Assembly (NCBI GenBank): GCA_027627225.1
Contig: CM051025.1
Coordinates: 52,574,181-52,638,180 of the forward strand
Direction of reading: 5' to 3'
DNA from: Congeria kusceri
Taxonomy: Eukaryota; Mollusca; Bivalvia; Myida; Dreissenidae
Length of the DNA: 64,000 bases
Under the pieces are notes generated by a model, which saw nothing but the letters and a program-made list of their open reading frames with translations, made no database searches and was not told where the DNA came from. Shown in pieces: positions 1 to 64,000 of this stretch (its first letter is position 1; each line of letters starts with the position of its first letter). The translations under genes and the position numbers were made by a program.

Positions 1-24
1 AATAAACGGACGTTTTTTTTCCAG

Positions 25-567
25 GTATTCGAGTTGGAGCGATGCAAGCAAGTAAAGAAATTACTTCCGAACCGGCCAACAAGCGACATCAGTTCAATAC
101 GACTGTCTCGAAACGGAGAGCACGCGGTGTTCATCGACACCGCCCCGGCGCCGTGCATAAAGGTATGCAGAATCTCAGACAACCAGATTACATCGCAAAC
201 CTTCCTACACTGTGTGCCTGAAGTCATTGAAGTTATTCCTTCGCTGAACATTTTCGTCGTCATCGAGAAGGACAACAAGAAGCTCTTCCTGTTATCCCTC
301 TGCGACGGATCTGCCCGGCAGGTGGACTACGACTCCCGGGAGACGCGCATCCAGCGCATCCTGGGCGTGAAACTTGGGGAGGAGTGCTTCAAATACCAGC
401 TCTCCGAGAAGACCAAGGAAGCGCTGAAGGACATCGCGGCGGCGCAGCAGGTGAAGCACATGACGCTTACGCAGAGGCAAGCGTCCATGCTGCAGACGAG
501 CGTCAGACGAACCGTCAGCGGGAGGCGGATCAAGAAAAACCACAGCGCCTCATGTCAGATTCTGTAA
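25..567 (+). CDS. 3'-terminal coding exon of an unidentified protein, possibly beta-propeller/WD-like (partial)
   Basis: A pyrimidine-rich tract ending in AG at 23-24 is a clear splice acceptor, and the frame then stays open for about 180 codons to TAA at 565-567. The upstream exons lie outside the window, so the apparent start codon inside the exon is not a real start. The first part alternates short hydrophobic strands with polar turns (for example SIRLSRNGEHAVFIDTA and VIEVIPSLNIFVVIEKDNK). This resembles WD40 or other beta-propeller blades. The last ~60 residues are basic and helical (KEALKDIAAAQQVKHMTL, then a run of Arg/Lys) and end in a Cys-containing tail. Base composition is clearly more GC-rich than the flanks, which supports coding. 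I do not recognise the family. A NACHT/WD-repeat type C terminus is possible but is only a guess. Confidence 0.6.
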   Translation, partial: VFELERCKQVKKLLPNRPTSDISSIRLSRNGEHAVFIDTAPAPCIKVCRISDNQITSQTFLHCVPEVIEVIPSLNIFVVIEKDNKKLFLLSLCDGSARQVDYDSRETRIQRILGVKLGEECFKYQLSEKTKEALKDIAAAQQVKHMTLTQRQASMLQTSVRRTVSGRRIKKNHSASCQIL

Positions 568-1173
568 ACACAGTGTGCCAGATTCTGTAAATACAGAATG
601 ATGGTTGCTCATTGTTGAACATTGTTGTTCAGTATTTTTGTAGAAATATTATATTTATTTAAAAGAGGGCATTCGATATTATGATCGATTCGGATTTATG
701 AATAATAGCTGTAAAAGATAGTTGGTTAGGATAATGGATTGGGAGACAGACAAAATAGCCATAAGATATTTGTGTAACTAAACGTTGTTTGATTTCGATT
801 GATATCATTAGCGCTCATCCTAAAGCGTGTTTTATTTGGATTGCGTAGAGTTTGGGATAGAAACAGTTGGGATAGGTCGGTAACGTTAGAATGTGTGAAA
901 GATAACGCGCTCCTGATTGGACCACATATGAATTGTCGTCTGCTAAATTTGGGTGTGAGGTAGTTGTCGTGTAATCAGTTCTATATATCCGCTTATTTTC
1001 CCAACGGGAAGATGGAATGATTGATGAGGCTACATTTTTATTTGTCAGCAAAAAGCAAAACTATGTTTATCCTTTGGCGGTTAAACACTGATACATTATT
1101 AATGTTATTGTTATAATCATTATTAATTATAATTATTATTATCATTATAATCCGTATGATGATTATTATTATT
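568..1173. other. Probable 3' UTR and AT-rich intergenic DNA
   Basis: This begins directly after the stop codon of the first gene and is AT-rich with (TTA/ATT)-type low complexity near 1100-1170. I see no canonical AATAAA in its first half. The polyadenylation site of the first gene is not resolved. Confidence 0.4.
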
Positions 1174-2122
1174 AACCAAATTTTTCGAAGAAAAATTTAG
1201 GTTATTAGATTGGGGTATGTCGTTGTGCGGGCGGGCGGGGTGGGGGCGTCAACATTTCGTTTCCGCTCTCTAACTCGCGAACGGATTGAGATAATTTAAT
1301 GAAACTTCATAGATAGATACCTTATATCGAGACCACGCTTGGGATTGCATATGGGGTGGGTGGGGTTTAGGTAAAGGTCGCCGTTGCTAAAAATTGAAAA
1401 ACGGTTTCCGCTCAATAACTTGAGAACGCTTCGAGATATTTTAATGAAACTTCATACATAGATACCTTATATCGAGGCCTCGCTTGGAATTGCATATGGG
1501 GTGGGTGGGATCAAATCACCGTTACTAAAAATAGAAAAACGGTTTCCACTCAATAGCTTGAGAACGCATCAAGATATTTTAATGAAACTTCATGCATAGA
1601 TACCTTATATTGAGACCTCTCTTGGGATTGCATATGTGGTGGGTGGGATCAAGGTCACTGTTACTAAAAATAGAAAAAACGGTTTTCGCTCCATAACTTG
1701 ACACTGCATCGAGATATTTTTATGAACTTCATACATAGATACCTTATGTTGAGACCGTGCTTGGGATTGCATGTAGGGTGGGTGGGGTCAAGGTCTCCAT
1801 TACTAAAAATAGAAAAATGGTTTCCGCTTAATAACTTTAGAATACATCAAGATATTTAAATGAAAGTTCATACATAGATACCTTGTATCTAGACCACGTT
1901 TGGGATTGCATATGGGGTGGGTGAGATCAAGGTCAAGGTCAATGTTACTAAAACTACAAAAACGGTTTCTGCTCAATAATTTGAGAATGCATTGAGATAT
2001 TTTAATGAAACTTCATACATAGATACCTTATAACGAGACCTCGCTGAGGAATGCATATGGCAACCAGAACTTTCTTTCATTATTGTGCTGACTTTTATGC
2101 AATTCGTTCGAAAAATTTGGTT
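1174..2122. mobile_element. Non-autonomous TIR element with internal ~130-150 bp tandem repeats
   Basis: The left end AACCAAATTTTTCGAA (1174-1189) is matched exactly by its reverse complement TTCGAAAAATTTGGTT at 2107-2122. Between the ends are about six diverged tandem units. Each contains a block like GAGATATTTTAATGAAACTT, a block like ATAGATACCTTATATCGAGA, a block like GGGATTGCATATGGGGTG, and an AAAAACGGTTTCCGCTCAAT block. No long ORF is present. A second, interrupted copy with the same ends lies at 36690-38448. Short termini flanking a variable tandem core recall molluscan pearl-type elements, but the assignment is tentative. Confidence 0.65.
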
Positions 2123-3254
2123 TTCGTGGCATTTCCACGTTTCTTGTTATTATAATTATAATTGTGATATCAGTATTTAGTATATTTTGACATCGAAACA
2201 TTGTGAACGTTTATTTTATATTTACTTTAAGTGTGTTTAATTTTTATGTCAGATGTTGTATTGTTGGTGTATATAAGTCCTATTAAATTTATTGTGAAGA
2301 ACATATTGTAAATAAATAATCTGTGTAAGGTTGTTCTAATGTAAATGGATAATTTAATGATAAATGTTATTTATTTAAGGTTGTTGTTACATTTGCACTT
2401 GAAATTTCTTTGTTATTTTCATATGTTTGTAAGAATAATTATTCGCATGTTATGTCATTCGTTTTACATGTAATTACAGTATCGTGCACGGGTATGTGCA
2501 CGCGTTACACGCAATGAGTGTGAGTGCGTATTTTGAAAGTTGAGGGAAAGTTTTCTGTGATACAACTCATCCATTTACATGGAATTCGCTCAGGATTTCA
2601 AAGAAAAACATATCACAATTCTATAATGTATGTAAAGCATTTTACACGTGAAATGTTATCACCAAATATGTCTGTGATATATTTATTGTCAACCTATGTA
2701 TATTTATTGTGGTCTGAATAAGTTATAATATATATTTAAATAGTTTATATTAAAGGGACATAAAAATACTTCCATTTCGTTGTTGTATTTGGTTGCAAGG
2801 CATACGTGATGTATTCGCACAAACGTCAGCGCTGTAATGTTGTTTTCAAGTCGACTTGATTTCTAACAGGATTTGACAAGGTTATCAGCTTAAGCCTTAC
2901 TTAATGTATTTTGAATGTTTTCAAATCTAAGACAGCATCTTAAGAAGATCCTGTTGTGTATACTGAATTTATTGTTTAACACAAACCTTTCGTTTGACAT
3001 TTTGTTACACATTACGTCAACTTGTTTCACACTGTGTTAACAACATCAACACGTGATATCTATCTACCCAAAGACGCTTGTAATTTATGTGCACGACGAA
3101 TTTCTTCTTCGAAGAATATATATTATTTAAAACAAGTCGTCACATATAGAATCAACCCTCGATGACCTGTGACCTCTGAGTTACTGCTGACCTATCAACC
3201 ACCAAGCTAACTAAACACTGCATGCAGTATAATTATATATTATAAATTATTATA
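2123..3254. other. AT-rich intergenic DNA, no gene seen
   Basis: Only short chance ORFs are present. TTAAAGGGACAT at 2750-2761 resembles the end of the TIR family seen at 13018 and 24564, but I find no partner end. Confidence 0.4.
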
Positions 3255-4235
3255 CACCCATTGGAAAGCCCCTGTCCACAATCTTTGTCTAGCATGGATG
3301 GAATTTCAAATAACATGGCAAAAGTGAAAAGCACCGTGAGACGGTATGTTGTGCGCACGAACTAGGTTCCTAGGTCCAATGTCATGGTTAAAATTCAAGG
3401 TCAATAGTAAAATATAAGAAATAAAATCTTTAGACTTTATTCGGAGTATAATTTTGTCCGGCATGGAAGGATCTTCAAATGACTTGGAAGAAGTGATAAA
3501 TATTGTAAAACAGCATGTCGCGCGCAAGAACCAGGTTCCTATGTTGAAGGTTAACGTTACAATTCAAGGTCAAAGGTCAAATGTCAAACGTAAGAACAAA
3601 ATTCTTAAGACTTTATCCGGAGCATAATTTTGTCCCGCAATGGTTTTCAAATAACTTGGCAGAAGCATTGTTAGACCGTATGTCACGCACAAGAACAAGT
3701 TCCCTAGGTCCAAGGTACCAATTTAAGGTCAAATGTCAAATATAAAAAAGTCAATCCTTAAGACTTTGTCAAAGGGATAATTTTGTCCTACATTTAAGAT
3801 TTTTCTAATCTCTTGGCAGAAGTGATAAGCATTGTGAGAGCAAGGATCAGGTCCTTAGGCCCAAGGTCTAGGTTACAATTCAAGGCCAAAGGTCAAATAT
3901 AAGAAATGAATTCGTAAGACTGTCTGCAGCATATCTTTGTCTAGCATGGAAGGATTTTCACGAAAAAACGTGTTATAACTAATAAGAATTATGAGACAGT
4001 GTGTCGCGCACAAGAACCAGGTCACTGTGTCCAAAGTCAGTTTCACACTTCAAAGGTCACTATATTTTTAGAATCATGAAGGTGAGTTGCGCGTAGAACC
4101 AGGTCCCTAGGTCAAAGGTAAAGGTCGAATACTCAAATGTCAAATAGAATAAATAAATCTATAGGCATTTTCCAGAGCATAATTGTGTCCATAATAGGAT
4201 CACAATCATGAGGTGGTATGTCGCCATCATTACAC
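3255..4235. repeat. Diverged tandem repeat, ~165-180 bp unit, about six copies
   Basis: Recurrent blocks appear in the same order: GCATAATTTTGTCC, then GCATGGAAGGATTTTCAAAT, then GGCAGAAGTGATAAGCATTG, then CAAGAACCAGGTTCCTAGGT, then ACAATTCAAGGTCAAAGGTC, then TTAAGACTTTATCCGGAGC. Copies differ by substitutions and by loss of blocks, so the array looks old. It has no coding potential. Confidence 0.7.
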
Positions 4236-5394
4236 GAGGAAGTAAACATATAAGAACCATAACTCATAATAACACAATTTTTTATATTATCCCCCTGGAC
4301 CTTTGGTCTTGATTCTAGATTAAAGATTATAAATGGGTGGGATACTTTTGATAACTCAACTTACCTCACAGAGAGAAGCCTTGAGATAAATTAAATTAAA
4401 CAAATACCACAACTCTACCTTATCCAGTGTGTAATTGTTTCCCAATATTCATTTAATCTTTACCCCCCAAAGGGCTTATTTTGTGACAATGTCACTCTTG
4501 TAATAATTAGTATAACTATTAAAACAAAGTTATGTTGGCTTACCGATAAAAGAATGTATGCATCATCTTTAAATGTGTTTGGGCCAATAAATAAAGATTC
4601 ATTGTACAGAATTTATCGACGTTTCTTTTAACCAAACAGAGCGAATACATATACAATTTCATTGATACAAAATGTATCACGAAATCCTTTTGAATAGAAG
4701 TGGTACTGTACTAGTGTGTAATTCACATTGTCATTATTGCTACGAACATGCCAAGGGAGGTAACTGCTCCACAAAGCATCAATCACTTTCACATGATTAC
4801 ATACCTTAGGTTATCTTGCTGTCGGCGTAAGTATATATTAGAGCTTTCGAAATTACTATGAGTATATGCATTCATTGCTTTCGTCTGTAAATAAAGAAAA
4901 CATAACCTGTGCATAAATTGTTTTTTGTGGACAAATTATGGAAGAAAATGTGGGCAGAACTATAGCTCTACTGAGTTTACCTAATTTTTGATTCAATGTA
5001 CATGTAGGCATGTAACCGTTTTATGCGATATTAAAGGGTTATTCCCATGAAATAGGCCTCAAAGTGGGACAACATCATGAAATATCTGAAACTATGATAT
5101 TAGTAACGGGATGTAATAAACGTAAAAATAAGCTATATACCATGGAAAAAGTCTCTGCGCATTCTCCGAATAAAGACCATTCTACAAGTAAGGTCGTTTT
5201 TGTTTGGCTTTTTTCTTGTTTACATGTTGACATCAGAATTATGAGCATCTTCTATAACTATATATAGTTTGCACACGTATACATACAATGCAGAATAGCC
5301 GTAGATTAAATCGCCGGCGCCGACACAACCTTTTGTCATGATCATGCATCTGTTTGTTGATTTAGTTTTTAGCTGTTGTCTTGAATTGGCCAGG
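4236..5394. other. Intergenic DNA, no gene seen
   Basis: This stretch is AT-rich. The only ORF (about 67 codons from 5064) has no recognisable features and no splice context. CAATAAATAAAG near 4588 is a polyadenylation-like hexamer in isolation. Confidence 0.35.
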
Positions 5395-5885
5395 GTCCGT
5401 ATTCACCAACGCATTCTAAGACTAAAGACTAAAGAATAAACGAGGCGTGTCGTGGGAAAACCGGGCTTAACGCATGTAGGTAAAGTGTCTTTCCGCCAAC
5501 AGTGAAATTATGTTTAGAAGAGACTTCCTTAAAACAGAAAATACCATAAAAGCGGAAAGTGCCGTCCTGGATAAGCCTGTGCGGATTGCACAGGCTAATC
5601 CGGGACGACACTTTACGCACATGCATTAAACCCGGTTTTCACACGACACGTCCCAAATTTTTAAATTAGACTCGATACCCAATACGTGTGTGTTTGCAAC
5701 ATACCAGGTAACAATGTCGTTGATTTCATGAACAAATTATTCCAAATAACCGTTCGGAATGCTAAAATTAGAGTTTGTGAACACGAATAAGTATTTTAGT
5801 TAACAGTAATATTACAATATAACAGTTTCAAGACACCTGTTTATTATAAGGTCTTAAGTCTCAGTATGGATTGGTGAATACGTAC
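5395..5885. mobile_element. MITE-like TIR element with a nested foldback element
   Basis: The left end reads GTCCGTATTCACCAACGCAT and the right end reads GGATTGGTGAATACGTACC, so the termini are near inverse complements. Inside, 5442-5654 is a copy of the abundant foldback family, its left hairpin arm truncated. A shorter member of the outer family, without the foldback insert, occurs at 10893-11096. Confidence 0.6.
5442..5654 (+). mobile_element. Foldback element, copy 1 (left hairpin deleted)
   Basis: It starts with GAGGCGTGTCGTGGGAAAAC and ends with an inverse complement near GTTTTCACACGACACG. The central spacer with GAAACAGAAAATACC-like sequence and the right hairpin (CCTGTGCGGATTGCACAGG) are intact. 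The left hairpin is missing. Confidence 0.8.
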
Positions 5886-6403
5886 CAAGCTGGTTCAGAA
5901 ATAGCATTTACGACGTTTTATCGGAACACTTTAAAAAAAACAAAAAAAACATTTGTAAACAGGGCCCTTTAAATAATAATCCTACGAAAAGTGTAATTTT
6001 CTTCAGAGTGTATATAATGTGTTAAAGGGAAAGTTTCACAGGTTGTGGTTGGAAAAACATTCCTTTAAAAATGGAATTTTACAACAGGAATTTATAGAGT
6101 CTATTGAAACTATATGTATGTTATGCTGTTTAGGTTGCAACACATAATTATTTTGATATTTATTATGCCTTTGTGTCTAAAACAATACTAGGGTATGTCT
6201 ACCAGGTAGCCTTTTTATCGAAAAATAACAGATATTCGTCAAATATTACCTTTGCACAAGCAATGTGCTTTTGAAATCTTGAAATATGAACAATAAATGT
6301 ATTACAGAACTTGAACAAGTCAGTTTTAGAAAATTATTTTTCACAACAAAAACTGTGAAACCGTCATTTTAAATTGATAAAGTTTTATGAGCCGTCCTTC
6401 CAT
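5886..6403. other. AT-rich intergenic DNA, no gene seen
   Basis: No ORF above background, no RNA gene and no repeat that I could assign. Confidence 0.35.
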
Positions 6404-7176
6404 AAGGCCATACAAATTTGATTCTATGTTTAACGTCCCCATGATTTTTCGAAACCTACCAACCAGGCAGGAAAAAAACAAATAACAACTAGAGAGAAAA
6501 AACACATTTCTTTCACAACTTATTCTTGGCAGTGGTGCAAATGTTTACATGCAAAAATGTTGTAGATCATCTTTATATTGTGAAACTACTGAAATACAGT
6601 ATTTAAACTGTGTAAATTGACTACTGGCATGCTATGTTTTACAAATATTAGTACAAACACCTTTTTAATTGTTTTTTCCATATTTTTATAAGCTTTCCGA
6701 CTCGTTTGTTCACATTGTCAAAACCTACCAGCTAGAGGACGCTAAACATAGAATTGAATTGGTATGGCCTAAGCCTACCAGCTAGAGGACGCTAAACATA
6801 GAATTGAATTGGTATGGCCTAAACCTACCAGCTAGAGGACGCTAACATAGAATTGAATTGGTATGGCCTAAACCTACCAGCTAGAGGACGCTAAACATAG
6901 AAATTGAATTGGTATGGTCTAAGCCTACCAGCTAGAGGACGCTAAACATAGAATTGAATTGGTATGGCCTAAACCTACCAGCTAGAGGACGCTAAACATA
7001 GAATCGACTTGGTATGGCCTAAACCTATCAGCTAGAGGACGCTAACATAGAATTGAATTGGTATGGCCTAAGCCTACCAGCTAGAGGACGCTAAACATAG
7101 AATTGAATTGGTATGGTCTAAGCCTACCAGCTAGAGGACGCTAAACATAGAATCGAATTGGTATGGCCTAAGCCTT
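6404..7176. repeat. 50-bp tandem array (about nine copies) with an inverted related end
   Basis: From 6721 to 7176 a ~50-bp unit (core ACCAGCTAGAGGACGCTAAA followed by CATAGAATTGAATTGGTATG) repeats about nine times with only scattered substitutions and 1-bp indels. At 6404-6440 the sequence GGCCATACAAATTTGATTCT followed by ATGTTTAACGTCC is the reverse complement of a diverged unit. The array may therefore be an expanded terminus of an inverted-repeat element of about 0.77 kb. Confidence 0.75.
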
Positions 7177-7410
7177 TATTATGTGCTGTACGTGATGCTG
7201 GAATTACAGCGACTACCATGCGCTTTATGCGAACATTCGTACCGCAAATCGCGAGTCATTAACAAATTCTTCAACTTGCCGCTTGTCTACAACATACGTA
7301 AATCGTGTTTGGCATCAAAAGATTCATGTGCAAACTATCTTAATCTTGCATGAAATGAAAGTGATATATATTCACATCATTTAATAAATACAAAGATCTA
7401 CCAGTAGTAT
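7177..7410. other. Short intergenic stretch
   Basis: No gene or repeat recognised. Confidence 0.3.
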
Positions 7411-9038
7411 AAACAAGAAATGTCTTTTTAAAAAAGACAATCGGCGTTGACATTAATATTGAGATATTATTTTTACCCTACAAATTATACAAGAGGGCCA
7501 AGATGATCGGTTACTTGGCTTCTCGGACCCCAGATTTTTCGGCCCCCACCGTTATAAGCAGACTTCTCGGACCCCAGATTTTTCTGACACCATAAGAAAA
7601 ATTCTCTGATCTCAAATTTTTTGTGTGATTAATTCAATAATTATTAATATTTGTACCGTGAATAAACCGATTATACCGCCCCATGTTTTCACCAGTGATA
7701 AATGAATAACCTGAATAATTTACGTTAACATCATTATTATATAAATTTTGTCAGCCAAATTTAACAAATTTACAATGTACGAAAATAATTGTGGGAATGA
7801 ATGAAATTAATTTTGTATTAGACGCGTATAGTAATTCTTAAGAAATATACCCTACCTTCATCTTGGAAGTTATCTATGTATAATACATGTACATTTCGAG
7901 GTCCATTAATAATTTATACTGTGTATCCTAATGAAAAGCAATCTTCAGAGAACATTCAGCGCATTTGAAATAATGATGACTTCCATTTTTGATAACACAA
8001 ACATAAAATTTCATTAGACTATGGCGATTTAAAACTATATTCGGTAGGAATATGATGTATCAATGGTTTTTGTGTATAATTGGTATTGCAAATAATGTAT
8101 TAATGCTACGTAAATGAAGTAAAAGTAACATAAATAACATTTCGACGTATTCCGATACTTATATCACCACATTTTATTTATTGAAATATATCGTTTTATA
8201 GGTTGATTAAGATCTACTGAAGTAGTTGATAGAAATGTGCAATTCTAATTAATTCTTAATAGAACGCAACCGCAATTCAATTTCAAAATAACATGCGCAG
8301 TAAATTTATAAACATAAATTCCCCATTTATTGAAATATTCGCTCTTTTGATTCCCTGGACGCTAATTGATGCCCTGCCCTGGACGCTAATTGATTCCCTG
8401 GACGCTAATTGATGTATGTATAGTCTAACAGCTAGCTATAGACCGGCAGCTAAGCGCGCGCTATTTTTAGATTGATCGTGAGTGTGTTGAACTCGCTAGA
8501 ATCAATTGTAATTTATAGAGCTCGCCGTTAGTCTAAACAAAAAAGTGAATTGATTCTGGGACTGAATATAATATTCTGTTTATGACATACAATGAGAAAA
8601 TATGTTCATACTTATGCTCAGTTCTATAGTGTATATCGAGAGTATGTTTATAACTTTATTTTAAGCGCTTATGTAAACAATTATGTACATTTTAATCCCC
8701 AAAAGTATGCAGCAGTTGTTGGTATACATTAAACCATTGTTTGCATTCCCTAAAATTAGAAAATTAGCCCAATTCTATTGGCATTCAATTGCCCCGCTGC
8801 ATAATTATCAAGATTCAAGATTCAAGATTCAACATATTTATTTCGTTACTTAAACATATAAATGTTTTTCGTAACATGATCCAATGAATGATAATAATAG
8901 TCACATGACACCTTATAACATATGTACATATATACACAGTTTATAATTCTAATATGTATATAAAACAAATAACATTTATTATTTCTAGTTCGCATAGCAA
9001 AAAACTAAATTATCGCAAGAAATCTAGCTCAAAAGTTC
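7411..9038 (+). mobile_element. Dispersed ~1.4-kb repeat, copy 1, carrying a ~200-bp insertion
   Basis: It begins AAACAAGAAATGTCTTT and can be followed block by block in 61016-62472. Shared blocks include AAAAAAGACAATCGGCGTT, GGCCAAGATGATCGGTTAC, GTGAATAAACC, CATACAATGAGAAA, CTTATGTAAACAATTATGT and GCCCAATTCTATTGGCATTC. Both copies are in the same orientation. No ORF of useful length survives in either copy, so this is a non-autonomous or decayed element of unknown class. A three-copy ~28-bp tandem (CCTGGACGCTAATTGAT) sits at about 8349-8413. The insertion at 8810-9007 is described separately. Confidence 0.75.
8810..9007 (-). mobile_element. Short retroposon-like insertion with target-site duplication
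   Basis: The sister copy of the host repeat reads straight through ATTATCGCAAGAAA at 62445-62460. Copy 1 is split here by about 198 bp flanked by AATTATC on both sides (8803-8809 and 9008-9014). On the minus strand the insert ends in a (TTGAATC)n microsatellite tail, typical of some non-LTR retrotransposon or SINE 3' ends. I infer a minus-strand SINE or truncated LINE. Confidence 0.65.
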
Positions 9039-10143
9039 GCACTGTCTGAACTGTAACGTACTCTAACCACACTGCATTTCCACATAGGAATGATTAGTTT
9101 TGCACGTTGTTATGATTTCGGGTTTGTCGACCGCAACTGTTGGAATGGATAGCTATCACACTATCCGAGAAAAAATTTCTCATGGCCTCGGCCCATGAAG
9201 CTTATTATGGTGAAGAAGTATCAACAAACGAATTACATTGAAATGTTTGCTTTACATGGATTTCAACGTGTACCATGTAGATAATGCAATGCTACGTTAT
9301 TCAAGATAGAATGTTCGATTTATCGCTGTTTATCGACCAAGAGTTCTGAATCGTAGGAATCAAACCACGATGGCGTTAGCCCGAGTGGTTTAATAGCCAC
9401 GCATCAGAACGACAAAGAGTTGTTGATTGACCGATAAACAATGATAATGCGAAAAGTATTTCACTTGTAATGAGAAATACATTTTACAATGCTGCGTTCA
9501 TAATCGGGACTACGTTTTGCGTTGTTTACTGTGTTGTTTAACAACGATAATTTCTTTGTTTATTGAAAAAGCTGTACCTCCACCAAGGATGTTACGTTTT
9601 TGCCGGCATGTGGTTGTTTGTTTGTTTGTAAGCAACTTTACACAAAATGTATTAAGTTTTATTTCATTCTATGCGCTGAGAGAATTGAAAATACCAATGG
9701 ATGATAACATGACCGTATCACTCTGGGTTATGCAAAAAATAATTTTTTTTTTTTTAAACGCATGAAAAAAAAACAAAAAACATTTATGTTGATTTCAGTG
9801 TAAGATCGTATTTTATATCATGTGTGGCCATAGAATATTGATATATTAACACGCGTCATTTTAATTTAATGGTATACATCGTGCGTGATTGGATCAAATA
9901 AGTATAATTTTCGAAACATACATAAAATTAATACAACGAACAGCTAATTGTATTTGTACATACGGGGTTATACATTTTTGACACCAGTTCTTGAAATTCA
10001 GTGTTGGATTAACAAGCGATTACGGTAGATTAACAGCTTATCATCATAGGACAAAGGTAAAAGTAGGCCAAATATAACCGCAATTAACAAGAGTACTCTC
10101 GACTCCACAATCATTTGGACTTCTAGCTCGAAAATTAAATATG
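9039..10143. other. AT-rich intergenic DNA, no gene seen
   Basis: Contains homopolymer T and A runs near 9735-9780. The ~80-codon ORF from 9517 is rich in Phe/Leu from T-rich sequence and shows no domain. Confidence 0.35.
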
Positions 10144-10401
10144 GCGGGCGTGGGAAAACCGGGCTTAATGCACGTGCGTAAAGTGTCGTTCCGGATCAGC
10201 CTGTGCAGTCCGCCCAGGCTAGTCCGGGACGACACTTTCCGCTTTTATGGTATTTTCTGTTTTAAGGAGGTCTCTCCTGAACATAAATCCACTGTAGGCA
10301 GAAAGTGCCGGCCTGGATTAGCCTGTGGGGATTGCACAGGCTAATCTCGGACGACACTTAACGCACACGCATTAAGCCCGGTTTTCCCACGACACGCCTC
10401 A
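10144..10401 (-). mobile_element. Foldback element, copy 2
   Basis: The central spacer reads as TTTTATGGTATTTTCTG, so it is inverted relative to copy 1. Both internal hairpins are present but diverged. The ends are GGGAAAACCGGGCTTAATGC and GCATTAAGCCCGGTTTTCCC. Confidence 0.8.
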
Positions 10402-10573
10402 TTTAATGTCCATCGAGTAGAACCAATTATCGAGCCACAACCTGGTCGCAGTCCAGGCTAGTTCACACGTCAGTCAGCGGGTAGACGTCCAGTGTCCTTC
10501 AATGACCATGTGCACAAGGGCGGTCACTGGGCTGCGAATGGGTTAGTGTGCAATACAAATATTGGCATACATA

Positions 10574-10806
10574 GGAGGCATGTCATGGGAAAACCAGGCT
10601 TACCGGTAATGCAAGTGCGTAAAGTGTCGTCCAGGATCAGCCTATGCAATCCGCACAGACTGATTCATGACGGCACTTTCTGCCCACAGTGGATTTATGA
10701 TAAGAAAAGACGTCTTTGAAAGAGAACAAACAACAACATAAAAGCGGAAAGTGCCGTCCCGGATCACCCTGTGCGGACAGATTACGGTTTCCCACGACAT
10801 GCCTCA
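10574..10806 (+). mobile_element. Foldback element, copy 3 (diverged centre)
   Basis: It starts GAGGCATGTCATGGGAAAAC. The left hairpin is around GCCTATGCAATCCGCACAG. The right hairpin is truncated, and the end GGTTTCCCACGACATGCCTC remains. Confidence 0.75.
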
Positions 10807-10892
10807 TATCTTTTATTTTTACTTCATTCCCGCTTGTTTTGCACTTCCTGTAGGTCTGTGTCCAACTCAGCTGTGTTTATCATAGATCTAAA

Positions 10893-11096
10893 CCCGTATT
10901 CACCAACCCATTCTTAGACTTTAGAGTAAGAACTGTTCTGTTGTAAGAACGCTGTTAATTTGAATTTACTTGGTAATCACCAACTCTAATTACTGCATTC
11001 TTTTAGTTAGAATAATTATCAGTGAACGCACAAGATTTTTTGCGTTGTCTACGTCTATATTTTATTCTGAAATCTAAGAATAGGTTGGTGAATAGG
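10893..11096. mobile_element. MITE-like TIR element, short member
   Basis: The left end CCCGTATTCACCAACCCATTC and right end AATAGGTTGGTGAATAGG are inverse complements with mismatches. It is the same family as 5395-5885 without the nested foldback. Confidence 0.55.
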
Positions 11097-11680
11097 TGCA
11101 ATAATGTATTGTGCACTCTTCTTCAGACTATGTCTTTCCCAGAACTCTTTAACTACATTGGTGTGGACAATTCAGATTACATGCATGTACAGTCTCTACC
11201 AAATTGACTACTCGCGACATGCCCGTCTGTGTACCATTCGAACTACATGTTTTTGCATTATAGACCAAATTCAAATTGAAAAAAACACTTCAATTTTTAC
11301 TCTTTGCATTATTTTATTCTAAATAACTGCTTAAGAACAGCTACTGTATATAAGCCCTTAATAAACAAAGGTTCAGTAGATTTATATATGTCCAGTTTAG
11401 AACTACAGAAATACACGACAGCATCCACCGAAGAAAATGTCACTCTTAGACCTACCATGCAAACTACATGGTTGTCTACACTTTGTTTCTAGATCAACAT
11501 GTCCGTGTGTTCATTATACATCATAGTCACCTCTTCTGTTAGATGTACTTTTCAGATGACTAAATAAAATTGCAATATTCCGGTGGGCATAGAGTGTTAG
11601 AATAGACTGTCATGAAGTCCTGTTAGTATGAACGGGTTGTCCTTTCATAGACTATAGACTATAGGTGTACATTTCAGATG
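11097..11680. other. Intergenic DNA grading into the 46-bp array
   Basis: There are only short overlapping ORFs and no gene. Loosely related TGTACA/CATAGAC motifs appear from about 11600. Confidence 0.35.
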
Positions 11681-12960
11681 AATTTCATTGCGTGCAAGCA
11701 GGACTCCATGACAGTGTACATTAACATTTTAGAACAACAGTAATATAGCAATTACTGACTTTGTACACTTTAAACCATGCCATGTCCATTATAAACATAA
11801 ATTACTGTGTATACAGATCATGCCATGTCCATAATACACGTAAATGATTATGCACACTTCAGACCATATCAAGACCACCATGGACATTAATTACTTTGTA
11901 CACTTCAGACCGTGCAATGTCCATTATAGACATAAGACATAAATGACTATGTACACTTCAGACCATGTCATGTCCACCATAGACATAAATAACTGTGTAC
12001 ACTTCGGACCATGCCATGTCCATCATAGACATAAATAACTGTGTACACTTCGGACCATGCCATGTCCATCATAGACATAAATGACAGTGTACATTCCAGA
12101 TCATGCCATGGCCACCATAGACATAAATGACAGTGTACACTTCAGACCATGTCATGTCCACCATAGACCTAAAACAGTGTACATTTCAGACCATGTCATG
12201 TACATCATAGACATAAATTACTATGTACACTTCAGATCATGCCCTGATCATCATAGACATAAATTACTGTGTACACTTCAGACCATGCCATGTCTCTCAT
12301 AGACATAAAAGACAGTGTACACTTTAGACAATGTCATGTGCATCATAGACATAAATGACGGTGTACGTTCAAGATCATGTCATGACCACCATAGACATAA
12401 ATGACAGTGTACACCACCATAGACATAAAGGACAATGTACGCTTCAGACCATGCCATGTCCACCATAGACATAAATGACAGTGTACACTTCAGACCATGC
12501 CATGACCACCATAGACATAAATGACAGTGTACATTTCAAACCATGCCATGATCATCATAGACATAAATGACAGTGTACACTTCAGACCATGCCATGACCA
12601 CCATAGACATAAATGACAGTGTACACTTCAGACCATGACATGTCCACCATAGACATAAATGACAGTGTACACTTCAGACCACATCATGTCCATCATAGAC
12701 ATAAAGGACAGTGTACATTTCAGACCACATCATGTCAATCATAGACATAAATGACAGTGAACACTTCAGACCATGTCATGTCCATCATAGACATCAATGA
12801 CAGTGTACATTTCAGACAACATCATGTCCATCATAGACATAAATGACTGTGTACACTTCAGACCACATCATGCCCATCATAGACATAAATGGCAGTGTAC
12901 ATTTCAGACCATATATGTCCATCATAGACATATATCATAGAGCGATTGATCGCATAGTAA
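11681..12960. repeat. 46-bp minisatellite, roughly 25-28 copies
   Basis: The unit contains CATAGACATAAATGACAGTG followed by TACACTTCAGACCATGCCAT and TGTCCAC. Spacing between equivalent points is 46 bp in the regular part. Edge copies at 11700-11950 are diverged and irregular, whereas central copies at 12400-12700 are near identical. This fits homogenisation from the centre. The unit is not a multiple of three. Confidence 0.85.
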
Positions 12961-13017
12961 CTTGATATATTTCCAAATACATATTTAAGATTGTAACATT
13001 TTTAGAGACCTTCTGTA

Positions 13018-13632
13018 TTAAAGGGACTATGTCACCGAAAATATAGCGTCCAATTTCACTATTATTGATATTATATGATGGAATCGCGCTATACTAAGAC
13101 ATCTGTTATAGATAAATAAATACTAATATAATACACAATGTGTTATTTAATACAAACCAAATAGCAAAAAAGTCTGAAAAATTAAAATCCCATTTGGGAT
13201 TCGATATCACGACTACGAAGCCATACGAAGAAAGAACAGTAGACAGCGGTTTTACCAACTGCGCTATCATGCTTGGTAAGGAATCGAGTCAATCTCATTA
13301 AAATCGAATCCTAACTTTCGCTTCATTTGTTATCGCTGTTAGTATAGCAGCGTCAGACTGGAGATGATTTTAAGAGATTGGGAATCGTGTGTAAACTATG
13401 GTTATACAAAATATTCGCAATTTTGGCGTCAAAATGTAAACAGAAAAAGGGCCAAACAAACACGACCCATATTATAAATTGATTTTTATCTCAGAATGCG
13501 CACATTCTTTCCCCATTATATTATACCCTGTTTAAACCGTTATTATATGCTGGAACTTATATTTTTTTAAAATCAGATTTTAAAAAGAAATTGCCCCCCT
13601 TGAGGCTCTTTTCGATGACATAGTCCCTTTAA
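13018..13632. mobile_element. TIR element with a tRNA-like core, copy 1
   Basis: The left end TTAAAGGGACTATGTCACCG and right end with GATGACATAGTCCCTTTAA form an inverted repeat of about 24 bp. Inside, the minus strand of 13190-13285 has a tRNA-like A-box region (TAGCGCAGTTGGTAAAACCG) and a B-box-like GATATCGAATCCC. It is too irregular to be a functional tRNA. A related element is at 24564-25097. Confidence 0.65.
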
Positions 13633-15077
13633 GTATCGTCTATTTGCATAGTGTATTTTATACGATATGTCCCGTCAATGACTCAATGTACATTATTAAA
13701 TGCATTCAATTCAGATGGGATGTTGCCTAAATCAAACTGACAACAAAATAACAACAGATTGTTTTTCTTTGAGCGTATATATTTATTTTTTTTTCGTTAC
13801 ATTGCATTAGATGCGATATACCGGTAAATATTGTACACGGAGCTTGAGTCAAGTGAGTTCGTTGCCCCGATGTGCGTGACGTGATGTGATCCGGTGCACC
13901 CGTGTGCCTCAAGACACGTACCCCTGTATTCTGAGGTCAACACCGACAGTGGAAATAACGCGCAAGAGATTGCTTATCAAGCAAGCGTTCCTTTGAAATG
14001 TTCGGTACAGCTTTCATCAGCCTCCTTAAAGGCGCTCCCTTGTGCATAGTCAGGTGTACCCCGTGAAACCCGAACTTTTCGGTTCAAGCAGTATGTAAAC
14101 ATATATGATGTAATTGACAAAATCGTTACATTAGCTGTACATGTATATTGTGAAAGTAATTATTTAAAAACACTTTAAAATAAATAAGATCTACTGCACA
14201 TTTTAATTCAATAACCATGCGATGCAATACAATATATTGTATGATAATGCAATGCAATATAATACAATGCAATACACCGTAATGTTACGTATTGTAATGT
14301 AAAACAGAAGTGTAATGTAATGTAATGTAAACTTGTAATGCAATGTAATGTAAAGCAATGTAATCAAGTGTATGCACTGTAATGCAACATAATATAATTT
14401 AATGTAATTATTGTAATATATATTATAGCACTTAAACATCGAATATTCCTTTTATGTATATAAAATCAACTTCTCGAAAATAAATATGCAATGTGCACTT
14501 GTTCACTTGTTAAATTCATTCTTTCGCGAAAGATGACGCAATGTTGATGAAATTCCTGATCGTCTCGAGTTTTTGCTCATAAACAAACTGGTTTTATCGG
14601 GTACCCAGTATCACTGCATCGTGTGCGAGGAACCGACAACAAAGCAATAAATCATAAGCATTCATTTGTAACTTGAAATTGTCTACTACTGATTCTAGAA
14701 AGAATGACGCAGTTGCTAACGTGTGGTATTTTAAAATATCGCGAATTGATATGAGTTTCTGGAATTCCAGGTAAAAACGATAGGGTTGTAAATGATTAAA
14801 GAAAACGATGAGGTATCTTCGTGTCTCTGGCTTCAATTATAAGCTTTTAATCAGAAGTAAAACCAGAACGCTGCTGACCCAGTGCCCTACAGAAGCGTTC
14901 TCGAATAGCCTGGAAATGCTTGCACGTGGCTCGTAAACGCTATATTTAATTATTTATACGTTGTTTTCTAATTCAAGGGATATTGCACTTTTTCAAGTGC
15001 GAGGCGAATGAAAAATAGTCATTGCGTTCATATTTGTGTAAATTTTGCAGCCCTGAGCCGTCATTTTGTTTATTTGA
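13633..15077. other. Intergenic DNA with TAATG-type low complexity
   Basis: From about 14205 to 14420 the sequence is a degenerate pentanucleotide/decamer pattern (AATGCAATGTAATGTAA). It creates a long but meaningless Tyr/Ile/Leu-rich ORF on the minus strand. Nothing else is recognised. Confidence 0.45.
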
Positions 15078-15240
15078 GTCCGCACTGGCTAATCCGGGAC
15101 TACACTTTCCGCTTGTATGGTATTTTCTGTTTCAAGCAAGTCTCTTCTCGACATTAATCCACGTGCGGACTGCACAGGCTTATCCGGGACGTCGCTTTAC
15201 GAACGTGCATTAAGCCCGGTTTTCCCACGACACGCCTCAT
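15078..15240 (-). mobile_element. Foldback element, copy 4 (5'-truncated)
   Basis: It begins within the first hairpin (CCGCACTGGCTAATCCGGGA), has the inverted central spacer TATGGTATTTTCTGTTTC, and ends GGTTTTCCCACGACACGCC. Confidence 0.75.
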
Positions 15241-16070
15241 TTATTCTTTCTGTTCGTGCTACAAAAATTGTGCCCGTATTCATATTTCAAGATCCTTTGT
15301 AAAACGTTAGTACGACACTTTGTCGAAAATTATGGAAAACCTTAAAATTCTTAAATGTTATAATTGTGTATTTTCTGACCAAGAAATGCATTGTTTGAAA
15401 ATGATGACACATGTAGAAGTTGCAATATAATTCCAAGTGTATTTCGCTCTTAATGCGCATTTCTGAACATAAGTTATTCTCAACATTTATTTCAATTTTA
15501 TTAACAAATATAGCGCATCTATTCCGGTAAGTTCGTGGCCTCTTACAAGTTCGTGGATAATACCCTGACGTCGTTTTCGATACATGACGCAACGTCTCGT
15601 GTTCTAATTCTTCTCAAATTTTGGCCCAAAGAATTTACCGACTAAGAACAGCAATTACGCGTAAATTTTAAGATTAAATGATAAGTAACAACATTATTTT
15701 AATTAATTGCATTTATGATACACTGTTTTCAACTTTTTCATTTTTATAAATAGGTGGTCACATTGATTTGGTTTTTAACATTCCACTATGTTTAAATTTA
15801 CGTAATCCGAATAAAGATTTTGAACAGAATAAAAACAAGTTCATCACTTTTTAGGTAAATATAAAATCAAAGACGTTGTCTCGCCATATGACGTTATCTA
15901 AAATTACCCACGAACTTGAAGGAATTTGAGCAATTTAAAGGCGTTGATAGGTCACATTTATTTTTCGATGAGATAACATATTTCACATTATGTGTTCACT
16001 ATTTTGTTACATGAAATAGTAAGTAAAGAAGCCATTTAAATTTAAATGTGTTGATTACATTCGTCAGTTG
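15241..16070. other. AT-rich intergenic DNA, no gene seen
   Basis: A ~100-codon minus-strand ORF near 15287-15592 has no recognisable domain and codon use typical of AT-rich noise. Confidence 0.35.
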
Positions 16071-18140
16071 CAGAACAGAACAGAACAACTCTTTATTTGT
16101 TTCACAGATTACAAAACATAAATATTTTGTAATAACATGTGAGCATATATAAACACAAAAAAGGCATACAAAAATACACAAACAATGTTTAGTGCAATAC
16201 TTCATGTGGGAAAGTGGTCACGGTGAGATGCTTCCTTTAATAGCAAAAAATAATTTTAATGGAAGAAACTGGGCAGAAAGGAAGTAATTTAACAATACAT
16301 ATCTCATCGTGTAATATATTAAACTATACACTGACATTACGCATATTTATGTAAGTTTATCATGCAAATTTATTTGAGCTTAATGTAGTTTTATTTAATA
16401 GGAAGCTATACATCTATTGAGAAAGATGAACATCGAGATTTCAATTTTAAATAATTTCTAATACCACAAATATCTTAGTATGTGTTGTCACAAACTCTAA
16501 CAAACACATGGAATAAAAACAACAACAAACAAAATAATTATGCTAATAATGATAATAATAATGGTGATGATGATAAGAATAATTATAACAGAACAGAACA
16601 GAACAACTCTTTATTTGTTTCACAGATTACAAAACATAAATATTTTGTAATAACATGTGAGCATATATAAACACAAAAAGGCATACACAAATACACAAAC
16701 AATGTTTAGTGCAACACTTCATGTGGGAAAGTGGTCACGGTGAGATGCTTCCTTTAATAGCAAAAAATAATTTTAATGGAAGAAACTGGGCAGAAAGGAA
16801 GTAATTTAACAATACATATCTCATCGTGTAATATATTAAACTATACACTGACATTACGCATATTTATGTAAGTTTATCATGCAAATTTATTTGAGCTTAA
16901 TGTAGTTTTATTTAATAGGAAGCTATACATCTATTGAGAAAGATGAACATCGAGATTTCAATTTTAAATAATTTCTAATACCACAAATATCTTAGTATGT
17001 GTTGTCACAAACTCTAACAAACACATGGAATAAAAACAACAACAAACAAAATAATTATGCTAATAATGATAATAATAATGGTGATGATGATAAGAATAAT
17101 TATAACAGAACAGAACAGAACAACTCTTTATTTGTTTCACAGATTACAAAACATAAATATTTTGTAATAACATGTGAGCATATATAAACACAAAAAGGCA
17201 TACAAAAATACACAAACAATGTTTAGTGCAACACTTCATGTGGGAAAGTGGTCACGGTGAGATGCTTCCTTTAATAGCAAAAAATAATTTTAATGGAAGA
17301 AATTGGGCAGAAAGGAAGTAATTTAACAATACATATCACATCGTGCAATATATTAAACTATAGACTAACATTAGCATATTTATGTAAGTTTATCATGCAA
17401 ATTTATTTGAGCTTAATGTAGTTTTATTTAATAGGAAGCTATACATCTATTTAGAAAGATGAACATCGAGATTTCAATTTTAAATAATTTCTAATACCAC
17501 AAATATCTTATTATGTGTTGTCACAAACTCTAACAAACACATGGAATAAAAACAACAACAAACAAAATAATTATGCTAATAATGATAATAATAATGATGA
17601 TGATGATAAGAATAATTATAACAGAACAGAACAGAACAACTCTTTATTTGTTTCACAGATTACAAAACATAAGTATTTTGTAATAACAAGTGAGCATATA
17701 TAAACACAAAAAGGCATACACAAATACACAAACAATGTTTAGTGCAACACTTCATGTGGGAAAGTGGTCACGGTGAGATGCTTCCTTTAATAGCAAAAAA
17801 TAATTTTAATGGAAGAAATTGGGCAGAAAGGAAGTAATTTAACAATACATATCACATCGTGCAATATATTAAACTATAGACTAACATTAGCATATTTATG
17901 TAAGTTTATCATGCACATTTATTAGAGCTTAATGTAGTTTTATTTAATAGGAAGATATACATCTATTTAGAAAGATGAACATCGAGATTTCAATTTCAAA
18001 TAATTTCTAATACCACAAACATCTTATTATGTGTTGTTACAAACACTAACAAACACATGGAATAAAAACAACAACAAACAAAATAATTATGCTAATAATG
18101 ATAATAAAAATGCTGATGATGATAATAATAATTATAACAA
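16071..18140. repeat. Four-copy tandem duplication of a ~517-bp unit
   Basis: The marker GAACAACTCTTTATTTGTTT starts at 16083, 16601, 17118 and 17634, spacings of 518, 517 and 516. Copies 2 and 3 are nearly identical. Copy 4 has extra differences and ends in an expanded (AAT)n/(GAT)n tract at 18085-18180. Each unit ends in an AATAATGATAATAATAATG-type trinucleotide tract. The Asn-rich 62-codon ORF that recurs once per unit is a by-product. Confidence 0.9.
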
Positions 18141-19480
18141 TAATAATAATAGTAATAATAATAATAGTAATAATAGTATCATGGTATTACTGAAATAATA
18201 AACATGATAATATTAGTGCGTGTAATAATGTCAAGGTTATATTAATAATAGTAAGAGAGAAAACAAGTGGTTACTTTAGTATTTTCGTAAATGTATCAAT
18301 CTTAAATATTAATATTATTTTACATACCACAAAAGGTTGACATAAAATGTACAATCACGCTATACACAAAAGGTGGTATTTCTGGTATCCTATACATTTA
18401 CACTTCCTGTATGTTGTGAATACAATTTATCACTTCAAAAATGCCAATAGATGGATCCGTACACGAAATATGTATAAATAATGTTATATAAAATTATTTT
18501 GCAATTACGTTGAAATGTCTTCTCATTTATCAAATACGTGTGCACTTATTTGCAAAATAAACTCAAGATTTAAAAAATATACATTTCATTCTCTTAAGTG
18601 CGATTTGAGTCTCAAAACAAAAAAAATATTTTTACGTAGCGTTAAATTAATCTCCACGTACGTTACTCTCCCATCAAATCGATTAAAGTTTGGGAGGGCA
18701 ACAGTTGGGGAACTAGTTTCGAGAGGTTTTTATTTTCGACTAGGAACATCTAGATATTGTTGATTATTGCTATACATACGACTATTTTAGATTTAACACA
18801 ATGAGATCGCAGCTCTATATTGCATATAATGCTCATGCGCGGACTCGAATGCATAACATCCACGAACTTGCAGGTGTAGGGGCTACTAACTTCCTAAGAA
18901 TGAACGGATGTTTCTACGTTATGATTTTCGTACAAAATCGTACAGTCCCTCTTTCATGTAACACAGACTATATAAACATACTGAAATATTATAACGAGTT
19001 TGCTATTTCTCAAAAAGTTATAGATGCGTTACTTCTAGACAGTCAATAGTGGCGAAAATTTGTGGTCCTGATGTTGATGCTGTGACTGCAGGGTAGCCAT
19101 TTGAAGTTATTATACAATGTCGCCATGACAATGATCCACTTTGTTGTTTAAACATTAGAAATTCGTTTATGAAATGTATAAGTGTTAGTTGCATTAAAAC
19201 CCTTTTAAATATTGCAGAGATAATAAGTAAAAAATACTGCTGGGCGACAACTTACCAGTTGATAATTGGTACATGTGTATACCTGAATAAGTACATGGCC
19301 AGTATTCACAACGCTGCTACGAAAAATCGTAACTTAGATGTGTATATATTTGGTTGGATATAAAATTAATGGAGATACATTTAGATAAAATACCTCGTGG
19401 TTTTGGACCGAATGATGTTGAAAATCAGGCAGGGCCCTGGAAACTACCAGCCTTGAAAAGAATGCAATTCGACCAATAAA
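18141..19480. other. Intergenic DNA, no gene supported
   Basis: Two ~82-codon ORFs (from 18515 and 18801) have no splice partners or domains that I recognise. AT-rich throughout. Confidence 0.35.
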
Positions 19481-19710
19481 TGAGGCGTGTCGTGGGAAAA
19501 CCGGGCTTAATGCATGTCCGCGCCGGCTAATCCAGGACGACACTTTCCGCTTTTATGGTATGTTCTGTTTCAAGGAAGTCTCTTCTAACATAAATCCCAG
19601 TTGTAGGCGGAAAGTGTCGTCCCGGATTAGCCTGTTCGGAGTGCACAGGCAGATCCGGGACGACACTTTACGCACATGCATTAAGCCCGGGCTTCTCGCG
19701 ACACGCCCCA
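19481..19710 (-). mobile_element. Foldback element, copy 5 (left hairpin deleted)
   Basis: It starts TGAGGCGTGTCGTGGGAAAA. The central spacer is in inverted orientation. The right hairpin GCCTGTTCGGAGTGCACAGGC is present but mismatched. It ends GCGACACGCCCC. Confidence 0.8.
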
Positions 19711-21150
19711 AATGAAACATACACTGAAAGAACTTCTTTTTTCAAATAAAAAATGTAAAGGTAAGGCATTATTGTTTCACGCGGTTGTCTCGTCCGCTAC
19801 AGCATGTATGTCAGTAATATTCTTTTACAGTATTTAAGCTACTTTAAAACGATATTAAGTATATTTTTAACGTATATGCTCTACATTTGGAGATATATGA
19901 AAATAAATCGAATGTTAAAGACACAGTGTTGATGCGCTTTCTTACTAGTGGATGTGCGTATTTAAATTTGCAAAGGCTGTAAATCATTTGTATAATATTA
20001 ATAAACGTAGTTAAACACCTGCATGCAAAACTAAATAGGCCTAATTAAAGAAATAATAAATAGCCTGTTCAAAACAAAATGTAAACATACACTTATTTAT
20101 ATAGCGTATATATTATATATTGTAGTATGCTCCATTGTTACATACTGGAGGAAAGCGTGTTTTAACCTGTTTTTAGTCTTTCTTTTTTTAAATTGAAAAG
20201 TGCATTTTCATCTGTATATTGTTGCTAAATTAAATCTGGTACAATACCTTTAAATATTCCCATTTAAATAAAAAATTAAACTTATTTAAATCTCATTTTA
20301 AATATTAATCGTATTTTCGTAATAAGTATCCAGCATTATTACAACTAAAATATTTTGTTCAGAAATCATAGACAGTATTTAATTGCTTTTCTTTTTCTTG
20401 AACAATGGTTTTGCCTACAAATCATAATCTGTCATGAAACGGTATTAATATTTGGGGCTCAACTGTAGTAAATTACCCCTTTAACTTTGGTTGGCGTAAG
20501 CCTTGCATCATCACCGACCTTACCCTTAGCATACGCTTCAATATTTCCGAATTATACACCACGAATGGTGCCAAGATTGCCAGATACCTTGAGTGTACTA
20601 TCTCGATAAGAACATAGTTTAGCAGAAACTGTTTGGCTTTTTACCAAGAAAATATCGACAACTTTCCCACACAACGTGACCCCACAGCGCACAAATATTC
20701 CCGGCAAAATATGTTGGTTCCGAGCCTGACACAGACAGTTTTCATCATGTCTCGTGACCGAGTTGGGAACCATGTTCGTCGCGCGCATTCTTCCAGTGAC
20801 GCACCTTTGTTTACAAACACCCTTCACATAATACCACCCTTCACATATTATACACAAAATGTCCGAGCATTTGGCTCAGTGCCTTTTTGATACAGTACCA
20901 GTACCTACCAGAGCGAACAAAAAATACTGCGCAAAATAGTTTTTGCAAATAAATTCTGTGTGTGTCTTATGTGACTTTAAAATTGTGGAACGCGTAAAGG
21001 AATTGCGCTATGCTAACGGATGAATGCCTTATTTTGTTTTGCGCGTTGAATAGTATTGCCAGTTTTTATATATATCGTTGTTGTTAAACATATGACTTGG
21101 TAACTTTTTATACAACTGTTAGACATTTTACGTCGTAAACAATCAGGAAA
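19711..21150. other. Intergenic DNA and probable amine oxidase upstream region
   Basis: A TTTATATATATCG stretch at about 21065-21077 lies roughly 80 bases before the amine oxidase ATG and could be a TATA-like element. This is weak because the region is AT-rich. ORFs on both strands at 20552-20890 overlap each other and carry no domain. Confidence 0.35.
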
Positions 21151-24100
21151 ATGGCCCCTAAATCTCAATCACGGAATGGCAATTATAATGTGTGCCTTCA
21201 AGTACCAAACGAACAGGTATTGTTTATGGTTTATTGACTTTTTAATTAATAAATTTATGTATTTATTTATTTATTTATTTATGTGTTTGTTTATTTATTT
21301 ATCTATTTGTTTATTTATTGATCTATATATCTATCTATTTACAGTTTATGCATTTGTGTATGTGTCTATTTAGATCTATTTATTAACATATCATTAACTA
21401 ATATGTCTGGATAATTTAATTATTTCGAATATAACAAATCAAAGATTTCGAGAAAAAAAAACATTTATATACAAATGGGTTTACTTTAATGAACACAGAC
21501 CCAAGTTTTACATTACTAATGTTTAAAACACATAAAGGTTAAATTTCCATAATTTGTTTTTCTTCGTTAGTATTCCCAGCTAGATTTTCACTTTAACTGT
21601 TAACTAATTTTTGTTTGCCTGCATTAAAACTCGCATGATGTTTTCAATAATGAATAGAAATTATGGCATCGAAACGTAGCTAATGAAACGTAGCTTAATT
21701 TTGTTTTCAGAGCAATGTCGTGCATTGTATTTTAAATAGTGTACCTATTTATCAATGCACGAAACATTTAAAGTTTGTTATTTAGCGACTGGGTTGATTC
21801 CGCCTCATTGTTTTGTAACCATGAACACTCTTTTAAATAAATTATTATGGACGTTTAGAAATTACATATAATATTAAATATATATTTTATCTGAAATCTT
21901 CTATATTTACGGTATTCTTTTATATTTTAGTGCGGCGTCGAGTACGAAGATGACACGATACGAAGCAGTGGAATATGGATCGTCCTGACCTGGCTATTTG
22001 GAAGCATTTGCATCATTCTGCTCGCTACCGTGGTATGGATGAGTGCCGTTGACAAAACCAAAGAGCTTCGCGCCAGCAACGAATGCTTAACACACAATGA
22101 CGTAATAACTGAAACCACTAGTCGACAACGCGAGAAACGCAACACAGAAACTCTGAGGTTCCATAAAACAAACGGAAGTGACGTTTTTGATGAGCTAACG
22201 GAAGCGGAAATTGAGACAATTGTGCGCTATCTACATTCAGATCCAAGCCTCAAATTGGTGGCGCCAAACAAACCGGCGGTGAATACTAACTACATTCATT
22301 CAATCGAGATGAAGATGCCTTACAAAGACGAGGTGATTGCTTATTTAAACGGAAAGGTCAAGAAACCCGAGAGAACGGCCACCGTGTTTATATTCCGTGG
22401 AGCGGACGACCAGCCATCTGTCGACGAGTATAAGGTCGGCAACATAACCGGTGAAATTTACGCGCACTTGGTTAACACTGACAGAAGGCAAACGCATATA
22501 CCTTTCATTTACAGACCATTTTCTACTGCAGAGTTCTTTTCAATATTCCGTTATATCTTGCCACAAATAACGAAACAAGCCGGCCATGTTCTGAAGGAAA
22601 GTTACGGCGCGTTGCCCATGAACTGCGGCAAAAAGTGCCTGAAAATATCAATGGCTCCCGTATCGAGCACGTTTATTCCGGAAGGGACGAGAAAGTCGTG
22701 GTTCTGGTTCCAACAGGACATAGAGTTTTCTTCTCTTCGTTCCCTCGATTTCCAGTTCCTTGTGGATACGACGTCGCCGGATGCTTCCAGTTGGGTCATC
22801 GAAGACGTGTTTTATGCCAATCAGGTGTTTCCGAATATGACGACCTTCCTCGATGAGTATGAAAGATGTACGATCAACAAGACAAAAATACCATTTCCGA
22901 CTGAGGAAGAAAAGACTTGGAGCACAATGAAGTTTAGAACGCCGCTAGTACCGGATGTGCCAATGCGGGCACCGAGGCAGTTCGAACCAGACGAGAGGAG
23001 ATTCAAAATCACTGATAACGAAGTCCATTATATGGAATGGAAAATTAATTTTAGAATATCGACCACGGGCGGTTTACACTTAATGAATATCCGCTTTGCT
23101 GGGGAGAGGATCATATATGAGATGAGTATGCAGGAAGTTGTCGTAATGTACGGAGGCAATAATCCCTACTCGAAGATTATGAACTATGCCGACGGCGCCG
23201 GTGTGTACGGGACCAGACATCGCGGTCTACTTCCCGGCGTTGACTGCCCGGGACATGCCGAGTTCGTCCACAACTATCTGTATTCGTATAATGAAGGCGG
23301 TAGTCGAAAATACGAAAACGCCTTCTGTGTATTTGAACTTAACACCCATTTACCGATACGTCGCCATAGAGCTTACGGTAGATCCGGTGCGCTGTTTGGC
23401 GGACTGGAAGGTATAGTGCTGGTGGTGCGGTCGATCATATCAGTTCTGAACTATGACTATGTATTTGATTATATATTTTACCCAGTCGGCGCAGTCGAGA
23501 CCAAGGTGTCTATGACAGGCTACCTGGGCACCGCGTTCTACTTCCCAGAAGAGGCGACATACGGGACGCGCGTACATGAGCACGCCTCGGCGCCGCTGCA
23601 CAACCATTTTTTTCATTTCAAAGTAGACCTGGATATAAAGGGCAGACAAAACAGGTATGAAACGCTGAATATCAAAGTCCGAAAGGAAGAGGACCAGTGG
23701 GTACAAGGCCGCACAGTGCACCAAGCTTACGTGGTCAGAGACCTTAAAGAAACCGAACTTTCGGCGACATACAAGTACAATTTCCCTACTCCTAAAGTGC
23801 ACGTATTTAGCAACCACAACGACATATCTCCGTTAGGGAACCCGCGTGGTTACCGAATACAAATACAACAGATGACAAAGCAACTGCTGCCGGAAGGGTA
23901 TGGGTTTGAGAACGCAATATCCTGGTCGCGCTACCAGATGGCTGTCACACGATATAAACCGGAAGAAGACAGAAGCTCCTCGTTGTTTGCCATGTGGGAC
24001 GCCAGGGACCCGGTAGTAAACTTTCAGAAGTACCTGGATGACAACGAAAGCTTAGTCGATGAGGTAAACAAAATGTATTATAATTTTACCGACATGTTTG

Positions 24101-27100
24101 GGCGTTTCTGAAGACGATTAATATTTAGCACCGAAAAGCGAACAGAGCTTTAAGCAATTAATTTAATGATTCAATTCAATGTAACCTCGGTTTCAGTACC
24201 CGTGTTTATGTATGGAACAGAAAATACATACAATCATTATGAATGAACAGAGCTGATACTTATGCTAGCACCAATCGGTTTTTATTAACCATAAGCGGAA
24301 TAGACAAAACAATGACTAAAATTATTTTGTGCGGATGCCCAAGCTGGGTTTTTTTCACCAATATTTTTTGGAATATTGGTTGTTCACTAATGGTTTGTTT
24401 AATTTTGTTCTAAAAGTTTCAAAGCAAACCCAGATGCAGCAAGTCTGACCTGCCGTACTTATACACCGACTGTCCTGGATGTGTTATGTCGGAGAAATGC
24501 TTGTTGATAGAGCGCGGTATTTAGATCTTGTGCATTTGACATTCCTCTGCGCGTCGTGCAAACTTAAAGGGACAATGTCTACGGAAAAGTGATCTCCTTC
24601 AGCAATTTTAACGTCATTATGTTATAGAAATGAGAAATACAAAGGCGTATACAACAAATAAAGTAGGAAATATTTACTACATAATGAGATTTCTGTTAAA
24701 ACAAAAAAAAATCAGAAAAGAAAACCCTTTGTGGGTATCCAACTCACGACGACAGAGTCGTAAGAGCAAATGACAATTGACAGCGCTCTAACCATCTGCG
24801 CTATTCTGGCTCGTTAAAACAACAACATGCGCATACAATGGTTATATAATATACGCGCATACAATGGTTATATAATATACCCACAAAATTGACGTCAACG
24901 TGTTTGTAAAAAAGAAAAGGACCAAAGAAATACGATCTAAATTATATAAAGAGATTTTTTTTTCAAAATTCATCAACCCATTTCCATTATTTGTACATTG
25001 TTTAACCCTAATTCTATGACAATATAAAATATTTAAATGTCAAAGTTTCTACTGAATTTGCCCCCTAGCGCCCTTCTCGTCGACATACTCCCTTTAAGCG
25101 ACGGTGGTGATGTTACTATTGCATCACCTCATGTTATCTTTCTTCGCAGTCAGCCTCCATATTCCCCACGTTGCGGTCATAATTTATCATTCTTATCGAC
25201 TTTCGCTGAATCGGAATGTCTCGATTAATGTTCACAGGTGTCATGCTATCTTATGTGAATGATTTATCTCTCCCAGTTTACCTGGAATATTTATAAGAAT
25301 ATCTCACCATTCGATTCACAGAAATAGTAGTTTGGCATTATGGAATTTTTGGCCGCTATCTTGCAGCGTTCCTCGTTTGAAGCACCAATGGGGTCAAACC
25401 TGAGGCGCCTGCAGATAGCAGCTACCAGTGTATTACTCACCGTTCTATGAAGCATTCGAATTATAAATGATAGTTCGTGTGGAAAAAATAGACGTAATGT
25501 ATTAACTAAATCATAAAACTTATCAAGCGCTACAAATAAACCTTCTCTGGAAATTTCCCCGACTAAGGGGGAAAAAAAATTATTATATACGTGCGACATA
25601 GCATAATCTTCAAGAACTACAAATAAACCAATGTGGAAATTTCTCATACTAAATTCTATATCTGGTACTTTGATTATAGAAAACAAGAGAGTAACAGATG
25701 TGTGTGATAGCAATCACTCCACCCTTATTAATAAGTAACTGTTTGTTAATCCTTTGAAAAGGACCGTGACCTTATGTGCATCATGTGGTGCGACAAATGC
25801 TCTATTCAAATATCATTCAAGTCCTCTGCACGTGTGATGTTGATATCATGAGAAACACAAGAGGGCATGCGGTACATAGCTGTGGGACGTAGTATTTTGA
25901 CCGACTTTCAAACGATATAAAGCTTAATTAATATATAATAGAGGAGTGTCGTGAGAAACCCAGGCTTAATGCACAAGCGTAAAGTGTCCGCACAGGCTAA
26001 TCCCGGATTAGCCTATGCAGACACTGTACGCAGATGCATTAAGCCTGGTTTTCCAACGACGCGCCTCATATTATTTAAGTAACTTTATAAAATGCTTTTC
26101 ACTCTAAAAAATGAGACTGAAAAGCAATTATTGTTGCGGTGCAAAATATTGTAACTGAACTACCTTAACAGTTTTATGACCATAAACGCTGCCTACGCGA
26201 CATAACCCATTTAAGAAAGCCAGTGTATAGTGCAGCTGTTTGTTGAAAAGTGAAATGATCGACTGCCATGTAAATGAATAAGAGCTTCTCCTAGATAAAT
26301 TTTGTTTGTTTTTTGATAACTAGCATGGTATGCGGTAATCACTAACAGGTTCACAGGTTCACATAACATACCGTTTCTAGAAACGCGGCACTCACAGAGA
26401 GTGCAGGCCTCTGCCAAGATAGGTAACCCTGCTTAACAATTTAATTTGGCAGTGCTATGTATAACTCACATTGCCCCAAATCATAACAATAAAGAATCCC
26501 TTCCAAGATTCCTGGATCCAGACGGAGTTCCGGATCACCACCAAAATCTAAATCAGACGTGTCGTGGGAAAACCATTCTTAATGCATGAGCGTAAAGTGT
26601 CGTCTCGGATCAGCCTTTGCAATCCGCACAGGCTGATCCGGGACGGCACTTCCGCCTGCAGCGGATTTATGTTTAGGAGAGACTTCCTTGAAACAGAAAA
26701 TACCATAACAGCGGAAAGTGTCGTCCTGGATTAGCCTGTGCGGACTGCACAGGCTGTTCCGGGGTGACACTTTACGCACATGCATTAAGCCTGGTTTTCC
26801 CACGACACGCCTCTAAATAAATCATTTGTTCATTGGCCAATTTCCAACCTTCCCTGAGATGTCCATGCAAATCCGTTCATTTTTGCGAAAAGCTGCTTAC
26901 TAACATACTACTAGATAACCAAACAAACCGACGCAGCCAAAAATCCTTTGTCGTAGGTAACTAGTATGACTTACGCGTCACTGTACATTTTCTTTTCACG
27001 TTCTTTTTTCTATTGTTCAGGACCTGGTCACGTGGATAACGGTTGGTACCCCGCATTTTCCACACACTGAGAACCTTCCTACGACTACAGTAGTCGGTAC

Positions 27101-27317
27101 CCAGCTCTCGTTCCACATTCTCCCATACAACTACTTCGACGAAGACCCGTCTATGCGGTCACGTGATGCAGTCAGGATTACCCCATTGCACGTTAATAAC
27201 CCTCTAGGCGGCGCTAAAGTGGAACAATATGGCGCCTTAGAAAATGTACAATGTGTGCAATGGTATAAATATCCCATGGAACTTCTCAAAGTGAACAGTA
27301 CATTTTTGTTCTCTTGA
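21151..27317 (+). CDS. Membrane-anchored copper-containing amine oxidase, three exons, ~831 aa
   Basis: The exons are 21151-21216, 21931-24063 and 27021-27317, all phase 0. Exon 1 starts in good context (GAAAATGG) and gives a 22-residue cytosolic tail. Exon 2 opens with a hydrophobic anchor at residues ~36-59 (GIWIVLTWLFGSICIILLAT), indicating a type II membrane protein like vertebrate AOC3. Family knowledge identifies the key residues. The topaquinone precursor Tyr is residue 530 in SVLNYDY, which fits the CAO signature. A candidate catalytic Asp is residue 443 in NYADGAGVYG. Copper ligands are His579 and His581 in LHNHFFHF, with the third, His745, in exon 3 within TVGTPHFPHTENLP. Tyr-to-His spacings of 49 and 51 match the family. 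Expected reaction: oxidative deamination of primary amines to aldehyde, NH3 and H2O2 outside the cell. Exon 2 reads on to a stop at 24111 if unspliced. AOC-type paralogue identity is not resolved. Confidence 0.93.
24564..25097. mobile_element. TIR element with a tRNA-like core, copy 2 (amine oxidase intron 2)
   Basis: The left end TTAAAGGGACAATGTCTACG and right end GTCGACATACTCCCTTTAA match the ends at 13018-13632. The minus strand of 24725-24815 carries AATAGCGCAGATGGTTAGAG (A-box-like) and a GAGTTGGATACCC B-box-like segment. A 28-bp direct duplication (CGCATACAATGGTTATATAA) lies at 24830-24880. Confidence 0.65.
25941..26069. mobile_element. Foldback element, copy 6 (internally deleted, 129 bp)
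   Basis: Only the outer ends and a single collapsed hairpin remain (GTCCGCACAGGCTAATCCCG then GGATTAGCCTATGCAGAC). It lies in the amine oxidase intron. Confidence 0.75.
26555..26813 (+). mobile_element. Foldback element, copy 7 (full length)
   Basis: Both hairpins are present, around GCCTTTGCAATCCGCACAGG and GCCTGTGCGGACTGCACAGG. The spacer GAAACAGAAAATACCATAAC is in forward orientation. The last intron of the amine oxidase gene carries it about 200 bp before exon 3. Confidence 0.85.
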
Positions 27318-29431
27318 ATTTTAATGCAGACATAGCTTAATTGTATGATACAGGCGAAAGTATTAATCACCATTAATGTGGTAATGACATTCGTTCACTA
27401 CACTTGTATGTCGTTGTTCAAAGAGGCAGCATTATTTTATTTATTCATACGTTTTCATGTTATTTATAAATTCATGTGTACTGTCATGTATTATTTCAAC
27501 CACGCATATGCTTATCTCTTAAGCCCATAGCTCGTTTACTGACTGTAATGCTATTATTTATAATGTCATTTGCACAATTATTATTTATTTCAACCACGCA
27601 TAGGCTTAAGTATCCTGTTAGCAAACAGCTTGTTTTCTGACTATAATGCTGTTACCTCATTGTTCAACGGCATTTACGTAGAAATGGTAGTGTATTATAA
27701 ACCAGTATTAAAGCTGACATACTGCAGTCCGTTGTGTGATTATACATTTATATGTGTGTATTACTAGTTAAGTATCTGTTGTTTTCATCATTTGGTATAA
27801 TTGCGCCATGAACGATATGTTAGCTTTGTGATATGATATTTTAACGAAAGCAAACTGATATATAAGTGACTGGTCACGTCGTAAACCCAATTCTATTAAA
27901 ATATGCTTTTCAGAATTTCAGTAAATATTAACACTAGCTGACTATTAAATGGGATATAACTTACAATTTGTATATTTGGATTTTGTTATTGGTATACATA
28001 CATTTTCAGTACGCAACAACATAACCTATATACGTATATTGAGAGCAAATCTATAATAGTCATGGATACCAATTAATACGTCTTGTAAAATCTTTTTATT
28101 AATTTCGACAAGTGTTTATTTTACATGCAGAGCTTGCATCAGGATGAATTGTACATGTATGTGTTTTATGTATATATTGTTACAGCTGCATATAGATATT
28201 AAGAACAGAACATACACGGTTGTAAATAATTATATTATTATGATTTTTATTTTCTTATACGGTTGTTTTTATTTCATGTTTTACTGATTAATAAATTTGC
28301 ATACAGTATTGGTATGTTCAAAGTCATATGGTTCCTTTAAAATATGTATGTAACAACAAACAATACATAAATCGTATTTGTTATATGCACCCATTTCCTA
28401 GTACTAGATTTAATAAGTCCTTAAACACATGGAAAGCTATATCAAATATCTGTTTCAAATACGAGGGTTGAGCGTGAAACTAGTGTATCTGATATAGAAA
28501 TGTTAAGCAGATACAACAGTTTCGCACTCAACCCTCGATATATATAAGTTAACACGTTTTATTCATTTTTGTATTTTCGATTATGCAGTCCTAGTAGAAT
28601 CACGAGAGTAATTATGTTAAATAAGTTAATAGTAATGCATGATGTTTCTTGAAAACCATTTGCAGTTAAAAAACGTTGCAATGAACGATCGAATGCTTGA
28701 TTAACTGCTTGATTAACTGTATTATTACCAACGAGTCATAAATGGTTTGAAAACATGTTTTTAGTGGTATGTTGCCAATTCTAATGATTTTGATCACACA
28801 TTATATTTTTTCTTACCATTTGAAGACTGGAATACTTACTGATCAATGATTTTTGTCAAGTTATTGACTTTTGTGTGTGTGTATGATTTGACTTTGTCGC
28901 TCCAATTTAGGAAGACTTGTTATTTGAATTACGGGGAATATTGCAAACAACAGGCTACCATCTATTCCATGGGCTAATTTTGGTATTTTTATACAAGAGG
29001 TGATGCATCTATTATACAGCACCTTAATAGGTTTAAAGTATCAATTTAAGCGAAGGGCGAGTTTTAGTAGGTTAAGTTCTAGAAGGGCTCGATCGAACCT
29101 GCGATCCCTGGGGTGAGAAGCATGTGTTTTTCCTGGACCACGGATCCGCTAATCCATTCAAGTAACAATCATACAATCATTTGTAGCCAATAAATTCTAA
29201 TATCATCGGGCCGGTAATTATTTAATATTCATGAGACTTCAGGCTCGGATTGTCGAATGACACGTTTCTAGGACTGAGGCCAAAATTAGTCGTTTGTAAC
29301 CTGACCAAGTAAGGTGTGGGATTTTAGCAACGAGTTAGCTCCCCTGACCACTCTTTTTCTATCATTCGTGCATGCAAAGGAAGAAACAATTTCTTAATTA
29401 AAATCGCCTGTGTTTTATATAACAGCACGCC
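27318..29431. other. Amine oxidase 3' UTR and NCLN upstream region
   Basis: AT-rich, with no coding exon recognised. It contains a strong hairpin at 28463-28543 listed separately. Several AATAAA-like words occur (for example near 28290), but the true polyadenylation site is not determinable. Confidence 0.4.
28463..28543. repeat. Imperfect ~30-bp-arm hairpin
   Basis: The left arm ACGAGGGTTGAGCGTGAAAC and continuing TAGTGTATCTG pair with CAGATACAACAGTTTCGCAC followed by TCAACCCTCG. The loop is about 20 bases. It could be a tiny MITE or a cruciform-forming sequence. Confidence 0.7.
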
Positions 29432-32400
29432 ATGGAGGGTCTAGGTGAAGTTCTTGAGATGTTCAAGAACTGTTTTCCGTTGTCGTTTTTGTTTTTTGTA
29501 CCGATCTTCATCATAATCTCCCCAGTGTCACCGGTGACCGCGGCACATGATTTCGCCATCTACAGAATGCAGCAGTTTGACCACTATGAGACAAAGATCG
29601 GTAAGTTCGCGGGTGTTTTAACACATTTGTAAAGAACGACTTCACTTGATCATATTTATATTGAATAATCGCTGTATATATGCTGTGCGGTGAAAATTGA
29701 TTAAAGGCTACAGTACAAACCACCAACATTTTTTATTGCTAATTTACTATATTGCATAACACATACATAATTAATTATGCCCCCTATCCATACATGCCAT
29801 ACGTCCCGGTTTCACCGGGATTGTCCCGGTTTCATGAGGTCTGTCCCGGTGAGATGCATTTTGTCCCGGTCAATCACAAAAATCAGTGTTAGTGTACCAT
29901 AAAACTTACATTGGGCCAACAATTAAATTCAGATCGTTAATCCCTTTATCGGTCCCTATGACAACAATACCCGCTAGCCACATGTCAAAGAGGAGCAGTA
30001 ATGATACCCCATTCAGTGTTTTTCCTCTATATAAAGTCGATACCGGAAAACGGTACCATTCCCAATCCGATTTTCTGACCATTTTTCCCAATTTGAAGTT
30101 AAAAAATAACCAAATGTAAGAAAAAAATCCAAAAAGACCCTGAAAAGATCGACCATGTTCCTGTATTTTACCCAAAGTGGTGAGGAAAAACACTGCCATT
30201 AGCGATTTATTGATCATTTGTCACATGGGGGTCATATATCCGTGGTCGCTAATTGCTGCTGATTGTTGCATTGTTTCGGAATAAAAAAGGAACTGTGTTT
30301 GTTGTTATTTTGATTCTAAATAGAATAGGTGTTATCACATAATTAGTTTGGTAAGTATGAAAATATATTGAGAACTTTTCGAAAATTAAAGATGCAAAAA
30401 CAATCATTACTTTCTTTAAATTCATATTGTTCAAATCGCAAAATTTGATACAGTTAATGACGCAGTGTATAGTGGAACATAGCCCAGGCAAAAGTCTGCT
30501 GGAGTAGTCTCCCTTGTAAACGCATTTGTTTATTTGACAATCAGTGTTTATATTTGCGTGTTTTGTGTAATTTCTTTGATGTCATAATTAATACATGTTA
30601 TCATTTATATTATTGAATAAGTATGATTAAAATATATGCGTTTGTATGTTTGTGTTATTCATTTTGGGTGTTTATTGTTTGAACTATAACTATATAGACC
30701 ACGAAACGGAATAGGACCCAGGTTAGGTACGATAAACTATTATTATAACGCGTTTTTTTGTTCTGACAAAATGACAATATTAATGTGTCCCGGGCAAATG
30801 TCAAATGTCCCGGCGATTTTTTTGTGCATTGTCCCGTTTTGGCCTGAAAAAATTATGGCATGTATGCCCCTATCGAAGGTGGGGGGGGTATATTGATTTG
30901 CTAATGGCGGTCTGTCGTTGGTGGGTAGACCACTTTCATTTCCACTCTCAAAGTCCAACAGTCATCATGATCTGATCTTCACCATGAACATGTTTTTTGT
31001 GGGCATAATACAATGTTTTTGCTCAATTTAAAGTCGATACCGGAAAACGGTACCATTCCCAATCCGATTTTCTGACTATTTTTCCCCAATTTGAGATTAA
31101 CAAATTTCCAAATGTAAAAAAATACCCCAAAAAATTGAAAAGATCTACAATGTTCCTGTAATTTACTTTTGTTTTACCCAAGCGTAAACCTCAGCGCACA
31201 GCTAAAATCAGTTACTGTTAATGGCTAGTAGAGAAAACTGCTTGTTAATGGCTAGGGGAGTGACGGCTGCAAGGTTTGGTGGAGCTGTATCGATTTGTTA
31301 CTATTATCAGTTACACATTGCGAGTGAGAATGGGAACCAGCTGAACTTTAACGCGTTTTCGCAGTGTCACTTATGAGACATGGCAATTCATAACACCAGG
31401 GCCTTCCCCAGGCCGTTTTAGCTAACTTGAACATATCCGGAGTATAATGAAGAAATTTACAGATTTAAATAAATAAATAAAGAATTTAACAGCACTAATA
31501 ATTTTAATTTAGCTTTAAATTGTGATAAATACCTAAGCAAGCTATGCAACCAAGAGTTTGTAATCATATGTATGTCTCATTACTTATGAGTATGTGTATG
31601 TTTCTAAAAAGCATCACCAAATTTGACCAACTTCACCAAAATAAAATTGTGGGATCTACTGTCTACATGATTTAGTTTTAATGATGTGTTAATAAACATT
31701 GTGTAGTGCTTACACCACGTAGGTCGCGAAAATATGTGATAACTTGAAAAGAAATCTTAATCTCCTTATATTTAAATCCTTCCTTTAACTGACACATCCA
31801 CTTGTGTAAATAACAAAATATTTGCCCATAATTCATGTTAAATTTCATCATGATAGAGGAAAAACAAATCGTTTTTCTTTGTTATACCCATTTTATTAAA
31901 CAGCTATTAGAGTGTTCTTACCTTGTAAGCAATGTCAATGATAAAATTAGAGGATATCCATATGTAAAGCCAGTGTGAAAAAATCGGCTGTAATGTATTG
32001 AAAAATCATATTTTCACTTTCATTCTCGAAAACAAAGTACAGATTTTTTTACAATTGGGAATTTTTTGGTCAGAATTGGGAAAAATTATGCATATTTGGC
32101 ATTGGGAACGGGTCCGACTATCGGACCCGTGAGAGCAGTAGAAAAAGGCCTGCATGTACACCCACTCAATAAAGTAGCTGAATGATCAAAGCGCGTGTCA
32201 CTTCGCAAATTTTTTTAACAATTTACAGTTTTTCATAAGCCGCAATCAATCACCATGAAGCACCGCCTTGTAGGCGGAGTTTTATCTCGCAGTAAAATCA
32301 ATGTAAGTCAGTAGAAACGCTCTGTTTATCTTCGCTGCAGCATGATGTTATGATCGACCAATTGGCGCAATAGGCATGTATCCCCACACAAGTAACCTTA

Positions 32401-35400
32401 TACGCGCTTCCATGCGTAGTATCGACCGTAAAAAGATTGCTCAACCTTTTTGTATTTTATAATGTCCTCACTAATTTATGTGATGAATATAATAACTTCA
32501 AAAAATAAACTGCGACAGATAAGTCAGAAATACGCTAATATGAAATCGTAATCAGAAAAGCCTATCCAGTGCTGCTGTTCGTTGTAGTTTTGTATTACAC
32601 AAACTGTATTGTTTATGTACATGTATGCCATGTAAAACCCATCGTTTCTACAAAAGAAAGCGAAATGTCTGCTGACACGACGTCACGTTCCACGCATGGA
32701 AAGCGTGCGTGTACCGACCATGTGATTTACTAAATACAGGTCTTTTAACATTTGACGCGCGTAAGCACGACTTGCACGAGGGAATTTTCCAGCATTCTAT
32801 GCAAGAACAAAGCATGTATATTATACATGTATTTTAATCAAGATGTTTACAAATCACCAATTATCAGTACTACGTTCACCAGTTGTAACGATTAAAACAT
32901 TGTTAAAACATTAAACACATGCCCATGTGAACATAATTAATAAAAAACAGAGGCTCCGTAAGTAGATGGAGAATAACCTAAAAATTCGAAAACCCCGAGA
33001 ATTGTGGATTTGACCATGACGTCACTGTGCGAATGTGATGCGCTGGACATGAACATCCGGAACAAAATTGTTACTTTCAGTTTCGCAACAACAATGACAC
33101 GTTTGCTTTTAAAAGTCTAGAGGTATACCGTTTACAAAGATGATGTTTCATTTATTTCATTTAGTTTAAACCTTTACACACAATTTAAAACGTGTTAGCC
33201 CTAAATGTAAGAGCTAAAACGCACCGGATAACGTCATTTGACACATACCGCAAAAATTCAATGTAACCACCCCTAACGGGACCGGGGCGCCTGAAAAAAA
33301 CCCTGGCGAAGGCACTGATAACACTAAATACTACCAAAAAAAAATTCAGGGATGCAATCCTTTATCTAGCTATGGCTTTTATGGCAAAGCAGAAAGTATA
33401 GATCCACAACCGTCATTAATTGCGGAAGATACTAGTAATTTTGTTTATGTTCTGTCAACCATTGACACAGACATTGTCAGTGTGGAGTCCAAGAGCAAAC
33501 TTTTATCTCTGGGGCAAGGTGTGCAGGTTGATACCCACCAGCATGGCATTAAAAACCATAGTCTGGCTTGAATGCAAGTTCAAGAATAAATGGAACAAAT
33601 AATTTTAGGGTTTATTTATTGTAACTTACTGTGTTACATCCTTTTCGGCAGTTTTTAATGAAAGTGGTAAAATTCCCAATTTGGCTGAAAATGCATCATA
33701 TTTTCCAAATTTGACTGGTACCTGTACCATTCCCAAAGTGGTGAGAAGAAACGCTGTAATATCTAGGCCATGTTCAATAATCATCCAAATTGTCCCAAGA
33801 ATTGTAGAGTTATGGCCCTTAAATTAACGAAAAATGGCCTTTTTAGCCGTTTCCGCTTGCTGAATTACCAGTAGCCTTTTAAACATTTCCACTCTTTAAG
33901 TCCCAACAAAAAGGGGGTATAATTGTTTTAAAAACAGCTCTTGTTATTTCTTGAACTGCTAGTCATGACAAAAAGGAATTCAACACATACAATTTTGTCA
34001 TTATAGCTCTAATACTTTAACCTGACTCTGATTTTTATGCATGAATATATTACAGATTAGTTATGTTATTGGTAGGGATGGCAACGAATGTTGGAATAAT
34101 GGAAACTATTCGAATTATATTTTTGTTTTTGAATAATGACCTGTTTATTAATTTAATTTTAATACGCATCTTAAATACAGTATTTGTCAACATCATTCTA
34201 TAAAGATATTGCGTTTTCGTGTCACCTTTGCATGTCTAGTACACATGATATCTGTTAAAATCTACCTATCACCCTATTGTTACGTAGACGACAGTTTGTT
34301 GTTAGTGCTAGTCCCATTGTATCGACCACGGTCTCTTGTCAGTTCACAAGTTCACTTATAAATACATGAAGTAGGAGATTAAAGCGCGTTTTAGGGGCTA
34401 ACTGCTATTGTTGCGAACATGTGCTCTGAAACAGCATGTCACATTCCTAGTTATGTCGTGGAAAGTGACAGCGAAGTGGTCAGCAAAGATTTGCATGTGC
34501 TAAATACATGGTTTGAAGTCTTTCCCATTAAATGAAATGGCAAAATCACAAACTAGTTCAAATATATAGATTAAAGTCAGTGTATTGCCGCATATTTCTC
34601 ATCATGTGTTGGTGGTGGCTATAAACCACATAATCACAAGTCATATTCATTTAGTAATACCTCTCTATCTGACGATCAAATATTTGAATACTTCATCAAT
34701 CGAATATTTGAATATTATTTTTGGTATTCGTTGCCATCCCTAGTTATTAGTTTCCATAGTTCATACTGGAAACATGTTAAAGCAATGAAAGAGTGTCCCA
34801 CTGAAAATACAGTTATTGTATAAATAAACGTGTAATATGTGCACGGACATAACCAAGCATAAACATAGGAAACCATTTGAGAGCATCATTTATGCTAACA
34901 GATTTCACAAGTGTCGGGCCAATGTGTCCAAGTTATACTTAAGCAAAAATCTTATGTATATTCATTATTATGTTTAAATACTCATTGAGTCACTCACTTT
35001 ACTAATTTTGATTAATTTTATAAAGACAAAATATCAATTTTATAAGTTAATTAATTATTAATGCTAAACAAAGGCAGCAAAATGTCCTTAATCAACATGG
35101 AAGCGAGACCCTTGGATGCCAAAACGGTGACAAGAAGATGCATCCTGACACGCTTGAAAGAGATGACTGGGTCCAAATACAGAGAGCTGGTTGAACAAAA
35201 GGCAGGAGCGCTTCTGGTCCTACTGCCACAAGACCTGGCAAGCATGCCGGAAAACCTGAAACAGGTAAATTGCATGCTTGTAAGACAGATTTTTTTTACA
35301 CGCAGAAACATTCTGTCAGAGTAAATGTATATATATTTGCTCAGTATGAATGTTCCATATTTAATTACAGTTCCATATCCAACTAATACAGTGAATATCA

Positions 35401-38400
35401 AGCCCTGCATACTTGGTTATTCTTAGTGTTGTTAATCAGTGTCCAAAATTTTAGTCGATTAATCAGCAACAAGATCTGACTAAATAGCTGATTAATCAGG
35501 ATTCTTGAAAGTAAAGGAAATGCACTCTAGACTGCAACGTTTCAATGATTTACATTGTTTTATTCAGTTTCGCAAAAAATATGTGTCTGATTTATATAAT
35601 GCAATTATGAAGGAAATAGGCATAAAACATGCTTTTTGTAAAAACAGTTTGTAAAACTGCATTATCCTATTAACGCGCTGGACTATTGACAAGATAGTTG
35701 AAGATACATATCAGATATATTAATTATTTAAAATTTAAGCAACCACACAAACACTACATTTTTTTTCGTGTGTTGGGTACAGAAATGCAAAATTTATCAC
35801 AAAATTTACAACAAACATGGGTTACAAAAAAGCTAAACAAATGAATACAAAGACCATAATTGCATTATTTTTATTTTTACATTTTATAACCTGTGTTTAA
35901 ACCTTTCACAAAAGTAAGATCTCCATCTTTAACAATACTGAGTGGAGCCAACATGGACTACTGTGTTTGTAATCTTAATCGACTAGTTAATCATTGACCT
36001 ATTAGTCGTTGATTAATCGACAAAATGATTAATCGGCACAACACTAGTTAATCTTCAGTTTAACCTAAACAATATCTGTATACTCTTCTAATGTTTAATA
36101 TTTAATGAATTTTACAATTTGTCAGCTTCAGGGGGTGTGTGGGGAGGGGGGGGGAATCACATTGTTTTTGATGAAAAGGGGAAAATTTTACAACTCAAAA
36201 TTTAAGTCAGATTCAATACCTGTCTATACTTTCCCATTTACTGACATCACAGTTGTCACCCTTGTTACAAGAAATTAAAATAAAGCGCAAATCTAGAGGC
36301 ATTAACAACTTTTCAAATAGTTCTGGACATGATGCTCGATAATCTGTTATCATAGTTTGTTTTTCCCTATTTCTCCAGGAGAATTTTTTTTGTCAAAAAT
36401 AGAGGGAAAATAAATAATTTGTCAGTAGTGAATGGGGCCAAATATTGGCCCCAAAATGGTTATAAAAAACTAGTCTGCCAAGTGCCTGCAGTTGTTCCCT
36501 GTGTTTGTTCCCAGCACCTGCAGACACTGGAGCAGGAGCTGTTGCAGGCCGAGGATGCCAGCGTGCCCGTGTACTTCACCTGGGAGTCAGACACCATCCT
36601 CCAGATCTACAACTCTGTCACAGCCAGCTCCGGAGATGATGCGGCTACTGCTGTGGAAGGTAGATATACAATTCATGTTTTGTTTTGTTAACAAAATTTT
36701 TCTTCGAAAAAATTGTGGTTATTAGATTGGATTATTTCGTTGGGCGGGCCAACTTTTCGTTTCCGCTCAATAACTTGAGAACGCATAGAGATATTTTAAT
36801 GAAACTACATACATAGATACCTTATATCGAGGCCTCGCTTGGGACCGCATATGGGGTGTGTGGGTTCAAGGTCACTGTTACTAAAAATAGAAAAATGGTT
36901 TCTGCGCAATTTTTAGCTTAAAAATGCATGGGGAGATATTTTAATGAAACTTACATTGAGACCTTGCTTGGGATTGGATATGGGGTGGGTGGGGTCAGGT
37001 TCTAGGTCACCATTATTAAAAATATAAAAATGGTTTACGCTCAATAAATTGAGAACACTTCGAGATATTTTGATGAAACTTCATATGTAGATACCTCATA
37101 TTGAGACCCTGCTTAGGATTGCATATGAGGAGTGTGGGGTCTAGGTCACCATTACTAAAAATACACAAACAGTTTCTGCTCAATACCTAGAGAACAAATA
37201 GCGATATTTTAATGGAACTTTATATGTAGATATAGATGGGACCGAATACTCGAATATTCGAATATTGGATAATATTCGAATATAAAAAAACTAATACGAA
37301 TATTCGATGTCCTCATTTATTTAAAGAACAAAATTTCTTTAAAAAATCAAGTTTTTTTCCCAGTTTGATTGCAAAGTTAACATGAATTCCAGTCGTATTT
37401 CCTGCCTAGCAGGTGGGCGGGGGCAGTGTAACGTTTTCACAACACATGCTAAACATGTCCAATTAACGACAATTGATAATTGGCAGGGGGGCCACGTCTT
37501 TACAAGGGCCACGCATTAACGGTTTTTAGGAGGCGCGAATATGACGCATTGTATCCACAAATAACAAAACTGGGCCATGTTGTGATAACGGTTTCACAGT
37601 TTGCACAAGGCGTACATTGTTGTTTATTATCCTTAAGTGACATCTATACAGTTAACTTGTTTACAGTAAATTACAATAACTGTCTAAGTAAACCAATAAA
37701 AATGAATCCATTATCAGCCAATCAATTTCTTAAACAAAATTAGCATGATCTGGTAAATTTTACTATATGTTACTTGTAAATTATTCTCCATTATATCAAC
37801 ACCGTATATTATACAAGAGTCTTTATTATTAAACAATGCCACCATCATGTGCTTGGAAGTACTTTATGCGGTCATTAGATACAAGCTTCATGGTTCTGAA
37901 GAAAAAAAACGGAACGATTAACAAATTCATTAACAATACATTTAAATATATCTTACATTTCATTATATTTGCGTAACACTCACAAAGTTATTATCGCTCA
38001 TTTACCACTGAAACAAGGTAAAACAACTAGGTACACGTAGTATACATATTTCGGATAGGTAAATATTCAGACAGGGTGCCGTATATAGTAGTATTTACTA
38101 AACAAATATATATTCGAATACCTAAAACGAATATTCGAATATTGATTTCAGTATTCGGTCCCATCCCTAGTAGATACCTTATATCTAGACCTTGCTTGCA
38201 ATTGCATATGGGGTGGATGGGGTCAAGGTCACCATTACTGAAAAATAAAAAAAAGGTTTCCAATCAATAACTTGAGAATGAATTTAGATATTTTAATGAA
38301 ACTTCGTATGTAGATACCTTATATTGAGACCTCGGTTTGGATTGCAAGGTCCATTTCCTAACCATAGCTATATGACTTTCACCTTGCACCTAGAACTTTC

Positions 38401-41400
38401 TTTCATTATTGTGCTGACTGTTATGCATTTTGTTCGAAAAATTTGGTTTTCGTTAAATGTCCAAGTTCTCATTGTCAGTTTTCATGCACATGTTATTCCC
38501 TATCAAAATCATATTCAAAATCATTTATTTCCAATTGAAACTTAAGTCAAGTTCCAATTACCATATGCACATATCTGATCTTCAATTTTTGTCAGTGATT
38601 GTTATTTTTTTCATTCTTAAGAATTCATTTAAAATAATGTAATGCTTAGTATGAATCTGACAAATTAGTATAAAGTCATCAGATAGTAGTATCCATGGTT
38701 GAACTGTTTGTTTTGCAGCATTGTTGAGCTCTGCCTCTGCCAACGGTTACCAGATGGTACAGAGCGGCAGTGTGGCCAAGGCCCTGACTGACTTCCAGAT
38801 AACCAACATCCAGGGACACCTCGCTGGCTACGGCATAGAGGAGCAGCTGCCTACCATCGCCTTAGTTACGCACTATGATGCATTTGGGGTAGCACCAGTG
38901 AGTGGAACATTGCAGAATTAATCGTTAGCAAAATTTTGACAAAAATACTACAGAACACAAGTGCTGTAACCAGCTTTTTGTTTACATTTTCTAAGAATGT
39001 TGATAGTTTGGCCTGTTTCAGTAAAGAACTTTAAATTACTAATGGTGAGTTTTATTTATTAGCTTAGAAAGTTTCATATAACTCAAAAATTGCATTCCAT
39101 GTGAGAGTAAAATTAGCATTTAGGTAATTTAGCTCACTAATTCCTATGATTATGTGTAATCATTTGATTAGTAATTTAAATTAATTTGATTTCTATAAAG
39201 ATTACTTTTATATATCATATACAAATCAATACATACGTATATTTTCAGAGCCTATCAACGGGTGCAGATTCCAATGGTAGCGGTGTGGTGGCCCTGTTGG
39301 AACTGGCAAGGATCTTCTCCAAGCTCTACACCAACTCACGAACACACGCAAAATATCCTTGCAGCTGATAATATATCTGCTATGAATCATCAATGAAATG
39401 GGATTTGTTTTTGCATCATTCTTGGTGTTGTAAGCTGCCAAGTGCTGAATAAAGATCAACAAGAAAGATCACATCTTGTTTAGAATAATTCTTTTAGAAT
39501 TACTGTCTTGCTACGTAATATTTGTTATGGTTTTGTACCACCAGTTGAATTTTTTGAACTCAGCGTATGAAAACATGGTATGATGTAATTATTAGCAGAA
39601 AAATGTTTGATGGCAGTTATTTAGTGGGAACAGTGTTTTTTTTTCACCTTAAGGGGAAAGGTGGCGGGGCCCTTCAGATGGGGAATTTTACGGCAAAAGG
39701 GGAATTTTTTTTTCTTCAGAAAAGCATTATTAGATGTTTATATTCTACTTTGTTATAAAACATTCATCAATTGCTTTGCTACAAATGGCTGCTTAGATTA
39801 TGCACTTACTTGGTTTTATGAAAAATTGCTGGGATTGTTACGAAAATGCCTCTATCTTATTCATTTTTTGTCCGATTTTGGTATTTTTTTTTCAAATTAA
39901 AGGTTACTTTCTGAGGGGAATTTTAATGCAAATATAGGGGAAAAATGTATACTTTTTTAGCAGTGGAATGGGGCCAAAATCCGGCCCCAAATTGGCCCCC
40001 CCAAAAACACTGAGTAGGAAGTCTAGCCTGTTTTCTGGAAGATATCCTTGACCGTGTGAAGGTACAACCTGGTGTTCCTGTTGTCTGGGGCTGGAAAATT
40101 CAACTACATAGGCTCGAAGAAGTGGATTGAAGATTCATTGGAAAATGCTGGTAAAATGCTTGCTAATTTTCAGTAAAATAACTGGAACATTTTACCATTT
40201 AGAGTTTATTCCTTTTTGAGATGGCTTCTATAAAGACAATTATTTAACATGTTTAACACTGTCCTGCTTATATAGCTTTTTATGCCCCCACTTTAGAGGT
40301 GGGGGAGGGGGCATATAGATATGCTGTTGTCCGTCGGTCCGTCCGTCCATCCGTCCATCGGATTCTTGTGTTGCGCATAACTTAGAAAGTATGACTGCTA
40401 GAGTGATGAAAGTTTATAAGCATATTCACCGGCATTGGGGCTTGTCCAACTGTGTATTTTGGTGCAGTTTTTTTCCGATATCAGCCGAGTTATGGCCCTT
40501 TTTTAGCAAAAAATGATATTTTTGGACTTGTGTGGTGCGTAACTCAAAAAGTATTGCTGCTAGAGTGATGAAACTTTACAAACATATTAATCAGCATGTG
40601 AACTTGTGCACCTGGGTATTTCGGTGCAGTTTTTTCCGACATTGGCTGTGTTATGGCCCTTTTTATAGCCCAAATTTTTTTTACTTGTTTTTCGCGCATA
40701 ACCAAAAAAGCATTACTGCAGGAATGATGAAACTTTATATACATATTAATCAACATGTGAACTTGTGCACCTGGGTATTTTGGTGCAGTTTTTTTCTGAC
40801 ATCAGCGGAGTTATGGCCCTTTTTAGCAAAAAATGACATTTTTGTACTTGTGTCGTGTGTAACTCAAAAAGTATTAATGCTAGAGTTTTCAAACTTTATG
40901 AACATATTAACCAGCATGTGAACCTGTGCACCTGGGTATTTTGGTGCAGTTTTTCCGACATTAGCGGAGTTATAGCCCTTTTTTTAGCAAAAAATGACAT
41001 TTTTGGACTTCTGTCACGTGTAACTCAAAGTATTATTGCTATAGTGATGGAACTTTATAAACATATAAACATGTGAACTTGTGCACCTGGGTACTTTTGT
41101 GCTGTTTTTTCCGCCATCAGTGGAGTTTATGACATTTTTGGATTTGTGTCGCGTGTAACTCGAAAAGTATAACTGTCTAGTTTCCCACTGTTTTGATATG
41201 TTCAAGCTGTAAAACATTGTGTTAACTTATAATTTCTCCGTTATGAAGGTTATGTTATTGCTGGCGACTGTTTCTTTGTTGTTAGTTAGCCACTTTATGC
41301 AGAAAAGAACGAATTTTCATTAATATTTTTGGGGTTTCGGTAGAATATTGATTTTAATTCACGAGTGATCATAGAAATTTATATTTTCACAAGTGGCAAT

Positions 41401-44400
41401 ATAAATGTTTTATGATCACAGGTGACTCAAAAATCGATATTCTACCGAAACCTTCTGTTTATTTTATGCATTTTACACCATTTTGTCACATTTTGTGTGC
41501 TATCTACATGCATTAAATTTGAAAAAAAGTCGGGAATTTTAACGTCATGACATCACAATTTTGAGTCCGATATTGTTGATGGTCCGTTTCATTTACTGTA
41601 TTAAATCGGGAACCAGTGTGAAACAGTGAAATTTACCGGAGTGATAAACTAAAAACGTCTAGAAATGCTTCAACCGTAATGCTGTTTTCTGTTTGTAACA
41701 CCTTACGGTCATAAACGGAGCGTCCTCTATTATCGACCCATCTATAAAGCAGTAGACCGTCGTTATGAAATAAACACGGCACGGCACTGCGGGATGTAGG
41801 GTCCGACTACAAATGTGCGAGTTAAACAATGGGCCCGTCGTCTACCAAAAACCGAAGTCGTAAAATGCGGTCCACGCTTTTTGCATGGAGATCTTTACTA
41901 GTCTATCTGAAAGATGATAGCAACGCAAATACAGCGTTACTGCATAGGCAGATAAATCGGATATGTCAAGTGTCAATAAGGTACACAGTATATTACACCG
42001 GAGCCTCGTTTGGAGTGTATGCACATTAGATAAGGGCTACTTATCTTACAGAAAATAAACTGGATATTAAACTGATTCATTTATGATATAAATGCACATG
42101 ATGTTTCACATAATGTAATTATAAACAAACTCTTATACTTCTTTTAACTACTATAAACATTGTCTTCATGTAGGTATACATACTAGAAAACTACATCTTA
42201 GAGCGCAAATTCGGCCGAAAAAAAAGCTAGCCGAATAATTATTCTTTGGAAATTTAAATTCGTGGATAGTTCCAGCCTCGAAATCCACGAAAATTAGTGC
42301 CCCACGATAATTAATGGTTTTGCATTATATAATGCATATAAACTGCAGCGAACAACAATTTGATGTCATCCGGCAATGTCGCTCGCTTAATTTAAAGTCT
42401 TTCAGACTTTGTCATTTAGAGGTTTGATTGTTTATATTTCTGTAGATTTTGTTCGGTATAATAAAATAAATATTTAATTCCTTGAGGGTGACAGTGCGTC
42501 TCGTCAACCCATGACAAACACTGTCGACCTCGACTAAAGCCTCGGTCGACAGTGTTGCATTGGGTTGACAAGACGCACTGTCACCCTCAAGGAAGTCATT
42601 ATTTATATACTGTTTCAAACAGTGAATTACCAATTTTATTTCACTGATATTTCCCTATAAATCCTTGGAAAGCATAAACTAAATGATTAGATTTTGGTGA
42701 TGATCCAGGTGAGCATCTTTATCCAGGAATTATTTACAGTTTCTTTATTATCGGTAGATAAGGCAGGTTGTCGTATTTCACTTGATTACTCATTAGTGGC
42801 ACGACACATGAAGAAATTACTGTCTTGGCAAAGGTCTGCACTCAAGTGCTTTCTAGCAGTAGTAATGTTTTGTTGTTACAGACAGCTCCCTGTTATCGGA
42901 TATCTCCTACGTTCTCTGCCTGGACACTATCGGTCGTGACAATAGTCTGAGGCTGCACGTCTCCAAACCACCAAAGGAGGAAAGCCCAGCCTGGGAATTC
43001 GTGCAGGTATGTACTAGTAGTCAAGGCAGTGAATTGTGTGTTTCCATCAAATACAAACAAACTACTGATACATTTATATATAATTTTGAAATAATACTGC
43101 TTGTGTATGGTGACAGAAAAACTGCAGAAACAATAAAATTTTGCTAAACATTTAGGCCAGTGTGTTTAGTAAAAGCTTTTCAAAGCTCATAAAAGTATCA
43201 AATTAATAGACTGTTTTATCCAATAATTGCGCTCGGATATCACCTTGTTTAGCTGTTTACCTAGTCCACACAAAGGAGCACATCATGGTACAGCTTGGGA
43301 AGTGCTTGCCAAAGCAATGAATGGCATTTTATTCTTGAACGTACTCCTCTTGGAGGAGTTTACAAAATTAGTGGCAAAAACTGACAAGGTCTGTTGTCTA
43401 TGTTTTCAGCATCTTGAGAAGGTAATACAGACGTTCTATCCAGAGGTGACCGTCAGCATGGTGCATAAGAAGATCAACCTCGCTGACGAGATACTGGCCT
43501 GGGAACACGAGAGATTCAGCATGAAACGACTGCCTGCCTTCACTCTGTCCCACCTGGAAACACACAAGTCCATGGAGAGGATCACCATCCTCGATACCAG
43601 GTGAGCTGATAGAAGAAATACGCAGTGTAGGGAACTCAGTAACATCCTCGATACCAGGTGAGCTGATAGAAGAAATAGGCAGTGTAGGGAACTCAGTAAC
43701 ATCCTCGATACCAGGTGAGCTGATAGAAGAAATAGGCAGTGTAGGGAATTCAGTAACATCCTCGATACCAGGTGAGCTGGCAGAAAAAATAGGCAGTGTA
43801 GGGAATTCAGTAACATCCTCGATACCAGGTGAGCTGATGGAAGAAATAGGCAGTGTAGGGAACTCAATAACATCCTCGATACCAGGTGAGCTCGTAGAAG
43901 AAATAGGCAGTGTAGGGAACTCAGTAACATCCTCGATACCAGGTCAGCTGGTAGAAGAAATAGGCAGTGTAGGGAACTCAGTAACATCCTCGATCCAGGT
44001 GAGCTGGTAGAAGAAATAGGCAGTGTAGGGAACTCAGTAACATCCTCGATACCAGGTGAGCTGGTAGAAGAAATAGGCAGTGTAGAGAACTCAGTAACAT
44101 CCTCGATACCAGGTAAACTGGTATTAGAAATAGGCAGTGTAGGGAACTCAGTAACATCCTCGATACCAGGTGAGCTGGTAGAAGAAATAGGCAGTGTAGA
44201 GAACTCAGTAACATCCTCGATACCAGGTCAACTGGTATTAGAAATAGGCAGTGTAGGGAACTCAGTAACATCCTCGATACCAGGTAAACTGGTATTAGAA
44301 ATAGGCAGTGTAGAGAACTCAGTAACATCCTCGATACCAGGTGAGCTGGTAGAAGAAGTAGGCAGTGTAAGTAACTCAGTACCATCCTTGATACCAGGTG

Positions 44401-47400
44401 AGCTGGTAGAAGAAATAGGCAGTGTAGGGAACTCAGTACCATCCTTGATACCAGGTGAGCTGGTAGAAGAAATAGGCAGTGTAGGGAACTCAGTAACATC
44501 CTCAATACCAGGTAAACTGGTATTAGAAATAGGCAGTGTAGGGAACTCAGTAACATCCTCGATACCAGGTGATCTGGTAGAAGAAATAGGCAGTGTAGGG
44601 AACTCAGTACCATCCTTGATACCAGGTGAGCTGGTAGAAGAAATAGGCAGTGTAGGGAACTCAGTAACATCCTCGATACCAGGTAAGCTGGTAGAAGAAA
44701 TAGGCAGTGTAGAGAACTCAGTAACATCCTCGATACCAGGTCAGCTGGTAGAAAAAATAGGCAGTGTAGAGAGCTCAGTACCATCCTTGATACCAGGTGA
44801 GCTGGTAGTAGAAATAGGCAGTGTAGAGAACTCAGTAACATCCTCGATACCAGGTGAGCTGGTAGAAGAAATAGGCAGTGTAGGGAACTCAGTACCATCC
44901 TTGATACCAGGTGAGCTGGTAGAAGAAATAGGCAGTGTAGGGAACTCAGTAACATCCTCGATACCAGGTGAGCTGGTAGAAGAAATAGGCAGTGTAGGGA
45001 ACTCAGTATCATCCTCGATACCAGGTGAGCTGGTAGAAGAAATAGGCAGTGTAGGGAACTCAGTATCATCCTCGATACCAGGTAAGGTGGTAGAAGAAAT
45101 CGACATTGTAGGTATTTCTGCACCTACTCTGTACCGTCCTCGATACCAGGTAAGGTGGTAGAAGAAATCGACATTGTAGGTATTTCTGCACCAACTCTGT
45201 ACCGTCCTCGATACCAGGTGAGCTGGCAGGTAGTAGAAATAGGCATTGTAACTAACTCTGAACCAACCTTGATACCAGGTGAGCTTGTAATAGAAATAGG
45301 CAATGTAGGTAACTCTGTACCATTCTCGTTGCCAGGTGAGCTGGTAATAAAAATAGGCAGTGCGTAATTTAGGTAACTGTGTACCATCCTCGATTCGAGG
45401 TGAGCTGGTAGTAGAAATAAGCAGTGTGTAATGTAGGTAAATCTGTACTATACTCAAAACCAGGTGAAATGAAATGTCCGTCAGTTACTCTAGAAAGAAG
45501 CAATGTGTAAAGTAGATTATTCGAATAAACTTCCTTACTCAGTACTAGGTGAGTTGGAACTTGGAAGCTATGGGAACAAGTTATGGTAGAAATAAGTGAT
45601 GTGTAATGTAACTCTATATGAACTTTGCTAAGAAGTTTCAGGTTTGTTTTGGTTACTCACAAACAGTAATAAAACCATTAATCTAGGAAAGTGTATGTTA
45701 TTGTAGTCATTAACCAAGTTTGTCCATGCATCAAGGAATTTTGTTTTGAGTGATATTCAAGAAGTTAAAAAATGTACATTGTGTGGAGGCAGTTTTTCTT
45801 ATTATTATCGAACATATGATTGTAATAAATCTGCACATATAGACTTAGTTTTTGTTTATTCAACTGAAATGTAAAAATGTAAGCTTAAACCATCCTGATT
45901 GTTAAAAACTCTCTCATTTCAGGACCAATGTCGATGAAGCTGTTTTAGTTCGAAACATTCGCATCATCGCAGAAAGTCTCGCAAGACATGTGTATAATCT
46001 TACAACTCAGGGAAATGTTCAGCTATTCTCAGATACTCTAGTAAGTGTCTGATTATTTCATGTATTTGTTTATTGCTATCATTAATATTTGAATGGAAAC
46101 TAACAAATGCTTGAATTTATGCACAGTATATTGTATACTTTAAATGGTCATTTATTTCCCTACACATCAGTTATACTAGTTGTAATTTTGTCCCCTAAAG
46201 TGGGCATACTGGTAATAAAATCAAACCGTCTTTCCGTCCATTCGTTAGTTCGTCTGGCCAAGATTAGTTTTTTTATAAAGTCCAATACTATCAAAGGTAT
46301 TTACTTGAAGCTATTAACGTCTCCACTAGGAAAAGCATCCCCATCATTCTGTTGTCGCTTTTGACAGAAGAGCATACAGGGGCATATGTCTCAACATAGT
46401 CCCTGCACTTGTTTATTATTGTATGAATGAGGCGCGTCGTGGGAAAACCGGTCTTAATGCATGTGCGTTAAGTGTTGTCTCGGATTAGCCTGTGCAGTCC
46501 GCACAGGCTAATCCAGGACGGCACTTTCTCCCTACAGTGAATATATCAAGAGACTTCCTTGAAACAGAAAATACCATAAAAGCGGAAAGTGCCGTCCTGG
46601 ATTAGCCTGTGCGGACTGCAAAGGCTAATCCGGGACGACACTTTACGCACATGCATTAAGTCCGGTTTTCCCACGACGTGCCTCAAATATGACAACCTTT
46701 TCTATTGGCCTGAAGATTAAGACTCATTTTGTGAATGTTTGAATTCATGTCGCCCGAGCAATAAAGTAGCTATTGTACCAACTGTTACCAGGATGTTCAA
46801 CAAGAGCTGGTATCGGCCTGGCTAGACCACCTGACCTCCCAGCCACGTGCAGCTCAGCTCGTGCCCCGGGACGCCAGTCTTCTGACAACGCTCGAAGATA
46901 TGATGTCCAGATATCTCAAGGATGTTAAACGAACCACTGTGAAAACAGACAAGAGGTGGGTTCTAGCTGGTAGTAAGATATTTACAACAGTGTTTTGGAA
47001 AGTGTTAATAAATAATGAAATCCTTTTTTTTTTTCTGTCCAAAGATTATATAATTTGTGTTTTCGTCTAACTAGTAACTATTATTATGTGCTTCATTTTG
47101 TTATATTCTTAGTCATAGATGAATAAACATATACAAAAGGAATGAAGTTATGAACCAAATGTTGTTTACCAGTTCCTCTTCTGCGGGATTTGTAATTTAT
47201 GTTTTATTGTTTATAATAAATAAATAAGTTTGAATTATACTCGATAACATAATTATGTTGTGAGAATTCATTTAACGAAGTGAAATAAACTTTGTTCCGT
47301 TAAATGAGAATAATACTCTGAGATGGTACATGTTTTAGTTAAACAAGTTCGTCATTTACCTTTTATCAATTTCAGAGATCCAGAATTCTTGTTCTATGAT

Positions 47401-47881
47401 GGTGCAGAGTACATGATGAATGCATTCAACGTAAAACCAGCAGTCTTTGATCTGTTCCTTGCTGTTGCTATTGGAGGGTACCTTGCAGCTATATACTTCC
47501 TTGTCCAGGTAATGCCACTATTATGGCAGTCATGATTCTTTTACATCTGTTTTATGAATTTTTTTTCTTCCAGATGTATTTTGTTATGCTATTTAAATGG
47601 ATTTTGCTTTACATATGGAGGTCATTCATATGGAGGTCATTCACGTTGATATTTTTATTTAACAATCTGACATGTGGATTCTTAAAAAGACAAATAGCAC
47701 GAAGTTCCATTGTTTATTGACTTTGTTGAATCAATAATGGAATTCATATATAATGATGTTTATGAATGTTTAAAACCTAACATTTTCACACTGTTGATGT
47801 TTTCAGAATTTCCACATTCTGCTGGGCTTGTTCATCAAGTTTACACATCCAAGTTCAGCAAAAACCACCAAAGTGAAGTAG
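29432..47881 (+). CDS. NCLN: Nicalin (BOS/translocon complex subunit), 12 exons, 560 aa
   Basis: Exons: 29432-29600, 35074-35264, 36515-36659, 38719-38897, 39249-39352, 40062-40150, 42882-43006, 43410-43600, 45923-46040, 46792-46955, 47376-47508, 47807-47881. All junctions keep phase, and the total (1683 nt) is close to human nicalin (563 aa). ATG lies in GCCATGG context. Residues ~14-35 are a hydrophobic signal/leader. [54 protein letters not shown] and [14 protein letters not shown] are recognisable nicalin landmarks. The middle is an M28 aminopeptidase-like fold that in this family lacks a working zinc site. Residues ~515-550 form the C-terminal membrane anchor. In vertebrates nicalin works with NOMO and TMEM147 in the ER membrane in multipass protein biogenesis and Nodal modulation. 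The intron between exons 5 and 6 is U12-type. The donor of exon 8 heads a minisatellite. Confidence 0.95.
29789..30866. mobile_element. Non-autonomous DNA element with perfect 8-bp TSD
   Basis: The ends CATACATGCCATA and TATGGCATGTATG are inverse complements, flanked by CCCCTATC at 29781-29788 and 30867-30874. Next to both ends are repeated GTCCCGG motifs. There is no intact long ORF. It sits in NCLN intron 1. The 8-bp duplication suggests a hAT-like or similar cut-and-paste family. Confidence 0.75.
31397..33317. mobile_element. Probable hAT-like non-autonomous element, ~1.9 kb
   Basis: The left end CAGGGCCTTCCCCAGGCCG and the right end's reverse complement CAGTGCCTTCGCCAGGGTTT match imperfectly. 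ATAACAC flanks both sides (31390-31396 and 33318-33324). There is no transposase ORF. It lies in NCLN intron 1. Confidence 0.6.
34073..34742. mobile_element. hAT-like MITE, 670 bp, 8-bp TSD
   Basis: The left end TAGGGATGGCAACGAATG and right end GTATTCGTTGCCATCCCTA are inverse complements. The flanks GTTATTGG and GTTATTAG form an 8-bp target duplication with one difference. The internal ends are rich in GAATATT/AATATTC motifs, and there is no ORF. Confidence 0.8.
35424..36046. mobile_element. hAT-like element, 623 bp, 8-bp TSD (NCLN intron 2)
   Basis: The left end TAGTGTTGTTAATCAGTG and right end TAATCGGCACAACACTA pair imperfectly. The subterminal region repeats GTCGATTAATCA in both orientations. 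The flanks GTTATTCT and GTTAATCT differ at one position. Confidence 0.65.
36047..36514. other. NCLN intron 2 remainder
   Basis: It contains GGGGAA/GGCCCC-type sequence (for example GAATGGGGCCAAATATTGGC near 36430) related to the element at 39631-40012. It probably holds an older relative of that element, ending about 50 bp before exon 3. Confidence 0.4.
36690..38448. mobile_element. Second copy of the tandem-core TIR element, split by a nested MITE
   Basis: The left end is near AACAAAATTTTTCTTCGAA and the right end is TTCGAAAAATTTGGTT, as in 1174-2122. The internal tandem units share AGATATTTTAATGAAAC and GCATATGGGGTG blocks. The element is interrupted at 37234-38169. It lies in NCLN intron 3. 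Confidence 0.7.
37234..38169. mobile_element. Nested hAT-like MITE, ~936 bp, 8-bp TSD
   Basis: The left end ATGGGACCGAATACTCGAAT and right end GTATTCGGTCCCATCCCTA are inverse complements. The flanks GTAGATAT (37226-37233) and GTAGATAC (38170-38177) are a target duplication. GAATATTCGAATATT repeats are at both ends. Its terminus resembles 34073-34742 (GGGATGG), so they are likely relatives. Confidence 0.8.
39353..40061 (+). promoter_or_regulatory. NCLN: U12-type (minor spliceosome) AT-AG intron of NCLN
   Basis: The donor is ATATCCTT exactly at the exon 5 boundary, the consensus U12 5' splice site. No GT donor is usable there. The acceptor side has the U12 branch motif CCTTGAC (40046-40052) with its A at 40051, ten bases from the terminal AG, and there is no long polypyrimidine tract. 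Only this junction restores the conserved reading [20 protein letters not shown] across exons 5 and 6. A hAT-like insertion accounts for over half of the intron. Confidence 0.9.
39631..40012. mobile_element. hAT-like MITE, 382 bp, inside the U12 intron
   Basis: The left end CAGTGTTTTTTTTTCACC and the right end's complement CAGTGTTTTTGGGGGGG match over the outer ~10 bases. The flanks AGTGGGAA (39623-39630) and AGTAGGAA (40013-40020) form an 8-bp TSD. The right end lies about 34 bases from the branch motif. Confidence 0.75.
40280..41217. repeat. Diverged ~145-155 bp tandem repeat, about five copies (NCLN intron 6)
   Basis: It starts with TTATGCCCCCACTTTAGAGG and a run of GTCC repeats. Units then repeat GTGCACCTGGGTATTTTGGT, GAGTTATGGCCCTTTTT, AGCAAAAAATGACATTTTTG and AACTCAAAAAGTATT. 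Overlapping long ORFs on both strands come from the periodicity. Confidence 0.75.
41333..41453. repeat. Inverted repeat with ~50-bp arms
   Basis: GGTTTCGGTAGAATATTGAT at the left pairs with ATCGATATTCTACCGAAACC at the right. Pairing continues through GTGATCATAGAAATTTATAT versus ATAAATGTTTTATGATCAC. The loop is short. It lies in NCLN intron 6. Confidence 0.75.
41454..42477. other. NCLN: NCLN intron 6, unassigned
   Basis: No exon fits the nicalin alignment here. The ~66-codon ORF at 41829-42029 is uninformative. Confidence 0.4.
42478..42595. repeat. Near-perfect palindrome, ~52-bp arms (NCLN intron 6)
   Basis: The left arm begins TTCCTTGAGGGTGACAGTGC and the right arm ends GCACTGTCACCCTCAAGGAA. 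The inner part GACAAACACTGTCGACC pairs with GGTCGACAGTGTTGCA. The loop is about 14 bases. High arm identity suggests a recent or selected foldback. Confidence 0.8.
43584..45560 (+). repeat. NCLN: 57-bp minisatellite carrying the NCLN exon 8 splice donor, ~33 copies
   Basis: The unit is ATCCTCGATACCAG (the last 14 bases of exon 8), then GTGAGCTGGTAGAAGAAATA (the donor and intron start), then GGCAGTGTAGGGAACTCAGT plus AAC. Donor-like GT positions run 43601, 43658, 43715, 43772 and so on at 57-bp steps to 45082, with one 56-bp step near 43999. They continue with irregular spacing (45150, 45218, 45279, 45336, 45400, 45464) in a decayed tail. GT is kept in every copy I read. Variants include GTAAAC, GTCAGC, GTCAAC and GTGATC. 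Confidence 0.92.
46428..46685 (+). mobile_element. Foldback element, copy 8 (full length, NCLN intron 9)
   Basis: The first hairpin is perfect around GCCTGTGCAGTCCGCACAGG and the second is around GCCTGTGCGGACTGCAAAGG. It lies about 105 bp before exon 10. Confidence 0.88.
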
Positions 47882-49789
47882 TCAGTCAACTGTTGGTCCA
47901 GAGATGGTATGAATGTGGACTCCAAAGAAATGCCACACATTTTGTGTTTTATTGGCTGGCAAGAATATTTATTGCGTTGAAGCAGAATGACACTACTAAA
48001 TAATGTTTGTCAAAATCACGAACAATTTTTGTTTTGTGTAAATTTATTGCATTACTTTTATCTTTACATTTTCATTTATTCAGATTCTCATTATCGTTAT
48101 TTGTATTTAAATCCAATGTTGTACATGTATAATTATAAGTGCTTCATGTATTATTTACAGATTTATATATAAAAGTGTGTCTACTTTTCTGTTAGACAAT
48201 ACATTTCTCAAAATATGCAATAACTGTTTAATGATTGTTTGTCTTTGCAGATGATATTTCAAATACATTAACTATTATGTTCTTGTGTAAATAGGGCGTG
48301 AACTCCATGTTGGCAAAAACATCAAAATAACGAAATATAAATTAGTAAAAAGGTGTTCCCATCTTGCATTTGAGTATTGTGGGGAGTCATTATGTACATG
48401 GCTGTAGAAAATTATTGCCACTGTTTAAAGTAATAATTATTAAAAGATGAACAAATACTTGTTAGTTATGTTAGAATCCTGTGTATTTCAAAAGTTGTGA
48501 TCATGTCTTAATAAAAAGAAAAAACATTTTTAAGGTTTGGCTAATATTTTATAATTAATGCAAGACACTAATTTCATTTTGTTCAGGTCAAAACAGATAT
48601 TTTCAGTTTCATTTGGATTAATTGATACATGTTTAATCATACTTGTATGCAAAAATTTAACAAACACAGACTAATTTTACACCCCTACGGAATGCATATT
48701 TTTGCTCACAATAAAGACTTTGTGTATTATGTTGTTGCTTTTTTATATAACGTCACTATAATAATAAGGGCATTTACTCTATTGGTGATTTGGTCATAAA
48801 CATGTATGATTTTAAAATAATGCCTGAAATGAGCATGCGACGTAGAGTAAGCTGCTTGCTTAATAAAACTTGTGATAGTATTTATATAAAAACTTAGCTG
48901 TACACACTAGTGCTTTTTGGCGCTTTGGAAAACCGATGATTATCAAACTAGTGATTGCATATAAAGCAATTCTCGAGGGCCTCACTGTGTTATGTGAAGT
49001 TAGAATAAGACATCAAACATAGAATGAACATGATTTTTTTTCTTTTTTCACATGAAACTGAGCATTTCATTTGTTTATGTATGTTTGTTCTATTCTGTCA
49101 ATATTGTTGTTATTATTAGCACTTTTCTATGACTCATTAAACCTGACAATGTCTTTGATCTTTTTTACTGTATTTATAGACTGTGTTCATGCATGCATGG
49201 ACACAGTTCTTTTTTTTAATGAAAATTTTGTAAATGCATAATTTGTGGTAAAATCTATTTTACTGATGCAGTTATATGTGCAAGTGTCTATTGCAGTATT
49301 TACTCTGCAAAATTCTTAAATTAAAAATGGTAAACTGCATATAAAACATTGCTGTAATAAAACAGTTTATTCTATGTTTGACATCTTATTCCAACTTCAA
49401 AATAATACAGTCAAATCAATCAAATGTACAATTACATGTTTGTGGTTCAATCATAATTTTGGATTCAGAAACAAATTAATATTTGTGAAAGAAAGACTTA
49501 TCTGTGAAAATGTTTATTAAGATAAATGAGATTCTGTGTCACATTCCATTGTGAAAATCTTGTACATTTGAATAGATATTGAAGCGCCTGATTCAAAACC
49601 CATTATTAAATATTGGCAAAATGTTTGCGCATTAAGATAATTATTTCACACAAATGATTCCAAATAACCAGCTCAAATCATTTGACACAAATTTACTGTT
49701 TTTAATTTCAAACTTTCGAGCTCAAATCATTTTTAGTGTTATTCCACCCTCTGTCTTACTGTAGGGTGCAGGTTTATATTAAATTAAAG
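47882..49789. other. NCLN 3' UTR and NCLN-UBL7 intergenic region
   Basis: AATAAA hexamers at 48510-48515 and 48710-48715 are plausible NCLN polyadenylation signals, 630 and 830 bases after the stop. The rest is AT-rich with no exon recognised. Confidence 0.5.
48510..48515 (+). terminator. NCLN: Candidate NCLN polyadenylation signal
   Basis: AATAAA within CTTAATAAAAAGAAAAAAC, the first canonical hexamer I noticed downstream of the stop codon. Another is at 48710. Confidence 0.4.
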
Positions 49790-52700
49790 ATGGCGACAAT
49801 AACAATCTGTGATCGGCGAAAAAATGGAATTTGTGACAGAAAAAGAGTAACTGTGACTGATTTAAATGCAAATATTGCCAGTCTAAAGGCACTTATTGCC
49901 TCCCAAATAACAGATGGCCCGCAAACTTTTGGTAAGTCAATAGACAAATAGATTTTGTATGCATATAGTTCGGGTCGCAACATTCGGACAGCAACAAATA
50001 TTTTTTCTTTCAGTCTTTTTAATATTTTGCATGGAAAATAATACATCAGTTTTGGTAATAACAGTAATGGTTTTAATGTATTTTCAAACATAAATGTGTA
50101 TCATGTTTAGCAGTCAAGTAAGTTAAATGACGGTGTATTCCTCCACAGTACTCTGTTCAGTCGGTTAATTCCAAATATCAGTTTCAAATAATGTTTTTGG
50201 TCCATCAGTGGAACAGAAAGTAGTCAGACTGTCTAAGTAGAGAAAGTTAGACTCAGCCGCAAATAACATGATAGGACATTATTTTCATGTATTACAGTTA
50301 TAAATTTATTAAGTAAGATCCAAAATTAGTTCTGTATAATATTAAAGATGGACTGTACGATTGTTAAGAAAATCATATAATTATAAAACCATCCATTTAT
50401 TCTAATGATGTCAGGATATTTTTAAAATAATATGATAAATGTTGAGAATAACTAAAATGTTCAGAAATGCATGTTGGGAGAGAAATTTAAACTTAAGATA
50501 ATACTTTGCTGTTCAGCAAACTATTATATAATGTTTATACTGCATCTCGATGAGGCAGATCGATTGTTGGCACATGCGCAGCTTGTATTTTCTAATTCAA
50601 GACCCACTGTAGCCGTTGCTGTAAGATAAATGGGTCTGTAACTACAGAAAATCTTTGCATTTTTCAATAAATAAAATACATGTAGTTTGTATCAATGTTG
50701 AAGTATTTTATGTTATATATGACGTTGTTTTGTTAGTGGGTAATGAAAAAGACCCAAAATAAACTTATAAAAATCAGACCATTCTTTAATGCTTTGGTGT
50801 ATGAAATTCAAGCACTGGTGAATGCAAACCTTGTATCTTACAGATTTGGTGTTTTGTGGGAATGCTTTAAAAGATGAATCAACACTGACTTCATGTGGTC
50901 TTCACACTGGATCAACAGTACACTTGCTTGCAAAATCACAGTTCAAAGACGAAGAAATTGATCCATCAAAAGGTTATGTACAACAATAAGAAAACCATTT
51001 GTTGAAACCAAATAGATTCTCTAGAAAGAACAGTCTTTGTTCATATGCAGTGCCTTTTAGTAGTGCATGAAAAATATAGCAATGCTTCTTCTTCAGGCAA
51101 ATCTGATCGTAATATAAGTCAGCCGGCCCAGTTGAGGACTTCAGACCCAACTAGCTACAAGCAAACTTCCACCTGCTCTTTGATTGTTACTATTATTGTA
51201 CATATGTGGCTCGTCGTGACAAAACCGGTCTTAATGCATGTGCATAAAGTATCGTCCCGGATTAGCCTGTGCAGTCTGCACATGCTAATCCGGGACAGCA
51301 CTTTCCGCCTATAGTGTATTTATGTTTAGAAGAGACTTCCATGAAAAAGAAAATACCACAAAAGCGGAAAGTGCCATCCCGGATTAGCCTGTGCAGACGG
51401 CACAAGCTAATCCGGGCAACACTTTACGCACATGCATTAAGTCCGGTTTTCCAACGACGCACCTCATATTATTACTATAACTTTTGAAATTGACTAAATA
51501 CACTTTTGGACAGTTTTTCCTGTTTAAGTTCTCTGCCATAAGCCATGACGTTTCTGTAAGAAGAACAGAAAGTCTAAAAAATAATTCCTTTTTTCAGAAC
51601 ATAAATATTACTTTTTTCAGTGTTTAATTGTGATATGATTGTGCATGTTCATATCCTCTGAATTTCAGTGAATCTCTCAAGGGAGAAGATCAAGCAGTTG
51701 ATATCAGTTCTTCAAGCTGCCATGAAAAATCCAGCATACAAATCAACAGTATGTATTTTGTTTTCGTATTTGTAAGCAATTAAACTAGATCCTGATATTA
51801 TGTTCCAAGTAAATTGTCTTGCTGCAACCACAGCCATAATATACAATTTAATTACACAGATTTGGTATTGTTTATGCTTAACAGTAAATAAAGTTACAAT
51901 TATAAAAATTCACAATATTATGTTTTTTGAGAATAATAAGCGTTACTGATATGCCCTTATAATTTTGTTTATTAAATATGTTTAACCTAAAATAATACAA
52001 ATTGTATGAATTCTAAGACTTGTCATTTAATGCATTTGCATATCAGTTATTTAACTGTTACCATATTTAGCTGTTAGCTTTTATGCCACTGTTCAATAGC
52101 ATCACTATGTTTTTGATTGACTAAAAAATTTATTAAATAATATTTTGTGTCATACTATTTCAGGTAGAAAGTATCATGACATCTCCTGAGAAGCTACAGG
52201 ACATCGTGAATGCAGTCCCAGGTTTGAATAGCAACCCATCAACACTAAGTAAGCACAATGATAATTTTAGCATATTAGGCGCGTCATGGGAAAACTGGAC
52301 TTAATGCATGTGCGTAAAGTGTCGTCCCGGTTTAGCCTGTGCAGTCCGCACAGGCTAATCCAGGACAGCACTTTCCGCCTACAGTGGATTTATGTTTAGA
52401 AGAGGCTTCCTTTAAACAGAAAATACCTTAAAAGCGAAAATTGTCATCCTGGATTAGCCTTTGCGGACTGCACAGGCTAATCCGGGACGACACTTTACGC
52501 ACATGCATTAAGTCTGGTTTTCCCACAATGCGCCTCATATATTAAATTGGCTAACTTTAATTCGTTGGATGTTCTACAATCAAATCACAATACCTCAAGC
52601 TCTCTTGTCTCAAATGCATTTTTGCCTTAAATATTCTACCAAATGTCAACTGTACAGCTATCACTTCATATAATTTTGTTTCAAATTCTGAATCTAAAGT

Positions 52701-55700
52701 CTAAATTATTAAAAAATACAATGAAATATTCATGAATTAATTAGAAACTGCATGTGATAATTGGAATTTAGGTTTTATGTTATTGTGACTATGATTTTGA
52801 AATGAGCCTTACACATTTAATTTCAGGACAATTTGCTTGTTTTGTGTTTTGTTTTGTTTTCAAAATCTATCTAGTCGCATTGTTTTTCAGATCTCTTTAT
52901 GGATCCATCATTGCTAAGTATTCTAGCCCATCCAGGCAATATCAGAAGGTGAGTAAATAAGCAACAAGCTTAGAGAGGAATATAATTCTAAATATGTGTC
53001 CATACCGGGAGGTACTATGGACTCCATAGATGTTAGTTGTACATGAATATTCATTGAGATTATACATGTTTGGATTTGTGTGTCTAGTGCTGTTAAAAAA
53101 TTCATACAATAGCCTGGTAATGTCCATACATACATTTTGAAACAAATTTCAATGCATAATGGAATTTAAATACTGGTGCTAATTTCTAAGGACAACAGCC
53201 CACAATCAAATGTATATGTGTTGTGACTTCATTCGCCATGAAATATGGAAATGACTGTTGGTCATTAAATACAATATGCCTTGTGTAAGCATAAATTATG
53301 ATAAAAACGATATACATCAGTATTATACTGATATTGGAACTGAAAACATAATTATTCAGCTCAGAGCTGTTTCAGGTCTTCGTGTATCTCAAAGGCTATG
53401 GAGCTAATATTGGAATTGAAAACCTAATTATACAGGTCAGAGCTGTTTTTACAAAGGGTCTTCATGTTTGCCACAGGTTATTAGAATCTAAGTCATGCTT
53501 TATGAATTGTGAGTGTGGTAGAGCGATACAGTGTACTAGCACTGGAGTCAACTCAATATAGATACAGTGTTCTCATGTTAGAGTTGACAACATCAACTAT
53601 TCAGCAGTGTCTTCTTTTTTACTACAGGTTACTGGAATCTCACCCATGCTTTGTGAGTGTGGCAGAGCTGATCTCAGAGCAAGTGAAGGAGGCGGGCAGG
53701 ACGGGAAACTTCACGACCTCCTCGACCCACTCTTACTCCTTGGACCACATGTCGGATGATGAGGAGGAGACCCCTGCAGCGGTATGTGGTTGTCATGGAA
53801 ACTGTCAGTGCATTGATTTATATTATTGTAACATCTAGCTGGATTTCAGACAGACATATACAAACATAGCCATTGTTTATTCTAAACCGCTCATGATTTA
53901 CATTTGTATTACAAATATAACAGGCAGTAACCCATTTCCATACATAGACCTGTGTGTTCATATTTCCTATCAATGTTTGAAAATATACCATCTTGTGTGT
54001 TTGTCTTTAGGTAATTTCACAACATTTAATTAATCTTGCTAATACTGATCCTGCTTTATATGATGGAATAGACATAACTTCCTTAACAAGTAAATTTTTT
54101 CCATTTTCCTCGATGAATCCACTGAATAACATTAGAAGGTAGTAAACACCAGTATGCCATACTTTCATTGCATTTGCACACTTAACATGCTTTTTAAATG
54201 TTCCAGAGTGGAAGCACAGCGATCACAGCCAACCAGCTTGCGGCAGCTCTAGCTACTGCCACTGGTGCTAGCCCCTCGTCTTCAACACAGGTGTGTTAGT
54301 AACATTCAGCCCTCATTATAACACAAAAAGAGTTTGTTTAGAATATTGTAATATAACATTTGAATTGTCCATATTCTGCACATTCCAGTAGTAACTTAAT
54401 GGCAGATGGGCAATAACAATTTAATATAGACTGTCACGATAATACTTGGTCAGTATTAAGTTTAATATAGACTGTCACGATAACACTTGGTCAGTATTAA
54501 GTTTAATATAGACTGTCACGATAACACTTGGTCAGTATTAAGTTTAATATAGACTGTCACGATAACACTTGGTCAGTATTAAGTTTAATATAGACTGTCA
54601 CGATAACACTTGGTCAGTATTAAGTTCAGACCATATATATGTAGGACTTATTTATGCCTATCAATAAAGCTTAAAATTTCACCTTTTAGACCATGTATGC
54701 TGGACCTGATTACATTTCTGTTCAGTGAAATAGGAGAAAAACAACATTTTATTGACTAAAAATGTATGTGGTTGTACATATACATATGTTATGTGTGTTA
54801 GACGATTCTGCTGTTGAAATCGATCGTCTTTTTTAACAGTCAAGTTAGATGAAATACCTGTTTGTACATGACCCATGTCTCTTACAGGGTCAGCCTATTA
54901 CCCATGACTTTTTCCAGCAGGCCATCTTACAGGCCCAGTCATCTACCATGGCAGTAAGTAGATGTGAATTGTATGCAAACATTTAAACTAAAATTGCGGT
55001 TTTTGTGTCGCCTTAAAGGCGACTATAGGGGTTACTTTTGGTGGCGGCGGTGGCGGCATCCCTTTCAGTTTGCGCAGACAATAACTTGGGAAGTTTTTGT
55101 GCTATTATTTTGAAACTTTACGGAAGTCTTAGTGGGCATTAAAGGAAGGTTAAGTTAGATTTTCGGCATAATTGCTCTTATCGTACTTCAGTTATGCCCC
55201 TTAAAAAAAATCATTCAAATAAGGCTTATGCAGACAATAACTTGAAAAGTGCAAGTGTAGGCATAATTGCTATTATCGTACTTGAGTTATTCCCCCTTTT
55301 TTGTTGAAATCGTTCAGATAAAGCTTGTACAGACAATAACTTGAAGTTTTTGTTCAATCTTTATGAAACATCATGGAAGTGTTAGTAGGCATAAAACTAA
55401 GCTCAAATTTGGTTATTGGCATAATTACTCAAATCGTGCTTGAGTTATGCCCCGTCAGGCGACACAGTGGACTTGCGGAGTTCTAGTTAAATATAGGTCA
55501 CAAAAAATTTATTTTGGTAAATTGATATATTTCCATCAAATAAGATTTGTTAAATCTTGTGTGTTTTAATTTTATGATATTTAAAGCTTTAAAAAACATA
55601 AACCTGAAATGTAGTACTGGTAGTAGTTCATTTTACTTGGCTGTCATATTCATATTCATTTTATAAGGTTGTAAATGTTTCTTAATAATTCACTTGCTGA

Positions 55701-55958
55701 GGAGTTTAGCCAAACCACTAGATAATGTTTCATTATATTATAATGTTTAATTAAATGGAATTTCAATTGCAAATCCGTCCAGTTTCCATGGTAACCTATC
55801 GCATCTTTGTCACCATGACATGCATTTCTCAGAATCAGCTGCAGCAGATGCAGGAAATGGGCATCACAGACGAGAACGTGGCCAGACAGGCACTGCAAGC
55901 TACCAACGGGGATCTGCAGGCAGCTATCGACCTCATATTTGGCGGAGAATTCAACTGA
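49790..55958 (+). CDS. UBL7: Ubiquitin-like protein 7 orthologue (UBL-UBA adaptor), 9 exons, 307 aa
   Basis: Exons: 49790-49931, 50844-50972, 51669-51748, 52164-52248, 52891-52948, 53628-53781, 54207-54290, 54888-54953, 55833-55958. Every junction has GT-AG ends and consistent phase. Residues ~1-85 are an N-terminal ubiquitin-like fold ending LHTGSTVHLLAKS, like the IQPGSTVHVL segment of vertebrate UBL7. The centre has NPAYKSTVESIMTSPEKLQD, NLFMDPSLLSILAHP and an acidic MSDDEEE stretch, in the same order as UBL7. The C terminus (~267-307) is a UBA domain, LQQMQEMGITDENVARQALQ and GDLQAAIDLIFGG. Role from family knowledge: a cytosolic UBL-UBA protein expected to bind ubiquitin and the proteasome. 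It is shorter than human UBL7 (380 aa), mainly in the Ser-rich linker. Convergent with the VWA gene. Confidence 0.93.
51206..51467 (+). mobile_element. Foldback element, copy 9 (UBL7 intron 2)
   Basis: Full length, with GTGGCTCGTCGTGACAAAAC at the left end and GGTTTTCCAACGACGCACCT at the right. Both hairpins are slightly diverged (GCAGTCTGCACATGC and GCAGACGGCACAAGC). Confidence 0.85.
52276..52538 (+). mobile_element. Foldback element, copy 10 (UBL7 intron 4, starts ~27 bp after exon 4)
   Basis: Both hairpins and the forward spacer GGATTTATGTTTAGAAGAGG are present. The ends are GGCGCGTCATGGGAAAACTG and GGTTTTCCCACAATGCGCC. Confidence 0.87.
53329..53520 (+). repeat. Decayed duplication of intron 5 sequence including the exon 6 acceptor
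   Basis: ACAGGTTATTAGAATCTAAG then TCATGCTTTATGAATTGTGA and GTGTGGTAGAGC at 53473-53523 mirrors the start of real exon 6 (ACAGGTTACTGGAATCTCAC, CCATGCTTTGTGAGTGTGGC) about 150 bp downstream. Just upstream, 53329-53400 and 53404-53465 are another ~75-bp direct duplicate (CAGAGCTGTTT, GGTCTTC blocks). The pseudo-exon is out of frame and lacks the rest of exon 6. Confidence 0.7.
54420..54626. repeat. 41-bp tandem repeat, five copies (UBL7 intron 7)
   Basis: The unit TTTAATATAGACTGTCACGA then TAACACTTGGTCAGTATTAAG is repeated five times, with nearly no variation apart from the first copy (AATACTTGG). It lies in UBL7 intron 7. Confidence 0.9.
55005..55466. mobile_element. TIR-flanked tandem repeat element (UBL7 intron 8)
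   Basis: The ends TGTGTCGCCTTAAAGGCGAC and GTCAGGCGACACA are inverse complements over about 10 bases. Inside are about three units of ~130 bp with CAGACAATAACTTG, TTTTGAAACTTTACGGAAGT and GGCATAATTGCTC blocks. The architecture is like the element at 1174-2122. Confidence 0.6.
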
Positions 55959-56615
55959 TCCTCCATTGCCCTTGTCCGTCGCGTCTAGTTCTGTACTGTA
56001 TGTTCATTGTGAAAATAATGTATTTATAAAACATTTAATGTGTTTGTTTTTCATTTTACAAGATAATACCTTAGTGTTTGTCGTGTCTGAAATGCGATTT
56101 GGAGGTCGTGAGCTCGATCTCTGGTGATCGTTTGAATGATCTTCAACAGAAGTCACCATGTACCAGTTCTACCCAGGAAATATACTCGAAAGTATCTCAA
56201 CAAGATTTCAACACAATCGAGATTAAATAACTATGATTATTTATAGCACTTTTTTGGTCAAATGTTTGTGTATAATACATGAATATACATGAACGCCTAC
56301 GACGTGTTAATAAAGAATTCATAAGTACATTGTTTCAGTATCTGTAAATAGTGCATTTGCGAGATTTTATTAAAATGATTGAAAATATAAGTAATATGTG
56401 TTCAATGTGTTTGCATTCTTAAAGATTGTACCTAAGTGACTGCAGTTTCAAAAAATCATAATGCATCATGTATATATATGCAACCCTAGTAATTTAATAT
56501 ATTTTAAAACTAAGATCTATTCTTTTTTTAACATGTTAACAAAGATGTGATAATGGTAACACAATACATAACAATTGATTATTCAAACTAATGTTAAAAA
56601 CACCGGGTAGTAAAA
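55959..56615. other. Convergent 3' UTRs of UBL7 (+) and the VWA gene (-)
   Basis: AATAAA at 56309-56314 on the plus strand is a likely UBL7 polyadenylation signal. TTTATT at 56366-56371 is AATAAA on the minus strand and is a candidate for the VWA gene, about 250 bases beyond its stop. The two signals are only ~50 bases apart, so the transcripts probably overlap slightly or abut. Confidence 0.5.
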
Positions 56616-59600
56616 TCATGGCCAGTGCGAAGTGTTGTTGCATAGTAATTCAGTCACACTGCTTGTCAGATATATTGTCTCTTCATATGACAACATGTGT
56701 TTAAGCAGAACAGCAGATTCCTTCTGAAGGTCACGGAGGTCGGACGGCGGGTCCATGCCAATGAACAATACAATCACCTCAACTGCTCCGCGGAATGCGA
56801 GCCTCCTTATTTCTTGTCTCAAGTTTCGGTAATGCTTCGTGGCGCTATCTATGAAAATAACAGCTATTTTTCTCTGGTTAATAGTGTCTTTAATACCAGT
56901 TTTTAAAACGTTGAGGCGTAATTCTTTTATTAGTTCTGGAAGATTTTCTTCATCAGTAGCGTCTGTTAATCTAGCTATTCTTTCGGCGCTTGCGTACGAG
57001 GACAGTGGAATACTCTTTAATGAACTGCATACGTGACGTAGTATTCCGGATCTGACGTGTGAGAAACCCGATGACGTAGCGTGTATGGCGTCAGTAACAG
57101 CCGACAACAGCACGCTTGCTTTCTCCGGGCCCATGGACGATTCATCGTACACGTACATCACATCGGCTGGCAGAGTGTTTTCACATGGTAATCCTGAATA
57201 GATATAAGTTTAATAGTGTTAAAGAAAAAACGGTTGCATTAAAATCACTCTTGAATTTATACCGTGTGGTGCATCAGCGAATGATTATTATAATATTATT
57301 AGATTGGAGATAAATATTACAAAATCATTACCCGAGATTGGATTGCGTTTCAACTTTCTGTTGGCCTACAGTGACTGTTATAAAATTCAGCATTTGTGAA
57401 TATCTGGCTTGGTCTGAGTTTTATGACAATGGTCTGCAACCCGGTTTACCAGGGATATTATAATAACTATGTAGTTCATAAATACTGTACTTGAACTTGT
57501 AACGATGTTTTGATCAGCGATGTACCCGTCAATGGCATCATTTGCAACATCGTGTACCCTGCATGCGTTAGTTGCTAGAACTTCTTGCAGCGTTGGCAGA
57601 GTTCTGAAGTCCTGTCTAAAAAACACATTGCCAGCGGAAGGCTCGCTGCCTATGAAGTATAGTTCCTGTTTGTCGACCTTATGACCGATGCCGATTGCTA
57701 CAATACGAATTCCCGCTTCCTGAAGCAGACGAGATTCCACAAGCGTCAACTTCCGGTCTTCCGACTGCCCATCTGTCAACAAAACTATCACGTGCTCAGA
57801 TGTAGTCTCGTTTTGATTCTTGACAAAGCCTTCTTTTCGAACATACTGAAGAGCACTTCCGGTTTTCGTTCTCCCGCCATAATGGTTGATCGTTAGAATG
57901 CGGTCGATAAGTTCAACTTCGGTGAAATTGTTTGTTAATGGAATTACTGGATGAATGCCATCGCTATATGCAACAATCCCAAATCGAACAATTGTGAAGG
58001 TACCAGATTTTTTCAGCGATTGGACGTTCTCAGCTACACACTGTAACATGCTGTCATAGTTGTTCGAAGAAATGCTACTAGAGGAATCCAACAGGAAGAT
58101 CACGTCCGCAGTCCTTGGATAGCAATCTAAAAGGTTTTGAGAAACTAGCAATCAAAAATAGCTGCGCACTTGTGGACATTTTTTAGTATGTGAGCAAAAT
58201 GTATGTACCGCCGAATGTATTATGTTGGATGTATACGGCCTATAGCAACATCAAGAAATGGCTTAGTATAACTGGTAACATTTTAAACACTAGTACGTAG
58301 CACTTAACTCAGAAACTTGGTGCGCCCTCAATAATGGCGCTGAACACTAATTAATACGCAGACATATTGCATGAGATTGACCATATCTTACCAGTGTACT
58401 CGAGGCTGTCCGTGACCGGGCCAGCAGTGGAAGGTACGCGATGCCCTGACTTGGCTTCCATAACTGGAAAAATTGGAATGGAGCTGTGAAAGAGCCATCA
58501 GAAATGTACAAACAAAGCGCGAAATGTTCTCAATGAATATATTAATACAAACGCGTTTACACGAACACGAATTCACTAACCTTCACACGTGGTCTGTACG
58601 AGTAAACGTTCGATATCCTTCAACAGCAGAAAATCGTCAACAGAAAACACGTACTTATCGGCGTCTATATACGGAAACGTTTGTACACGCCCGATCTCTT
58701 GAACGCGGCCACTAGACACCATTCCTCGATCACTCGCTATCTGTTGCAGCTCCGATATGTCCACCCCGTAGCCTACCCCTATGGTCAGTAACAGGATACC
58801 CCGACTCTTGGAAATGGACGCCTCCATTATGGTATTCGCTCTGTTCGAAGAATAACCATCCGTCACTACTATGTTTAATTTGGGGACACGTTTTCGTTCG
58901 TTTTCGTCCGCTAACAAAATGGACTCTCTCGAAAACTTCAAGGCAGCAGCTGTGTTGGTCCCTCCTTTGCTGTACGGAATATTTCCAATTGCTGCAATTA
59001 GACTGCGCTTGTCCTCGTAATCCACCAGTCCGATCCGCGGGTAGACCTGCGAGCCAAACGTGAGCACCGCCACTCGCACGGCGTCCCGGGTCACCGGAAG
59101 TTGGGAGACCACGTGCTGCACGAACGTCAGCTGTCGTTGGAAGTCCTCCGGGTGTATGCTAAATGATGTATCTAGTGCAAACACGATGTCGGCTGAACGG
59201 CTGCCGCAATCGCCTGAAGACCAGATGTAATTAAGTCTCTCGAAAGATTTTGTGCGATATAGACTTTTGTGGCGATACAAAGTTTAATGATATATGTAGG
59301 AAGAGAATGTCACCATATCTAAGTGTTAAAGGCATAATAAATAATCATTGTATATGCACAAGTAAACCTAGTACGCAGTATATTGTTACAAATTGTAGTG
59401 TATGACAGCCAAATCTGCATGCTAAATTTAGCACTATATTTTTTTTCCATTTTTTTAATGCGAGTAATATTAATGAGAAAAATTAGATCAGGCGTTTTAA
59501 GCTACTATTTTGTACAACAAAATGCTTCATACCATTCGAGCTGGTCGTGGAAAATGCACACTGTAAATCAGGAAAGAAATATCTTAAGCGTAAACAAAAC

Positions 59601-59887
59601 TATGGTGCCATTGTACGTTCGTACACACGTACATACTGTGAAAATTTAGCAGAAAAATAGGAATTAATAAAATTAATTTTATAGTACATGTATATAACAC
59701 AAAGAGAATACTATAAGACTATTACATAAGTATTATTTTACAGTTCCAACTACCGGGTATGTTTTATGCGAATGCTATAATATGTTATATTCATCTTAAA
59801 TCATACACATACCTGCAAGCACATAGAGAAAAATATCACGAAAACAACTATGCGTCCCAGGGTGTACATTGTTGCTAATATTTTCAT
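56616..59887 (-). CDS. Secreted protein with three von Willebrand factor A domains
   Basis: Minus-strand exons: signal peptide 59887-59813 (25 codons, hydrophobic GRIVVFVIFFSMCLQ), VWA1 59213-58581, a 24-codon linker 58463-58392, VWA2 58126 to about 57450, a tentative 34-base linker 57365-57332, and VWA3 57193-56616 ending in TGA. VWA1 (ADIVFALDTSFSI, VTDGYS) and VWA2 (ADVIFLLDSSSSI, LLTDGQS) have complete-looking DxSxS MIDAS metal sites. VWA3 reads DESSM, so its MIDAS is degenerate. Each domain is bracketed by Cys (DCG...TTCEG, DCYP...NACRV, LPCEN). This is an extracellular matrix or adhesion architecture. Matrilin-, shell-matrix- or byssal-thread-type proteins are possible relatives. The junctions signal-to-VWA1 and VWA2-to-VWA3 are not fully resolved: the signal exon ends in phase 0 while the best VWA1 acceptor is phase 1, so an exon may be missed. 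Confidence 0.85.
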
Positions 59888-61015
59888 GAATATGTTCAAA
59901 CCAAGTTCGCGTTCATTATTTATGTTGTTCCTCATTATATACGCACAGATGCAGTAGGCTTGTTTGCGAGGAAGTACTGCGAGTTTTCAAAATGAATCAG
60001 AACAATGAGTCTTCGATAAGATATTGTTTGCCAAATCAGGATTTTTTATTAAAATACCGTTCACCTCAACCGATATGCCACAGTATTCACGCTGTCGGCA
60101 TTTCTTGTTATCTCCGACGGTCGCATGCCGCCGATAACGCAGAGACACACAACAAGGCGAAAACATGTTCTAATCCTTCTGGGTGTCGTTTTTGTTTGAA
60201 GACGTTATAAATCGCGGCGCCCCACAAGAATGTCACTTTCTTTTGGGTTGACATTACCCTACACAAGAAAGATGCATTTGTTGTGTTATAATCTGATAGA
60301 ATCAGCCCAGTTTTCCTTTATAATAGGTTTGCCTTTTGTTGGTTAGACCAATACATAAACAAATGCAATGGCAAATTCAGGTGTGAAATATAATTCTTAC
60401 GCATGTACCTTATTTAAATCACTGATCCTGTTTTAATTGGATTTAAATTCCGGTGGTTACCAACAATGCATCAATTAATATCCTTAAGCTTGTCTGAGTA
60501 CTTTGCTGGAAAATATGTCTGTGTTTAAAATCACTAAAGCATTAAAGGGACTAATCCACAGGCATTCGTATTTTGGATAAAGTTATTTACTGTCTTAAAT
60601 ACAAGAACTAAAGCATCTAAATTAACGAAAAACAAATATTATATCAATAAAAATACATTAACAGTATATATATATATATATATGTGTGCGTGCGCGCGTG
60701 TGTGCGTGCGTGCGTGTGCGTGTGTGTGTGTCTTACGTGTTATTTCGTTACTTTATATAAGAATAAGGAAACAAAGTTATTCGAGTGGAAAGAAATTATT
60801 TTGATTCTACCTAAACGAGCATATTCACACGTAAAACTCATTTCAAGTTTCAAACTTTATTCGAAACAGAACATAATGTATAATGAAGCGAAATAACTCT
60901 TGATTAAGATTGGGCAAACTGTTAAGGCGTCTGTAATAAGAGAAATGATAAGGCTAAGACCTATATGACTCAAGAATTCTTTATTCGTAATTTACTACAG
61001 CAACGTATATACTAG
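59888..61015. other. VWA gene upstream region, intergenic DNA and a microsatellite
   Basis: No gene is seen. An alternating (TA)n-(GTGC)n-(GT)n microsatellite at 60665-60732 could form Z-DNA. TTAAAGGGACTAATCCA at 60543 resembles one end of the 13018 family without a partner. Confidence 0.5.
60665..60732. repeat. Compound microsatellite (TA)n then (GTGC/GT)n
   Basis: A run of TATATA followed by GTGTGCGTGCGCGCGTGTG and more GT. Likely polymorphic. Confidence 0.95.
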
Positions 61016-62472
61016 AAACAAGAAATGTCTTTAAAAAAGACAATCGGCGTTCAAATTAATATTGAGATGTCATTTAAAAATTACCTAAACAGACGGCCAA
61101 GATGATCGGTTACGTGACTTCTCAGACCCCAGATTGTTTGGTCCCCACCAATATTAAGAGAATTATTGGACCCCTGATTTTTCGGACACTATAGGAAAAC
61201 TTCTCGGCCCCAAAAGTTATTTTGAGATAAATTTATTAATTTAAAAATTAAATAAAATTATCACTAACATCTATGCTGTGAATAAACCAATCATACAGCT
61301 CCATGTTTCCACCAGTGATATAGCCAAAATAATTTAGGTTAACATAATTGTGATCTGAATTTGTCAAGCCAATTTAACAAATTAACAACGTAAAAACATA
61401 CTTTCGGGAAATGAATTGAAATTATAATGTATCAGACGAGTCTATATAGTTATTTATAGTACCGGTAATATACCATTCATGTTAGTTATCTAACATAATA
61501 ACGATCTGAAGTCAAATAAGCATTTATACTGTGTATCCCAATAAAAAGCAATAGTCAGGGAACATTCAGCGATTTTTGAAATGTTAAGACTTTATTTTTG
61601 ATAACGCAACCATAAAAATTCATTAGACTATGACGATTTTTAATTATATCAGTAGAAATATGATATCAGGGGTTCCTGTGTATAATTAGTATTGCAAATT
61701 GTGTATTCATGCTACGCGAATAACAGTTCGACGTATTCCGAATCTTCTTTCATAACATTTTATCTATAGAAAATGTAGCATCTTTTTATAGATTAAATAA
61801 CATCTACTGGAGAAGTTGATAGAAAGATGCAATTATAAATAATCGTTAATAAATCGTAACCACAATTTTAATTCAAATTAACAATAAGTTTATAAATATA
61901 AATTCCCCATTTATTGAAATGTTTAGGTTTATGATTCTCTGAACGCTATTATTTATGCATGTACGAGTATATAAACACAGCTATACAACGGTTGCTGGCT
62001 ACGCGCGCTATTTTTAGAATGACACTACTGTTTCTGGAATGTGATGATCTCGCTAGAATCAATGGGCTACATGGAACGGCAACACTGTGAATGAGATTTA
62101 TGAATGGGAACATTGCACAATGCTATTTATAGAGCATCCGCTTATATAAATGTAGGCTAAACAAAATAGTTATTTCGTTACGTGAATGAATATAGCATTC
62201 TGTTTATGGCATACAATGAGAAACTACGTTCATAATTAGCCTCAGTTCTAGAGTATATGTTGAAGATATGTTTATAACTTCATTATAACCGCTTATGTAA
62301 ACAATTATGTTAATTTTTAATCCCCCAAAGTATGCAACAGTTATTGGTATACGTTAAACCAGTGTTTGAAGTTTGCGTTCCCTAGAATTAGAAAATTAGC
62401 CCAATTCTATTGGCATTCAATTTTCCCGCTGCATAATTATCGCAAGAAAATCTGGGTCAAAAGTGATCTTAG
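61016..62472 (+). mobile_element. Dispersed ~1.4-kb repeat, copy 2 (no insertion)
   Basis: It aligns by eye along its whole length with 7411-9038, in the same orientation. It starts AAACAAGAAATGTCTTT and ends TTATCGCAAGAAAATCTGGG. Divergence is substantial, with many substitutions and indels. It supplies the empty-site reference for the insertion in copy 1. Confidence 0.75.
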
Positions 62473-63260
62473 ACAGCTACGCCGAAAAAGAAAGAACAAA
62501 ACAGCAACCTCACTTACAGCCACGATAGCTTTATAGCCCCGGTAAATGGATATGCATTGACAATAAATTAAGAAGGTCAATGAAGAGTAAAGAGGTAATT
62601 GAATGATGCACGACGGCTAACGCACAGCTTACTGTGTATATAACGCGAATCCCATTACATGCACGTGTACCTAATTATGTGAAAGAAAAGTTAACAAACG
62701 GATATTCTTATATTTATTTTTTATTTATACCATATTTCAGAGAGTTTTTATTGTTTTACGGTATTCAATAACTGTGATATCAGATCGGTAAATGGTGGGG
62801 GGAGCCTAATATGCAAGCTTACCGTGCAATAAGTAGCGTGCAGTATAATGAAATTTAGTTGTAATTCATACGGACGCTACTTATTGCACTGAACGATTGC
62901 ACTGAGTGGACACATTTTGATAGCGCTAAATTTGGAAATGACACGCATGTCAAGCATGTCAGACATCACGTGACGTCTAGGAACTGCCCATTGGGATCGG
63001 CATCGTAGAAAGTTGCGATGTGATTGGTAAATATGATATAAAACACTCGTAGCACCCTTTGACCTCAATATGTTAATCATTTCATCTCACCCTCCGGGCC
63101 CGTTAAATAACTAACATATTTCGGTAAAAGTGTGCTACAACTATTACTTAAATTGCCATGTTTGTTTCTGGTTATCTATGTGGCTATACATATTGCATCA
63201 GATATAACGCATGTGTCAAAAGGATTGTCTGTATGTATTTGCATGAATGAACTCGTCACA
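62473..63260. other. Intergenic DNA and probable 3' UTR of the sulfatase gene
   Basis: TTTATT words near 62713 would read AATAAA on the minus strand and could end the sulfatase transcript. No other gene is recognised. Confidence 0.4.
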
Positions 63261-64000
63261 TTATAAAATGCTCGCATCCCTCCACCCGTTACGAAGCATG
63301 ATTTGCAGGAGCGCTTCCGCAGTCGCATAGCTTGAGTACCCGTGCACGTTGTAGTTCTCTTCCGGGTTTATGTCGTGGTCGTACAGCTCTGTGCCTGAAC
63401 TGGTATCCCAGTCCGGGGTGTTTGTGGACGAGTCGAACTGGACCCACTCTGTGTATCGGAACTGGTCCGTGCGAATGGAGTATCCCATGATATCTGTCTG
63501 CCGAGGATACTGGGAAAAAGCGCCTAACTTCAGGTCCATTTCCGGGGCGCTCACCAAGGGCATCAAGCTGGTTCCTTCATGACAAAGCTGTGTGGATTCA
63601 GAACTTTCGGCGGCACAGCGATCAATGGTCGTGAGTCCTGCTGCTTCTACCACCGTCGGAAACACGTCAACAAACTCTACCAGGCTGTTGGAGACAACGC
63701 CAGCTTCTGTCTGACCGGGAACATGAATCATCAAAGGTGCATGGGTGGCTATTTCGAAGTTCGTGTTTTTGGTCCATAGCCCGTGTTCGCCCAACTGAAA
63801 GCCATGGTCTCCCATGAATACTATGACAGTTTGTTTGTCAATGCCGAGTTCTACCGTCTTGTCCACCAATGTTCCAACCAGATCGTCGATGTAGGATACA
63901 GCGCTGTAGTAGGCACGTCGCAGTGCACGTGTCGTATCGTCTGGTAATGTCGTATTGATATCACCGGTGGCGCCCAATTTAGCTATGTCACTGAAGCCTA
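63261..64000 (-). CDS. IDS: Iduronate-2-sulfatase, C-terminal part (partial)
   Basis: The frame enters at the right window edge and runs about 246 codons to a stop at 63261, so the N-terminal half with the formylglycine (CxPSR) site is outside. Landmarks of lysosomal iduronate-2-sulfatase are AYYSAVSYIDDLVG, the metal-binding GDHGFQLGEHGLWTK, NFEIATHAPLMIHVPG, VEFVDVFPTVVEAAGL, AFSQYPR, IMGYSIRTDQFRYTEWV, and ELYDHDINPEENYNV, all in the family's order. Expected role: removal of 2-O-sulfate from iduronate in heparan and dermatan sulfate in the lysosome. The loop between VPG and VEFVDVFP is shorter than in human IDS. A related invertebrate sulfatase paralogue cannot be excluded. Confidence 0.9.
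   Translation of the reverse strand, partial: GFSDIAKLGATGDINTTLPDDTTRALRRAYYSAVSYIDDLVGTLVDKTVELGIDKQTVIVFMGDHGFQLGEHGLWTKNTNFEIATHAPLMIHVPGQTEAGVVSNSLVEFVDVFPTVVEAAGLTTIDRCAAESSESTQLCHEGTSLMPLVSAPEMDLKLGAFSQYPRQTDIMGYSIRTDQFRYTEWVQFDSSTNTPDWDTSSGTELYDHDINPEENYNVHGYSSYATAEALLQIMLRNGWRDASIL

Follow-up and report, generated by a model that had tools for sequence, protein, structure and literature searches.

A splice-donor minisatellite at the exon 8 boundary of a mussel nicalin gene, probably a passenger of tandem duplication

The 64-kb stretch of DNA analysed here (the window) contains an intact nicalin gene (NCLN) on its plus strand, encoding a subunit of an endoplasmic reticulum membrane complex. 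The gene has an unusual exon boundary: exon 8 ends inside the first unit of a 57-bp tandem array, in register with the repeat, and the array carries copies of the exon 8 splice donor along intron 8. We think it probable, from the sequence, that this array is a passenger minisatellite born by duplication across the exon 8 boundary, and that it would cost the gene slight unproductive splicing. Any array that begins across a donor necessarily copies it, and therefore no special cause is needed to explain the copies. The NCLN array offers a clean natural test in which the spliceosome chooses one of more than 20 equal donors at 57-nt steps, and with it a layout described in two human genes gains a probable mollusc example.

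Features of the NCLN gene, the 57-bp array and the rest of the window.
Feature	Position	Strand	Details
NCLN coding region	29432..47881	+	12 exons; 536 codons (exons 1-11) plus 24 codons (exon 12)
NCLN exon 8	43410..43600	+	191 nt; phase 2 end ...ACC AG/GTGAGC; exon joining and nicalin match over the exon 8-9 junction
NCLN exon 9	45923..46040	+	118 nt, not divisible by 3; its acceptor lies beyond the array; exon joining
NCLN exon 12	47807-47881	+	24 codons, then stop
57-bp tandem array, intron 8	43586..45427	+	TRF, 31.8 copies
Unit 1	43586..43642	+	final 15 bases of exon 8, then the first 42 bases of the intron; GT of the genuine donor at 43601
Distal diverged units 27-34	45067..45560	+	spacing 57-85 bp, AG/GT kept
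Minisatellite, 145-bp unit	1259-2060		TRF
Minisatellite, 50-bp unit	6721-7175		TRF
Minisatellite, 46-bp unit	11756-12932		TRF
Minisatellite, 161-bp unit, NCLN intron 6	40365-41127		TRF
Minisatellite, 41-bp unit, 99% homogeneous	54420-54626		TRF
726-codon open frame, copper amine oxidase domain	21931-24108	+	E 3.7e-87
Open frame, von Willebrand factor A domain	57387-58151	-	E 2.1e-34
Open frame, von Willebrand factor A domain	58576-59283	-	E 2e-35

Exon joining and protein matches bear out an earlier note on this DNA, which had named the gene as nicalin and the exon as exon 8; it is the eighth coding exon. Exons 1-11 (29432-47508) join into 536 codons with no stop. Solved nicalin chains match these 536 residues from end to end (E 4.9e-182), and the top of 2,099 hits is 'nicalin-like [Dreissena polymorpha]' at 94% identity. 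The DNA probably comes from a dreissenid mussel of another species than D. polymorpha. The modelled acceptor of intron 8 occupies positions 45921-45922, beyond the 57-bp array, and the length of exon 9 means that skipping it would shift the frame. Intron 5 (39353-40061) has ATATCCTT at its start, AG at its end and TCCTTGAC just upstream of its acceptor; by these motifs it resembles the AT-AG introns of the minor (U12-type) class.

TRF describes the array with a period of 57, 90% matches and a score of 2652, the highest of 38 rows in the window; eroded remnants reach about 45560. We anchored units on AGGT sites, choosing 34 unit donors (43601 to 45549, unit 1 included) from the 42 such sites in 43501-45620 and excluding eight that fall inside units. 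All 34 units carry AG/GT, as the earlier note had said of GT, although this is partly so by construction because of the anchoring. Its figure of about 33 copies compares with the TRF count and our 34 anchored units. It was right about the register and about the donor inside the unit, but the unit takes in 15 exon bases (43586-43600) rather than 14. The proposed ladder of 57-bp (19-codon) steps is real over units 1-27, where 25 spacings are 57 bp and one is 56 bp, so that no unit lacking AGGT was skipped there. The codon register, however, is lost from unit 8 on because that unit has a 1-base deletion, and the spacings of units 27-34 are 68, 68, 61, 57, 64, 64 and 85 bp. The note's picture of an array homogeneous near the exon and decaying with distance is roughly correct: units 1-9 differ from the consensus at 1-3 positions, units 10-22 at 1-5 and units 23-26 at just 1 each, and clear decay starts at unit 27. 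Among units 1-26, 36 of 57 columns are invariant, and three sets of units are identical (9 and 11; 16, 19 and 24; 25 and 26). A search for extra copies of the unit elsewhere in the window returned merely 10-base matches (E = 5.0).

What would follow if the spliceosome used the wrong donor? We extended exon 8 to every one of the 33 downstream donors in turn and joined each product to exons 9-11; an AGG TGA stop appears at the original boundary in every case. The earlier note had predicted this stop for the first units, and it extends to all of them. The repeat contributes nothing special to the outcome, as the donor itself, in this phase, supplies the TGA. In the donor 2 product, 53 nt separate the stop from the new junction downstream of it, and further junctions follow. 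By the usual rules, mRNAs made from downstream donors would be substrates of nonsense-mediated decay.

We estimated donor strength with a U1 pairing model that uses the 5' end of U1 and duplex energies, with a cut-off of -9 kcal/mol. In this model the genuine exon 8 donor, at -11.1 kcal/mol, is the best of 10 GT donors in NCLN (-5.3 to -11.1), and 22 of the 33 downstream donors are at -11.1 kcal/mol or better, equal to or stronger than the genuine one. Unit donors at -9 kcal/mol or better number 26 of 34, and the other eight are weakened. A quiet passenger therefore needs some means of favouring donor 1. Greater accessibility of donor 1 gained no support: its unpaired fraction of 0.24 is nothing distinctive within the ranges of the other 33 unit donors (0.20-0.55) and of nine other NCLN donors (0.18-0.67). 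We also rejected a stable RNA structure over the exon end, units 1-4 and the start of unit 5 (43560-43830; z = +2.71, with all 200 shuffles folding at least as well). An array-encoded protein was rejected as well: when 7,995 candidates were scored, none matched the open frame at 43890-45158 at E <= 0.001. Rfam gave no matches at gathering score in 38000-47000.

Are the copied donors kept for a function? In units 1-26, we compared the nine donor columns (-3 to +6) with the other 48 and with 20,000 random nine-column sets. The mean number of changed units per column is 1.33 in the donor columns versus 0.96 in the others, and 75% of random sets are as conserved or more (P = 0.75), in a test that is weak because the units share history. 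Likewise, conservation is higher than in the donor window in 39 of the 57 contiguous windows of nine columns. Positions +3 (changed in 7 of 26 units) and +5 (5 of 26) are among the most variable columns. Against this, seven of the nine donor columns are invariant, compared with 29 of the other 48; the CAGGT core never varies, and equally invariant five-column windows make up eight of 57, CAGGT included. The 15 exon columns average 0.47 changes, a contrast given here as a plain mean. Within the reach of this test we found no extra conservation of donor columns in units 1-26, and the idea that the donor ladder is kept for a function gains no support from these figures. The donor copies look like passengers rather than a device; a device reading finds no support in the sequence and would be argued by analogy.

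The exon appears to have come first. The exon part of the unit encodes ILDT(R), a string present in eight of the 13 relatives that were aligned (nine bivalve records with names, from seven species, and four without; several are gene predictions), and none of the 13 has an insertion at the exon 8-9 junction; the exon is therefore the source of the array and not its product. Viral contigs were scanned for the relatives' DNA: two stretches matched a pattern, neither was confirmed, and a second scan gave none. The six TRF arrays that measure some 200 bp or more make up 8.2% of the window, and when these were placed at random 20,000 times, leaving out a 516-bp repeat at 16-18 kb, an array started in an NCLN exon and ended in the next intron in 9.6% of placements; some array edge fell 20 nt or less from an NCLN exon edge in 15.7%. 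The omitted repeat (16158-18189) is a tandem run of four copies of an approximately 516-bp unit. Over the best 300 nt its first three copies are 99-100% alike; TRF, limited to 500 bp, missed it.

The history that we propose would begin with tandem duplication of a 57-bp segment lying over the exon 8/intron 8 boundary of NCLN. Minisatellite turnover (slippage, unequal exchange, conversion) would then have spread the unit along intron 8 with the donor as passenger. Exon 8 would normally be defined at donor 1, the sole donor preceded by a true exon. A minor fraction of transcripts may use the next donors, read AGG TGA and be lost to nonsense-mediated decay, making the array mildly costly noise and not a device. 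We favour this reading because the exon end falls in the repeat register, the array derives from the exon, donor columns are no better conserved than the rest of the unit, random placement gives such a position in 9.6% of trials, a stop follows from 33/33 downstream donors and ABCA7 provides a precedent. Against it stand the 22 of 33 downstream donors that equal or exceed donor 1 in U1 pairing, the seven of nine donor columns that are invariant, and the 0.47 changes in the exon columns.

Could the array nevertheless do something for the gene? It might act as a copy-number dial, in which the number of donors or the length of the array determines what fraction of NCLN transcripts is wasted on unproductive splicing, through downstream donors or exon 9 skipping, and allele length tunes nicalin output. 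The universal stop and the frameshift expected from skipping exon 9 fit such a dial, as does the increase in skipping of the next exon with VNTR length in ABCA7 (PMC5954066). The same paper, however, describes one-unit retention as unchanged by VNTR length, and the donor columns show no extra conservation; we regard the dial as unlikely. That array length is a heritable dial on nicalin in this mussel lineage, working by AGG TGA donors or frameshifting exon 9 skipping, is an argument from analogy and seems to us less likely again. The splicing buffer of the earlier note, in which spare donors rescue the gene when donor 1 is damaged, proved weak when positions +1 to +6 of donor 1 were changed singly, in all 18 ways, with donor 2 in use. 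Eight of these changes open a frame that has 19 extra residues and reads through to the end of exon 11, but 10 keep the stop, none yields the normal protein and none opens a frame via donor 3; we consider this function very improbable.

Equally improbable is a U1 sponge, whose donor copies would gather U1 snRNP on the pre-mRNA and perhaps guard against premature polyadenylation or titrate U1. Intron 8 is certainly rich in sites at -9 kcal/mol or better, with 27 in 2,322 nt versus 13 in nine other introns totalling 14,147 nt (intron 11 not counted), but one intron of one gene would hardly matter against cellular U1, and the donor columns show no sign of selection. We give least credit to a recursive-splicing ladder that would use each AG/GT as an acceptor and afterwards as a donor. 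The donor side of this fusion is strong in U1 pairing; the acceptor side is weak in a small profile trained on nine acceptors. Nine of 34 unit AG sites do exceed the 95th percentile set by 438 intronic AGs in that profile, but 33 of 34 fall below all nine genuine acceptors, the same ones that trained it, and pyrimidine content upstream of the unit AGs is mostly 0.50. Assemblies are error-prone over long tandem arrays, so the structure could be real and the unit number wrong. The many distinct variants among units and the intact gene sequence on both flanks speak against such an artefact, which we rate as improbable as the sponge. The passenger reading is the one we carry into the comparison with known systems.

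The layout is already described in two human genes, ABCA7 and IFI6, and we use 'splice-donor minisatellite' as an informal name for this ABCA7/IFI6 type, a class defined by layout and not by descent. NCLN shares its two features: the genuine exon donor lies inside the first repeat unit, and further units hold donor-like sites (34/34 with AG/GT; 26/34 at -9 kcal/mol or better). A literature search found no mollusc case of a minisatellite at an intron splice site. Like NCLN, IFI6 has a minisatellite at an exon end that offers several splice donors, but use of its downstream donors reportedly makes short in-frame additions, whereas all downstream donors of NCLN give a stop. The IFI6 (6-16, G1P3) minisatellite was described by Turri et al. 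(1995) as providing several donors; according to a paper that cites them, two downstream units are used and three mRNAs result (PMC4526556). A related process is intron gain by tandem genomic duplication, in which AGGT copies become the donor and acceptor of a new intron (PMC3443670). There too, tandem copying of an AGGT-bearing segment multiplies splice signals, but NCLN copies the edge of an existing intron and its copies are weak as acceptors: no copied AGGT serves the modelled intron 8, whose acceptor lies outside the array, and 33 of 34 unit AGs rank below nine genuine acceptors.

ABCA7 is the closer parallel. The VNTR of human ABCA7 intron 18 has a 25-bp unit, opens with the two bases of the exon 18 donor and ranges from 12 to about 427 units in people, with a link to disease (PMC5954066). 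Retention of one unit causes a frameshift and a stop, and transcripts with premature stops increase with cycloheximide and are subject to decay (PMC5954066). The two frameshifting isoforms are put at 14 +/- 6 and 2 +/- 1% 'respectively', neither affected by VNTR size (PMC5954066); we take the 2 +/- 1% isoform to be the one-unit retention, a minor product. Both genes thus have an exon-flanking tandem array with the genuine donor in its first unit, and in both the retention of one unit leads to a premature stop. They differ in that the ABCA7 unit begins at GT and its retention is out of frame, whereas the NCLN unit of 57 bp includes 15 exon bases and its stop comes from the donor itself; the NCLN case is known from one DNA sequence. 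In the human layout, array length is known to alter splicing of the next exon, as shown for ABCA7, where exon 19 skipping increases with VNTR length (PMC5954066).
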